Below are positions 1-64,000 of a DNA stretch of 64,000 nucleotides, piece by piece; the first letter of the stretch is position 1, and every line of letters begins with the position of its first letter. The translations under genes were made by a program, and so were the position numbers. The stretch is from positions 8,597,234 through 8,661,233 of the forward strand of contig CM055094.1 in NCBI GenBank assembly GCA_029204225.1. Direction: 5' to 3'. The notes under the pieces are model-generated. The model was not told the DNA's origin. It did no database searches and saw only the letters and a program-made list of their open reading frames with translations. Origin of the DNA: Diphasiastrum complanatum (taxonomy: Eukaryota; Streptophyta; Lycopodiopsida; Lycopodiales; Lycopodiaceae).

Positions 1-687
1 TTTTATTCTCATTAATTTTTTTATTTTATTGTATTTGTTTATATTTTTTTTGTGATTTTATTTTTAAATTATATTATTGATACATTTATTTTGAGTTTAT
101 TTTGTTGTATTCCATTTTAATATATCTAATTTTATTGTGTTATTTTGTATTTTATTTATTTATAATTTTATTTTAATATTTTGGTAAATAATCAATCTAT
201 TAAATTTTTATGATTTATTAGTAGATATATTCGAGTTTTTTGATGATTTGTTAATAGTTATATTATTTTTTTATTGATATATATTTTTAGTTATTTTATG
301 ATTATTTTGATTATATTCAATTTTCTTTGTATTATTAAAGTTATTTTATATTTGAAATTTTATTCAGTTTTTTGAATATTTTATCTATTAATGTTATGAT
401 TATGTGATACTATTTGTATATTTTTTTAATTTCTTTCAATTTGTTTATTCTTGTAATCTGTTTATTCTTTTATTTATTTTTGAATCCTATAAATTTATGA
501 TTTTTATTTAGTAGACGTTTAGTGTTATTCATAATTTAATTCTGCTAATTTTCACTTTTCTGTTTTTTAAAGTTATTTATGTCTTTATGTTTTGTGTGCA
601 ATTTTTAATTATATATGTCTTTCAAAAAAGAAGGAGAGGAGAGCACAAAAAAAAGACAACAATTATCCCATAAGTATTTCTAGAAAC
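1..687. other. AT-rich flank, no gene seen
   Basis: Very AT-rich sequence with long T-rich runs and no open frame of note. A short purine-rich patch lies near 628-655. The last five bases (683-687, GAAAC) are the left target-site duplication of the copia element that follows. Confidence 0.8.
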
Positions 688-1369
688 TGTTAAAAATTCA
701 CAATTCTAGCTTGACTAGTTTTGGTCATATGACTTGTAAATAGTTAGATGGTCATGATGTGGCTTGTCACACGTGCCAAATAGCATAGGATTCCATTCAT
801 AAGGATGTTCTCAAGTAGACCTAAGTGTTAGAACCTTTGGAATGAGTCCAAATTACGCTTAGATACAAGGGAAAAAAAATAGGAGCTATTTTTGGTAATT
901 TTTGCATTGTTGAGGGATCTCCAAGATTCCAACCCTAACTTGGTAGGGATGAAAGATCCACCAAAATTAGCATTAGGGATAGGTTTAGGGCTACTCATAC
1001 CTGCCCAAAATCGTGATGGATCATGTATATATAGGTGATGATATCTCACCAAAATCAATCAAGCAATTTCATGATTTTTCTCTCATAATGGTGCAATTGC
1101 TCTCTATGTTCATAATTGTTTGAGTACTTGTGATTACTAATGATTATAGGATTGAATGTAGGTCTGGTGTACAGTACTCAGACTGTGGGAGGCCGTACTT
1201 TCACACGTGTGAAGCCTTCTTCAAGGATTTGGGCCATTTAGTGAGGTTCAAGCATAGATTTTTGATGGATTTTGATGGTTCAACTTGTGCTAATCTTATG
1301 AAATCATAATCTATTGTTTCCCTCATCATTTCAAGTGTTTTAGGATCCTTATTTGCTGTAATTTTTACA
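688..1369 (+). repeat. 5' LTR of copia-1
   Basis: This is a 682-bp direct repeat of 6161-6842. It begins TG and ends CA. A TATA-like TATATATAG lies at 1026-1033, a plausible promoter for the genomic RNA. Downstream of it is a perfect palindromic G-box, TTCACACGTGTGAA, near 1200. Confidence 0.96.
1026..1033 (+). promoter_or_regulatory. Probable TATA box of the copia-1 LTR promoter
   Basis: TATATATAG lies about halfway through the LTR, where copia U3 promoters usually sit, and is preserved in the 3' LTR. Copia-3 has an identical motif at 16520-16528. This is a positional inference; no transcript start can be seen. Confidence 0.55.
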
Positions 1370-1382
1370 TGGTATCAGAGCC
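1370..1382 (+). other. Primer-binding site (initiator tRNA-Met)
   Basis: TGGTATCAGAGCC begins immediately after the 5' LTR. It is complementary to the 3' end of plant initiator tRNA-Met, the usual primer for plant copia reverse transcription. Confidence 0.92.
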
Positions 1383-2180
1383 TAAAGGCTGAAATGAGCT
1401 AAATCCTTGGTTTTCATTCAATTTGATCACAATTTTTGATCTAAATCTTGTGTAGATTGGATCTTAGCATCTAGTATTGATTCTAGAACTCAAAGTGAGT
1501 CAAATACATTGGAGATTGGTGTTGTGTGACTTCATTTGCAGGTGTTTAGGTGTCTAAAACCAGAGGCAAAGTTGAATTCAATTCACATTACCAAGATAGC
1601 AAGTTTTGCTTGCTCCAAGCATTGATTTCTAAGCGAGTTTTGGAGGTGATTTCATAGAGAAGGCTTTCTAGCATTCAAGGAGAGGGAAGATCAGAGTTTT
1701 GGGGACTCTTCAAGGCTGTTCTAAGGTGTAGTAGACACCTCCTAAAGTGATTTAGGTTCAGTCCAACCATTGCTTGACTTATGCACCAAATTAGATCAAT
1801 TTTTCATCAATTTTGATCATTTTTTGCTTGTGATTGGATAGTAGATTGTGTTGCATCTTCATTAAGTTCCATTTAGATCTTTTACAAGTGATTTTGGAAG
1901 TATATTAGGTTGCTGAAAGTCACTCTTGATCAGATCATTTGTAAGCTTTAATGTTCTTTATAGAAAGAGGGGCAATTCTACTAGTATTGTCTACTTCAAT
2001 CAAGCAAGTGCATTGTTTCTAGTATTCTATGATTTGATTTTGTTAGAGATCATTCTTAGATCTTTATAGGAAGTCTATTACTGATCTTTTCAGGTCCCTA
2101 AGAAGTGGGATAAGGTAGACCTTCAATCAAATCAATAGAAGTAACCTTCATTTGTGTCAAGTCCTTGATTAGGAGACTAG
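1383..2180 (+). other. Untranslated leader of copia-1
   Basis: About 800 bp between the primer site and the gag ATG without a long open frame. It is likely the packaging/leader region of the genomic RNA. No other gene is seen in it. Confidence 0.7.
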
Positions 2181-5100
2181 ATGGCATCTATAAATGCATA
2201 TCTTTTGGATACTAATGAAAGGCTCAACAAAACTAACTATTCCATATGGAAAGTTAGAATGGAATCTATCATGATCATGCAAGATCTGATGGAAATTGTA
2301 AATGGTAAGGAGGGTGAACCTATTCATCCTCAAGAAAAAGCCAAATACATCAAGAGGTGCAATGTTGCACTACATTGCATAAAAATGAATGTTGCAAATG
2401 AACTCTTAAGAGAGGTAGGAGATTGCACTTCAGCTCAAGATGCTTGGGAGACTTTGCAAAAGGTCTATGAATCCAAGAACCAAACTAGAATGTTAGCTTT
2501 GAAGAATCAAATCTATAGAAGCTATCAAAAGAAAGGAGAGAGTGCACATACTTTTGTCCTAAGAGTAAAGGAATTGAACAAAGAGCTAGCCTTTATAGGT
2601 GACCCTATCAAGGATGAAGAGCTTGTTCAACTCATATTGAATGGACTAAGCTTTGAATTTGACAATTTGGTTCAGGGATATGCAATTATGGGTAAGCTAC
2701 CCATACTTGAAGAACTCCAAGGCACACTCATGGCCGAGGAATCAAGAAGGAGCCAAATGCAAGAGAGGATGGATAGGCTTTCCATCCAAGGTGAAGATGA
2801 CCAAGCTCTCTTCACCAAAGGCAAAGGCAAGTCCAAAGGCAAAGGATCAACATTCAAGAAGTCTACAAAGCTTGAGGATCAAGAAGGACCCCCAAAGGCA
2901 TCTTCGTCAACCACCAAAGTCAAGAAGGACAAATCAAAGGTGAAGTGCTACTATTGTAGCAAGATGGGGCATTATGCCTCGGAATGCTTCAAGAGGAAGC
3001 AAGATCAAAGCCAAGCCAACATGAGCAAAGAGGAGGAGGAGGAGAGTTCACATGAGGACTCTCTCATGATGTCCATATTTTATTCAACAAGCTTCAAAGG
3101 AGAAGATCCTTGGTGGATTGACTCGGGTGCTAGTTCACACATGACTAGTAAAAGGGAGTTTTTCTCTTCTCTCTTATCTTATGATGGACCTATAAAGTCT
3201 ATCTATACAGCAAATGATGAAGCTTGTAAGATTGAAGGAGTTGGTAGCATTCCCCTTTGCTTAGGATCTTCCAAAAAGATCAACATAGAAGGTGTTTTGT
3301 ACATTCCTACAATAACAAAGAATCTACTAAGTGTTGGCCAAATGGTAGACAATGGTTTCAATGTTGACTTTGCTTCAAATGAATGTTTCATCAAGAAGAA
3401 GGGTAAGATAGTGGCTAAGGGCACTAGACTTGGCAAACTATATAAGCTGGATGCATTTGTGGATACTAATGTTGTCATGTTGGCCGAGAAGAGCAAGATA
3501 TCTACCTTTACTTTATGGCACAAAAGACTTGGACATGTCAACTCGGGTTCCATGGAGGCTATGATCAAGGAGGAGTATGCTTTAGGCCTACCAAGGTCTA
3601 TTGGGAAGGAAGACAAGGTTTGTGAAGCTTGTGCCTTATCCAAGGCACATAAGAAGGTGTTTCCTAACTCCATCACAAAGTCATCTCATCCTCTTGAACT
3701 CATACACTCGGATGTGCACATTGCTAGCACCAAATTTAATGGAGGTTCATCCATGTTTTTAACCTTCATTGATGACTACTCAAGATATTGTTGGGTGTTC
3801 TTACTTTCCTTCAAGTCTCAAGTATTTGATACTTTTGTAAAGTTCAAGTTGTTTGTGGAAAAGCATCATAATCATAGCATCAAGATCCTTAGAAGTAACA
3901 ATGGTGGAGAATTCATCTCCAATGAGTTCAAGGCCTTTTGTGAGGAGGAAGGGATCAAGAAAGAGACTTCTTGTCCTTACACTCCTCAACAAAATGGAGT
4001 TGCTGAAAGAAGGAATAGAACATTATGTGAATGTTCTAAGGCTTTAAGATTAGATGCTTGTTTGCCCAAATCCTTTTGGGGTGAGTCTCTTGTATGTGCA
4101 AACTACTTGATGAATAGGGTGTCTTGCAAAGCAATTGAAGGCAAAACTCCTTATGAGATGTTGTATGGAAAGAAACCCAATCTTAATCACTTGAAAGTTT
4201 TTGGGTGTATATGTTATGTGCATGTGCCATTGGAAACAAGAACCAAGGAGGATCCATCTTCCACAAGAGGGATCATGCTTGGATATGCAAGCTCAAGCAA
4301 GGGCTACAAAGTCTATCTCCCATCCTTGAACAAATTTGTTGTTTCAAGGGATGTCATCTTTGATGAACATCATATGCATATGCTTGAAGAAGGCTCAAGT
4401 GCTCCAACAATCAAGAAGAAGATGGCCGAAGAGCAAGATCTTGGTTTTGAGGAGGAGCTCATGGAGGAGCAAGCACCAAACCCACCTATCACACCAAGGA
4501 GATCTTCAAGGGCAAAAGTGGAGCCATCAAGGCTCACATATCAAGGCAAAGGACAGCAAGTTGAGGGTATCTCATCCACTTCTTATGCTTTATCTAGTTT
4601 TGAAGAACCGTCTAATGTTGAAGATGCATTGAACTCCAAAGAATGGTATAAAGCTATGTTGGATGAGTATGATGCCTTGATTGAGAATGAAACTTGGTTG
4701 CTTGTTGAGAGACCTCAAAGGAATGTAATAGGATGCAAGTGGGTCTTAAAGCTTAAGTTGAATGCAAATGGGAGTGTTAACAAACATAAAGCAAGATTAG
4801 TTGCAAAAGGTTATGCTCAAGAGAGAGGGATAGACTATGAGGAAACTTTTGCACCCGTGGCCAAGATGGTCACAATAAGACTAATCATTGCACTTGCATC
4901 ACATTTTGGATGGATTCTATGTCAAATGGATGTCTCTAATGCTTTCTTGAATGGTTATTTGGAAGAGGATATCTATATGGAGCAGCCACAAGGGTTCATC
5001 AAGCATGGAATGGAGAACAAAGTATGCCATCTCCAAAGAAGCATCTATGGCTTGAAGCAAGCCTCGAGATCTTGGAATTCAAGACTACATTGCTATCTTA

Positions 5101-6149
5101 TTTCACTTTCTTTTGTTCAAAGTGAATATGATCCCACTCTTTACATTAAGTTTGATGATGTTGGTATTGTACTTTTACTCATTTATGTAGATGACATCAT
5201 CATTAGTGAAAATAGTGTTGATGGTATTGAAAAAATCAAGATAGATCTATCCTTAGAGTTCAAGATGGTAGATCTAGGGTGTCTTCACTTCATCTTAGGC
5301 ATAGAAGTACTTAGAGGGTCTGATTTTATCTTTATAAGTCAAGTAAACTATGCTCAAAGTCTTTTGAAGAAGTTTAAGATGGAAGTATGCAAAAGTGTTG
5401 ACACACCAATGGAGCAAGATGTAAAAGTGCCAAATGAAGATGATGAAAGATCCTTCATGGACATCACTTTGTTTAGGCAACTTATAGGTTCCTTAATGTG
5501 GATCACTATAACTAGACCAGATCTTAGCTTTAGTGTATGTAGGTTGAGCCAATCCATGCAAAAGCCATTGAATATCCATTGGAAAAAGGCTAAGAGGATT
5601 CTAAGATACATCTCGGGTACATTGGATTTTGGGATTCTATATAGAGGAGATGTGATTAACCTTCATGCATTTAGTGATTCAGATTTTGCAGGGGACAAGA
5701 GGGATAGGAAATCAACAAGTGCCTATTCAACTTTCATAGGAGAAGGTGTGGTTTCATGGCTTTCAAAAAAGCAAGAAACTATATCTCTATCTTCAACCGA
5801 GGCCGAGTACAAAGCTTTGACAACCACTACAAAGGAGGTACTTTGGATCAAGAGATTATTGGTGGAACTAAAGATCATGGATTCAGAGGAGGCACCAATC
5901 ATCTACAATGACAATATATCAGCCCAACACCTTGCATCTAACCCAATCTTCCATGCAAGATCTAAGCACATTGAGATATGCCATCAGTTTGTGAGAGAAA
6001 TGGTGCAAGCCAAGGAGATTGCTTTGGAGCATGTTCCAAGCAATGAATGTGTAGCTGATCTACTTACTAAACCACTTCAAAAGACACCTTTTATGAAGTT
6101 CAGATCATCACTTGGAGTGATTAGTAAAGCAATGATTGAACCAAGCTAG
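2181..6149 (+). CDS. Copia gag-pol polyprotein (1322 aa, intact frame)
   Basis: A single open frame encodes the capsid and all enzymes. Gag (UBN2/copia type) fills roughly the first 240 residues, followed by a lysine-rich linker and a CCHC zinc knuckle (CYYCSKMGHYASEC, about 256-269). The aspartic protease core is WIDSGASSH near 312. The integrase has an HHCC domain (HKRLGH to CEAC, about 448-490) and a DDE core with Asp in IHSDVH near 510 and Glu in NGVAERRN near 608. The second acidic residue is missing: the motif reads RSNNGGEF (Asn573) where the family has RSDNGGE. Reverse transcriptase has YVDDIII near 1002. RNase H has SDSDFAGD near 1166 and SSTEAEY near 1205. The ATG at 2181 is the first in the frame and gives a complete Gag N-terminus. 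Length is normal for copia. Apart from Asn573 no defect is seen, so autonomy depends on that site. Confidence 0.96.
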   Translation: MASINAYLLDTNERLNKTNYSIWKVRMESIMIMQDLMEIVNGKEGEPIHPQEKAKYIKRCNVALHCIKMNVANELLREVGDCTSAQDAWETLQKVYESKNQTRMLALKNQIYRSYQKKGESAHTFVLRVKELNKELAFIGDPIKDEELVQLILNGLSFEFDNLVQGYAIMGKLPILEELQGTLMAEESRRSQMQERMDRLSIQGEDDQALFTKGKGKSKGKGSTFKKSTKLEDQEGPPKASSSTTKVKKDKSKVKCYYCSKMGHYASECFKRKQDQSQANMSKEEEEESSHEDSLMMSIFYSTSFKGEDPWWIDSGASSHMTSKREFFSSLLSYDGPIKSIYTANDEACKIEGVGSIPLCLGSSKKINIEGVLYIPTITKNLLSVGQMVDNGFNVDFASNECFIKKKGKIVAKGTRLGKLYKLDAFVDTNVVMLAEKSKISTFTLWHKRLGHVNSGSMEAMIKEEYALGLPRSIGKEDKVCEACALSKAHKKVFPNSITKSSHPLELIHSDVHIASTKFNGGSSMFLTFIDDYSRYCWVFLLSFKSQVFDTFVKFKLFVEKHHNHSIKILRSNNGGEFISNEFKAFCEEEGIKKETSCPYTPQQNGVAERRNRTLCECSKALRLDACLPKSFWGESLVCANYLMNRVSCKAIEGKTPYEMLYGKKPNLNHLKVFGCICYVHVPLETRTKEDPSSTRGIMLGYASSSKGYKVYLPSLNKFVVSRDVIFDEHHMHMLEEGSSAPTIKKKMAEEQDLGFEEELMEEQAPNPPITPRRSSRAKVEPSRLTYQGKGQQVEGISSTSYALSSFEEPSNVEDALNSKEWYKAMLDEYDALIENETWLLVERPQRNVIGCKWVLKLKLNANGSVNKHKARLVAKGYAQERGIDYEETFAPVAKMVTIRLIIALASHFGWILCQMDVSNAFLNGYLEEDIYMEQPQGFIKHGMENKVCHLQRSIYGLKQASRSWNSRLHCYLISLSFVQSEYDPTLYIKFDDVGIVLLLIYVDDIIISENSVDGIEKIKIDLSLEFKMVDLGCLHFILGIEVLRGSDFIFISQVNYAQSLLKKFKMEVCKSVDTPMEQDVKVPNEDDERSFMDITLFRQLIGSLMWITITRPDLSFSVCRLSQSMQKPLNIHWKKAKRILRYISGTLDFGILYRGDVINLHAFSDSDFAGDKRDRKSTSAYSTFIGEGVVSWLSKKQETISLSSTEAEYKALTTTTKEVLWIKRLLVELKIMDSEEAPIIYNDNISAQHLASNPIFHARSKHIEICHQFVREMVQAKEIALEHVPSNECVADLLTKPLQKTPFMKFRSSLGVISKAMIEPS

Positions 6150-6160
6150 ATAGTGAGGAG
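6150..6160 (+). other. Polypurine tract of copia-1
   Basis: A purine-rich stretch ending GTGAGGAG lies between the pol stop codon and the 3' LTR, the usual position of the plus-strand primer. It is short and broken by one T. Confidence 0.7.
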
Positions 6161-6842
6161 TGTTAAAAATTCACAATTCTAGCTTGACTAGTTTTGGTCA
6201 TATGACTTGTAAATAGTTAGATGGTCATGATGTGGCTTGTCACACGTGCCAAATAGCATAGGATTCCATTCATAAGGATGTTCTCAAGTAGACCTAAGTG
6301 TTAGAACCTTTGGAATGAGTCCAAATTATGCTTAGATACAAGGGAGAAAAAATAGGAGCTATTTTTGGTAATTTTTGCATTGTTGAGGGATCTCCAAGAT
6401 TCCAACCCTAACTTGGTAGGGATGAAAGATCCACCAAAATTAGCATTAGGGATAGGTTTAGGGCTACTCATACCTGCCGAAAATCGTGATGGATCATGTA
6501 TATATAGGTGATGATATCTCACCAAAATCAATCAAGCAATTTCATGATTTTTCTCTCATAATGGTGCAATTGCTCTCTATGTTCATAATTGTTTGAGTAC
6601 TTGTGATTACTAATGATTATAGGATTGAATGTAGGTCTGGTGTACAGTACTCAGACTGTGGGAGGCCGTACTTTCACACGTGTGAAGCCTTCTTCAAGGA
6701 TTTGGGCCATTTAGTGAGGTTCAAGCATAGATTTTTGATGGATTTTGATGGTTCAACTTGTGCTAATCTTATGAAATCATAATCTATTGTTTCCCTCATC
6801 ATTTCAAGTGTTTTAGGATCCTTATTTGCTGTAATTTTTACA
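6161..6842 (+). repeat. 3' LTR of copia-1
   Basis: 682 bp, 99.6 percent identical to the 5' LTR, ending at the right GAAAC target duplication (6843-6847). Confidence 0.96.
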
Positions 6843-6847
6843 GAAAC

Positions 6848-7086
6848 ATGACAGAACTCATGAGTATATATATAGATTCTGAAATCGTCCATTTTCAAGA
6901 ATTGTGGCTCTTTAGCCACAATTACAACAAGACAAAAAAGCCAAAATCAATTACATTTGCTTTTTTATGAGTTCAACATGTTGTTGACATGTGGTAGTTC
7001 ATAAATCCCATAAGCAAATGAACATCTATCCACAAAGATAGATAAAACCCCTCCCCATCTTAATAGTTAACATGATTGAGAAACTG
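6848..7086. other. Spacer, no gene seen
   Basis: Host or older repeat sequence between copia-1 and the foldback repeat. No convincing coding signal. Confidence 0.5.
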
Positions 7087-7310
7087 TAAGGTCCTATGCG
7101 ACCTCTGCGGTCCTCCGCGGTTCCTAATGCGGTCCCTCTGTGGTCCTCCCGCCGTGGCGGGAGGTTCTCATTAATTTTTTGTTTAAAAAAAATTCGGAGT
7201 GTTTCATTTTTTGTATAAAAAAACTGAAAACCTCCCACCGCGGTGGGAGGACCGTAGAGGGACCGCATTAGGGACAACAGAGGGACCGTAGAGGGTCGCA
7301 TAGGACCTTA
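7087..7310. repeat. GC-rich foldback (inverted) repeat
   Basis: The left arm 7087-7165 is the reverse complement of the right arm 7230-7310 over about 78 bp with roughly a dozen mismatches, separated by a 64-bp AT-rich loop. Each arm carries its own small palindrome (CCTCCCGCCGTGGCGGGAGG on the left, CCTCCCACCGCGGTGGGAGG on the right) and GACCGCATTAGG-like modules. A further module lies at 7335-7347, directly against the next LTR. It resembles a foldback transposon or MITE. No coding capacity. Confidence 0.8.
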
Positions 7311-7347
7311 GAGAAACCTCATAGGATCGCAAAGGGACCGCATTAGG

Positions 7348-8076
7348 TGTGAAGATTATTAAAATATTATCTTCCTATCTTGAGTTTCGGGTCATGTCCA
7401 TGGTGATTTCCACTAAAATTCATGTTGTACATAAAAGGAGTATGAATTGAGCACATATCCTTCTAGTGTAGCTCAGATTTGAGTTAGATAGATTCAATTA
7501 TGATGACATGCAGATGTTTAGATAGCATGCAAAGTTTTATTGTATGCATGCAAGCCACATGCAATCAGTGCATGCAACATGCAAAGTAGTTTCTGTGATC
7601 TACACATGTCTAGGCAGTTTTATGAGTTGACATGCAGTACATGCAACATCCACGCATGCAGTTACACATGTGGATCTCTGGTAGGTGAATTGGTTCAGTT
7701 AAGTGGACTTTCCATGCAACTCCACTGTAGGAATTTGAGTCTCTCTCATGTAGGGAAAGCTTGGCATGTTTTGCCATATTGTGAATATTTAGATTTTGGT
7801 GTTTTGGACTCATTCTCTCTCTACCCGAGTTTTCTATGATTGATTTCCTCTCTTTACCCAAGAGCAGCCTGTTTTTTCCATACTGAACACTTAGAATTAT
7901 TTCTGACATTCATTTCTCATAGTGAGGGGTTAGATTTTTTCATCAGATGTATGCCATTGTGCTCTTGCCTTAGATTTTTCAAACATACTGTTCTTTGATC
8001 AATCTTGTGCAATCACAACACCTCAGTAAGATCCTGTAGGGTGTGTGGTGAAGTTCACACGTGCTAAAAACTTCAC
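7348..8076 (+). repeat. 5' LTR of copia-2
   Basis: The boundaries are inferred from the terminal inverted pair TGTGAAG / CTTCACA and the primer site that follows. Length 729 bp. It contains a dense cluster of CATGCA motifs (7507-7660) and ends with a CACACGTG box at 8056-8063. No second LTR copy is in the window to confirm the left edge. Confidence 0.7.
7507..7660 (+). promoter_or_regulatory. Cluster of nine CATGCA (RY-type) motifs in the copia-2 LTR
   Basis: CATGCA begins at 7507, 7526, 7547, 7558, 7571, 7578, 7631, 7640 and 7655. This hexamer is the RY/Sph element recognised by plant B3 factors of the ABI3/FUS3/LEC2 group. Nine copies in 154 bp inside an LTR U3 region suggest a regulatory array. 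Function is inferred. Confidence 0.6.
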
Positions 8077-8088
8077 ATGGTATCAGAG
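8077..8088 (+). other. Primer-binding site of copia-2
   Basis: TGGTATCAGAGC directly follows the LTR end CACA, matching the initiator tRNA-Met primer site used by copia-1. Confidence 0.88.
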
Positions 8089-8836
8089 CTTCATGCTTTG
8101 AAGAGGTGAGGGTGTATACATCATATCATCAATGTTTTTGCTTGTAGGAACTCAGATTTGGAAGAGGGATTCAAACTCGCTGAGAGACAAGCTATCTATA
8201 GATCATAAGTGGACTGATCTGATCCAGCGGAGCTCTGTACGGACAGAGAGCTCACATGTGTGAAATCATCCCACATTAATGAGTTCTACTTCTCAAGGAA
8301 TGATCCAAATTTGATGTTCTATATCTTGTTGGATAGGTATTGAAGAGTAGAATATGTTGCTCTTGTTTCTAAATCAATTTGATTTGTTTTTAGAAGAGTT
8401 TTAGGTAGTCAGAGAATTTGAGAGAGTACTCAACTCGTGGGATACGCCAAAGTGAGCACAAATCTGTCTTTTTCACCATCTTTAATTAATTTTCACTGTC
8501 AATCAAGTAGAATTGGATAGAAGTGAGTGTTTTGAGGTCTTAGCCTTTTTATTTCATATTACTGTGTTTGAGTTGAAAGTAAGTTTTTAGAGAGTTTATC
8601 AATACTTTGAAACTCGTGGGAGAGATAAACTTCTTGCTTGCATGTGCTTCTTTTTTGTTACTGAAGCAAGATCCAAATTCAAGCTAGATTGATTTTATGT
8701 GTTGAGAATTTGTTCTCACATCTATTGCTAGATTTCATAGGTTGGATCAACATCAGTGTTAGATCCTAGATTGAGATAGCAAGCAACATCCTTTCAACTC
8801 CATTTTTTATCATTACTAGAATTTCTCATAGAGAAG
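8089..8836 (+). other. Leader of copia-2
   Basis: About 750 bp of non-coding leader. A near-repeat, AACTCGTGGGA, occurs at about 8431 and 8611. No other gene is seen. Confidence 0.6.
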
Positions 8837-10708
8837 ATGTCTTAATCTGGTTCACATTTCTTAGAGCACAGTGAGAGATTAACATCTTCCAATTATGCAA
8901 TGTGGAAGATCAGAATAAAATCAATATTGATTCTACAGGATGTAATGGATATTGTGAGTGGAGTTGATGAAGAACCTACTGCACCTAATGAAGCTGCAAC
9001 ATTTCACAAAAGAACCAGAATTGTCTTTCATTTTATAAAAATGAATGTTACCAATGAAGTGTTAAGAGAGATCAATACATGCACCACTACCAAGGAAGCT
9101 TGGGATACTCTAAAAACAATCTATGAAATCAAGAATACTTCTAGATTGCTTACACTTAGAAACCAAATATTTCTAAATTATCAGAGAGTAGATAAGAGTG
9201 CTTCATCATATGTCATGAGAGTTAAGGATCTTCATCAAGAGTTAGCTAGTATTAGTGATGCTCTTAAGAACACTGAACTTGTTCAAGTAGTTCTAATTGA
9301 CTTAGAGATGAGTATGACAATATTGTGCAGACTTATGCTGTAAGGGAGGATCTTCCATCCTTGGAGACATTGTAAGGTGTTCTCATTGCTAAAGAAAGCA
9401 AGCAAGAGAACAAGATGCTGAGGATCAACAGACTTTCATTGAAAGATGGTGGAGATGACAAGGCACTCTTCATCAGAGACAAGTCAAGAGGCAAGGGCAA
9501 AGGACAACAACACTTCAAGAAGGACAAAGCCATAGAAGGTGGCGAGGATCAGTCTTCACAAGCTGCAACATCAAGTGGCAAGAAGAAGCTGTCAAAGGTC
9601 AAGTGTTTTTTCTGTGGCAAGAAAGGACACTATGCATCAAACTATTTCAAAAAGAAGAACCAATCTAAGTAAGCCAGCCTTACTAATGAGGATGAGTGTG
9701 AGGGTGTTGAGAGTGAAAGAGAGGATTCATTAATGATGTCTACTTTTTCATCTTTTTCTTTTAAGAATGAAGAAGTCTGGTGGATAGATAGTGGGACTAG
9801 TTCCCATATGTCTAGTTCTAGGAACTCTTTCACTAATCTCATGTCATATCTAGGTGCAAAAAGATCAATCTATACTGCTAATGATGTAGAGTGTAGGATT
9901 GAAGGAATAGGTAGTATTCCACTGCATGCATCATCATCAAAATCTTTTTGCTTACATGATGTACTGTATGTACCTAGATTGACTAAGAATCTCATTAGTA
10001 TAGGACAGTTGTTTGATAGTGGATTGGATGTCAAGTTTCAAGTTGACAAGTGTATAATCTCAAGAGAAAATGAAGTTATTGCTAGAGGATCTAGAATTGG
10101 TAAGTTGTACAAACTAGATTCTAGGGAGAGTGCTAACATTTCAGATATTGCTTATGAGACCAAGGTCCTACAGGAGGATCTGTGGCACAAGAGATTGGGT
10201 CATCCCAATTTCAAAGCCATGCAATCTATGGTCAAAGAAGGAAAAGTTGTTGGTCTACCAAAGACACTTTCTAAGGAGCTTCTACCTTGTGAAGCTTGTG
10301 TGCTGGAAAAATCACACAGAAGGCCTTTTCCTAGATCAAGTATCAAGACAAAGCAACCATTTGAACTTGTGCACTCTGATGTTCATTTCTCATCAACTAG
10401 GAGAAAAGGAGGAGCAAATTGCTTTGTCTCTTTTGTAGATGATTATACAAGATATTTTTGGATCTATATGCTGTCTTCAAAAGCCATGGTCTATGATGTT
10501 TTTCTTACTTTCAAAGCTTATGTAGAAAAGCAATTTCCTTTCAAGTTGAAAGCTTTGAGAAGTGATAGTGGAGGAGAATACACTTCCAATAAGTTTAAAA
10601 ACTTTGGTGAGAGGGAGGGTATTCAAAGAGAATTTTCTTGTTCATATACTCCTCAGCAAAATGGAGTTGTTCAGAGAAACTTTGTGTGAATGTGCAAAAG
10701 CCATTAGG
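8837..10708 (+). pseudogene. Decayed copia-2 gag-protease-integrase
   Basis: The start ATG (8837) is followed by a stop at codon 3, after which gag continues in frame (YAMWKIRIKS matches copia-1 YSIWKVRMES). A frameshift lies near 9300 and a stop at about 9373. The zinc knuckle CFFCGKKGHYASNY has lost its last Cys (now Tyr). A stop follows near 9670. Protease WWIDSGTSSHM and integrase (HKRLGH, CEAC, HSDVHF, RSDSGGEY) are readable up to NGVVQR, where a small deletion and frameshift lead into ETLCECAKAIR and the element ends. The protein is not functional. Confidence 0.9.
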
Positions 10709-10773
10709 TGTAAAAAAATCAATTTCATTAAAATGATCTTCAGTATAAATCTAAATCTTATGTCTCTTTAATT

Positions 10774-11241
10774 ATGTTTGAAGGTCCCATTATGTTTGAA
10801 AAGATGTATCGCAAATTCATGCATGTTGATAGAGAAGAGAATGAGCAGGTCTACACAGACACTTACTCAAAGGAGGTGGATCTCAATCCTGGATCCAGAT
10901 TGGACGGATTGTGTAAAAATCGCTTTTTGTCTTATTGTATTTTTGAGCCTATCGACGGTCAACATTTTTGTTATGCATGTAATGAATTGGCAAAGGTTGC
11001 ATTAAATCAAAATAGGATACATCCTCGAATAATTGATGCCACTTTTAGGTTTGTGCATGCCAAGATATGTATGTTTCAGAATGCATCCCATTACATTCTT
11101 GAATCAGATAGACTCAATCACGAACCGGAAGAGAAAAGAAAAAAGAGCAGTCTGCCAGAAATCATGGAGCGTGCACTTGATGTATGGATCTCATTGAGTC
11201 AACCACGCTTTGTTAAAGGAGTGAAGCTAAAAACACAATGA
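10774..11241 (+). CDS. ORF with a ParB-like IDGQH signature, possibly a fragment (155 codons)
   Basis: An open frame of 155 codons. The central FEPIDGQHFCYACNELAK resembles the ParB/sulfiredoxin-like core pattern (Ile-Asp-Gly-x-His followed by an Ala-rich helix). The C-terminal part is charged (EPEEKRKKSS) and then helical. No upstream exon is recognised, since the sequence before it is the broken end of copia-2, so it may be a fragment. It converges with the DUF7869-type gene. It could be a displaced exon of a relative of the ParB-methyltransferase gene at 18745-22268. The ParB assignment rests on one motif only. Confidence 0.4.
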   Translation: MFEGPIMFEKMYRKFMHVDREENEQVYTDTYSKEVDLNPGSRLDGLCKNRFLSYCIFEPIDGQHFCYACNELAKVALNQNRIHPRIIDATFRFVHAKICMFQNASHYILESDRLNHEPEEKRKKSSLPEIMERALDVWISLSQPRFVKGVKLKTQ

Positions 11242-11447
11242 CATTTGTTTTGGAACTTTGACAATCTAAATTTTGTTTTTAAAAAAAGCCAAAAAATGCA
11301 TATTTTAAATAAAGAACTACAAGTTTTTTGTTGCAAACTTCATAAAAGCATCATAATTACAAATGAAATAATAATTTCTAGAGAACAAATGATTTTTGAT
11401 CCCACTGAAATACAAAACAACTTAAATTATATTTGCACATTTTTTTT

Positions 11448-14400
11448 TTAAAGTACATTTTCTAAGGAATTTTCTCTGATGCCTCTCAATTCAGAACTTG
11501 ACATATTATCAACACTCTTGTTTTCAGTTGATGAAGTGGAAGACCCATCTTCTTCATTAGAGTCAACTGGCATATCTTCCTTAGAATCCGCGTCTAATGT
11601 TGACAAAAAACTTTGTAAATCAGCTTTTGTCTGTTGATGACTAGTGGAGGATGATGGTTTTTCCAATAATCCAAGTCGTTCTTTCAATATAGATATAGTG
11701 GACTTTCGTAGATGATTAGTCATTGTCAATTCAAAATTAAATGTCAAAACATCTACATCATGTAGATTCAAATCGTCGACTCTTGGTTGATTTTGTGGCA
11801 ATCTCTTTCTCTTGCCCTTTGGATCTACTTGTAACATTTCGAGTTTCTACCTTCCCAAAAAAGCATTCATTGAAGTGGTGCGCAACCAATGGACACGTAG
11901 TACTTTCGTTTGATTGCTATTTTGAATAAAACCAAGTACTTTGGCAATCCAAAATGGATGTCCTTCATTGGTTTCTGAAGCTAGAAGTGCAACAAGGCTT
12001 CTAATTTGGATTTCATTCAAATCACCACGCCATTTCATTTTTGCAGCTTTTACACTTTGCCTATTCTTCCTTGAGCCCACATAAATTTCACGTTCCTCAC
12101 CTTGCACAAGTTGCAAGAAATCATTATCTCGAGGAAGATTTGAAGGTTCGACAGTTGTAGTTGATGTTCCTAATTTATGAGGCCAATGAAATTCTTCAGT
12201 TGTTGATGTATGTTCGAGATTGAGCAAACTGATTTTTTGTTCCTCAAAAAAGTCCATCCACCAATGCTGATCAAACTCATCAAAAAAATGATAAGCTGCT
12301 TGAATACTTGATTCTAAAAATTTTAATGAGACAAATGGATCAATCTCACAATGTTCTCTTTGCACCTTTTGTTCTTCTAGCAAGAACTTCAAGGGAGACA
12401 ACACAACAAGCTTGATTTGAGTCTATGGAATGTTAAGCAAAAATCGAACTCCTCCAAGAGGTAGCCATGAAATTGAATTTGAAAATAGTTTGCCCCATAA
12501 TAATATAATGCCTGATTCGTTACATTTGATTTTAAACTGATGCTGAAAGCTAATATCATTAATATTAGCTACGCATCGTTCTGTTTCGTTGGACACCTTA
12601 ACATAATCACAAAAATCATGTGTGTATGATTAATGACACGTTTGGCTTGGCACATACGATTCCTCAACAATGCTTTGAAGCACTGGTAAAGAAAATGCTT
12701 TGTTGTGTCTCAACCTCTTAGAAAAACAACTAAACATTTGATCGATTTGATCGTGGGTATGTCCTACCAACAAAAATCCTATTTTTATTTTTTTGAAAAA
12801 AAATTTCTCCACTAGCATGGACAAGTATGCCAAAACAGTTTGGTGATTCATCATATCTTTAAGCCTATAATGAGAACCAACAGGTTCAGACCACCATTTC
12901 ATAGGTATTCATGCTCAAAAAACTCCCAAAATACACTATTTTTTTGACTTTTTGAGACCGCTAATGGTGTCCAATCCTAACAAAACTTCATGAAAACCTT
13001 AGGACAGTTTCATAGCAGTGTTGTGAAGCTGCAAATAAAGTATTTCTGGAAGATTTTCACCAAATTTGCAAATTATCTTATTTACAATGGTGATTATCAA
13101 ATTTGGATCATTTCGAACATTGGGATAATTAAAAAAGGCCTTGGACTCCAAAGTGCCATTAAACACAAGTGCTCTAATGAGATGAACCTGAATAAAATCT
13201 ACCTTGTTCAAATTTTTGGGCACTCTGACAAAATGAGGCAACATTATTTTCTTCTGATCCATGTCACCAATAACAAGGCCTTGATATTTTTATGGACATT
13301 CCAAACATTTCTTTCGATGCTTGGCCAACTTTTGTCTTTCAACTGTTTGTTGATCTCTGTGCAGTTGAAGAGCTTTTAATGATTCACTAATTTAATAGAA
13401 TAAAGATCATACCATAATGGTATTCAAAAAGACTGCAATATAAATGTTTTCAAAACAGAAAGTATTAAAATGAATGACAAATTTGATTAATATTCATCTT
13501 TCTCGTCATGATTGGCCTTTGCAAATTGTTTTGCAGACTTTAACAACTCGCAAGTGGAGCATACTGTCATTTGTGATTTTTTGGGAATCTTTACCAGTCC
13601 AAAATCTCTTTTCCAAATTCTAAGAAAATATGAGTAACTCAAATAGGAAATATTTTTTGTTTTGGCAAACTCTTTGTACATCAAATATTTCTAATTTTGT
13701 AAAATTATCCGGCAAGTGAAAATATAAGGAATTAGACAATTTCTCTCCGTGCACATCTATGAAATGATTTAGCCAAGCAGTTGTATTTAAAACATATGAA
13801 AAAACAGTTCGACCCTGTAACGATCCACGTAATGTTGGGTCTTTCTGAAGTCGTGCATGCATTCATTGAAGCCGTGAGTTTCCGATTGCGTGGACTGTTT
13901 TGTAAGCTTTGCGACAAACCTCCAAAGCATTTAAAAAATAGAAAAATGAGTTTTTGTCCGGCCTCACTGTTGCACACAAATAGTAATTTCTCTCATCCTT
14001 ACTTCATAAAAAGGAGTTTGATCTTAATTCTTCAATTTCTTTGATACTCAACTTTTGCAAACAACAGGATGAGCAACAAATAATATTCCGTACCTTTCGA
14101 ATCTCAGATTTTGTAATCAACTATTTTTGACGATTCGTTAAATCAAGTGAGGATCTCAAGTCTCTCTTGTATTTTTCTTTTTTTTTGGAGTTTGATCTAT
14201 AAATTGAACCTGTGACACTAGTAGGTGCTTGAACTAGTTGAGAAGGTATTGAAATTTCATGATCAGAATTCTGGCTCCAACCTCAGGATGTTCTGGACCC
14301 TTAGAAGGCTCTAATTTTTCAACGAATATAGCCCTTTTAGATTTAACACGACGAACATCACTTTGAGAAGGTCTCCTACGAACATGAGAAAAGCTTGAAC

Positions 14401-14794
14401 GTCGCGGATCAACAGACTTACGTGGATCTGTTGATTTACTAGAATCAGTAACTGAGTGAATTGAAGCTTTTGACTCATCACTCAATGATTCAACTTATTC
14501 AAAAGAACAATGTTCTAATTATGCAGAGCCTGTATCTGAAGAGGAGGACGAGGTCGAAAGATTTGACACAAGTTGAGTTACAGGCGACATTTCTTATAAA
14601 GTACTTGCTTGAGAAATTTCAGAAGATGAACGGGTAAACGATGATGATGCCACATCATTTATGAAAATATGTTCAGATTCAGGAGTGGCTTTATGAAAAA
14701 AGATTTCATTGGGAATATCAGATGAAGATGATGCACTTGTTGCAACGTATTGAGTTACAACTACTGGAATAGAAGAGGTAGAACTACTTGACAT
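11448..14794 (-). pseudogene. Decayed DUF7869-type gene (transposon-associated family)
   Basis: Read on the minus strand. The Ser-rich N-terminus starts with an ATG at 14794 and a basic region follows (14485-14234, SSFSHVRRRPSQSDVRRVKS). Conserved blocks come next: SLQGRTVFSYVLNTTAWLNH near 13820, YFLRIWKRDFG and MTVCSTC near 13620-13560, LPEILYLQLHNTA near 13030, TVLAYLSMLVEK near 12850 and GFLLVGHTHDQIDQMFS near 12780. The VGHTHDQIDQMF signature and the preceding helix are typical of DUF7869 proteins. After this come QAAYHFFDEFDQHWW (about 12290) and HPFWIAKVLGF (about 11955, BAH-like feel), then an acidic Ser-rich tail. Frameshifts and stops break the frame at many places. One gap near 12870-13010 could be an intron, since TTATAG precedes the resumed frame. 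The family is commonly carried by repeats, and a second fragment lies at 32894-32987. Biochemical role unknown. Confidence 0.65.
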
Positions 14795-15363
14795 CGTGAC
14801 CTTAAAAGAAATTTTAACTATGTACTTATGCTAAGCATAGACCCGTTAAAATAGTTAACACAAAACTAAATGTGCTCCACAAACTTAACTGTAACCTATG
14901 ATGGTCATAGAACAAATAAAAAGTTATGCGAACCTCAATAGACATATACAAGAAAAACAACTAAATACAAATGAGCAACAAGCCTAGAAAGCAACTGGCT
15001 AATTAAAATTTCCAGTAGCTACCATGCCTTAGATACTGTTTGGCAGCATCCTTAGGATTAGGGTTGACCCAAAAGTAGGTTTAGGGTTAGGTTCAGGTTT
15101 GGATGATCCCAGCTCAGGCTCGAGGTCGGCGTGAGGTGAGTCGCGACAACACGGTCCCGACGCAAGCCGGAGGTCTAGCATGAGGCGGGAGTCTCGAAAA
15201 AAAAATTAACTAAGGACCGTAGTCCAAGCATAACTCACCTCATCTGCGAATTCAGAAGCACACATGCTGCCAGAGCTCTCGCTACGACAAGTCACGGCTT
15301 TCTATAGGATATTGCATACGTGCTCGCTCACAGATTTCTTGAGGGTAAGATTATTGTCTTGTT
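14795..15363. other. Upstream region of the DUF7869 gene
   Basis: Holds one copy of the palindrome (core ATGCTAAGCAT at 14828-14838, 34 bp upstream of the ATG), a telo-box-like GGTTTAGGGTTAGG at 15079-15092, and a GC-richer stretch around 15110-15310. No ORF of note. It may be the promoter of the minus-strand gene. Confidence 0.5.
14826..14840. promoter_or_regulatory. Isolated palindrome next to the DUF7869 start
   Basis: TTATGCTAAGCATAG matches the core of the palindrome array at 15364-15885 and lies just upstream of the minus-strand ATG at 14794, in the expected 5' leader. Confidence 0.65.
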
Positions 15364-15885
15364 CTATGTTCAGCATGGGTATTAAATTATTGCATTAGTA
15401 AATATTCATGTTTTAGTTAGTATTCATCTTCTTAACAACTTACGTGACCTATGCTCAGCATAGGTGGTTGCACAATTCTCTCCTCTAACCTATGTTGAGC
15501 ATAGGTTGTGTTCGGGTCCTTAGTAACAACCTATGCTCAGCATAGGAAGCCGGTGGGATTTTTTTATTCTTACATGCTTCTATGCTGAGCATAGGTTGCA
15601 TATCTTGTCCTCTTCTAACCTATGCTCAGCATGATAGATTAGCAAGAAGATTGCGAAGACATCCTATGCTGAGCATCGGTGGGACTAGAGCGTGTGAGTG
15701 ATGACCTATGCTGAGCATAGGTTGCATCTATGGTCCTCTTCTAACCTATTCTCAGCATAGGTCGTCACTCGTGTGCTCTAGTCCCAACTATGCTCAACAT
15801 AGGATGTCTTCGCAATCTGCTTGATAACCTATGCTAAGCATAGGTTGGAAGAGGACTAAAGATCTAACCTATGCTCAGCATAGGT
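15364..15885. repeat. Array of 12 regularly spaced palindromes, consensus CCTATGCTNAGCATAGG
   Basis: Copies start near 15364 (degenerate), 15447, 15487, 15530, 15580, 15617, 15663, 15704, 15744, 15788, 15826 and 15867. Start-to-start distances are 37-50 bp, averaging 42 bp, and the first gap (83 bp) is two periods. 42 bp equals four turns of B-DNA, so the sites would face the same side. The best copies extend to 21 bp with AA/TT outer bases. The intervening sequence is not conserved except through the inverted duplication of 15580-15885. It looks like a protein-binding iteron array between two divergent genes. Confidence 0.9.
15580..15885. repeat. Long inverted repeat containing eight of the palindromes
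   Basis: The left arm (15580-15724) and right arm (15742-15885) are reverse complements over about 145 bp with a 17-bp loop. They share GATTGCGAAGACATCCTATG / its complement and GTGGGACTAGAGC / its complement. Each arm holds four palindromes, so the whole can form a large cruciform with smaller hairpins inside. It probably arose by inverted duplication of half the array. Confidence 0.85.
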
Positions 15886-16038
15886 CTCTACTCATATTTT
15901 TCCTGTTCTACAAGGCTTAGTCTGAGAAAAGTGATACTTTTGAGATGTTTTTGTAAGAAAATGTGTTAAATTTTTAGTTTTGATTTTTAAGGATTTTTTC
16001 ACAAAAATTGCTTGTCTTATTAAAGTTTTCAGTATTTT

Positions 16039-16873
16039 TGTGAAAAATGCAAAAATAAGCTTGGTAGAGGCCAAAAATCATGTATATAGGATGATTACAC
16101 ATGTGTGGAGCCTGTTCCCACATGTGAAACTAGTGTACTTGTCATGTACCATAATCATATATGTTGTACATATGATATTTAATTCAAGTTCTAGTGGCTA
16201 AAATGGCCAAAAACTAGTTTTCTAGACATATGACACATGGCATCAATCTATTGATTGCATGAGCCACATCTTTTGGTTAGGTGTCATATCCCATGTGTAG
16301 AGGACATCTCACACGTGTGGAATAAGCTGAAGTAGGCTAATTTTGACTTCTAGAAGATTTCCAAGTAGATCTCCATATAGAAGGAAAATGGACCAAAAGT
16401 GCTCAAAATAGAAGGTTTTGTCCAAGTGTCAGTTTTGCATGATGAATCATCATATGAAAAAGCACCTTTACACATGTGGGATCAGAGGGATGATCAGTAC
16501 CACGAGCTCTCACTTATTGTATATATAGAGCCACAATTGGCCATAATCATAGTGAGACACCAATCTTGGTTTTGGAAGCAATTTTGAGTGATTCTCTCCA
16601 TTTGTCTACATTTGTTTTGATTGTTTTGAGGTTCTATCAATGTGTACTTGATTTTCAGGTTGGAGTCTGTACTCAGATAGTGTTTCACACGTGTGAAACC
16701 ATAAAGTACACTTACCTTCAATTAATGATTGTTCTTGTTAGGATTTTGTGTCTAGAATTGATCTAGATTGATCTTAATCTGAAGTAGATTGATAGATCAA
16801 GTAATCTGACAACCAATCCCTCTCGAGGATCAGATTAGGATCCACTCTTGGTCCTTTTTGTGATTTTTCCACA
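16039..16873 (+). repeat. 5' LTR of copia-3
   Basis: 835 bp from TGTGAAAA to TTCCACA. The right edge is fixed by the adjacent primer site. The left edge is inferred from TG and the ATTTT duplication. It has a TATATATAG box at 16520-16528 and several CACATGTG / CACACGTGTG palindromes, the strongest being TTTCACACGTGTGAAA near 16690. Confidence 0.7.
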
Positions 16874-16886
16874 TGGTATCAGAGCC
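16874..16886 (+). other. Primer-binding site of copia-3
   Basis: TGGTATCAGAGCC directly follows the LTR end, identical to the copia-1 site. Confidence 0.9.
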
Positions 16887-18419
16887 TAGTACAAGAGATT
16901 TTGTTGAAATTGATAGGGTTAATCCAAATCAAAGCCAAAATTAGCAATTTTTTGGAAACTAGTCAAATTTTGTGTAGCGAGTTGGATTTGACAGCTATTC
17001 TCAAAATTTTTGGTCCAGATCTTGTTGTGGGCTGTAGGAATCATTTCCACACATGTGAGGCCGTACAACTCCAGTTTTGACTTAGAAATTTCAAAAATTT
17101 GTAGAATTCGACTCACATACCCAATTTGAATGATTTTTGGTGCAAAATCAAGCATTTTCTATAGAAAATCTAATCCCTTGATTAGTTTTTGGACTAGATC
17201 AGCCAAGAAATTAAATTTGAAGCTTGAATTAGGTGCATTAATTGATTATCTCTGATTTTTTGAGTGCATGTTGAAGTTGAGAGAGATTTTGCTAAAAATC
17301 ATAGATTAAGGAGTGATATGCAAGGTGAGAGGTTGAAATCCATTGTACCATCATCTAGATTTGTTCAAGAGTGATAGGGTCAAGTTTAGAAGCATCAATT
17401 TGCTAGAAAACATCCTTGGATCTGTCCTCCAAGTGAAACCTTTGAGAGTTTCTAGTGCATATAGAGCATCTATGCAAATCTTTTGTAGAATTTGACATAG
17501 ATTGGCTTAAATTGAGAGTTCTAGAAAAGAGATTGAGATCCATGTCACATTGTTCAACCCTACTCAATTTGTTTGAGTGATTGTAAGGTTTGAAAAGAGT
17601 CATTAAGGTGTCTATGGCAAATGTGTAGAGAGAGATCCAATTTTCTAAAGAGTTCCTTCCTTTGTAGAGGGCAAGACCTAGAAGCTCATTATGTGTTGTT
17701 ATAGGTGAAGAATTTGTCTTCTCCTAGGTGATTAAATCTTTCTAAGTGGTATTAGCTCTTTGAACCACAATATCTTAGTGAGAAAAATCACAACTTTTGA
17801 TTTTGAATTTCATTCCAAGTCTTAAAAAGTAGAGTAATTGGTGGAATCCAATAGGAGTAATTGAATTCAATTTGTTGAGCAAAAATTGACAAAGAATGTA
17901 TGAAACTCAAATTAGTTCTATTCAACTTTCTTTGTGAGAGTGTGAGGGTCAACTTGTGATCCCATTGGATGTCTAGAATGAGGAGAAGTCCATATTTGAG
18001 TATTCATGCATGGTTGAGATCTTTGTGAATCTCTAGTTGTCTAATTTTTTAAGCTTTGTGAAAAATTGTTGGTATAGTTTGCTGTCAAATCAGATCAAAC
18101 TCATTCTAAATCTCAAGTGTGAGATTATTTGGTTCAAGAGTGAGTCCAAAAGAAGTGATTAAGTTTGATTTTCATGTATTTGAAAAAAAAACCATCTTTT
18201 GTTCAAGAATCTCAAGTGTTGAGAGAACTAGTCAAGTGAAAAGGAAAATCTAGGTGTCAAATCTTTTTCATATCCATTTCAACTTTCAAAAGAAAGAGTC
18301 ATTGGTATTTGATGAGTCCAATAGAAGATTGGATCTGATTTCTTTAGTGATTCGATTCAAAGATCGTGTGCTTTTGTCTTAGTGATCAAAGCAAAGTTTC
18401 TAAGCGACTAGTCATTACT

Positions 18420-18661
18420 GTCTATCAATGTGTACTTGATTTTCAGGTTGGAGTCTGTACTCAGACAGTGTTTCAGACGTGTGAAACCATAAAGTACACT
18501 TACCTACAATTAATGATTGTTCTTGTTAGGATTTTGTGTCTAGAATTGATCTAGATTGATCTTAATCTGAAGTAGATTGATAGATCAAGTAATCTGACAA
18601 CCAATCCCTCTTGAGGATCAGATTAGGATTCACTCTTGGTCCTTTTTGTACTTCTTCCACA
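18420..18661 (+). repeat. Truncated 3' LTR of copia-3
   Basis: This segment repeats 16632-16873 with only a few differences (for example in the G-box, TTTCAGACGTGTGAAA). The first ~590 bp of the LTR are absent. Confidence 0.9.
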
Positions 18662-18744
18662 ATTTTCATTCAGAATAATGATTTAAATTTTCCTAAAAAA
18701 TCATTTTCTTTGCAAATTTTCAATTGTCTTTGATAATTTTCGAA

Positions 18745-21700
18745 ATGTCGAGGATTTCTTTCAAAATTTCGGGTAAACCTCAAGATATTCCACTAAAAGA
18801 TAAGAAGAAATTCATGTATTACTTCACCAGAGGGGTCAACAACACATAGTTGTCGGAGTTTTTTATTCATTTAGCTGAGAAGCCTGGCAAGGAAGACTCA
18901 TCATATAAAGTTCAAGAAAGATTGCTTGCTGATCAACCAGATGAGGATGAGGAAGAAGGTTTTGTGAACGTACTTGTAAAGGAGACGGATAAGTCTTGTT
19001 CTATTTTTATTTTGAACGAGACTATGATAAAAATTCGACTTTGCTAGAACGAGGCCATCAGAGCTTATTTTGATAAAGCTCTAGTTACTTTGGTGTGTAA
19101 TTATGAAACATATTTTTATTCATATATGTCTACATTTGTTTTATACTTAGCATAGTGGTTACTAAATATAAAATTCTTTGAATTTTTTAGTAAAAGCCTT
19201 AACTCATTATATTTTAAACTTGATTTTTGTTTCTGTCTAGACCATGAAGCAATGCTTAAAAATGGTTCTAGCTGCTATTGCTGAGGGGAAAGATCCGGTC
19301 TATTCATTACGGAGTTCAAAAGGTGTTTCTATTGGACCTCGCAAGCCTGCTTCTGCCACTGCTCAGGTCACAAAACCGGCCTCTAAAAACATTGAGGATG
19401 AAACTGTAGTTGTCCCTCATCCCAAGAAAAAGAGATCTCATCCGAGTCTTCTCTCACTAGACCCAAGTCACGCCCAAAGACCATGGCTACACATCGCCAT
19501 AAGTCCATCCCTTCTGCTGAAAGCAAGAAAGCTGCCACCAAACCATCAATGTCTCTACCTGGTGCATCCATCTGTCCCTTACAAGATAGCTCTGACTTGC
19601 CAAATTAAGAGAAGATATTTCTAAAACAAAAAAAATTAAAGAAACAACTTTGATTTTAGATATAAATCAGTGTGATAGGCCACCTGTAGATACAATAACA
19701 GGAGACATGCCAATAGAAGTAAGAGAACCGAATAAAACACATGTACATGATTTAAAAATAAAATTTAAAGATCGTACACACCACAGGCCATAGTTACTCC
19801 TTTTGTTGTTCTGGTTGATATCAAACAATGCAATTATGTTGCAAATTTTGATTTTTTTTTATTAGATTCATATCATTTTTTTGTTCTTGGGGGCATATGC
19901 AGTTTACAAGCTCGAAAATAGTGATCTCAAGAGTATCCCCATATTCCAACCTTTCGAACTGTGGGTGTTATTGCATTTGCTGGCCTGACAGTGGAAGAAG
20001 CCAAATTATTGGCTTGGGACCATAATATTGATCAGGGCTACGGGATGAAGATGACCGTGATACAAAGAATTCCATTTTTTCACAAAGAATACGTGAGAGC
20101 ATCCAAAGCAGGAGATGTGAATCTCAACTAGAACTGAAAGCACTCTGTGCTCAAAAGACAGGCCTGCCTTTTGATTCGAAATATCCTACGTAGAGCCTTA
20201 CAAAATATGACAATTTTTTTCAGCTAGCTTTTCGCAGTGGCCAGGTAATTTTTTTTGCTACGCTCGTCATGGAATGCTCTGGTCATAATATATGTTGCAA
20301 TCCTTGTAAATTGTTTTTATCAGACTAAAATTTTGAACTCAATTATAATACTCCCTAAATTCCTTATCAAATAATTTTTTTTTTTAATTTTAGGTGTGGG
20401 CCCTTGTTGATAAATTTTTTGATAAATGGAAAACTTTTCAAATAAAAGGCCAACATGCTCAAGGTGCCTCAAAGTCAAAGAAAAAAGTTGTCAACACTCA
20501 AACTCTGAACCCAATCCCTACAGAAATGGAAATATCAAAGTGGAAGAATATGCAAGGGATTAGCTCTTCAGAGCTAATAATAAGTGTTTTTTCTAGAGTT
20601 GCTGATGGTCAACTTTCTCTGGCAGAAATGAGAAAAGAATTTTAAAGGTAATAGTCATAATCTAAATATTTATTTTCATGTTACCTTTTGTAATAAAGTG
20701 ATTTTCATGATTTTGTTGGATTTTTAACAATTGTACTTTTTAAATGCAGGCATAAATTATTTATGAAAGTTCAAGAAGCCCTTGTGACAGGGCTAAATTG
20801 TCAAGATTTTGAAGAGTGCCAAAGGCTTTATCCTCTGAGCAATCAAAATGAAGCTTTGAGTCCATTTTTTATTTTGTTTAGAGACATAGTATTTATTTCA
20901 CCCATGCTTAGCATAGGTGCTTATTAATTGTTTCTTTTTTATATTTTATGTCTCCTATGCTAAGCATAGCTTTTTCTTTATTTAATTATTTCTTTTTGAT
21001 ACTTTAAGTCTTCCATTTTATTTTATATCTTGTGTCTCCCATGCTAAGCATAGTTTTTTCTTTTTCAGCCTCCCGAAGATAAGAAAAACAAAGTCCTTTC
21101 AGAGCAATTCAAGAGGCATATTCTGAAGACAAAAGCAGAAAAAAGGGCCAGGGAGAGATTGGCATGGGGTCAGACCATTGCGGAGGAGGATCCATTAGAG
21201 ACCTACCTTCCCAAAAGTGTCGATGATCAACCATGCTTCTACTCGGTAGAGGAGGACGATTGTAGAGAAATTTCAATTTTTTTTAAAAAAAAGGCCTTAT
21301 ACACTCTACATTGCCGATATACCATATGGATTTCAGATGAAGAAATCATTAAATGATGATTCCCTCTTCAAGTTCACTAAAATCCATAGATTTATGCAGG
21401 GTTTTCTTGAAATCACAACTTCTTCAATTTGGAGAGTTGTTATTTTTCATTCTTCTTGGCAGTCAGCTTCAATACAGAAAGCTCTACTAACTTTCTGTAA
21501 TGCGGGAATAGAAAATGTTGTGTTGTAAGTTTTTAAGTTTCTGAATTATTAATTTGTATTTTAATTCATAATTTTATTTTAAATTTTTTATTTTACAGTT
21601 AAAATTTTAAATTTATTTTACTTGTAATGTTTCATGTCAGGTACAAGCCCAATGTCAGGAACTCGGGAGGAACACGACTTTGCAATGAAATAGAATACAT

Positions 21701-22268
21701 AATCATCGGTTATTATTCTTTGGATGGCAAACGTTCGATGCTTCATTACAACACTTCCGGACTAACAAGTTTTGAAAACTTTTTCCAGTATCCAACCGTG
21801 ACGAAAAAATTAAAAAATCCAATGACGGGTTCCGTGGCTTGTCCCTACCAAAAACCACAACAATTAATTAATCATTTAATTGACATTTTTTCACAACCAA
21901 CTGATTGGATTTTGGATTTATTTAGCGGTAGCGGCACTACGAGTGCATGTGTTGGCTATAATATATTCAGATACTAATCTAGTTAATTTTGTAAAAATGA
22001 GAATGAAATCTTTTTCAGTTTTGTCAGATGAACTATCTGAGGTGGGAAAGAGTTTAGATAGCGAGGATACAGTAATTCCCTTGTCCAAGGAACCTTAGCC
22101 TACTGCTAGCGGAAAAGTAACACAGGAGAATTTGATGATGTCTTGGTTCAAGATTACAAGGTGGTTACGGTAGTCGAGAAAACTGTAGAAGAGGTGTCAC
22201 TTGAAAGTACAGTGGCTACTCAAAAAAAAGAAAAAGATGTAAATGACCTCGATGATTTCTGGGAATAA
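18745..22268 (+). pseudogene. Decayed ParB-like / beta-class N4-N6 DNA methyltransferase fusion gene
   Basis: Several exons are readable. The N-terminal exon starts at the ATG at 18745 (MSRISFKISGKPQDIP), with in-frame stops at 18847 and 19045. A Lys/Pro-rich linker follows at 19244-19620. A ParB-like core appears in about 19650-20110: VLGGICSLQARK, then after a frameshift FRTVGVIAFAGLTVEEAKLL and KMTVIQRIPFFHKEYVR. A helical part lies at 20394-20645, bounded by intron-like sequences, and another near 20752. The catalytic part runs from about 21066. Motif IV reads ADIPYGF (21313-21333; the family has DPPY or similar), followed by an intron (21525-21640, GTAAGT/CAG) and motif I DLFSGSGTT (21915-21941). 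Motif IV before motif I is the beta-class order. A frameshift in an A/T run near 21275-21300 and another near 21965 break the frame, and the acidic C-terminus DLDDFWE ends at 22268. The family methylates exocyclic amino groups of adenine or cytosine; which base cannot be told here. Confidence 0.65.
20900..21053. repeat. Three further palindrome copies within the methyltransferase gene
   Basis: ACCCATGCTTAGCATAGGT (20900), CCTATGCTAAGCATAG (20954) and CCCATGCTAAGCATAG (21038) lie in a non-coding stretch between readable exons. Spacings are 54 and 84 bp, the latter twice the 42-bp period of the main array. A half-site (TTAGCATAG) occurs at 19147. Confidence 0.8.
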
Positions 22269-23100
22269 ATTTTTTTTTCTTTTAAAAAATAATTGCGTTT
22301 ATATTTTTTGATTTATTATGTTTTGAATCTTTTTTATTGATTTAATGTTCTTAAATTTATTTTTTAATTATTTAAAATTAAGAATTTGAAATATTTTAAA
22401 AATTTAACATTGATAATTATTACCAAAAATTAAAATTGTAGCGATTTGTCAAGTTTATAATATTTTAATTTTGGATGTGTTTTTATAATATTTTTGTAAA
22501 AAAAAAATATTTTTGGAAATTTTAAGAAATGAAAAGAATTTTTTCAGAGTGATTTAAATATTTTCACAAATCATTTAATCTCAATTATTGTAAAGTAATT
22601 TCATTTGCATTTATTTAATGTTTAAATATTCAATGAACTTACGTAGGTATAAGTAAAGATTTTAAAATATTTAAAATTTTAAAAAAAATATTGATTAAAA
22701 TTTTTATCTTAATTTAAAAAATATTTTTTTCGATACAAGAATTGTAATTTAAAAAACTTTCAAAATTTCAAAAAAAAAAAAAACTATAACTTTTGTTTTA
22801 AATAAATAAAAAATATTTTTTAGTTATTTTAGTGGTTGTGTATCTAATGATTTTATTTTGAATAGTATTACTATTTAATATAAGCTGAATTTAAGCTATT
22901 TTTGAAAATCTATTGACCAAATTTTTGTAGTTTGAATTATTTTCTTGCAAAATATAACATTTTTTAACATTACAATATATTTATTTGAAGCATTTTAAAT
23001 TTGAATACTTTTTTAATAAAAATTAAATTTTAAAAAAAAATGGGTCTCCAAGTCATCTCTTTTTCTTTGGTCATCATGTTTAAATCCTCAACAACTAAAA
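22269..23100. other. AT-rich non-coding sequence
   Basis: Long A and T runs, no ORF, no recognisable repeat boundary. It may be the 3' flank of the methyltransferase unit. Confidence 0.6.
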
Positions 23101-23103
23101 CAG

Positions 23104-23556
23104 ATGAGAGCATTTTATCTCGGTTTGCATGGTGTACTTGGCAGTAGTAATGTTGGATCTTTGTTAGGACAACACACACTTATATCTTTGTATGAGAAAT
23201 TTGAGGAGTACACAATAATAATATTTCGTTCAAACGAAACATTCAATAATTATATGCAAGTCATGAAATTGTATGTAAATGATCAAATTTGCTACGACGA
23301 ACCTGCATTGGGATCGAGGAAGACAAAAAACAAACCGATATTCATTCGGTTGTTCAGATGTTTGAGGTATATGCCGGACGCCATGTGCGATTGTATCCTA
23401 AAGAAGCTTGTAAATGGAGAATGGTATTTTGGAAGAAAAAATAGAGAAAAACACATTGATGACGGAGTTCTTCTTATGGTTCATGAGATGGCTGCACTAA
23501 GTGTCGTACAGCTTCTTGTAGGTATCACTAAAATCAAAAACACAATTCATGTATAA
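23104..23556 (+). CDS. Orphan ORF of 150 residues, not recognised
   Basis: An open frame starting ATGAGAGCATTT, with mixed hydrophobic and charged composition and a Cys pair in MPDAMCDCILKK. No signal peptide or clear membrane segment. I do not recognise a family. It follows the methyltransferase unit on the same strand and precedes a copia-like LTR end, so it may belong to either mobile sequence. It may also be chance, since the surrounding sequence is AT-rich while this ORF is more balanced in composition. Confidence 0.35.
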   Translation: MRAFYLGLHGVLGSSNVGSLLGQHTLISLYEKFEEYTIIIFRSNETFNNYMQVMKLYVNDQICYDEPALGSRKTKNKPIFIRLFRCLRYMPDAMCDCILKKLVNGEWYFGRKNREKHIDDGVLLMVHEMAALSVVQLLVGITKIKNTIHV

Positions 23557-23693
23557 CTACGTAGACCACACACAATGGTGTGTGAAGATGTAGAGTCTAC
23601 ATGTAAGTGAAAGATTTTTTAATCACAGTCCATGTATAGCTGCGTAGACCACACACAAATGATGTGTGAAGTCGTGGAGGCGACATGTAGGTT
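23547..23693. repeat. Diverged direct duplication with short hairpins
   Basis: A ~67-bp unit occurs twice (about 23547-23613 and 23625-23693). Both copies share CGTAGACCACACACAA and GTGTGTGAAG, which form a CACACAC/GTGTGTG hairpin, and end in CTACATGTAAG or GACATGTAGG. Confidence 0.65.
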
Positions 23694-23730
23694 CAGAAAA
23701 GAAATGTCATGTTTTGTTTGAGGGAGGGTT

Positions 23731-23982
23731 TGTTGGTGTTAAACAAAACACACTTGTGTTTCTTATGTTTGTTGACATGAGCAATCCAACTCTCAAGGCT
23801 GTCAATCCGTAGTATCTAGTTCTTGGCATGTAATCTGCTCTCTTTTGGATATATAAACAGCCCACGAAGGCTGGCTGTGTATAGTCGTTTCCGCATCAAG
23901 GCTGTCTTGTTTCTTTTCTGAGTTTCTGAGTTTCCTTACCTAGATTAACTAGCAGTCATCCTTTTGGTAGCCAAAGCTAACA
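23731..23982 (+). repeat. Probable LTR of a lost copia-like element
   Basis: A 252-bp segment starting TGTTGGTGTT and ending GCTAACA, preceded by the purine tract GAGGGAGGGTT and holding TATATAAA at 23851-23858. The purine tract suggests a 3' LTR. No matching second copy or target duplication is seen, so the boundaries are tentative. Confidence 0.45.
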
Positions 23983-24049
23983 CCTTTGTTATGTCTACTA
24001 TTATCCTAGACCATATTTTCAACATTGTACGATGTAGAACATAGACTAT

Positions 24050-24181
24050 AAGATGTATTTTGTTCCTACAAGTCCCCATACAAAGAGTTCTAAGCCATAC
24101 AAAGAGTTGTAAGCAAAAATGATTTTGTTTGTAGCTTGTTAGATGTATTTTGTTCCTACAAGTCCCCATACAAAGAGTTTT
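24050..24181. repeat. Two copies of a ~40-bp direct repeat
   Basis: A block containing TTTTGTTCCTACAAGTCCCC followed by ATACAAAGAGTT occurs at about 24050-24090 and 24141-24180. A shorter CATACAAAGAGTTGTAAG lies between. No coding signal. Confidence 0.75.
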
Positions 24182-24742
24182 AAACAAAAGTAGTTGAAAA
24201 CAAAATCAATAAAGTGACTATGGCTTTTTTGGGGCAATGTATACAAGACATGCCCTACTCGCCATGCAAACTTACAAACCAGATTGCAAAACTTTGCGTT
24301 TGCTGGTAATTACGCCTAGACATAATGTCAATGTTTTAGGATCTCAGTCTGCAACTTTTAGACATTTTTACAAAGTATTGACTTGAGGCTATTGAAGTTT
24401 GAGTCAAGTATCAATCACGCCCTTTGTTCTTGAGTCACTCCAACCATGCAAGTATCCACTTTAATTCATTTGGAATCTATGACAAATTTTTTCCACAATT
24501 ATGCGGTTTTATTGTCACCCAACATACTGCTAGGTTTTGCATGTAGTTAAGAGTAGATCTGTTTGTTTCTTCAAACTCCAAGTTATATATAATTGTAAGT
24601 TTTAAGACTGGAATCAAAGAAAGCATGCAGCATGAAAAGCAAAAACATGACTCATGCATGAAAAGCAAAATTCATTATTGGGATTTGCTATTCTAACTGA
24701 AGTTTTCTATTAACCCAGCCAGAGCATGCGGTCAGAGTATCA

Positions 24743-25115
24743 TCACGGTACAATAGCAGCTTGTGGGTTTGCATCCACACCTTGGTATCGAGCTGTTACA
24801 GTTGCCCAAGCCTTCGAAGTAGCTTTGTAGTCCAGGTTCTGTCATCAAGAGTGAATTTTTATAAGTTCATGGAAAAGCGTATCAAAATCATCGTCTTTGT
24901 GTTGAATCATTTCGCATACTGTCCCAACACTGACTTGAAAGTTGTGAGACTCGTTGAAACACACCATGGAAGAAATATTATCGTATTCGCCTCCTGAATA
25001 CTCTGATTTCAACAAGAAGAGATCGTTGACCCAGGAAATTTGATCTATAGCTGCATCATGGAGCTGCGAAACCAGCGGATTCGTTAATGTGTCTTTTCCT
25101 AACGACAAATATCTT
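24743..25115 (-). pseudogene. Microbial-type terpene synthase-like remnant
   Basis: The minus-strand frame holds NPLVSQLHDAAIDQISWVND and then LFLLKSEYSGGE. This matches the position and shape of the class I NSE metal-binding motif (NDxxSxxxE), here NDLFLLKSE with Leu instead of Ser/Thr. Following helices include VSVGTVCEMIQ and FDTLFHELI. Two consecutive TGA codons (24842-24847) interrupt the frame, which then continues to AWATVTARY and a stop at 24743. The aspartate-rich DDxxD exon is not found upstream. Microbial terpene synthase-like enzymes are known from non-seed land plants. Only the C-terminal part remains, and the NSE substitution plus the stops indicate a dead gene. Confidence 0.55.
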
Positions 25116-27007
25116 CTTCAGGAGTGATCACTCATTTCTATTTGGTCTTGGTATTTACAACTTTATATGCAATAAGAAGAAGCCTTACCTGTGTTCATCT
25201 ATGAGCGTTGCTAATCTCACTTTTACTTCTGAAGCAGCAAAGTATTCCATTCTGCTTTTGCGTTGCATGTCTTTCGGATATCAATTTGCAGGCTAACCTC
25301 CTGGCCTCCTATTGAAAGACTTGTTTTGCATGTTTACCTTCTTTTGCATCTTTCAATACTTTGTTGCATCTAGTAAGTGGGGAACGGCGAGCCACTTAGA
25401 GGTTGTGAGACAATTTTCTATGGAAACTTGAATCGTAGTTTCACACTCTCTGCCAAAACTTGGATACATTAATTTTCTGATTCAGTACAATAGTTTTTTT
25501 TTTTTTAGAGTATCTTGATTCTTTGTCATTCTACTACGTCTACAATATTTGTTTGAAAACTTGGAGCACTAGATTTCCGATTTTGATTTCATATAATGTC
25601 ACCTGTCTGTTGAGATTTTTGAGTACCGGTCTGTTGAAACTTCGATAATTTAATAAGCATTCAAAGAAAGTATATTTGAAGTATACTTTGAAACTCCAAC
25701 TATCTTTAACATTTTTTAACATCCCTCTCCAATTTCTTTCTTTACATTGCATCCTTGCGTCTAATTGTAACTTTGAGCAACCACGTTGTTGCGTTTCAAT
25801 ACATCATGCAATAACTTCAAATTTTAACAAATCTACATCATATTAAACTTCTCATGTTAAAAAGTTTACAAAATCAATGCTCAATGAAATCACATTTTGA
25901 CAATCAGCTTTGTAAAGTAATAATCAACTTACTTTATGACATGGCAAGGACTTTGTGGTACAGTACCACGTTGTACTTGTTTACTTTAAAACAATCTAGA
26001 ATGATTAGAGCAAGTAGTAAATGGCCTTTTTTCTGTGCCCTTGTTGAGGCACATTCTATTTAGAAGCACCACTAGCCATGTTGACTAAGTAGTTGTTGAT
26101 CACAATGAAGATTCACATCATCCATGACCAATCTCAAATTTTGGGGCTCTTCATGAAATATGGGCCACTTCGTTTCAGTGGGCATTGTTGTCATGTTGTG
26201 CCTACATCCTATCTGTTAGTGTAAAAAGTAAAATTAAAATTACTTGTTCTATAAAGGTTGAAGTCCAATCGATAGACTAGGACTAGCTATACATGGTAGC
26301 TAAATTTCCACTAGTTGCTGAACAAGACGTGTCCCGCCAACAGAAACTTGGGCCATGAACAGTTTGCCACCAAAACAGGTAAATGTATAATTTTACTTTA
26401 TGAAAAATAGAGTGTGCATAAGACTCGAGCTTTGGAAAACTTTGACTTTGGTGCTTACATGTTGATCTCTCCTTTGCAAGTCCATGATGCTATTTTGCCA
26501 GAATCTTAACTTAGTATTAGAGGTATCATTATTGTGCATAGGATAGAGTGACTATGGATATAATTTCAAGCGATTTACATTGTTCAACTATTAAAGAGAG
26601 CTTCAAACCATCAAACGCACTTGTTTTCTCCTTACACAACAATGTACTAAAAAACAACTGTGCACATGATTTGTAGTATGTACCAGGTTTCTTTCAAGAA
26701 ATGAGGTTTGTAAGAATCATCCCTCATTCATTTCATGCTTCAATTTAACTTCGCTTCATGACTGTTACTTGAAGGAGAAAGCAGTGATTCCAAAAATCAC
26801 AGTCTGTATAAAACACTTGCAAAACTATAGTACTGCAGCCCACAATATGAATTTCCTATCCGATCCTCTTTCATCAAAAGGAGGCAGGACACAGCAGGTT
26901 TGTTTCCTGGCCCTGCATCATGTTCTATTGTGAGCTGGAGATAAGAAAACTACAGGCCATGTGAGTCGATCGAATGAGTTAGGAATTTGTTGATTTTCAT
27001 TGGAGTG
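25116..27007. other. Intergenic sequence, no intact gene
   Basis: An exon-like minus-strand stretch near 25200-25270 (EYFAASEVKVRLATLIDEH followed by GTAAGG) might belong to the terpene synthase remnant. The rest shows no coding signal or clear repeat. Confidence 0.4.
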
Positions 27008-30000
27008 TCAGATTGAAATACTGTTGGGTATCCCTGCTCCAGTAAGTCCAGGTTTGGAGCTAGGAAAGAGGAGGGTATAGGGCACTCCTGCTGGTCCTAA
27101 CCTGTTCTTCAGATTTGGATCTGAGTTCCTTTGAGAGATCAGCTGCTCAATTTGAGCAAGTCTATCAGACAATGCACCTATTGCAGTAACTGCAGCTTTA
27201 TTATCAGTCCAGTTGCTTATTCGATATCCAAGATATTCTTCCTCTTTTGCATGCGTAGATAGAAGTTCAATGGTGGTCAATACGATTGTTGCCTGAATTC
27301 TTCCGTTTACAGAAGAAAGCAAAAATTTCTCAGGATCTTGAAGCAGCTCAACGTACTCCTTACTCCCCTCTTCCGGGATAAGTCTTCGTGTTATGGTTGG
27401 ATGATTTGGCATATACCCACCATAAGCGTACTGCCCAAAATTCACAGCAGCATGATGAGCAGATGCTATCCAGATTATTGTTGTCAAGATGCGCACAAGG
27501 TCAGATTTTGTTGATGCTTGGGGCCACCATTGCTCAGCCTTCTTGTCTCCATGACCCACGTTTCTGGCTTCTGACCACCAGAGTTGAAGCTCTTGATCTG
27601 CCAGAACTGTTGCATCATCTTTATAGTAGATATTCACATAATCTTCCACACACTTTTCTGTGGCATCCCAAATATCAAGCCCATCGACGGCAAATGGGTA
27701 GTCAGCAATCAACAATCTTAACCCATATTTCGCAGATGGATCCACCACTGCTATACCTCTGCACACACAACGTAATTAGTGCCCTTTATAATTAGTTTTT
27801 TAGATCTTTTCTCAAAGGAGCAGAAATTTGTCTGTTGTTTCAATACATTTGAAATTTAGAGAGAAAAACTTGCAATCCTTGCAAAGCCTGGAAAATCATG
27901 CAACTATTGTCTACCTTGAGATCAAATCTCCTGGAAGCCCTTGTTGATCAAAACGCCAGGAATCCCTGTAAGCAACCGAACTGATCTCCATAGAATATCC
28001 TCCTGTTGTGAAGGTGTTTTCAATAATACCTCCAGCATTGATAAGGAGTTTGCGAGCACTGGAATTGATGGCCATTGTGTTCTTAAAATGTGGAAGCAGG
28101 AAGATGTTCAGGGGGTGTAAAGCACTCAATTGCCGATGAGCTGCTATGACAAAAGGTTCTATCACCGCATGAGTGGTCAACCTGAAACACAACAGACTTG
28201 CTGGATTAGTTCTCCGTGAACTGCCTTCATTTCTTGCAGATCAATAGAAACCTGTCAAGAACCAGTTCTTCCTAGAATACACATACCAGTGGCTAACTAA
28301 TTGGTGATAGCCGCTATCGTTGGTAGCAACGTGTACTTTGGCAAGCTCCCACAGCCAGTCCTTCGAATCAGAAAGAGGAGGGGTAAAAACCCTCCTAAGG
28401 CTTGAATGATAGAAATCTCTGCAGACAGATTACAATTCACGATGAAGCATAACGGCAGTAGTTAGTGATAGTTAGTTAAAAACGGTTTCTTGTCATGTGA
28501 ATCGGAAACCCTAGATTAGGACTTTCTTGGCAAGTAGACAGATAGATGTATATGTATAGGTTTCATTTTTGGTAATGACACGCAATCTTGTCAATGCTTT
28601 TGCCTTTCTTTAACTTGTGAATTGATCATTGCAAACGGTGTGTGATCTTTCTGTTTTAGCTTTTGCTAGCATACTTGTCAACTAATCTATTGCAGCAGCA
28701 CAATCGATCCATCATTGAAGCCGCTGTTGAAGGGGTGGGTGGAAGCGTCAGCTCAATGGCGATCGGTTTCAGAGTACCATCGTCTGTAAGGTAGAATATG
28801 GTCCTAGATGCGTAAGCTTGAGCTTCTGACTGAGCGTTGATCTTGGTCAAGTAGAGTAGATAGAGATCATTGTAGTCTACTATGTAGAGTTTATCTTGAT
28901 CAAGCGCCTGCAAACGTTTACAAAGAGGGGAATTACGATCATGAAGACCCAAGTATCGTGTGTTGACTCTCAGTACAGACAAAAAAATATGTCAACATTA
29001 AGATCATCATCTTTGATTTATCACATCTCGGCACTATTACCTGTTGAAGGTTAAGACCTTCCAGTTGCGGCTCCAAGTAGCTAGCTGTGATGGCTGATAT
29101 TTGGGGACCGTATGTTGCAGGATCAAGAGCACTTGTTGGAGGAAACACCTGCTTGAATAGGGTGACAAGGAATCAGTAAAATAATTTTGTTGTGAAATAG
29201 ATCGTAAAAAGCTCTTATCACAAGAACGGTGGTTGCAAAGCACCACGCGTTCATTTTGCAACTACTGCATATCTTGCAACAAACATAGAATTCAAACAGC
29301 AGCAACTACCGGATATTCGAAAAACATAAATCGATCAATTCCTTGGGTCTCGCGGTAAAACCTATCAATATGTAGCTTTTCCTACGCTCATTCAATAACA
29401 AATCTGGAAGAGAGAATAAGTGAGAATCAGGATTTCCACACCTTCAAGGATTGAATAGTCAAAGGATTTAGTCCAGCTAACACCTGCCTAGCAAACTCCT
29501 TGTCCGATATCCAAGCCAACTCATCGTCTACAGAAACGCTTTTGTTTGTCAGAATTGAAAACTACGTCAAATTTGTAGCCCAGTTTCCAGGAAAACGTCT
29601 GTCTAAGGCATCATACTTTATCACTATACATGGTATACGGTGACTAGCTGCTGATGATGGTGAGCGACGGCTTACTTGCGATAACCTGTGGAACCGGGTA
29701 TCTCAGCAAGCTCGGATCTCCATCAGTGGTGTCTGTAAGCTCGTTGATAAGCTCAAAAGGAGAGAGGATGAACGGCTGTTCGGCTTGGGGCAGGCTGGTC
29801 GGCAGGAATCCGGTAAGATTAATACCTTTATCATACAGATTCTTCACGTCTTTCAAACTTTCAAAGTGATTGTTGTGCACCTGAAAAAAGCTTTCTAAGG
29901 CTGGAATGAGGATGTGCACAATAGCTTTCAAACCATCGCCTAGGAAGTCTGAATTCTTCACAACGTTGAACCTCTCATCTCTTGGTATGTAAATGTCCTC

Positions 30001-31185
30001 CAAGATGAACGTCAAGCTCTCGGAGTTGGGATCTGTCCATCCATCGTCAATCATTCTCCAAGCCAGAGAAAGATTTTTGAAGAAAATACAAAGAAAGACT
30101 AGCAAATAAGTGAACCAGACAGGCCTAATTTCTCCAGTAATTGAATTTTTACCTGCTGCCGAGGGCTTGCGACCCGTGCGACATCTCCGAGGATATGGTA
30201 GCTCATTCGAGCCGCCCAGAACTGGTCTGCTGAGATCTTTGCTGAAGTCAGGAAACCCCAGATCATTGTAAGTAGCATAGTCATATATCCGATCCCATTC
30301 TTGCCTTTCGCCAGTCCCATCTCCTCGCAAATTTATGAGCTCTTGCTGGCGAAGAGTCAAGAGTCCTTGTGGAGTGTCGATCGGAAGGCAGTGCTGCGCC
30401 CATATCCCAAAATACAACATTCAGATCAAGCTGACATCGCAAAACAATAGCTTGGCATGTTAAGGAAATGGATGGAGTAAGAGCAGAAAACCGAAAAGAC
30501 TGCTTACCCGGTTGCTGAAGAAGATACGATCGCTTTTGTATTTGCTTACATTGTACACCCACGAGTTGCACATAAAATTAATGGTGCTTTGATCAGGAAG
30601 TACTAGAGACACAGATTTGAGGTAAAATTCATTAAGATGATTGTTCTGGATGATTAAAGCCCCGGGGACACCAAAGTTTCTGTCAACAGTGAAGCTGATA
30701 GTAGAGGTGACGTCTCCTACGGTGATTCCATCAAATGCAAGAAACCAGTTCTGCACAGATACACTCTGGCTACGCTTTCCCGTTTTTGTCACTGCACGTG
30801 ATGAGCCATCAAGATATTCAAGTCCTTCCATTAATTCATGTAACTAGACATCTTTACAATCTAGCATTCTGTCATAAGATGCATGCAATGCATAGCACAT
30901 TGAAACGTATAAGCATTCTCACGCAAGTCTTTAAATGACAATATAATACTCCAGCCTACCTGGGTCGGCTTCAACGCTGACAAGCTGCAATTTCACCTTC
31001 TGACCGAGAAGATCTGCGGTGTTATCGACCACAGACGCTCCAGCATTCACCAAATCAAGGATATTCGTCTTCTGTACAGTGATTGTGCCATTGATCTGGA
31101 TCGACGTACCTGCTGGAGAAGATGAGTGGGGAGCCAGAACGTTTCCTATACCCCCCCCAAGCATTGAACCTCCAAAGCCCTGCAT
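27008..31185 (-). CDS. Lipoxygenase, 10 exons, 894 aa (LOX copy 1)
   Basis: A non-heme iron dioxygenase that peroxidises polyunsaturated fatty acids, the first step of oxylipin synthesis. Exons: 30960-31185, 30508-30791, 30153-30393, 29676-30032, 29442-29527, 29041-29148, 28675-28907, 28287-28418, 27915-28181, 27008-27758. All junctions are GT-AG and the sum is 2685 bp, in frame. The N-terminal PLAT/beta-barrel spans exons 1-2 ([25 protein letters not shown]). RTGRKPS and YIPRDERF open the catalytic domain. Iron ligands are His555 and His560 (SHWLTTH), His747 and Asn751 ([10 protein letters not shown]) and the terminal Ile894 (GIPNSISI). The Coffa-site region [10 protein letters not shown] has Ala, typical of S-specific enzymes. 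The start is the MQ common to both copies. No obvious plastid transit peptide. Exons 7 and 8 correspond to one exon in copy 2; the 256-bp intron between them and about 19 extra residues are unique to this copy. A TATATA at about 31311-31317 could be its TATA box. Confidence 0.93.
28419..28674 (-). other. Extra intron present only in LOX copy 1
   Basis: The intron begins GTATGC and ends CTGCAG on the minus strand and joins VDK to DFYHSSLRR in frame. LOX copy 2 has an uninterrupted exon (43548-43855) at this place, without the ~19 flanking residues. The site falls in the loop between the ELTLP strand and VFTPPL. Confidence 0.75.
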
Positions 31186-31547
31186 GTGTTGCAACTTTGA
31201 GCACTCCACAAAATTCGGCTGTCGATATGCAAAGCTAATCTTAGCCCAAATCAAGTGCTACTGTACATTCCAAGAGCCAGCAAATTAAGAAACCTCTGAT
31301 CAACAGCCGGTATATATGCTCAATGCAGCTACAAATTCACCATCATTCACTACAAACAGCAAAACAGATCACTTGCGAATTCAGGATGAGCATGCTGCTT
31401 GAGCACGTTATAGATCAGGACCAATTGCTCGCCATGTCCCTGCACCTGGGATCATGCAGCAAAAACGTCGAAACAATAAGGATTCCTGAGAGTTGACTGC
31501 AACAATCACTCCGATCTTCCGAGTTAGCTTGTCTCTTAATTAGAATA

Positions 31548-31679
31548 ATAACTCCTTTTGACTAGCTCAGGGTCACCCACCAGCAGTCAAAAGATTGATG
31601 GATTTGAAGCATGATAACTCCTTTTGACTAGCTTAGGGTCACCCACCACCAATCAAAAGATTGATGGATTTGAAGCATG
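31548..31679. repeat. Two tandem copies of a 66-bp unit
   Basis: The unit begins ATAACTCCTTTTGACTAGCT and ends GATTTGAAGCATG. The copies (31548-31613 and 31614-31679) differ at about four positions, so the duplication is recent. Confidence 0.92.
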
Positions 31680-31869
31680 ATGGATCCTGTGATAAATGTG
31701 CACCATCTCGTGTTCTAACTTCTTTGAGTCAATATGAGGAGCACACAATGAGCACCTGGGGGAGGAGCATGGAGGGTGTGAGCTTATCCAAACTTGTTGG
31801 GGAGGTATGTAGGTGAAAGACATGTATCAACCTATAAATATTAAAGAACTAATCCAGACTTTGATATGA

Positions 31870-32110
31870 TTCTTTGATACTAGGGTGGGATACCCCCAAA
31901 CTGGGGTTGGTTTTAGCCCAAGTCAGTGCTCATATTGAGGCAAAATTATTAATTTTGCCATGGTATTAATATATCCATCTTTTATTGGTATCCGAAATTT
32001 ACATACGTAATAAATTCTATTCATGGTGCACCAAATGCAATGGTGGGCGAAAGTATTGGCCTTTCACATTATATATATTGCATTTAAAAGGTCATGTCTT
32101 TTATTGAATG
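31870..32110. repeat. Dispersed repeat, copy 1
   Basis: Diverged copy of 63766-64000 in the same orientation. Shared blocks include GGTTTTAGCCCA, ATTCATGGTG and AAAGTATTGGCCTTTCA. Non-coding; class unknown. Confidence 0.75.
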
Positions 32111-32893
32111 CATCCTACCCTTTAAAAAAAATGTGATTTTAGAGAAATAATAATAATCCATTTATATCCGAGTTAATTGTACTATGTTGGTATCCATCCC
32201 CCACCAAGCTTATTGATACCAAACCAATTTGTAATCATGCTTATAATCATACCCAATTAGTATAAAAAAAAATTCACAATTTGTAATCATGATAATATTT
32301 ATACCCAATTAGTATCAAAAAAAATTCACAAGTGTAATACGAGGAAATGACTCCAATGGAAAATTTCAATACCCACCCAACACAATCTAAACTTCAAAGC
32401 TGACTCAAGACTTTCATGGGAGATATTCCATAAATAATAAAACTTTTATATATGGATTGAATCTAATTTCCATAAATTATTTATGGAATGAGTTGAGTTT
32501 TGAGTCAAGGTTCGTGCTTCTTAAGTTCTTATGCTTCAAAAACTACTAAAGTGGGTATTTGTCTTAGGCACGTTTTAAATGTCGTGATAGACTTATGAAG
32601 GCTTAATATCTTAGGATTTTAGTTTTTGTTTGGTGTGTATATGTGGCCTTAGCTTCAATTGGGCTCACCAACCTAGGTTCAAGTCTTTGTGATCCCACAA
32701 GTTGATAACACCAAGAAACATTATATGTGATTTTAACTATGACCCAAACTTTGTAAATAATCTTAAAGTTTCCAAAAACTATAGCTAACTAATATTGAAA
32801 TTGAGCTAAGTTTCCATTTGCCAAAAGTTCCACGTCTTTCATAGTGTGTGGTCAAATGGTCTTAGTAGAAAGCTCAAAGAGAATAAAGTTTAG

Positions 32894-32987
32894 TTGATCC
32901 ATTTGCAATACTAAAGTTTTGGAATCAACCATTCAAGCAGCATACCAATTTTTTGACGAGTTTGATAAACATTGGTGGACGGATTTA
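32894..32987 (+). pseudogene. Short fragment of the DUF7869-associated gene family
   Basis: DPFAILK and, after a one-base frameshift, ESTIQAAYQFFDEFDKHWW match DPFVSLK and ESSIQAAYHFFDEFDQHWW of the minus-strand gene at 11448-14794 (about 12310). The fragment ends exactly where a putative LTR begins (TGTTGTC at 32988), so it may have been split by that insertion. It shows the family is repeated in this genome. Confidence 0.8.
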
Positions 32988-33895
32988 TGTTGTCAAGTTG
33001 ACTAGGGTGCACCCAATGTGCCTTGTAAGACTCTAAGGGGTGACACTCCCTGAAGTCCTAGAGCAAGTTAGGAAGTTAAGGACTAAGCCTCCGACCTATG
33101 GTGAGCCAGTCAAGTAGTCACAAGTCATGTGCTAGCTCTGGAGCTTGAGTCATGGCCTAGTTAGCTCTGGGACCCTGTTTAGGAGCCAAGTTGATTCTAC
33201 CCGTTGGGATGGCTCCCGTGACCCATATCCAAGAGCTAGACTGATTTTGCTAGGCTTAATCATCAAAATAAAAACTAAGTCTAGAAAAGCATGCTTTACT
33301 AGAAAGCACTATATTCCAGGACAGAGGGGGCACGCCAAATCACATCAGCATGTCTATATGAGGACTTCCGTAGACAAAAACTTGGGTAGCTCAATCTAGT
33401 TGCCACATCTTAGTGTTCCCTCTACCAACGTAAGCCAGGCACAACGCCCTGCACATGTTGGTGGCCCCGAGACCAATCAGTCTATGTATGAATGATCTTC
33501 CAAATTTAATAAAGTTGATCTTTGGGGATGATTACCATTTCGATTTCGCCTCTGAGACTGCTCCAAGTGGAAGGACACTTACTACAACCTTTTAGTGTCG
33601 TTGGCACCTAAGGGTCCACGTCACCGACGTGAGGCCCACCGCTATGCCATTTGGTCAGTTTGGCGACCACTATGCCATGGGATTTCATGAGTAACTTGTC
33701 TTTGCCTTTGGGGGACGGATTCTGAGCTAACTTCCGAGTTGGTTGGGATACTAATATTCGTAAGTCTTAATGATTAGGCTTGTTGCATTTTCTAAGTTGG
33801 GTTTTTAGTGAGTTCATGACGGATGGATGTTTGACTTAAGCATGTCTTGGAAAAACAGCTCAAGTCCCAGCTCCCTTTGAGGCGTCGGTGCAACA
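32988..33895 (+). repeat. Putative gypsy-type 5' LTR
   Basis: Bounded by TGTTGTCAAG and GCAACA and followed two bases later by TGGTATCAGATC, a variant tRNA-Met primer site. Length 908 bp. No second copy is in the window, so the left boundary rests on the terminal TGTTG/CAACA pair and the sharp end of the DUF7869 fragment. Confidence 0.45.
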
Positions 33896-33965
33896 TATGG
33901 TATCAGATCTGCCTAGTCGGTTAGCCATGCCAGTCTCATGGGGATGGTTGCCGTTAGGGGATATT

Positions 33966-34005
33966 TGAACTCAAAATGGGTCCTTTGTAAAGATTTTTTT
34001 TTTTT
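33966..34005. repeat. Partial MITE terminus
   Basis: GGGTCCTTTGTAAAGATTTT resembles the inner terminal sequence of the MITE at 34112-34488 (GACCCTTTGTAAAGATTCTT). Probably a broken third copy. Confidence 0.5.
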
Positions 34006-34111
34006 TTACTTCGCATGCTTTCAACGCTTAAGTGACCCAATCAATTGTGTCCATCTATGATGAACTGTAACAGTGGTTGACAACGGACAGAAATTGATTT
34101 TGGAAGTACTC

Positions 34112-34488
34112 ACATCAAAGGAGTTCTAAATCCAAAAAAGACCCTTTGTAAAGATTCTTTTTATAGTTTTTCTCAATTTTTTCTTACACGTGGACCAATC
34201 AAAACACTCAATTTTGAAATCTACGTAACATAACTTTTTGAGACCACACTTTGAGTCCACAATTAAAAATGACATAACTTTTTAGTGGTAAGTCCAAATT
34301 TAGAAGAGTTTGGTGCATTAGAAAGCGCTTGACAAGGGCTTTCATATATTATATGACATACTTCTAACCTACGATTAAAAAGTTATGGCAAGTCAAAAGT
34401 ATTAGTGCTATAATATTTTAATAATATAAACTACATCTTGCACGAATTCTTAAAGGGTCTTTTTGGAGCTCAAAACTCCCCTAATGCA
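34112..34488. mobile_element. MITE-like element, copy 1 (~377 bp)
   Basis: Imperfect terminal inverted repeats of about 30 bp (GGAGTTCTAAATCCAAAAAA.. and ..TTTTTGGAGCTCAAAACTCC, each next to a GACCCTTT/AAAGGGTC block). The whole is a diverged reverse complement of 51715-52094. Non-coding. It lies between the putative LTR and the gypsy coding fragments. Confidence 0.8.
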
Positions 34489-34504
34489 ATTTTTTGAATG
34501 CTCG

Positions 34505-35198
34505 ACTCGTGCAAAAGCTCCGAGTGCCCACCATGGCCAGTGATTATCGTTATGTGGTCCATCTTGCCTTAGGGTTGGACACGGAAGTTTAGGATGTAAA
34601 AGTTTCAAATTTAGAGCTTCGGATGCAGGATCATGTTGAGCCGCTTGATTTCCATGTCATGAATCTAGACAGGAGTACTGATGTGATCTTGGGTTATGAA
34701 TGGTTTTTCGATAAATATGATTCATTAGCAATAGATTTCAAAACGGCTGAATTACTAGAGAAACTTCATGATTCTGAGTATGAACTCTTTCATTTAGTTT
34801 TAAAATCTCGTATGCATTGCGATGTTGGTGATGTGAATGTGTTTTCATGTTTTAACACCGAAAGTTCGCATCAAGAACAACAACTACTACAAGATTTGAA
34901 ACAAGAATTTAGTAAAGTTTTTTTGAAATAGCTACCTTACGGATTACCACTTGCTCGGTTGGTGGACCGTAAGATAGATCTTTTGCCCCAACAGTCGTCC
35001 TATCTTTAGACAACCTTATAGGTTTAGTCAAAAGGAAGAGGAGGAAGAAGTGGCTAGGCAAATTGAGGAATATCTCAAGATGGGGCACATCAGACCAAGT
35101 AAGTCTCCATGGGGTGCACCTGTCCTTCTTAAGAGTAAGAAAGATGGGGGTTTCCGGTTATGTGTAGATTACAAGAATCTGAACAAACTTATGGTAAC
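34505..35198 (+). pseudogene. Ty3/gypsy protease to early RT fragment (copy A)
   Basis: Begins in the protease domain (ARLVQKL-like) and runs through MNLDRSTDVILGYEWFFDKY to [20 protein letters not shown] and [11 protein letters not shown] of early reverse transcriptase. It is about 90 percent identical to 36345-37130 of copy B, with stops and small indels. It ends abruptly at about 35198 where gag of copy B begins, so pol precedes gag here. Confidence 0.85.
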
Positions 35199-35204
35199 AA
35201 AGAT

Positions 35205-38200
35205 GATGTTCCAGTGGCGGGGGACACAGAAATCCGTCCAGCATCACCAGGTAGTGATGACACGAAAATCCAACAGGTATCATCAGACAATGATGACACC
35301 CTCAACTCTAGTGAATTATTGCACACTTTGAGCAAAGCGGTACTGGAACCTCACCAAAGTAATAAGCAATGCGATAACCAAATGCAGAACCTTTTTAACC
35401 AATTACAAGTTATCACCTCAACTAACTTGGGCTACCAACCGGAAGTATTTTTTCGGCGATAACAAATTCAAGCGTCCGGAAGTTGTTCAGGACTACGTTA
35501 ATCGTTGGTCAAGCTATTTTAGCCTGCACAATGTCCCTAAGGATAAGCGGATATCCTCGATCTATTGTTTCTGGAAGGCAAAGCCTCCTCATGGTGGAGG
35601 GAACTTTCCACGAAACCGGTGACTTGGGCTGAATTCCTAGCGGAATTCCGTAAAGCTTTCGTCACGATAGACGATTCTGAGCTATATATTTGTTTCATTA
35701 ACTGCAAGATGGGCAACCAAGAACTGGACGCTTATGTCCAAGAGTTCTTAGATTCTTTGGCCAAGGTGCCGATATTGATAGGAAGTTGGCACAGTGGCAG
35801 TTCATCTCTGGACTGCCAGCCAATTACCAAAACGAGTGTAAATGCAATATCCTCCATTCACTGGAAGATGCTATCCATGTGGCCAAAGCCTATAATAGCA
35901 CCGTTGTTGCCTCGCGAAAAAGCGTGCACGGCCAAACAGCCCTGAAACCCAAGATGGAAAAGTCAACAACAAATAAGCGGAAAAAGCAGCTTTTCGACGA
36001 ACTGGAAGCAGAGGCGTACCAACAATCTAAGAAGAAAAAAAGAAGAAGTTGGTGGTAAAAGACAAGGCAAGTTAAACTGCACTTAAGAAAAATTTGTGTT
36101 TTCTCTGCAATAAACCCGGGCACCGTGCTAAGCAAAGCCTTGAACGGAAAACTAAGTCGTCAAGTTTCATGGCGGTAGATTTACCGGCAATTAAATTGGA
36201 AGTCAATTTATTGAATAATTGTGATTGTACTTGTAATTTTAATACACTTTCTTTCAAGCCTAATCAGTTGTTTCATGTAAGAGACAATATATTAGGGAAA
36301 GACGTAAATGTACCATTAGATTCTGGAAGTATTCACAATTTTTTGAATGCTCGACTTGTGCAGAAGCTCCAAGTGCCCACCATGGCTAGTGATCACCGTT
36401 ATGTGGTCCATCTTGCCCCGGGGTCGGACACGGAAGTTTGGGATATAAAAGTTTAAAATTTAGAGCTTCGGATGCAGGATCATGTTGAGTCGTTCGACTT
36501 CCATATCATGAATCTAGACAGGACGGATGTGATCTTGGGTTATGAATGGTTTTTTGATAAATTTGATTCATTAGCAATAGATTTCAAAAACCATACTTTG
36601 GTAATTAAGAATAAGTTTTATCAAATAATCTCTATTTCTGGAGAGATTGATGTACTGCCATCGCCGATGATTTCCTCGGCTGACTTAATAGAGAAACTTC
36701 ATGATTCTGATTTTGAACTCTTTCATTTAGTTTTAAAATCTCGTATGCATTGGTGATGTTGGTGATGTGAATGTGTTTTCATGTTTTAACACCGAAAATT
36801 CGCATTAGGAGCAACTATTACTGCAAGATTTAAAACAAGCATTTGGTGAAGTTTTTCCGAAACAACTACCTTATGGACTACCACCCGCTCGGTCGGTGGA
36901 CCATAAGATAGATCTTTTGCCCGACAATCGTCCTATCTTTAGACAACCTTACAGGTTCAGTCAAAAGGAAGAGGAGGAAGTGGCTAGGCAAATCGAGGAA
37001 TATCTCAAGATGGGGCACATCAGACCAAGTAAGTCTCCATGGGGTGCACCTGTCCTTCTTAAGAGTAAGAAAGATGGGGGTTTCCGGTTATGTGTAGATT
37101 ACAAGAATCTGAACAAACTTATTGTAACAAATCAATACCCGTTGCCCAGGATGGATGATCTCATAATCGATTAAATGCAGCTAAATACTTCATGAAAATT
37201 GATCTACGTATGGGATACCATCATATCAAGATACATCCGGAAGATGTATCTAAGACCGGTTTTAGGACCAGGTTTGGCCACTACAAGTTCCTTGTTTTGC
37301 CCTTTGGTTTAACCAATGCTCCAACAACTTTCCAACAAATGATGAATGATTTATTTCGTCCATATTTGGAGAAGTTTGTAGTAGTGTTTCTGGACGATAT
37401 TTTGATCTGTAGTAGAACACTCAAACAACATGCTAAGCATCTCTGTACTATCTTACATATCTTAAGACAAGAGAAGCTTTATGCAAAAGAATCAAAATGC
37501 GAATTCTTTAAAAAGGAACTTCTTTTCCTTGGTCATAAGATCACCTCTTTTCGGATCAAGATTGACTAGGAAAAGGTGAAGACGGTAGTGGAATGGCCAG
37601 TCCCTCAAACGGTTCGTGAAGTTAAGTCATTTTTAGGTTTCACTTTGTTTTTCCATAGATTTGCAAAGGAGTACTCAAAGATTGTTGCGCCTCTCAACAA
37701 TATGTTGAAAGGAGTGAAAAGCCGCAAAGGTAGGCCAAGTCTTCCTATAAGGTGGAATGAGAAGCTAGATGAGAGTTTTCGGAAACTCAAGCTTCTAATT
37801 GCCTATGCTACAGTCTTGAGAATAGTAGATCCAGATTTGTCGTTTGTCATTAACACTGATGCGAGTGATATGGCTATTGGAGCTGTTCTCTTACATGAGG
37901 GCCAGCTCGTTGCCTTTGAAAGTAAAAGCCTAACTGATGCACAGGTCAGATATACCACGCAGAAAAAAGAGCTTTTTGTGGTGATCCATGCTTTGAAATC
38001 ATGGAGACATTACATGTATGGTAATAAGTTCATGGAGACATTACCTGTATGGTAATAAGTTCATCACCAACCTTTAAAGTATTTCTATAATCAGAATGAT
38101 TTGAGAGGTTGTAAGGCCAGATGGGCAAAACTCATGCAAGAATTTGACTTTGAATTGCGCTATTTCAAAGGCACCTCTAATCAGGTGGCTAATGCACTTA

Positions 38201-38808
38201 GTCGAATTGGTGAAGTGAATGAACTTTCCTTCACTGAGATTAGAGGTCTTTTTGAGAAAGACCCATATTCTGGACCAATCTGGAATAGGGTTCTGGCAGT
38301 TTCATCAAGCGAGATTGATGTTCACGGTGATCAATCTGGGGAAAAGGATAAAAAGGGTGCTGATGAGTTCTCTATCCGTAATGGACTTTTGTTCAGGAAA
38401 GGGAAGGTTTGTGTGTCTGATGTGGATGTTATTAAAAATAAAATTCTTTATGAATGTCATGACTCATCATACACAGGACATCCCGACATACATCGTACAT
38501 TAAATATGGTACAAAGGGACTTTTAGGCCAAAACTCAAGCCCTTTGTAGAATCTTATGTGGTCAAGTGTGACAAATGCTAGTTGAATAAAGTTGAATGTC
38601 ATAAGGCTGGCAGATTGTTGCATCCATTGGATATCCCGGATAACAGATGGGATAGTATTTTCATGGATTTCGTGGTTAGGTTACCGCGGACGAATAAATA
38701 GCATGATGTAATTTGGGTTGTGGTCGACCGTCTTACCAAATTGGCTACGTTTATTTCGGTAAAGACCACCGCAAAGGCTTCTGATTAAACTCAGACATTT
38801 GTAGAGTG
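35205..38808 (+). pseudogene. Ty3/gypsy gag-pol, decayed (copy B)
   Basis: The order is gag (EGKASSWWRELS and WAEFLAEFRKAF, retrotransposon gag family, about 35560-35760), zinc knuckle CFLCNKPGHRAKQ near 36095 with its last Cys lost, protease core PLDSGSIHNFL near 36315, reverse transcriptase (LRMGYHHIKIHPED; catalytic FLDDILICS near 37390), RNase H (INTDASDMAIGAVLL near 37850), and the start of integrase (YTGHPDIHRTL; IFMDFVVRLPR near 38660). Stop codons break it at several places (for example near 35460, 36455, 37172, 37568 and 38524). A 29-bp duplication near 38000-38060 disrupts RNase H. It is truncated inside integrase at about 38808. Confidence 0.9.
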
Positions 38809-38813
38809 TCTGT

Positions 38814-39087
38814 TTAGTGAGTCATTGGGGAACTGGATGATGTGGCCCAGATAGACTGCAGAGGTGTCCAGTGAGGTGTCACAGTGCACTACTAATGGTG
38901 CATGGGCCTTGGAGAGGGTATAAAGTATACCTATTGGGCTCTCACTAGTGTATGCTTGATTTTGTGATTGGTAGCTACATGCTGCTAGATTGACTTCTCT
39001 CTCCTCAAAGTGATTGATCCCCACTTGGGGGGCTAGATCCTTTTGATCTAGATTTGGTTGGGTTGGTTTGTCCCCACCATCCGTTCC
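38814..39087 (+). repeat. Dispersed repeat joined to a TC tract, copy 1
   Basis: Diverged reverse complement of 49202-49467, with shared blocks such as GAGGTGTCACAGTG and GGTGCATGGGCCTTGGAG. A (TC)n tract follows 75 bp downstream. The repeat truncates the gypsy integrase. Non-coding; possibly an LTR fragment. Confidence 0.8.
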
Positions 39088-39161
39088 CTTATTTGTTGCT
39101 TGTATTGGCATGCTTAGGATAGTATCCTGTGTTTTAAAACTTTATACTACGTGTCTAAACT

Positions 39162-39880
<719 letters not shown>

Positions 39881-40336
39881 TAAATTTTCAAATGATGGTA
39901 AGCTCAAGACCCTTTTATGAAGTTTAGATTTTCAATTCTACCTTTAAAAGGAAAGGCAAGGTTTTTTATAGTCTTTCAAGTGTGATGCTCCTTTTAGTGA
40001 GCCTTTTGACATGCATTGCAATGGGCACTTGGGTTCTAAGTAGAGACTTTTATGAGGTTTAGATTTTCAACTTCATGTTTCAAAGGGAAAGGCCATGTGT
40101 TTTAATTGTCTTCCAAGTAAGATGCTCCTTTCAAAGGAAAGGCCATGTGTTTTAATTGTCTTCCAAGTAAGATGCTCCTTTCCTTTTGACTTGCAACGTC
40201 CATAGGAGTTATAAATAGACTTCTAAGTATGACATTTTAAATAGGACATCCAAGTAAGATGCTCCTTTCCTTTTGACTTGCAAAGTGCATAGGAGTTCTA
40301 AATAGACTTCTGAGTATGACATTCTAAATAGGACAT
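39881..40336. repeat. Complex tandem-repeat block
   Basis: A ~51-bp unit with GGCCATGTGTTTTAATTGTC occurs at 40081-40131 and 40132-40181. An 87-bp unit starting CCAAGTAAGATGCTCCTTTC occurs at 40163-40249 and 40250-40336. More diverged relatives (TTTTATGAAGTTTAGATTTT) lie at 39914 and 40048. It looks like nested local duplications. Confidence 0.85.
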
Positions 40337-41266
40337 AAAAGAAGAATACTACATTACTCATGAGTCATTTGGTTGAATGCTTATCCTCAAGCTTTTGACT
40401 CTAAGGCTAATTAGGCTCTAGTTGCATCATTGTAGACTTGGTAAGTCAAACTTTTAGAAAACTTAAGTAGGATTTGATTTCATTTTGCATGATGGAGACT
40501 AAAAGCAAGTGTTTATAATTGTCATCTTAACTTGTTTTGATTTCAAATGAAATTTTAACATTCTTTGCAAAAATAAAGCCCTTAACGCTCAACACGGGCC
40601 ATGACAAAGCTTTTGAAATCTTTTTCTTCACCTTGTTTTACTCAATTGTGTAATTATTGTTTAACCCAATAGCCTGATTTTAGGGTAAAGGATGTGAAAG
40701 ATGTCATGAGTATGAGGATCTCTATCCTTGGGGATCCACAAATGGGGGACACTCTAGACTCGATGAAAAAAGAAATGTTTATTTCACACTAAGACCTTTC
40801 ATCCATTGTTTGTACTTGACTGAGGGGTAAAGAACCGAACCTAGGCATTGCATGGATAAAGTCCATGAGCTGATAGGCTCTTTTCTTTTTTTTGAGTTTT
40901 TTAATTTAATAAGAAACAAAAACACAACAAAGGAAAAAGGGGGGGGGGGAGAGGGGATGGGGGGGACGGGTAGGTAAATGTTTTGACCAATGGCCGCTGG
41001 TTGAGTTGAGGTAATTCTTCTTCTTATTATATGTTCTGAATTTACACGTCTCTTCTATCATAACTTATGAATGATTTGCTTCTATTGCACCTGATAAATG
41101 ATTTGTGGGCTCATTCTATCCTGAATTAGCAAGCCTGTTTTACTGTTGCAGTTGATGATCAATCTGTTTTGGATGGATTGATTGAACTGACAACACTTCT
41201 CTGTTGGCTGCATTAGTTTTGTTTTTGCCAGTTGAGTTTGGAGTTTGGAGTCGAAGCTGCAAAACA
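40337..41266. other. Intergenic and upstream region of LOX copy 2
   Basis: A G-rich run (40939-40970) and a TTCTTCTTCTTATTATATG patch near 41020 precede the LOX start. No other gene. Confidence 0.5.
40939..40970 (+). repeat. G-rich tract
   Basis: Four or more runs of three to eleven Gs within 32 bp, which could form a G-quadruplex on the plus strand, about 300 bp upstream of LOX copy 2. Confidence 0.7.
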
Positions 41267-44200
41267 ATGCAAAATTCTGGCAATTCACAGCTGCCCCATG
41301 GAGGGAGCTTAATTGGGCAGATTGGAGGAGCTATAAGCAACATTCTAGCTCCCCACTCGTCTGCTCCTGCAGGATCCATCCAGATCAAAGGCACAATTAT
41401 TGTGCAGAAGACCAATATCCTTGATGTGGTAAATACTGGAGAGTCTCTGGTCGATAAGGCTGCGGATTTCCGTGGTAGGAAGGTGAATTTGCAGCTTGTC
41501 AGTGTTGAAGCTGAACCAGGTAGGCTGGCATATTGCCATTCATACACTTGTTTGACAATTACCATCCTTTTCAATCTCCTTCTCATTGTATCGTAAGGAA
41601 TGCTAGATCATGACTTCTAGAAGAGTAGTATTGCAAGGATTTGAATTTCTTGATTGCTGATCACTTACAGTGACAAACACGGGAAAGCGTAGTGATGAGG
41701 CATCTGTACAGAACTGGTTTCGTGCATTCGATGGAATCAGCGTTGGAGACATCACCTATACAATCAATTTCAATGTCGACAAAAACTTTGGTGTTCCCGG
41801 GGCTTTCATCATCCGGAATCATCACGTTAATGAATTTTACCTCAAATCTTTGTCCCTTGAGCTTCCGGATCAAAGCACAATCGTTTTCATATGCAACTCG
41901 TGGGTGTACAATGTAAGCAAATACACGAGCGATCGTATCTTCTTCAGCAATCGGGTAAGCGGTCACCAGTTTCTTCGGTTTTCTGCTAGTTCTCACTCCA
42001 TAACGTGCCCAGCTATTGTTAAGCATCTGGATTCTGAATGTTATAATTTTGGGATGTGGCAGTACTACCTTCCGAGCGACACTCCACAAGGACTCTTGAC
42101 ACTTCGCCAGCAAGAGCTTATCAATCTGCGAGGAGATGGAACTGGTGAAAGGGAAGAATGGGATCGGATCTATGACTATGCTACGTACAACGATATGGGA
42201 TTTCCTGATTTCAGCAAACAGCTCAGTAGACCAGTTCTGGGCGGATCAAACGAACTACCATATCCTCGGAGATGTCGCACAGGTCGCAAACCCTCGGCAG
42301 CAGGTAAGAAATATTGATGAAACCGGCTTGTTCTTTATATGATATTTGTTAGTCTTTCTTTGTGTTTTCTTCATGAGTCTTTTCGATCTTTCGCTTGGCC
42401 GAAAATGATTGGCGATGGATGGACAGATCCCAACTCCGAGAGCTTGACGCCCATCTGGAAGTTGATATACATACCGCGAGATGAGAGGTTCAGCGTTGTA
42501 AAGAATTCAGATTTCCTGGGCGATGCTCTGAAGGCAATAGTGCACACGCTCATCCCAGCTATAGAAAGCTTCTATCTTGAAAACAATCAGTTTGACAGTC
42601 TCAAGGAAGTGAAGGATATGTACGATCAAGGTATCAATCTTACAGGATGCTTGCCGCCCAACCTGCCCAAAGCCGAACAGCCATACTTCCTCACTCCGTT
42701 TGAGCTTATCAACGAGCTAACCGACACAACCGGTGGAGATCCAAGCTTGCTGCAATACCCGGTTCCACAGGTTATCGCAAGTAAGCTATATAGTGTCATC
42801 ATGCTTCAATATCGTAATAAATAAGTGTAAATTATCCCTGAGACAAACGTTTTCCTTGGAAAAAAGTGCTGGATTTGAAGTGTTTTTCAACTGTTCTGAA
42901 CAAAAGAACGCCTGCAGAGGATGAGTTGGCTTGGATATTGGACAAGGAGTTTGCTAGGCAGGTGTTAGCTGGACTAAATCCAATGACTATCCAATCCTTG
43001 AAGGTATGAAGATCCTGATGCTCGCCTACTCTCTGCCGATCTGCTTATTGATTGAGCATATGCCAAAACTACTTTTTATCTTAACATTAACATGCATGCT
43101 AAAGCAAAAGACTGAAGGAATGATAAGTTTCTATATTGCATACATCCTGTAACTGCTGCTGTTGTAAGGCTATTTGTGTAAATGTTTTGCTGTTGCAAAA
43201 TGAACCGTGAAACTTCGCAACCACCAAACGTCCGAGACAGACTATGTGTAGCTGTCAGCTTGTAGAACAAAACTACTTAGCTGATTTCTTTTCACCCCAT
43301 TGAAGCAGGTGTTTCCTCCAACAAGTGCTCTTGATCCTGCAACATACGGTCCTCAAACATCAGCCATCACAGCTAGCCACCTTGAGCCGCAATTGGAAAG
43401 TCTTACCCTCCAGCAGGTACCAATGATAAAGGATAATGATCTTGTTAGCGTACAGTGAGATGGATGTCGATTTCTGCGGTCTTTAGGAAATCATCACAAT
43501 ACTCTGGTCCTCTTCAGTATACTTATCCTCTTTGTTACTGATTGCAGGCGCTTGATCAAGATAAACTTTTCATAGTCGACTATCACGATATTTATCTACC
43601 CTACTTGACCAAGATCAACGCTCAAACAGGAGTTCAAGCTTACGCATCCAGAACAATATTCTTTCTTACAGCGGAAGGTACTCTCAAGCCGATTGCCATT
43701 GAGCTAACGCTTCCAGCCTCCAATTCAATCGTAGCTTCAAGCCTTAATAGGGTTTTTACCCCTCCTCTGTCTGGTCCAAAGGACTGGCTATGGGAGCTTG
43801 CCAAAGTGCACGTTGCTACTAACGACTGCGGCTATCACCAACTCGTTAGCCATTGGTATGTCAGATTAATAGGCGAAGCTGACTTTTGACCCATTTCAAG
43901 TAATCTTTAAGCAGCTCATGTGTTGGAGAACCCTTACAAGTCTTTTGATGTTTCAGGTTGACCACTCATGCAGTGATAGAACCTGTTGTTATAGCCACTC
44001 ATCGGCAATTGAGTGCTTTACACCCGCTCAACATCTTCCTTCTCCCACATTTCAAGGACACATTAGCCATCAATTCCATGGCTCGCAAACTCCTTATCAA
44101 TGCCGGAAGTATCATTGAAAGGACTTTTTCAACAGGAGGATACTCTATGGAGATGAGTGCTGTTGCCTACAGAGAGCTTTGGCGTTTCGATCAACAAGGA

Positions 44201-45113
44201 CTACCAGGAGATTTGATCTCAAGGTAGATAATGGCTGCATGGTTTTTCGGGCTGTTCAATGATTGCAAGCTTTGTTTTTACTAGATTGCATAAGCAATCA
44301 GATAACGAATCAATGTTTGTGTAAGAAAATAAGTAAGAACTCTAAATATGTTGGGTGTACAGAGGTATTGCGGTGCCGGATCCATCTGCGAAGTATGGGT
44401 TAAGATTGTTGATTGCCGACTACCCATTTGCTGTAGATGGGCTTGAGATTTGGGACGCCACAGAAACGTATGTGCAAGATTATGTGAATGTCTACTACAA
44501 AGATGATGGAGCGGTATTGGCGGATCCAGAACTTCAACTCTGGTGGTCAGAAGTCATAAACTTGGGTCATGCAGACAAGAAGGCTGAGCGATGGTGGCCC
44601 CAAGCAACTACAAAATCTGATCTTGTGGGCATCCTGACAACAATAATCTGGATATCATCTGCTCATCATGCTGCAGTCAATTTTGGGCAGTATGCTTATG
44701 CTGGGTATATGCCAAATCATCCAACCATTACACGAAGACTTATTCCAGAAAAGGGAAACAAGGAGTATGCGGAGCTACTTCAAGATCCTGAGAAATTTCT
44801 GCTTTCTTCTATAAATGGAAGAATTCAGGCGGCAATTGGACTGAGCACAATTGAACTCCTTGCCAAGCACTCAAAAGAGGAAGAATATCTTGGATATAGA
44901 ATAACCAACTGGACCGACAATCAAGATGCAGTTGCTGCAGTTAGTGGATTTTCTAAGAGACTTGCTCAGATTGAGCAACTAATTTCTCAAAGGAACTTAG
45001 ATCTGACTCTGAAGAATAGATCAGGCCCAGCAGGAGTGCCATATACGCTCCTCTTTCCTAGCTCCAAGCCTGGGCTCACTGGAGCAGGAATACCCAACAG
45101 TATATCCATCTGA
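41267..45113 (+). CDS. Lipoxygenase, 9 exons, 883 aa (LOX copy 2)
   Basis: Paralogue of the gene at 27008-31185 in opposite orientation. Exons: 41267-41519, 41671-41954, 42063-42303, 42427-42780, 42918-43003, 43309-43416, 43548-43855, 43957-44223, 44363-45113. All junctions are GT-AG and the total of 2652 bp is in frame. Six exon lengths (284, 241, 86, 108, 267, 751) are identical to copy 1. The PLAT domain is in exons 1-2 and the catalytic domain follows. Iron ligands are His544, His549 (SHWLTTH), His736, Asn740 ([10 protein letters not shown]) and the terminal Ile883. [10 protein letters not shown] keeps the Ala of S-lipoxygenases, and [12 protein letters not shown] resembles the plastid 13-LOX class more than 9-LOX (weak inference). 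An in-frame ATG upstream is possible, but the ATG at 41267 matches the MQ start of copy 1. No defect is seen, so it is likely functional. Confidence 0.94.
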
Positions 45114-47883
<2,770 letters not shown>

Positions 47884-48192
47884 TTGTACTTCCATAATCA
47901 TTTAAGGACATGCAATAGTCCTAATATGGTAGACCGGCCCTTCAGTGTTCGAGAATATTGTTGGTCACGCCAAGATTTAATTCCATATCAAGCGTCGGAT
48001 GGTTCGACGACACACGACACACTTTCACGATCTTACTCGTCGTCACCGTTGCCATTAGCTTTTGAAGATCAGCTTATTAATGATGAAGCTATAGGAGATA
48101 TTTGGGTAGAATTAGAGATAGACTCATTTGGTTTGGCGGATTTGTCGCATGATGATGCGACACATGATAACGATGAACCACCAAATGAATGA
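47884..48192 (+). CDS. Orphan ORF of 102 residues, acidic C-terminus
   Basis: An open frame with a Ser/Thr-rich middle (SDGSTTHDTLSRSYSSSP) and an acidic end (SHDDATHDNDEPPNE). Higher GC than its surroundings. It could be the C-terminal exon of a transposase such as a hAT-type protein, but no signature proves this. No upstream coding block is recognised. Confidence 0.3.
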   Translation: MYFHNHLRTCNSPNMVDRPFSVREYCWSRQDLIPYQASDGSTTHDTLSRSYSSSPLPLAFEDQLINDEAIGDIWVELEIDSFGLADLSHDDATHDNDEPPNE

Positions 48193-48519
48193 GTGAGACA
48201 GTACGATGTATTTCAATTCATTGTAATATTAATCATATTGCTCACAGATGCAATTACACTTTATTGATTGACTAGTTGACATCGAACAAGAAGTCGATGC
48301 ATGTGAGTACACAATTTGTGATCATCATTTTTTTGTGATACATAAATTTCTTTATTCACTTGTGCATATGGCAATCAAAGTTGATATAAAATGGAATTCA
48401 ATGTGTTGATAGGTAACAAATTCCAAAAGTGAGATCCATTTACATTCTGTTTTATACCGTGGGGTATACCGAGGGGCCTTTTTTCATCAGTCTCGGTATT
48501 CCCCTCTGTTAACAGAGTG

Positions 48520-48760
48520 TCTTGGAATGCCTCTGGCCTCCTGGACCCTCTTTATAACCCTCTCTATAAATGTCTCAAAAACAAGTTCAAATTTGGTAGG
48601 CTTATACCAACGTCAGCCTCGGTATATTCCTCAGACTAGATTCAGTATTCCGATGTGTGTTCCGAGGCCTTCTAGTGGATTTATAACTCTCTCTATATCC
48701 CTCTCTATAATTTTTTCAAAACCAAGTTCAAATTTGGTAGGCTTATTCCGAGGTCAAATA
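48520..48760. repeat. Diverged tandem duplication (~150 bp)
   Basis: The block AAGTTCAAATTTGGTAGGCT followed by TAT/TATTCC occurs at about 48583 and 48723, each preceded by CTCTCTATA and TTTATAAC-like sequence. Non-coding. Confidence 0.75.
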
Positions 48761-49022
48761 CCGGACTCGAGGCTCGAGCATTCCGCTCCCCACGTGACTC
48801 ACTTTAGAAACTATCTTTCAAAGAAACGCTCAAAAAAAGCCTTGGAAATGCCTCGTCCTCTTGTAGTGAAGTCCTGCATGTGACTAATGACCTTGAGAGG
48901 ACCCAGACACTCTCTTTGAGACATATGTAATAGTGCATGTACATGTGACTGATATATGCATGAGGACTTGGTGAGCGGTAGCGAGCTGCAGATGGCCCGA
49001 GAAAGGGCATGATCCAGTCCCT

Positions 49023-49128
<106 letters not shown>

Positions 49129-49201
49129 GTTGGTCACAGCTATAAAGCCCCTACCAAGGATGCACTAGCCAAGCAACCCGCAACAAAGCAAGACAAGGGC
49201 A

Positions 49202-49467
49202 TCGAATGGTGGACAAACTGACCCAACCAAACCTAGATCTTACGAATCTATCCCCCAAGTTATGGATAAATCACTCACAAGGGATAGAGGAGTCATACCA
49301 GCAGAATACAGCTACTAGCACCACAATCAAGCATGCACTAATGAGACCCCAATGGGTATACTTACCCTCCAAGGCCCATGCACCACTAGTAGTACACTGT
49401 GACACCTCATTGGACACCTATGCAACCTATCTTGGCCACATCATCCATTTTCCCTATGGCTCACTAA
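49202..49467 (-). repeat. Dispersed repeat, copy 2
   Basis: Reverse-complement partner of 38814-39087, roughly 75-80 percent similar by eye, again within 80 bp of a TC/AG microsatellite on its 3' side. Confidence 0.8.
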
Positions 49468-49654
49468 TAGACCCACATAGATCCACCATCATGAGTTTAG
49501 GCCTCCAACCATTAATTATGACCATATGCACATGAGGGCCTTAAACCCCTCATAATCATAATTAACTTACGGGTCCTAGGGTTATTGATCTCTAGCTGGA
49601 CATGCTATCTGAGCGTATTCAACTTCTGACCTCACAACTTAAATTTAGGGAAGT

Positions 49655-50400
49655 TTCTCTCTAAGCTCTCTTCATATTCTCAGACATCATCATATTCTGT
49701 GCAACAGGCTTCCATCGAACTAGATACTCGGTAACTATACAGTTCCTCAATTGTTTAGTTCTTGTATCCAATATCTTTATGGGTTCAAGCCCAGACACAC
49801 ACAATGATTCATCCAACAGGTCCAATTGGTCTCCATAAACAAGATGCTCCCCTTCACATAGACTCATCTTGAGTCGGCTTACGTGAAAAACTGGATGCAC
49901 TTGAGTTCCCCATGGGAGGTCCAACTGGTAAGCTAAGGATCCGATCTTCTCAAGATCTAATACAGTCCTCTATACATAAAGGACATTCATCAGCCAGTCT
50001 TATATGTATCCCTGATACGTATATACAGTGTGCACGAAGACACAGATCATATGTTTTGAAAATAGTAATGCTTGTTGGTACGTATTACACTAAAATCCTT
50101 TGGGATTCTGAAATACACCCAATCCCCCACTTGAAAGTCTTGAGGTGATCTTTTTAGATTAGCATAATGTCGGTCCAAACTAGGTGATCTAGGTTCAAAA
50201 CCATACATAAGCATGAACAGGCTATAACCGGTAGCCGAATGCTTACTAACAGTTTCCACCAAGGTTAATTTCCTCTTCGAGGAGATTGCCATCAAAAGAC
50301 ATGTGCACAAAGCATCCGATCTTTTGATCACACATGTTACCCTCTTATAAATAGTCAAGTATAAACTAGAATTTGAATTATAATTCGTCAATCATAATTC
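49655..50400 (-). pseudogene. Ty3/gypsy integrase C-terminus with chromodomain remnant
   Basis: Minus-strand frames hold HSATGYSLFMLMYGFEPRSP and DFQVGDWVYFRI (integrase C-terminal region), then after a break HPVFHVSRLK and ILDTRTKQLRNCIVTEYLVRW. The last matches the chromodomain pattern of gypsy chromoviruses, which directs insertion to marked chromatin. Frameshifts separate the two parts, and no reverse transcriptase from this element is present. Confidence 0.85.
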
Positions 50401-51714
50401 TCTGGATCCATTTTCCATACTTGACAATAAGAGAACCTGAATATTACTTTTTTTAGAAGGCACATGGTTGCATTAAAAATGTCCTTTCCACAAGGAAAGT
50501 TTTGGACTTTTGCCAACCCATTTATGATGCCTTTATAAGAATTGTAATCTTCAAAAATCCCTTACTTTAGCCATGGCATATAGTGTCATTCCAAAGTTAG
50601 GGTCCAATCTAGATTCAACTACTCTTGAGTTTTAATCTAGAATAACTTAAGATTTACCGGAACTTCATTACATGAAGCTCTGACTTTTGGTTACCCTCAA
50701 CTATCCAACTCCATCTAAGTTTCAAGAATAGCATACAATCTTTTCCAATCGGGAAAAGATCAGAACCAAAAGTTTCCATGTATTTTATGCACAAAACCCT
50801 CTAAATGAATCCCAAAATGCTTTATTGAGGTTGTGACTTATAAGCAATACATTTCAACAATATCCATTAATAAGGTTATACTGTTGATTTAAAACAACTA
50901 ATTTAGAAGTAGTGCTTTTGACTTGGTTAGTCGTATCAGATTTAGAAAATATTTGAATGTCTTGGTGTGGTACCAAAACACCACATTCAATCTGATTCTA
51001 ACAAAATGTAAGTCAATAAGAAATTATCAATGAAAAATCATTATTACCTAGTGAGAAATTGTCTCATTACAATTCTCATTAATATGCCTATGTTTTAATG
51101 ACTTAGTTTATGCATGCTAATATACGCAGTTCACGAAATACATTGTAGATCCACAGAATTAAAAACTTGCGCAAAGAAATTATGATCTCATACAATGATT
51201 CACTACATAGCATATCTCTATAGATCTTACCTAATCTATAAACAACACTTTTCAACTGGGAATCATGTAACTCAGTTAACTCTAAGAGAAAATATTTCTC
51301 AAAGAATGCTTTTTCACAACCAAAACCTCAACCGAAGATTATCTCAAAAGAATATATTGTTAGCTTGAACTTCATTTCTTGCATCAACTCATGGATCCAA
51401 GTTTACTCAAAGTTGATTACACCTAGCAAGGAACAGGTTTCAACAAACCACTATCTTGTAATAGAATTTCCTAGTTCTGATACAAATTAATCGAACTTGT
51501 AATCAGCAACCCTTCTTATACCACAAGAGCAATTTTTAGTTTCCTTCTCTTACATCTTTTAAATAGATATCTACTATAATCCATAGAGTATTTTTGTAAT
51601 ATCAAAATATCCTATCGTTCCTGATTCAAGAAACAGGTCGTCAACCTTTTCAAGTAATGGATTCCTCCTGGAATCCTTAATAGATGTTTCTTCGTTCATA
51701 TCTTTCTACTTCTC
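50401..51714. other. Intergenic, no gene seen
   Basis: AT-rich sequence without ORFs or recognised motifs; probably old retroelement debris. Confidence 0.5.
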
Positions 51715-52094
51715 CCATTAGAGGAGTTTTGATTTCCAAAAAGACCCTTTAAGAATTCGTGCAAGATGCCTTTTTTATTATTAAAATATTATAACACTAA
51801 TACTTTTGACTTGCCATAACTTTTTAATCGTACCCTAGAAGTATGTCATGTAACATATCATTGGAAAGCCCTTGTCAAGCGCTTTTCAATGCACCAAACT
51901 TTGCTAAATTCGGACTTACCACTAAAAAGTTATGCCATTTTTAGTTTGAAATCAAAATGTGGACTCAAAAAGTTACGTTAGGTAGATTTCAAATTTGAGT
52001 GTTTTGATTGGTCCATGTGTAAGAAACATTTGAGAAAAAATATAAAAAGAATCTTTATAAAGGGTCTTCTTTGGATTTAGAACTCCTCTAATGC
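51715..52094. mobile_element. MITE-like element, copy 2 (~380 bp)
   Basis: Terminal inverted repeats of about 36 bp: CATTAGAGGAGTTTTGATTT.. at the left and ..AAATCTAAGAACTCCTCTAATG-like at the right, with GACCCTTT/AAAGGGTC inside. The body is the diverged reverse complement of 34112-34488. Non-coding. Confidence 0.82.
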
Positions 52095-52385
52095 CCTTTT
52101 AACAAGAAACCACACGAGTTTCCAAGGGGTGCATATCAATCTAGATATGCCCAAGGAGAAGCTACAAAGAAGAATTGCAAAAAAATCTTGAAACTCTTAC
52201 TTATTCTAAGATTTTCTTCATTACCATTATAGAGAATTGACCTGTATAATCAGAAAAGGATTTATTGAAGATTCGCATAAGAGAAACAGCTTTTAGAAAA
52301 TGATTTCATTAGCCATTCATGTGACATCGTCCATGGTCAACGAGTACTAAACATACTAAACATACCTTCCCAAAAAATCACATGA

Positions 52386-53410
52386 TATGTTAAGAAATTC
52401 ACAGCAACGCATCACATGACAAGCCATCAAGAATGGCTCATCAATTATTCAGCCTATAGCACCAAGAAGTTCGTTCACCTTGGAGATAGCAACTCACCCA
52501 AAATTGAAGGTGAAGGTACTATCAGACTGAATTTTCAAAATGGAATGTCGAAATTGATATCAAATGTATTGTATGTCCCAAACTTGATGACAAATCTTTT
52601 GTCGGTTTACAAATCTAGACATATGGTAGAGTTTCAGATAGATTCATGTCGAATTCTTGATAAGAGCACGAGAGTTCTTGCGCTTGGAAAGAGATAAGGA
52701 TATCTCTATAGGCTTAGTTATTGTAATTCTGTAACTGATCGTGCTTAAGCAGTTCAACATCTATCAATAAAGAATTGACTTGGCATTATAGAATTGGTCA
52801 CCTTAATCATGTATCAATAGGTAACATGTCTAGACATTCTTCAATTCAGGATTTAGACTATAAAATTGTCGACCTTCTTGTCTGCCAAAGTTGTATCATA
52901 GGAAAGCAGGCAAGAAGGCCATTTAAGTCGAAACAAGAACACATATCTAAAAATTTTCTAGACATTTTACATACTGATATATGTGGCCCAATGCAAATAC
53001 CATCACTACTTGGTGCAAAATTCTTTATTACTTTTATAGATGACTATTCTAAAAGAACTATTGTATATTTTTTGAAGCACAAATATGAAGCTTTTGAATT
53101 CTTCAAGAAATACAAGGAAAATGTTGAGTTGCAGACATGCAGGAAGATTGAAGCACTAAGAGCGACAACGGCGGTGAATACATCTCGAACAAATTCAAAG
53201 AAATGTCCCATGAAGTCCAGACAGGATCCAAGCCTTCATTGAAGCACTTGAGAGTATTTGGATGCATTGCCTATGCTCATATCCCAAAGGACAACAAAAA
53301 GACACTAGATGAGCATTTGTTCGGAATTAATTTTGTTGGCTATTGTGCATCTAATGGAATGTAAAGACTGTTGGATTATTCTCATACAAATCAAATAATC
53401 GACTTTTAAT
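52386..53410 (+). pseudogene. Decayed Ty1/copia protease-integrase fragment (copia-4)
   Basis: The end of the protease region (KFVHLGDSNSPKIEGEGTIR, NVLYVPNLMTNLLSV) is followed by integrase (HYRIGHLNH, CQSCIIGKQ, LHTDICGPM, FIDDYSKRT). Near 53160 the RSDNGGEYIS motif is present but out of frame. An internal deletion then joins it to the post-integrase region LKHLRVFGCIAYAHIPKD and RLLDYSHTNQII. Several stops are present. It belongs to the same family as copia-5 downstream. Confidence 0.88.
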
Positions 53411-53524
53411 CTTCATCCAAAGGTCATTTATCCAAACCTGCAGAATTCTTTGTGTTTCTACACAAACTGCAGAACTACTCAAAAAAGGCTCACAAGTGGC
53501 TTCGATGTTTATTGACATCATCGA

Positions 53525-53605
53525 CAAACTTCGAAGACTTCGGGCACTTCGGTGACTTCAGAGACTTCGGCCACTTCAATGACTTCGGCCACTTTGGCCA
53601 TGATG
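53525..53605. repeat. Minisatellite of GACTTCGG/CACTTC units
   Basis: Alternating GACTTCGGCCACTTC-like 9- to 18-bp units repeat about five times with variation. Confidence 0.75.
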
Positions 53606-53718
53606 ATTGATTTGACAGTTAACGTGCCACTTGTCTTGAAGCTAAAGACTTGCCCTAATCTTATAGCAAATAAATTTCCAAGAATTATCAACTGGATGGA
53701 TGCCAGCTCACTATGGCC

Positions 53719-54330
53719 TGTTGGCCATTATGATCTATGACCTGATTAGTTGTCCTACTCATTGGAAGTTGCCACATTTGCTTAGTACAAATAGCTATTC
53801 ATACTTCTACATTTTACAAGTATCATCAAAGCATAATTAGCATCTCTCTAAGCTTTCAAGCTTGAACACTCTTGAGCATTCTAGTTCAGTTCTTTAGAGT
53901 TGATTTAGAGTTATTAGCAAAAGTGCTTAATTAAGACAGAGTTACAGTTACTCAGAGATAGCTCAAAGCACGCGGCTTTGATCCGCAATTCCTTTGTGCT
54001 CATTTCCATTCTGATTTTTTTCTTTTATTGAATCAATGTATCTTTTATTGCATTTAGTATCATATCAGTATGCATGCATCTCTGTAATTCTTTTGTAACT
54101 AATAGTCTTTTATTATTTGTCTGATTATTCAATGCTTTATGTTTGGCTATGTAATCACTTAGTTGCTAGTGATTTCAAAGTGAATGGGATTTCTATCACT
54201 ACTTTTTGTTCAATATTGACAGGTGTAGTCATGTAGAGGAAAGAAGGTTTCTTCCACCGCGCTCAATAATTCGTTTACCTACTTCGATTTGTTGAATTAT
54301 TTTCTTTCATCTTATCACCTCTTTGCAACA
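53719..54330 (+). repeat. Putative 5' LTR of copia-5
   Basis: From TGTTGGCCATT to TTTGCAACA, followed directly by TTGTATCAAAGC, a degenerate tRNA-Met primer site. Only short blocks (TACAAATA) are shared with the candidate 3' LTR at 57398-58231, so the pairing is weak. Confidence 0.4.
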
Positions 54331-54530
54331 TTGTATCAAAGCGAATTCTTGAATTTGCTATTAACTTTTTGATAGCAGAGCGATCTGTTATATCAAAGCT
54401 CTAATACTTGATATCTTTCAGGATATCAAATTGATATCATATTCTTCAGTTCATAGCATCAATTTTGGTATTAGAGAATTGATTTCCATAGCACGGTATC
54501 TCTCTTAACGTCGACAGACTAAAGTTCCAG

Positions 54531-57388
54531 ATGGATTCTCAAAGTAAAGTTGATCTTATCGCTAGACAAGCTGAATGGATCTAATTACTATTTGTGAAAA
54601 TTTAAAATAAAGATTTTGCTAATTGCCAACGAGTTGTGGGATGTTGTTACATGTATCGAAGTAAAGCCGGAAGATGACTGAAAGTGGAAATCGAAAGATG
54701 GAAAAGCTTTTGCACTTAATATCCTCGATATATCAGATACTTAGATTGGCCACATAGTTGAAGCCAAAACTTCAAAAGAAGTTTGGGACATCCTAAGCTC
54801 ACTATATGATGTGAGAGATGTAACTACCAAGTTACGTCTACAAAGGAAATTCTTCACACTCAAGATGTCGAATAGTGATTCTCTTCAAAGTCACATTAAC
54901 TAGTTCAAAAATGTCTTTCAACAAATGGCCGCTATCGGATCAGTCATAGACCATCAAGACGCAATTATGACATTTCTTTCAAGCCTGCCCTCTACATATG
55001 AGAACTGGGTGATGATCATATCGACACACTCAGATTTAGCTCTTACCAAAGTTATCACTATGTTGCTGCAAGAAGATAATCGAAGAAGTCAAGAAACTTC
55101 GTCTACTTCTTCATCTCATGCTCTATATGTCAACAAAGGCTCAAAATGACAGAAGCATAAAGGCTCCAAGCAGTCTGCACTGAATCAGAAACCGACTCAA
55201 AGTCAAGGACAATCATCAAATCTACAATCAAAGAAAAGGATGTTTTGTAGGTATTGCAATGAGATCTAGGATTGCCGAATTCTCAAAGCAAAAAATGCAG
55301 CCAAGCAACCTGATCAAATAGCAAATACAGTTTCAGCATCTCTCGAAGTCGACATGGACGAAGGAGCATTAATGGTCAAAGACCAAAAGGCATTTTTGGA
55401 TGATTCTTGATTTCTAGATTCTGGAGCTACCCAACATATGACCAATTAATGTAAGATCTTTCACTCCTATACGCCTTACAACACAAAGAAGTATGTTCAT
55501 CTTGGTGACGATAGCACTCACACTATCGAAGGTGAAGGTGCTGTAAGATTAAGGTTGCAACATGATCAATTCAAACTACTATCAAAAGTCTTGTATGTTT
55601 CTAAACTCTCTATAAATCTGTTATCAGTAAGTAGAATTACAGATTTAGGTCATAAGGTGGAGTTTGAGTCTAATCAATGCAAAATTATCGATAGGAGCGA
55701 TAAGATCCTTGCACTCGGCAAGAGGCACGGATACTTATATAGATTGGCACATTGTTATTCTGATACTAGTCAAGCCTTGAAAACCTCTGTCCTTGTAAGT
55801 AAAGCATTACTATGGCATCATCGCTTAGGACACTTGAATTATGCATCTGTATCGAACATGTCCAGACAATCGCTAGCACTTGATTTCGATTATCCAACTG
55901 ACAAAGTCGACCTCCCTGTCTGTCATAGCTGCATCCTTGGAAAGCAGACTAGGATTCCATTTAGATCAAGTCATACGCATGCAACAAAAGGTCTGTTAGA
56001 TGTTGTTCATTCAGATATATGCGGACCTATGCATACTCCATCATTGCTAGATGCAAAATATTTCATACTACTTTTATTGACGAATTTTGTGGAAGAACAG
56101 TTGTTTACTTCATTAAGCAGAAATCAGAGGCTTTCAACAAGTTTTGACAATTCAAAGAGCATGTATAAAATCAAGCTAGAAAAAGAATCAAAGCACTAAG
56201 GTCCGACAACGAGGGAGAATGCATCTCCACCGAATTTAAGGAGTACCGCCTTAACAACGACATTGAACAACAATACATTACCTCCTATTCACCTCATCAA
56301 ATGGTCTTGTTAAGAGAAAGAACAAAACCTTAGTCGAATCGGCAAATTTTATGTTTGCACATGCGACACTTTCGAAGTCCTTTTGGGCTGAAGCTGTTTC
56401 AACAGCAACCTGTATGCAAAACAGATGTCCTACTAAAGGTCTCTTAGCCAAAACGCCATACGAAGTTTGGACAGGTACCAAACCTTCTTTATCGAACTTA
56501 CAAGTTTTTGGATGTACAACTTATGTGTAGATTCCTCATGATCTCAAGAAGAAGCTCGACTTCCAGAGTATCAAATGTATTTTCATCAGCTATACTCTTT
56601 CGGACGTCTACATCACCCAGCAAAGGTACTTCCATAATTTGCTAAGGAAATTCAATTTTATTAATTGCAAGTTTGTACATAATCCCACAAAACCAGGCCT
56701 TAAATTATCCAAGGAACAATGCCCTCGGACCAATGAGGAGAAGGCCAAAATGAAGGGATACTCATATCAATCAATTATCGGATCCTTGATGTATGCAATG
56801 ATCTCTACCAGGCCAGGTCTTGCATACGCCATCAGTTCCTTGAGCCAATGCATGACCAACCCTGGTATGGTCCACTAGAGAGCTCTTTTCAGAGTAATCA
56901 TATATGTACGAGCCACTATCGACCTATGCATCTGCTATTCGATTCGTCCGATATCCATACACTTCATGGATATACATATGCGAATTGGATAGACAATGTC
57001 TTGGAACAGTCGAAAACAGACCTCCATTACAATGTCATCCACCGAATCCAAATAAATTGCTGCCTCTCAAGCTACCAAAGAGGGAATTTGGTTGAGAAAC
57101 TTATGGTCTGATATTGGCCTCAAACAGTCTGCTCCAACAATGATACAGTGTGACAATCAGAGTGTTATCGTATTATCGATCAATCCTAGATTTCATTCTA
57201 GGAGCAAGCACATCGAAATTAAATATCACTACATCAGGAGCAAGATACTCAGCAAGGAGGTAAGTCTGAAATTTTGCAGAACCCAGTACATGGTAGCTGA
57301 CATCTTCATGAAAGGATTAAATCAGGAAGCACACAAGAATTTTTGTGCTATCTTAAATTTGCAAATCAAGGCATTCAAGGATCCAGAT
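54531..57388 (+). pseudogene. Decayed Ty1/copia gag-pol (copia-5)
   Basis: Starts with an ATG (MDSQSKVDLIARQ). Gag helices (VWDILSSLYDVRDVTTKLRL, MTFLSSLPSTYENW), a damaged zinc knuckle near 55240 (CRYCNE), protease FLDSGATQHM near 55420, and integrase (WHHRLGHLNY, CHSCILGKQ, VHSDICGPM) are readable, with many stops and frameshifts. Most of the reverse transcriptase is deleted near 56600; the text resumes at YFHNLLRKFNF. IIGSLMYAMISTRPGLAYAI and the RNase H end (QCDNQSVIVLS, SRSKHIEIKYHYIR) complete it. Not functional. Confidence 0.9.
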
Positions 57389-57397
57389 TAAGGGGGG

Positions 57398-58231
57398 TGT
57401 TGGATTCCTATCATCTCCATCCCTGTCTTTCTTCTAATCTAGATCCATTCTCTAAATGTTGTAAATACTTGTACAGTCGGATGTTCTACAGATACACTTG
57501 TTTTCTAACAATCTACAGAAATACAAAGAAATTCGTGACAGAGTCTTGACGACACAAAAATGTTCGACCACCTCAGCTATTCGGCATTCACCACGTCAAA
57601 CATTTCGTCGACTCTAATTTGCAATGTACAGATTAACCATTCTTTTAATTAGCTAGCCATTTGTACAAATACCCATCAACTTATCTGTTGTAAGGTTGAT
57701 GGTAGAACTTTGCATCATCGATCTACATTATCAGTAATTGAACATCCAGAGCGCAATTGTTCTGTTCTTCCTCCGTGTTACTACAGAGTATTGTCTTAGA
57801 AAGAACACGACTTAGTTGCATTCAGACTATTATCATTCGCGACTAATTGATATTCGTTCCATAATTCGAGTCGTGAAAGCTTATTTTATTCATGTATAGA
57901 TTCAATCTTGCAAATAAATTATTCGTAGATTAAACTATTCGTGTGACTGATAGCATAAGTCAAATTCGTTGTTCTAATCACCTAGACGCTTTACGCTTTT
58001 GCACATAAAATCTAAATTAATAACTCAGTGAATTCGTGCATGGCTATGAAATCGAGTGTTTCGATCCAGTGACTTCGAAGTTGTGATCAAATAAGACCGA
58101 ATTTGATTCGTTCAAGTAAGACAGAATTCGATTCGTTCGAATTTGATCTGAATACAATATATGTAGTTGCATGCACTGAGGATTCCGCTCGTTTCTCATT
58201 GATACGACGTGCATTGCCTCAAATCCCAACA
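57398..58231 (+). repeat. Candidate 3' LTR of copia-5
   Basis: Begins TGTTGGATTC right after the purine tract AAGGGGGG and ends AAATCCCAACA, giving a terminal TGTTGG/CCAACA pair. About 834 bp. The start is well supported by the purine tract; the end is tentative. Confidence 0.55.
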
Positions 58232-59905
58232 AAAATGGCTTAGGCCTTTTATGCATTTTGTTGTTGATGTCCAATGTATGCATCATACATGTACATAATG
58301 ACACTATGCAAAGTATCAATATGTCACTGAAAAGAAGACGAGTTTAAAGAAACTGAAATTTTTTGGAAATGAAAGCAGGATATTATGTCTAAAATCAGCA
58401 TCATAAACATTCCGAAGTATGTTGACTTCTAGAAAATCGATAACTATTTTCCTTTGTAGAAAAATTTATGCTCAAGATATTTTTTTACACATGTTGTGTA
58501 GGTAAATTGTTTTGTAAAGATCTAACGATTCCAATTAGTGATTTTTTGAAGAAATATATAATCACTGGTTTGGGGTCACCTCAAATGTATTCATATTGTT
58601 GGGTGAGGCTTGAGGAAATAGTAGACATCAAGAGTCTCTGAAAAACCTAAAAGGGAAACTCCACCGCAGTTTATTGGTAAAGCTCGACTTGCTTTCACAT
58701 CATGTTCATCCACAATATATAAATATATATATACTAGTGTCACATCCATGTTCTTTCACTTGAAATCAAAACTAATAATGTTTCTTATGCATAGATCTCC
58801 CCCTTGGGGAACTTGTCTGGATCAGACTTGAGTTGGTGATTACTTTTTACGTGTTGTGCATATTGGATGCGAGAAGAGACCTATTTGATGCGACTTCCCA
58901 GCAGTGCAGCAGCATCCATCCAGGAACCCATAAAACCACTATCCAGCATGAATCCAGGTCTGTGGGCCTATAAGGAGAAATGAAAATAATAGCGAGAAAT
59001 CATTGAAAGAGAAGGCATCCCGCCGTCCCTTGATGTATCACAAATCCCTGTAAAAGTAGCATTTCCAATGCACCAACGTGAAACAGGCTTCTCTTACCTT
59101 AACGAGGAATTAGTACTGTACTTGAATTTCAATATAAAGTGTTTTTGCCAAACTAATCAGATCTCAAGCAGAAGCAATGAGCTAGTCTTAAAATTCTAAA
59201 ATTCCTATGTGATTTGAATGAAGTTTGTGAAGCCTAATAGACTGCAGTATGTCATAATTGACAAGTGGTGCAGTTGCAAGGAACATATGTGATATGTATG
59301 CTTTTGGTTTCCCATGTTCAGTCAGTTTTTGCGTCCCTTGCTCAGTCAGTTTCTAATAACATGTATGGAAATGAACGGATTTCTAGGACAATATCATTTT
59401 AACATGTATGGTAACAAATTTATAGAACACAATCTTTGCTTTAGACAATATTGTGCAGGACACAATCCTATCCCGTGGATAGCTAGCTAGATTGAGAACT
59501 ACAAAAGAACAAATCTGTAGATCAATACAGAATACCTAATCTGCCAACACTGCACTCAGCATTTCAATAATATGGATCATTTCAAGATAACTGAATGTTG
59601 GAAATACAAAACAAAGCTCACGATATCAGACACAACATAGTGTAGATGATTTTATTCAATGCAAATACCATCTTACCCACCCAATACGGAACCACAAAAG
59701 GATGCAAAGAATCCATATTAAAGTTTGCGATGATAGTCTGATTTTACAAACCAACAATGGAAAAAAAACTGATGGATGCTGAAAAGGAACAATCTCTAAA
59801 GTTCTACTGGTTGGTAAATAGCTTGACAGTTATCTCGACGAGTAACTTTATAAACTTAAAATTAATATCAGCGCGCTGACATGAAATTGCCTAATGCACT
59901 TCTAA
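58232..59905. other. Intergenic and 3' flank of the FSP1-like gene
   Basis: AT-rich, with TATATAAATATATATATA near 58715-58733 and no believable gene. The part next to 59906 is probably the 3' untranslated region of the minus-strand gene. Confidence 0.5.
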
Positions 59906-61782
59906 TTAAGCGAATTTCATCCCAAGACCCTGTCGAGTTTTTCCAACACCAAGGTCCTTGCTCTTAATCATTCCAGCCAACCTGCCGATGGTAGTACCAA
60001 AGGGCAATTGGGCAACGCCAAGAGTGCGCCCAAGAGATACAGCTCCCATTGGTGTAGCTAAGGGCTTGTATGTAGACAGCTTGCTATCAGGATTCTTTAT
60101 CAACTTTTTGATATTCTCTGCTGTAAGCTGCGCATGCTTGAGTGCAAGATAGCCCTGCTTGATCTCCTGGAATTTGAACAAGAAGGGGGTGCAACCATAA
60201 CCTCATCAGTACTGATTATGCTATTTTATTATCTATGAGAGCTTCGAAGTTCGACAATATTACATAAACCTCCTCTAAGTGAAAAGGGCACACCCAAACA
60301 CTGATGTGTGTGCACAGCAGCAAGGAAAATTGCGAACCGCTAATGCTTTTTATTTGTACCAGCAATTCTGCAAAATTTGAAGCAGCATAATACCTCTGTG
60401 TTTGCAATATCACCAATAGCAAAAACGTTGTTTCTGCCTTCCACGCGAAGTGATGTGTCCACCTTCAATCTGCCGTTGGAATCCAACGAGCTTTTAAATG
60501 CGGACTCATGGATCCAAGCAGAGCCTACTTTTTTGCCAATAGCAACAAAGTGAGTATCTGCTGTAATAGTTCTTCCAGTGTTGGTGGTGTAAGTGGTGGT
60601 GGATTCTGTCAGGCTATTGATATCAATTCGCTCGTTCAAGATTACTTCAACCTTTTTCGATTTAAGCCAAGAGAGAGTTTTCTTTGAGACTTTTGGCCCC
60701 AAAAAGTCTAGTAATCTTTCCCCAGAATGAACCAATATAACTTTCTTGTCTGGAAAATCCACAACTATCTCTGCAGCAAGCTCCACACCCACAGGTCCGC
60801 CTCCAATAATGAGAACTGTCTTGGCACTCTTTATCTTCTTGTTCTCTGCAGTTGGAAAGCGTGCTCAAAACATACACAGAGCATACCCGAATTACATAAT
60901 ATTGCGAATTAAATATCTCTATTCAGTAGATAGACAAGAGTGAGCTTGAAGACAGGCATATGAGGTGATACATTTTACGCGCTAAAACTAAAGTAGTAGC
61001 GATAAGAAAAACAGAGATTTAGCAATGGCTTACCCTTGCATATCCTTTGGAATAGAAAATTTTGATTGATCAGTTTCAGTGAATTCAGAAAATACTACTA
61101 GATAAGCTCCCGGTGTTAATATAGCATTTTAATGTCCTTGAAATTGATGGATCGTATCTTACGTTTTCAACTTCTTCATCCAGATTCGAGCAAGCAAAAG
61201 TTGGAAGAGGTTTACAGAACGCTCTTTACTGTGCAGAAACTTCAAATTATTGCTCTATTCTGATATCCTAGAAGTGCTAGAACAGACCTGTCTGAAAGTA
61301 TTTAACGCGCTCCGTCCTAGTCGCCGGACCTTCATAAGTCGTTCCTGTAGCAATTACCAGATAATCATAAGGCAGACGATCTCCAGAGGTAGTAACCACT
61401 TCTGTTTCTGTAGCACTCTTGGCACTAGCAATGACCAGCTCGGCCTTCTTGAGGTAGTCAGCGTGTTTGAATACAGTTCTCTCTCCAAACTCGGGTTCCA
61501 CAATGCTCCGCAACAACGAGAAGGGAACCTCAAAATATTCCTTTCTACAAGAAGAAACGTATCAGAATTAAAAAAAGCAAGCTATCTTCTATTGGTTAGA
61601 GCTGAAAATATCTTGAGAATGCAAGGAACTAGCCAAATGAACAGATGGTCATAAAAAATGAGTAGCAAAGAAGATTGCGCATACGGATCAACTAGGGTAA
61701 CTTTGGCAAAATCTTCCAAAAGCTTGGTGGTGGAGGCTCCTGCAACACCTCCACCAACAACGACCACTCGCTTATCTGACAT
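59906..61782 (-). CDS. FSP1/AIFM2-like FAD/NAD(P)-binding oxidoreductase, 4 exons, 355 aa
   Basis: Pyridine nucleotide-disulphide oxidoreductase family member; relatives reduce quinones with NAD(P)H, and mammalian FSP1 regenerates CoQ. Exons: 61685-61782, 61288-61544, 60394-60845, 59906-60166, all GT-AG, total 1068 bp in frame. The N-terminal FAD Rossmann motif is VVVVGGGVAGA, then LVDP and KEYFEVPFS join across intron 1. LPYDYLVIATGTTY is the ATG motif. The second, NAD(P)-binding Rossmann fold is VLIIGGGPVGVELAAEI at the start of exon 3. NNVFAIGDIANTE is the FAD-binding GD motif. The C-terminal domain carries LGVAQLPFGTTIGRLAG. Length fits plant homologues (about 360-370 residues). No N-terminal myristoylation glycine (starts MSDK). 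A single-copy host gene that looks intact. Confidence 0.93.
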
Positions 61783-62501
61783 GATTATCGGTATTCCTGA
61801 AATCTGAAATCTCAGGTTTCAATCTTTCAGCAGAAATCAAAAACTTGCAAAGGTAAAGATAATCGATTCGTTAAATTTGATGAACTTCGGTGGTCGCCTT
61901 TGCAGATCTGAAGATTCTTGAATGCCGAGGGATCAAAGGATTGAATCAAAATGTCAATCAAAGTATCTGTACACCCAGCAGCAGAGCTTAAACAAATGTG
62001 CCCGCTTTTGCACTGTGGCAGGTAAAGAATTCAATCGGTGCTCGCAAAAAAGAAATAAAGTTTTACTGCCAATCATTTGCAATTGCATTTTTTACCGGTT
62101 GTAGGTTTTCTTTTATCTCTATACAACCAGCAGTGAATCCATTGAATTGTTTTTGTGCCGTAGGATTCTTTTGATGATTGTTTGAAGGTTGGCTTGAAAA
62201 CATTTCACGATTAACCTCAATTTGAGACTGTGAGTCGTGCTGAGGCACACACCTGCAAGCAAAAGTCAATCAATCGCAAGCTCTAGGCTTCCATCAGAAA
62301 AGGCCCAGAAGCAGTGAGCACTCCAGTCCAGATTTTGTTCTCGACCTCCAGTCCAGATTCCATTCCAGACACAATGCCAGTGTGCGCTGCTCTAGGGGAT
62401 CAGAGGGCGCAATTGGGGGCCAGCCTTAAGGCTGTCAATGGCACTGGCGTCTACACTCAACATTCTGAACCTCGAGATGACACATCGAAGAAGGCGATCT
62501 C

Positions 62502-62507
<6 letters not shown>
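61783..62507. other. Upstream region of the FSP1-like gene
   Basis: Probable 5' leader and promoter on the minus strand. No TATA box or other gene can be pointed out with confidence. Confidence 0.45.

Positions 62508-62541
<34 letters not shown>
62508..62541. repeat. (TC)n microsatellite, short
   Basis: About 34 bp of CT dinucleotide. Confidence 0.95.
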
Positions 62542-62547
<6 letters not shown>

Positions 62548-62779
62548 TGCCATTTCTTTGATGCTGTTCCAATGGGAAAGTTCAAACACGACGAAAAAAT
62601 GAGAAGAAAGATACGAATAAAAAGTTAGAAGAAAAGGAACCGACCGTCCGTCCGTTAGAGAAGAAGACACCATTGCAATTACGATTCTTCTTTGTACTTG
62701 GATGTTGCTATACTTCATGGGACTCATAGGCTGGCTTGGATACCCCTTGGAGCATGGGGGCCTTGGGCGCGGCCGCGGC

Positions 62780-63075
62780 CAAACCTGCTACACGATAATA
62801 GTCAACCGTTAGATGAAAGATACCTGACGTAGCAGTTGGAGGTGGATGGTTGAGATTAAACCTTTTTGTGAGATTCTACTATGTACTATATATCTCTCAT
62901 GAGGAGGAGGCTGGCTACCCTCCTCCATGAGGAGCCTGGCTACCGACGGTAGTAGGCTGACTCCTGAACCGTGGAGCGGTGAAACCTGCTACAAGATGGT
63001 TAGCCAACCGTTGGATGAAGGATATCTAACCTAGCAGATGCAAATGGATGACTAAGCTGAAACTTTTGTGTGCTA
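62780..63075. repeat. Two diverged direct copies of a ~93-bp unit
   Basis: AAACCTGCTACA..CAACCGTT.GATGAA.GATA occurs at about 62787-62875 and 62981-63075, 200 bp apart, near 78 percent identity by eye. Between them lies a small inverted repeat (CATGAGGAGGAGG .. CCTCCTCCATGAGG) near 62898-62932. Just to the left is a GC palindrome, GCGGCCGCGG. Non-coding. Confidence 0.75.
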
Positions 63076-63765
63076 TGTATGTGGCCTACAATCAAGCCCC
63101 TCTTGACCAACCACAACATGCATACGTTTTTCACGTTCACACAGTTGCTACGTGTTTGGGCGGGTGACCATTACTAGATACAATGAATTCAGGTTCTTAT
63201 ATTACTTAGTAAAAATAATAATATTATCTGAATGCCATGATATTTATAGCTTGGGCCCACTAACATGGAACTTTAAAGGGAGTTTGTTGAAAATTTAAAA
63301 CATCTCCACATTGAAAATAGTAGGAGAAGGTTGTGCTCCAAAGGCCCTTTTCTATCGCGAACGAGACGTCCTCGCATGAAATTCAGCAAGAGTATTTTTT
63401 GAAATTTTGTCCTGAAGCAATAAGCTCTTGTGATCCGTATGGTGGCATTTGATGTCATTGGATGGTGAGTGTGAGGATTGAACTATTTTTTTAATCATTT
63501 AAATTTAAAAAACTTACATTTTAGTTTTATTGTATTGTTATGCTTTTGGCTTTTGCACTTCATGAAAGTCCTTTTCATTTCATTTGAGTGTAGAATAAAT
63601 TGCACTTCAATGAGTGAGGGTCACCCTCGTACGCCTTCAAAGTCCTCTATGCCTTCGGGTCAAAATTATACTCGACACTCAATATTGGGAAATGCCCCAA
63701 TGTTGGGCGGGTATATAGGTGCCCTAGTATCAACAATGGTATCATAAAACATACATGGTTGGTAT
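63076..63765. other. Intergenic, no gene seen
   Basis: AT-rich; a plus-strand 89-residue frame at 63478-63747 shows no family features and is probably chance. Confidence 0.5.
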
Positions 63766-64000
63766 ATGATTTTATAGTACTAGGGTGATACTCAACTAGG
63801 GCTGGTTTTAGCCCATCAATGCACATATCAATAGTCGAATTAGGGACAAACTGATCAATTTTGACATGGTATCAATATAGTATCCATTTTTAGTTGTTAT
63901 CCAAATTTTACAAATGTAATAAATATTATTCATGGTGCCCCAAAGACTTTCGTGGGCACCAACAAAGTATTGGCCTTTCAAATTATATGCATATTACATT
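63766..64000. repeat. Dispersed repeat, copy 2 (cut by window edge)
   Basis: Diverged copy of 31870-32110 in the same orientation, continuing past the window end. Confidence 0.75.

Follow-up and report, generated by a model that had tools for sequence, protein, structure and literature searches.

A decayed, high-copy DNA transposon of Diphasiastrum complanatum carries a DUF7869 gene, a methyltransferase-like gene and conserved palindromes

Two broken genes diverge from a dense array of palindromes in the genome of the lycophyte Diphasiastrum complanatum, which raises the question of whether genes and array form one mobile unit and what the palindromes might do for it. We analysed a stretch of 64,000 nucleotides (the window), in which a DUF7869 gene on the minus strand (11448–14794) and a putative DNA amino-methyltransferase gene with introns on the plus strand (18745–22267, exon limits set by eye) are alike disrupted by stops and frameshifts. 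As a preliminary description of the locus had reported, 12 palindromes lie between them at 15363–15884.

We found that the two broken genes and the array together make up a single copy of a DNA transposon present in high copy number, confirming the earlier proposal of a single mobile unit with common ends and target duplications. Read from the DUF7869 side (left) to the methyltransferase side (right), the copy spans 11232–23080, a widening of the 11448–22268 marked before, and measures about 9.2 kb without a nested LTR element. Its ends were placed using the terminal motif seen in the window copy and the points at which homology stops in other copies of the same 1.74-Gb genome (loci K01, K04, K05 and K07 for the left end; K01, K02, K07 and K08 for the right). 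The window copy, K01 and K07 each have an end resembling AACAYGATGAC on either side, together an 11-bp terminal inverted repeat. The left repeat (11232–11242, plus strand) reads AACACAATGAC in the window and AACACGATGAC in K01, K04 and K07, and the right repeat (23070–23080, minus strand) reads AACATGATGAC inwards. The window copy is bordered by TAAA at 11228–11231 and 23081–23084. Exact 4-bp target duplications were seen in all four distinct copies for which both ends could be located outside simple repeat, namely TAAA in the window, AATA in K01, and TTAA and CCTT in two C9 copies; the K07 insertion sits in (TC)n, where a duplication is uninformative. The right end was missing for eight of ten further left ends within the 1.3 kb fetched for each. 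Genome-wide, 677 left termini were counted (up to 3 mismatches over 34 bases), and a reversed control gave none. Two open reading frames considered as additional genes of the unit (10732–11241 and 23020–23556) were rejected, as they run past the ends of the element and are not found again at the ten array loci surveyed below. The nested LTR element (16039–18661, plus strand) is a later insertion foreign to the transposon, with a 5′ LTR of 835 bp, a partial 3′ LTR of 241 bp and a 5-bp duplication, ATTTT, at 16034–16038 and 18662–18666. After its removal the array ends 237 bp from the methyltransferase ATG (18745), in agreement with the roughly 240 bp estimated previously.

The pairing of the genes was examined in other copies. 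The palindrome occurs 5,717 times in the genome, compared with none for the control, and in the listed stretch of C1 the sites come as 11 clusters and one single site. In a survey of ten successive array loci of one contig, remnants of DUF7869, methyltransferase or both were detected at seven, and this promoter region at eight. Remnants of both genes were found at four of the ten (K01, K05, K06 and K07) and also at L068, L069 and L071, which contradicts the possibility, raised at the outset, that the two genes are never adjacent elsewhere. The other observation named in advance as refuting the unit, arrays lacking both genes, did hold at three loci against the seven with remnants: K03, a relic of the window-type promoter, and K09 and K10, which have another array type with a pitch of about 28 bp and the same palindrome, and neither gene in the 20 kb fetched at each.

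The DUF7869 profile (PF25273) matched two pieces of the gene, 13002–13289 and 12633–12908 (E 2.1e-22 and 4.8e-08; 80.1 and 33.2 bits against a cut-off of 26), as computed from the window letters only, and no other family exceeded the cut-off in the pieces scanned. When 150 listed DUF7869 matches were compared with 100 listed left termini of the 677, nine matches lay 1.3–1.9 kb inside a terminus, all facing that end, where 0.06 were expected. Ka/Ks for the DUF7869 pieces ranged from 0.30 to 1.22 in 20 comparisons, weakly below 1. We infer that DUF7869 is the transposase of the element. Neither array nor methyltransferase was present at six of 12 sampled DUF7869 matches (2.5 kb inspected at each), and DUF7869 therefore does not require the array. 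A search of the available literature for the family name returned no paper; the family gains a concrete setting here, as a gene within a many-copy terminal-inverted-repeat (TIR) transposon with 4-bp duplications.

The second gene matched the N6_N4_Mtase profile (PF01555) at 21603–21977 (E 2.2e-12; 47.9 bits against a cut-off of 26.7), and the best PDB match of its catalytic part was CcrM (E 1.9e-5, exon-joined query). Motif IV (ADIPYG) precedes motif I (DLFSGSGTT), which is the beta-class order. Profile and motif order indicate a bacterial-type beta-class N6/N4 amino-methyltransferase that probably acted on DNA, and the DIPY motif, by analogy with DPPY enzymes, suggests adenine as the target base. 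Ka/Ks was 0.18–0.70 in 49 of 51 piece-by-pair comparisons and 0.83 and 1.24 in the two others, both between K05 and K07; these substitution ratios show past selection on the methyltransferase gene. In the Ka/Ks comparisons of either gene, K06 is a mixture of two copies at one locus.

In the window, the palindromes lie within the transposon. With up to 3 mismatches, CCTATGCTNAGCATAGG matched the 64 kb 16 times, always within 14825–21054, compared with 0.26 expected, a count reached in none of 100 shuffles. One site (14825–14841, plus strand) lies before the DUF7869 ATG as had been noted, at a distance of 30 rather than 34 bases; it occupies the same place in K07 and K04 and is two bases off in K01. 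Three more, at 20901, 20954 and 21038 (20901–21054, plus strand), lie in one methyltransferase-gene intron, as previously noticed; K07 and K06 keep this spacing to within 1 bp, and in K01 it is degraded. The top 18 matches of a matrix scan of the window all fell within the unit, by a slim margin (the 18th scored 9.0 bits and the 19th, outside the unit, 8.0). The scan added two weaker plus-strand sites, one at 19140–19156 in what we take to be the first methyltransferase-gene intron and one at 14895–14911, 70 bp from the 14825 site, a pitch also seen in K07, K01 and K06a at up to 4 mismatches. Other copies support the earlier remark that both sides of the unit share these sites.

Within the array the pitch is mostly 40–42 bp, and the series 84-42-41-54-40-41-42-41-40-54-41 is matched exactly by K07 and K05, almost exactly by K04 and partly by others. 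In an earlier conservation test, columns had been chosen as motif matches in at least three copies, which is biased toward conservation. We therefore repeated it by taking the sites from a single copy and scoring identity across the nine remaining ones. Over five runs, site columns were 91.6–93.8% identical compared with 82–84% for shifted masks, of which between 0 of 841 and 0 of 1,261 reached the observed identity. The three-site intron is conserved over its full length, and the sites there do not stand out. Helical phasing of the array was not counted as evidence, since duplication makes the pitches depend on one another and the null model was crude. Candidate inverted repeats next to the stop codons did no better than shuffled sequence.

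What could the palindromes be for? We found none near either transposon end in the window or K07; in K07 the nearest are 3.2 kb from the left end and 1.7 kb from the right. This argues against end synapsis and favours self-recognition for the control of expression, in the manner of the VANC motifs known from VANDAL transposons. We propose, giving the idea an even chance, that a DNA-binding protein encoded by the element would read the palindromes between the genes, upstream of the DUF7869 ATG and within the methyltransferase-gene introns as a 'self' tag, and that the bound protein would affect expression of both genes at these sites. It might relieve host silencing, or the methyltransferase might place its own mark at the shared promoter. 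No DNA-binding domain was recognised in the DUF7869 or the methyltransferase gene, and K09 and K10, with the same palindrome and neither gene in the 20 kb fetched, leave room for a host factor or a protein of another element as the binder. The palindromes might be ordinary host transcription factor sites, with array and intron sites serving as bidirectional promoter and enhancers and no self-recognition. Their positions before or between genes or in inferred introns fit this explanation, as do the gene-free arrays, but 5,717 sites, which in the listed stretch of C1 are nearly all clustered, would be expected to titrate a host factor, and we consider it possible though rather doubtful. A role for the array as internal enhancer of transposition, bound by the DUF7869 protein and looped to the ends, is improbable: its layout is kept among copies, yet neither the window copy nor K07 has a site near an end.

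The array may also be a by-product, palindromic DNA grown into a hairpin by template switching with no role for the element, whose RNA could feed small-RNA silencing. An imperfect inverted repeat of 304 bp (15580–15883; 81.7% identical to its own reverse complement) contains eight array sites, the spacers follow the order A B C A C′ B′ A B C A′, which we read as direct and inverted duplicates, and the predicted RNA fold has a z of −22. Against this, site columns are more conserved among copies than the rest of the promoter, three comparisons within the window copy gave p 0.04, 0.03 and 0.31, and the DUF7869-upstream and intron sites fall outside the stretch that was duplicated and are present in other copies too. 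We regard a pure by-product as quite unlikely. The preliminary description had read 19769–20128 (plus strand) as ParB and took ParB–parS to suggest self-recognition for transposition, segregation or methylation control. This region is conserved among four other copies, but it had no profile or PDB match; no ParB match was found in Pfam, PHROGs, NCBIfam or PDB, which leaves the label unconfirmed and the argument drawn from it unsupported. Single-sequence structure models were of no use (pLDDT 36 for this region and 43 for another prediction), and the ParB domain was absent from all seven proteins derived from phage and plasmid tblastn that were scanned in Pfam. Partition of an extrachromosomal form by a ParB-like protein has a motif-level resemblance by eye in its favour, but the copies are chromosomal insertions with target duplications, which leaves a segregation role unsupported and makes this explanation extremely improbable. 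A further, rather speculative reading is that a plant DNA transposon lineage, defined by a DUF7869 transposase, captured a bacterial adenine methyltransferase, evolved the palindromes as its address and came to write a non-host mark on promoters and introns of its own against host silencing by cytosine methylation. If true, palindromic address array and mark would give a transposon a self-encoded epigenetic identity.

Common terminal inverted repeats and a fixed-length target duplication place the element among the TIR (class II) DNA transposons. The piggyBac and Kolobok families duplicate TTAA only, and were rejected on the duplications TAAA, AATA, TTAA and CCTT. Mutator-like elements have a MULE transposase domain and a target duplication of about 9 bp, and they and VANDAL were rejected with DUF7869 the sole family over cut-off in the scanned pieces and a duplication of 4 bp. 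Zisupton has an 8-bp duplication (PMC12730594), and Zisupton/KDZ was likewise rejected. A viral origin found no support: in viral contigs, searches that reach close relatives only gave no methyltransferase relative and no confirmed DUF7869 relative, the DUF7869 motif was absent, and only five palindromes occurred, all single. Phage and plasmid tblastn returned distant methyltransferases.

We found no description of a transposon combining a bacterial-type methyltransferase gene with a conserved palindromic array in its control regions. The enzyme resembles CcrM-type adenine methyltransferases in its catalytic part and motif order, and differs in being encoded by a eukaryotic, intron-bearing gene with a long N-terminal part. 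The bdelloid rotifer N4CMT is another eukaryotic example of a bacterial-type N6_N4_MTase (PF01555, permuted beta type), but it is a host gene with a part in transposon silencing (PMC8885841), whereas here the gene is on the transposon itself. DIRS1-like retrotransposons are mobile elements that include a methyltransferase domain whose function is unknown, but they carry reverse transcriptase and tyrosine recombinase (PMC3266345), whereas the window element is of TIR type. Fungal DNA transposons encoding TET/JBP also bear a DNA-modification enzyme, proposed to strip silencing marks; theirs is a dioxygenase rather than an amino-methyltransferase, with other transposases, and the portion of that account available to us does not mention a palindrome array (PMC12730594). 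The putative DNA amino-methyltransferase gene thus joins the epigenetic enzymes known on eukaryotic transposons, and comes with a candidate address site in a conserved layout. Such a layout recalls Arabidopsis VANDAL21 and its anti-silencing protein VANC, whose short motif clusters outside coding sequence, both ahead of VANA and inside the introns of VANB and VANC, and grows by repeat formation (PMC5735166). Both elements have a motif of their own upstream of the (here putative) transposase gene and in introns, multiplied by repeats; the VANC21 motif is 9 bp long, in one orientation and accompanied by other genes, whereas here it is a 17-bp palindrome in an element with a 4-bp duplication.

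The element studied here carries a DUF7869 gene on its left, a palindrome array and a methyltransferase gene on its right, and homology between its copies was found to halt at one common place on each side. At the left end K01, K04 and K07, three palindrome-array loci of the same genome, share the sequence AACACGATGAC, of which K05 has a variant. At the right end K01, K02, K08 and the window share AACATGATGAC (inward reading); K07 differs there by one base, and K06 is truncated at this end. The window copy ends at 11232 and 23080 with TAAA flanking both ends, and the flanks of K01, a 5967-bp copy with an internal deletion, are AATA. Ten further left ends were chosen from the genome, and the right end was sought within the 1.3 kb fetched. 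It was found for two of them, a copy of 8259 bp flanked by TTAA and one of 9250 bp flanked by CCTT, and not within that distance for the other eight; one of the eight shares the flank of the CCTT copy and was taken as a duplicate contig. An exact 4-bp duplication was present in all four distinct copies having both ends outside simple repeats (probability that all four match in this way ~8e-10, given an assumed base composition); K07 lies in a TC repeat and is uninformative on target duplication. The 34-base left terminus gave 348 and 329 genome matches with up to three mismatches, and the control gave none. Two open reading frames without family match each overlap one transposon end, at 10732-11241 (169 aa, with a DGQH motif) and 23020-23556 (178 aa).

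The genome surveyed has 5176 contigs with a total of 1,744,706,496 bases. In it, the palindrome CCTATGCTNAGCATAGG occurred 5717 times with at most one mismatch, compared with about 20 expected by chance (our arithmetic, equal base frequencies) and none for the backwards-read control. Loci were sampled from the exact matches listed, which lay on contig C1 only (1.6-22.8 Mb) and comprised 11 clusters and one single site. The single site was left out and all 11 clusters were used as ten 20-kb loci, two clusters merging in K06. Searching with window pieces by tblastn revealed gene remnants at seven of the ten loci: both genes in K01, K05, K06 and K07, the methyltransferase alone in K02 and K08, and DUF7869 alone in K04. 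The array region of K03 aligned with the promoter of the element family, with no gene match. K07 mirrors the window geometry, with DUF7869, a pre-ATG site, the array and a methyltransferase gene with three intron sites. K09 and K10 contained neither gene in the 20 kb fetched and had another spacer, with sites mostly 26-32 bp apart. K06 (L031+L032, C1:20298500-20318499) holds two nearby unit copies and part of a third. The arrays at C1:5996531-5997105 (L037+L038) and C1:12721057-12721162 (L039+L040), with the same palindrome at ~28-bp pitch, a different spacer and no trace of the two genes in the 20 kb fetched, represent another element or a satellite with a common motif.

In the 64-kb window the palindrome had 16 matches with up to three mismatches (0.26 expected), all within 14825-21054. 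The array at 15363-15884 accounts for twelve of them; another is found 30 bases upstream of the DUF7869 ATG, and the remaining three share one intron of the methyltransferase gene. A matrix built from these 16 sites revealed two weaker palindromes at 19140 and 14895; the top 18 matrix matches of the window were all inside the unit, the 18th being scarcely better than the 19th. Seven positions were invariant among the 16 sites, namely the A and T of CCTAT, the T and A flanking the central base, and the C, A and T of GCAT. Pairwise z-scores indicated three types of array spacer in direct and inverted duplicates, in an order that we read as A B C A C' B' A B C A'. Because of these duplicates, 15580-15883 forms a 304-bp imperfect palindrome (81.7% identity with its own reverse complement). 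The predicted fold of the array RNA was much stronger than that of shuffles (z -22). A fold-back of ~230 bp was also observed at 7087-7310 (78% identity with its own reverse complement).

In the window copy, two of three comparisons showed the sites to be better kept than the spacers (identity 86% versus 73%, p 0.04; 85% versus 68%, p 0.03; 91% versus 83%, p 0.31). The pitch series 84-42-41-54-40-41-42-41-40-54-41 was identical in K07 and K05, almost so in K04, and kept in part in K02, two K06 copies, K08, K03 and K01; the window departs from it in places. Among ten aligned promoter regions, pairwise identity was 91.7% under the sites compared with 82.9% (sd 2.6) under shifted masks, and among 1322 circular mask shifts only a one-column shift reached the observed value. 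Since these columns had been picked by motif match, the test was repeated in a form in which one copy defines the sites and identity is measured among the remaining nine. The results were 91.6-93.8% in site columns versus 82-84% shifted, with 0 of 841 to 0 of 1261 shifts reaching the observed value for five defining copies. The window, K07 and K06 agree to within 1 bp in the spacing of the three intron sites, which are degraded in K01; the intron that holds them was conserved over its whole length.

An LTR element at 16039-18661, with ATTTT on each side, is nested between the array and the methyltransferase gene. Its 5' LTR is 835 bp and its partial 3' LTR 241 bp, 96.7% identical over the common part. 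The preliminary description had estimated about 240 bp from array to methyltransferase ATG without this insertion, and its removal left 237 bp, in agreement. Elsewhere, a copia element at 688-6842 has a 1322-aa open reading frame and LTRs that are 99.6% identical, suggesting a recent insertion, and lipoxygenase genes or remnants at 27006-31160 and 41322-45115 are inverted to each other and ~78-83% identical.

Pieces taken directly from the window scored above cut-off for PF25273 (DUF7869) and PF01555 (N6_N4_Mtase), and both genes of this copy are disrupted by stops and frameshifts. Motif IV, ADIPYG, was present in the window, K01, K06, L065 and L066, the last two being stretches fetched upstream of DUF7869 genome matches. 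Methyltransferase pieces gave Ka/Ks of 0.18-0.70 in 49 of the 51 comparisons that spanned 50 codons or more (exceptions 0.83 and 1.24, two K05-K07 pieces) and DUF7869 pieces 0.30-1.22 in 20 comparisons, values that are rough for catalytic pieces owing to frameshifts and that mix two copies in the K06 entry. The region 19769-20128, conserved in four other copies, had been labelled ParB, and self-recognition had been argued from ParB-parS binding. No ParB match was found for it in Pfam, PHROGs, NCBIfam or PDB sequences, so the label reflects a resemblance by eye, and the ParB-parS argument loses its basis. A second DUF7869 fragment, at 32869-32986 on the opposite strand, is 79% identical to 12249-12369 and has no palindromes near.

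In a genome search with PF25273, 150 of 2953 first-look candidates were scored; all 150 exceeded the cut-off, and none of 14 control genomes matched. Nine of the 150 sit 1.3-1.9 kb inside the left ends listed (100 of 677), where 0.06 were expected, and all nine are oriented toward the left end. The reverse test took 12 of the 150, spread down the ranking, and covered the 2.5 kb upstream of each; it was biased against the unit in that matches already linked to a left end were skipped. Parts of the unit were found at six of the 12: array and both genes in L068, L069 and L071, the methyltransferase plus three intron sites in L065, the methyltransferase in L066, and the promoter on the DUF7869 side in L072. 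Nothing of the unit was found in the 2.5 kb upstream of the other six, so DUF7869 is a wider family of which the unit is one branch.

The open-licence literature yielded no publication on DUF7869 and its listings gave nothing comparable on transposons of eukaryotes or plants that carry ParB or methyltransferase genes. The 4-bp duplication, DUF7869, palindrome array and amino-methyltransferase together fit none of the families tested. We rated the element as a TIR transposon carrying an epigenetic accessory gene; such transposons are already known.

Binding sites of a transposase are expected at both ends of a transposon. The palindromes closest to the ends lie 3.2 kb (left) and 1.7 kb (right) away in K07, and 3.6 kb and 2.0 kb away in the window. 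All the palindromes are positioned before the genes, between them or inside inferred introns. One of the element's own proteins may recognise its control regions via the palindromes. We leave room for a host factor as the binder: the same palindrome occurs in another kind of array in K09 and K10, DUF7869 genes exist without arrays, and no recognised DNA-binding domain was found in the genes of the element. Recognition by one of the element's own proteins is nevertheless favoured, given this placing of the sites and three known systems; the identity of the binder, adenine methylation and downstream effects are inferred. According to PMC5735166, motif repeats of VANC, an anti-silencing protein of VANDAL transposons, lie upstream of VANA and in VANB and VANC introns and grew by repeat formation, a placing that is the pattern of the palindromes here. 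Fungal TET/JBP transposons, as described in PMC12730594, encode their own DNA-modifying enzymes, and in rotifers a bacterial-type N6_N4 methyltransferase takes part in transposon silencing (PMC8885841).
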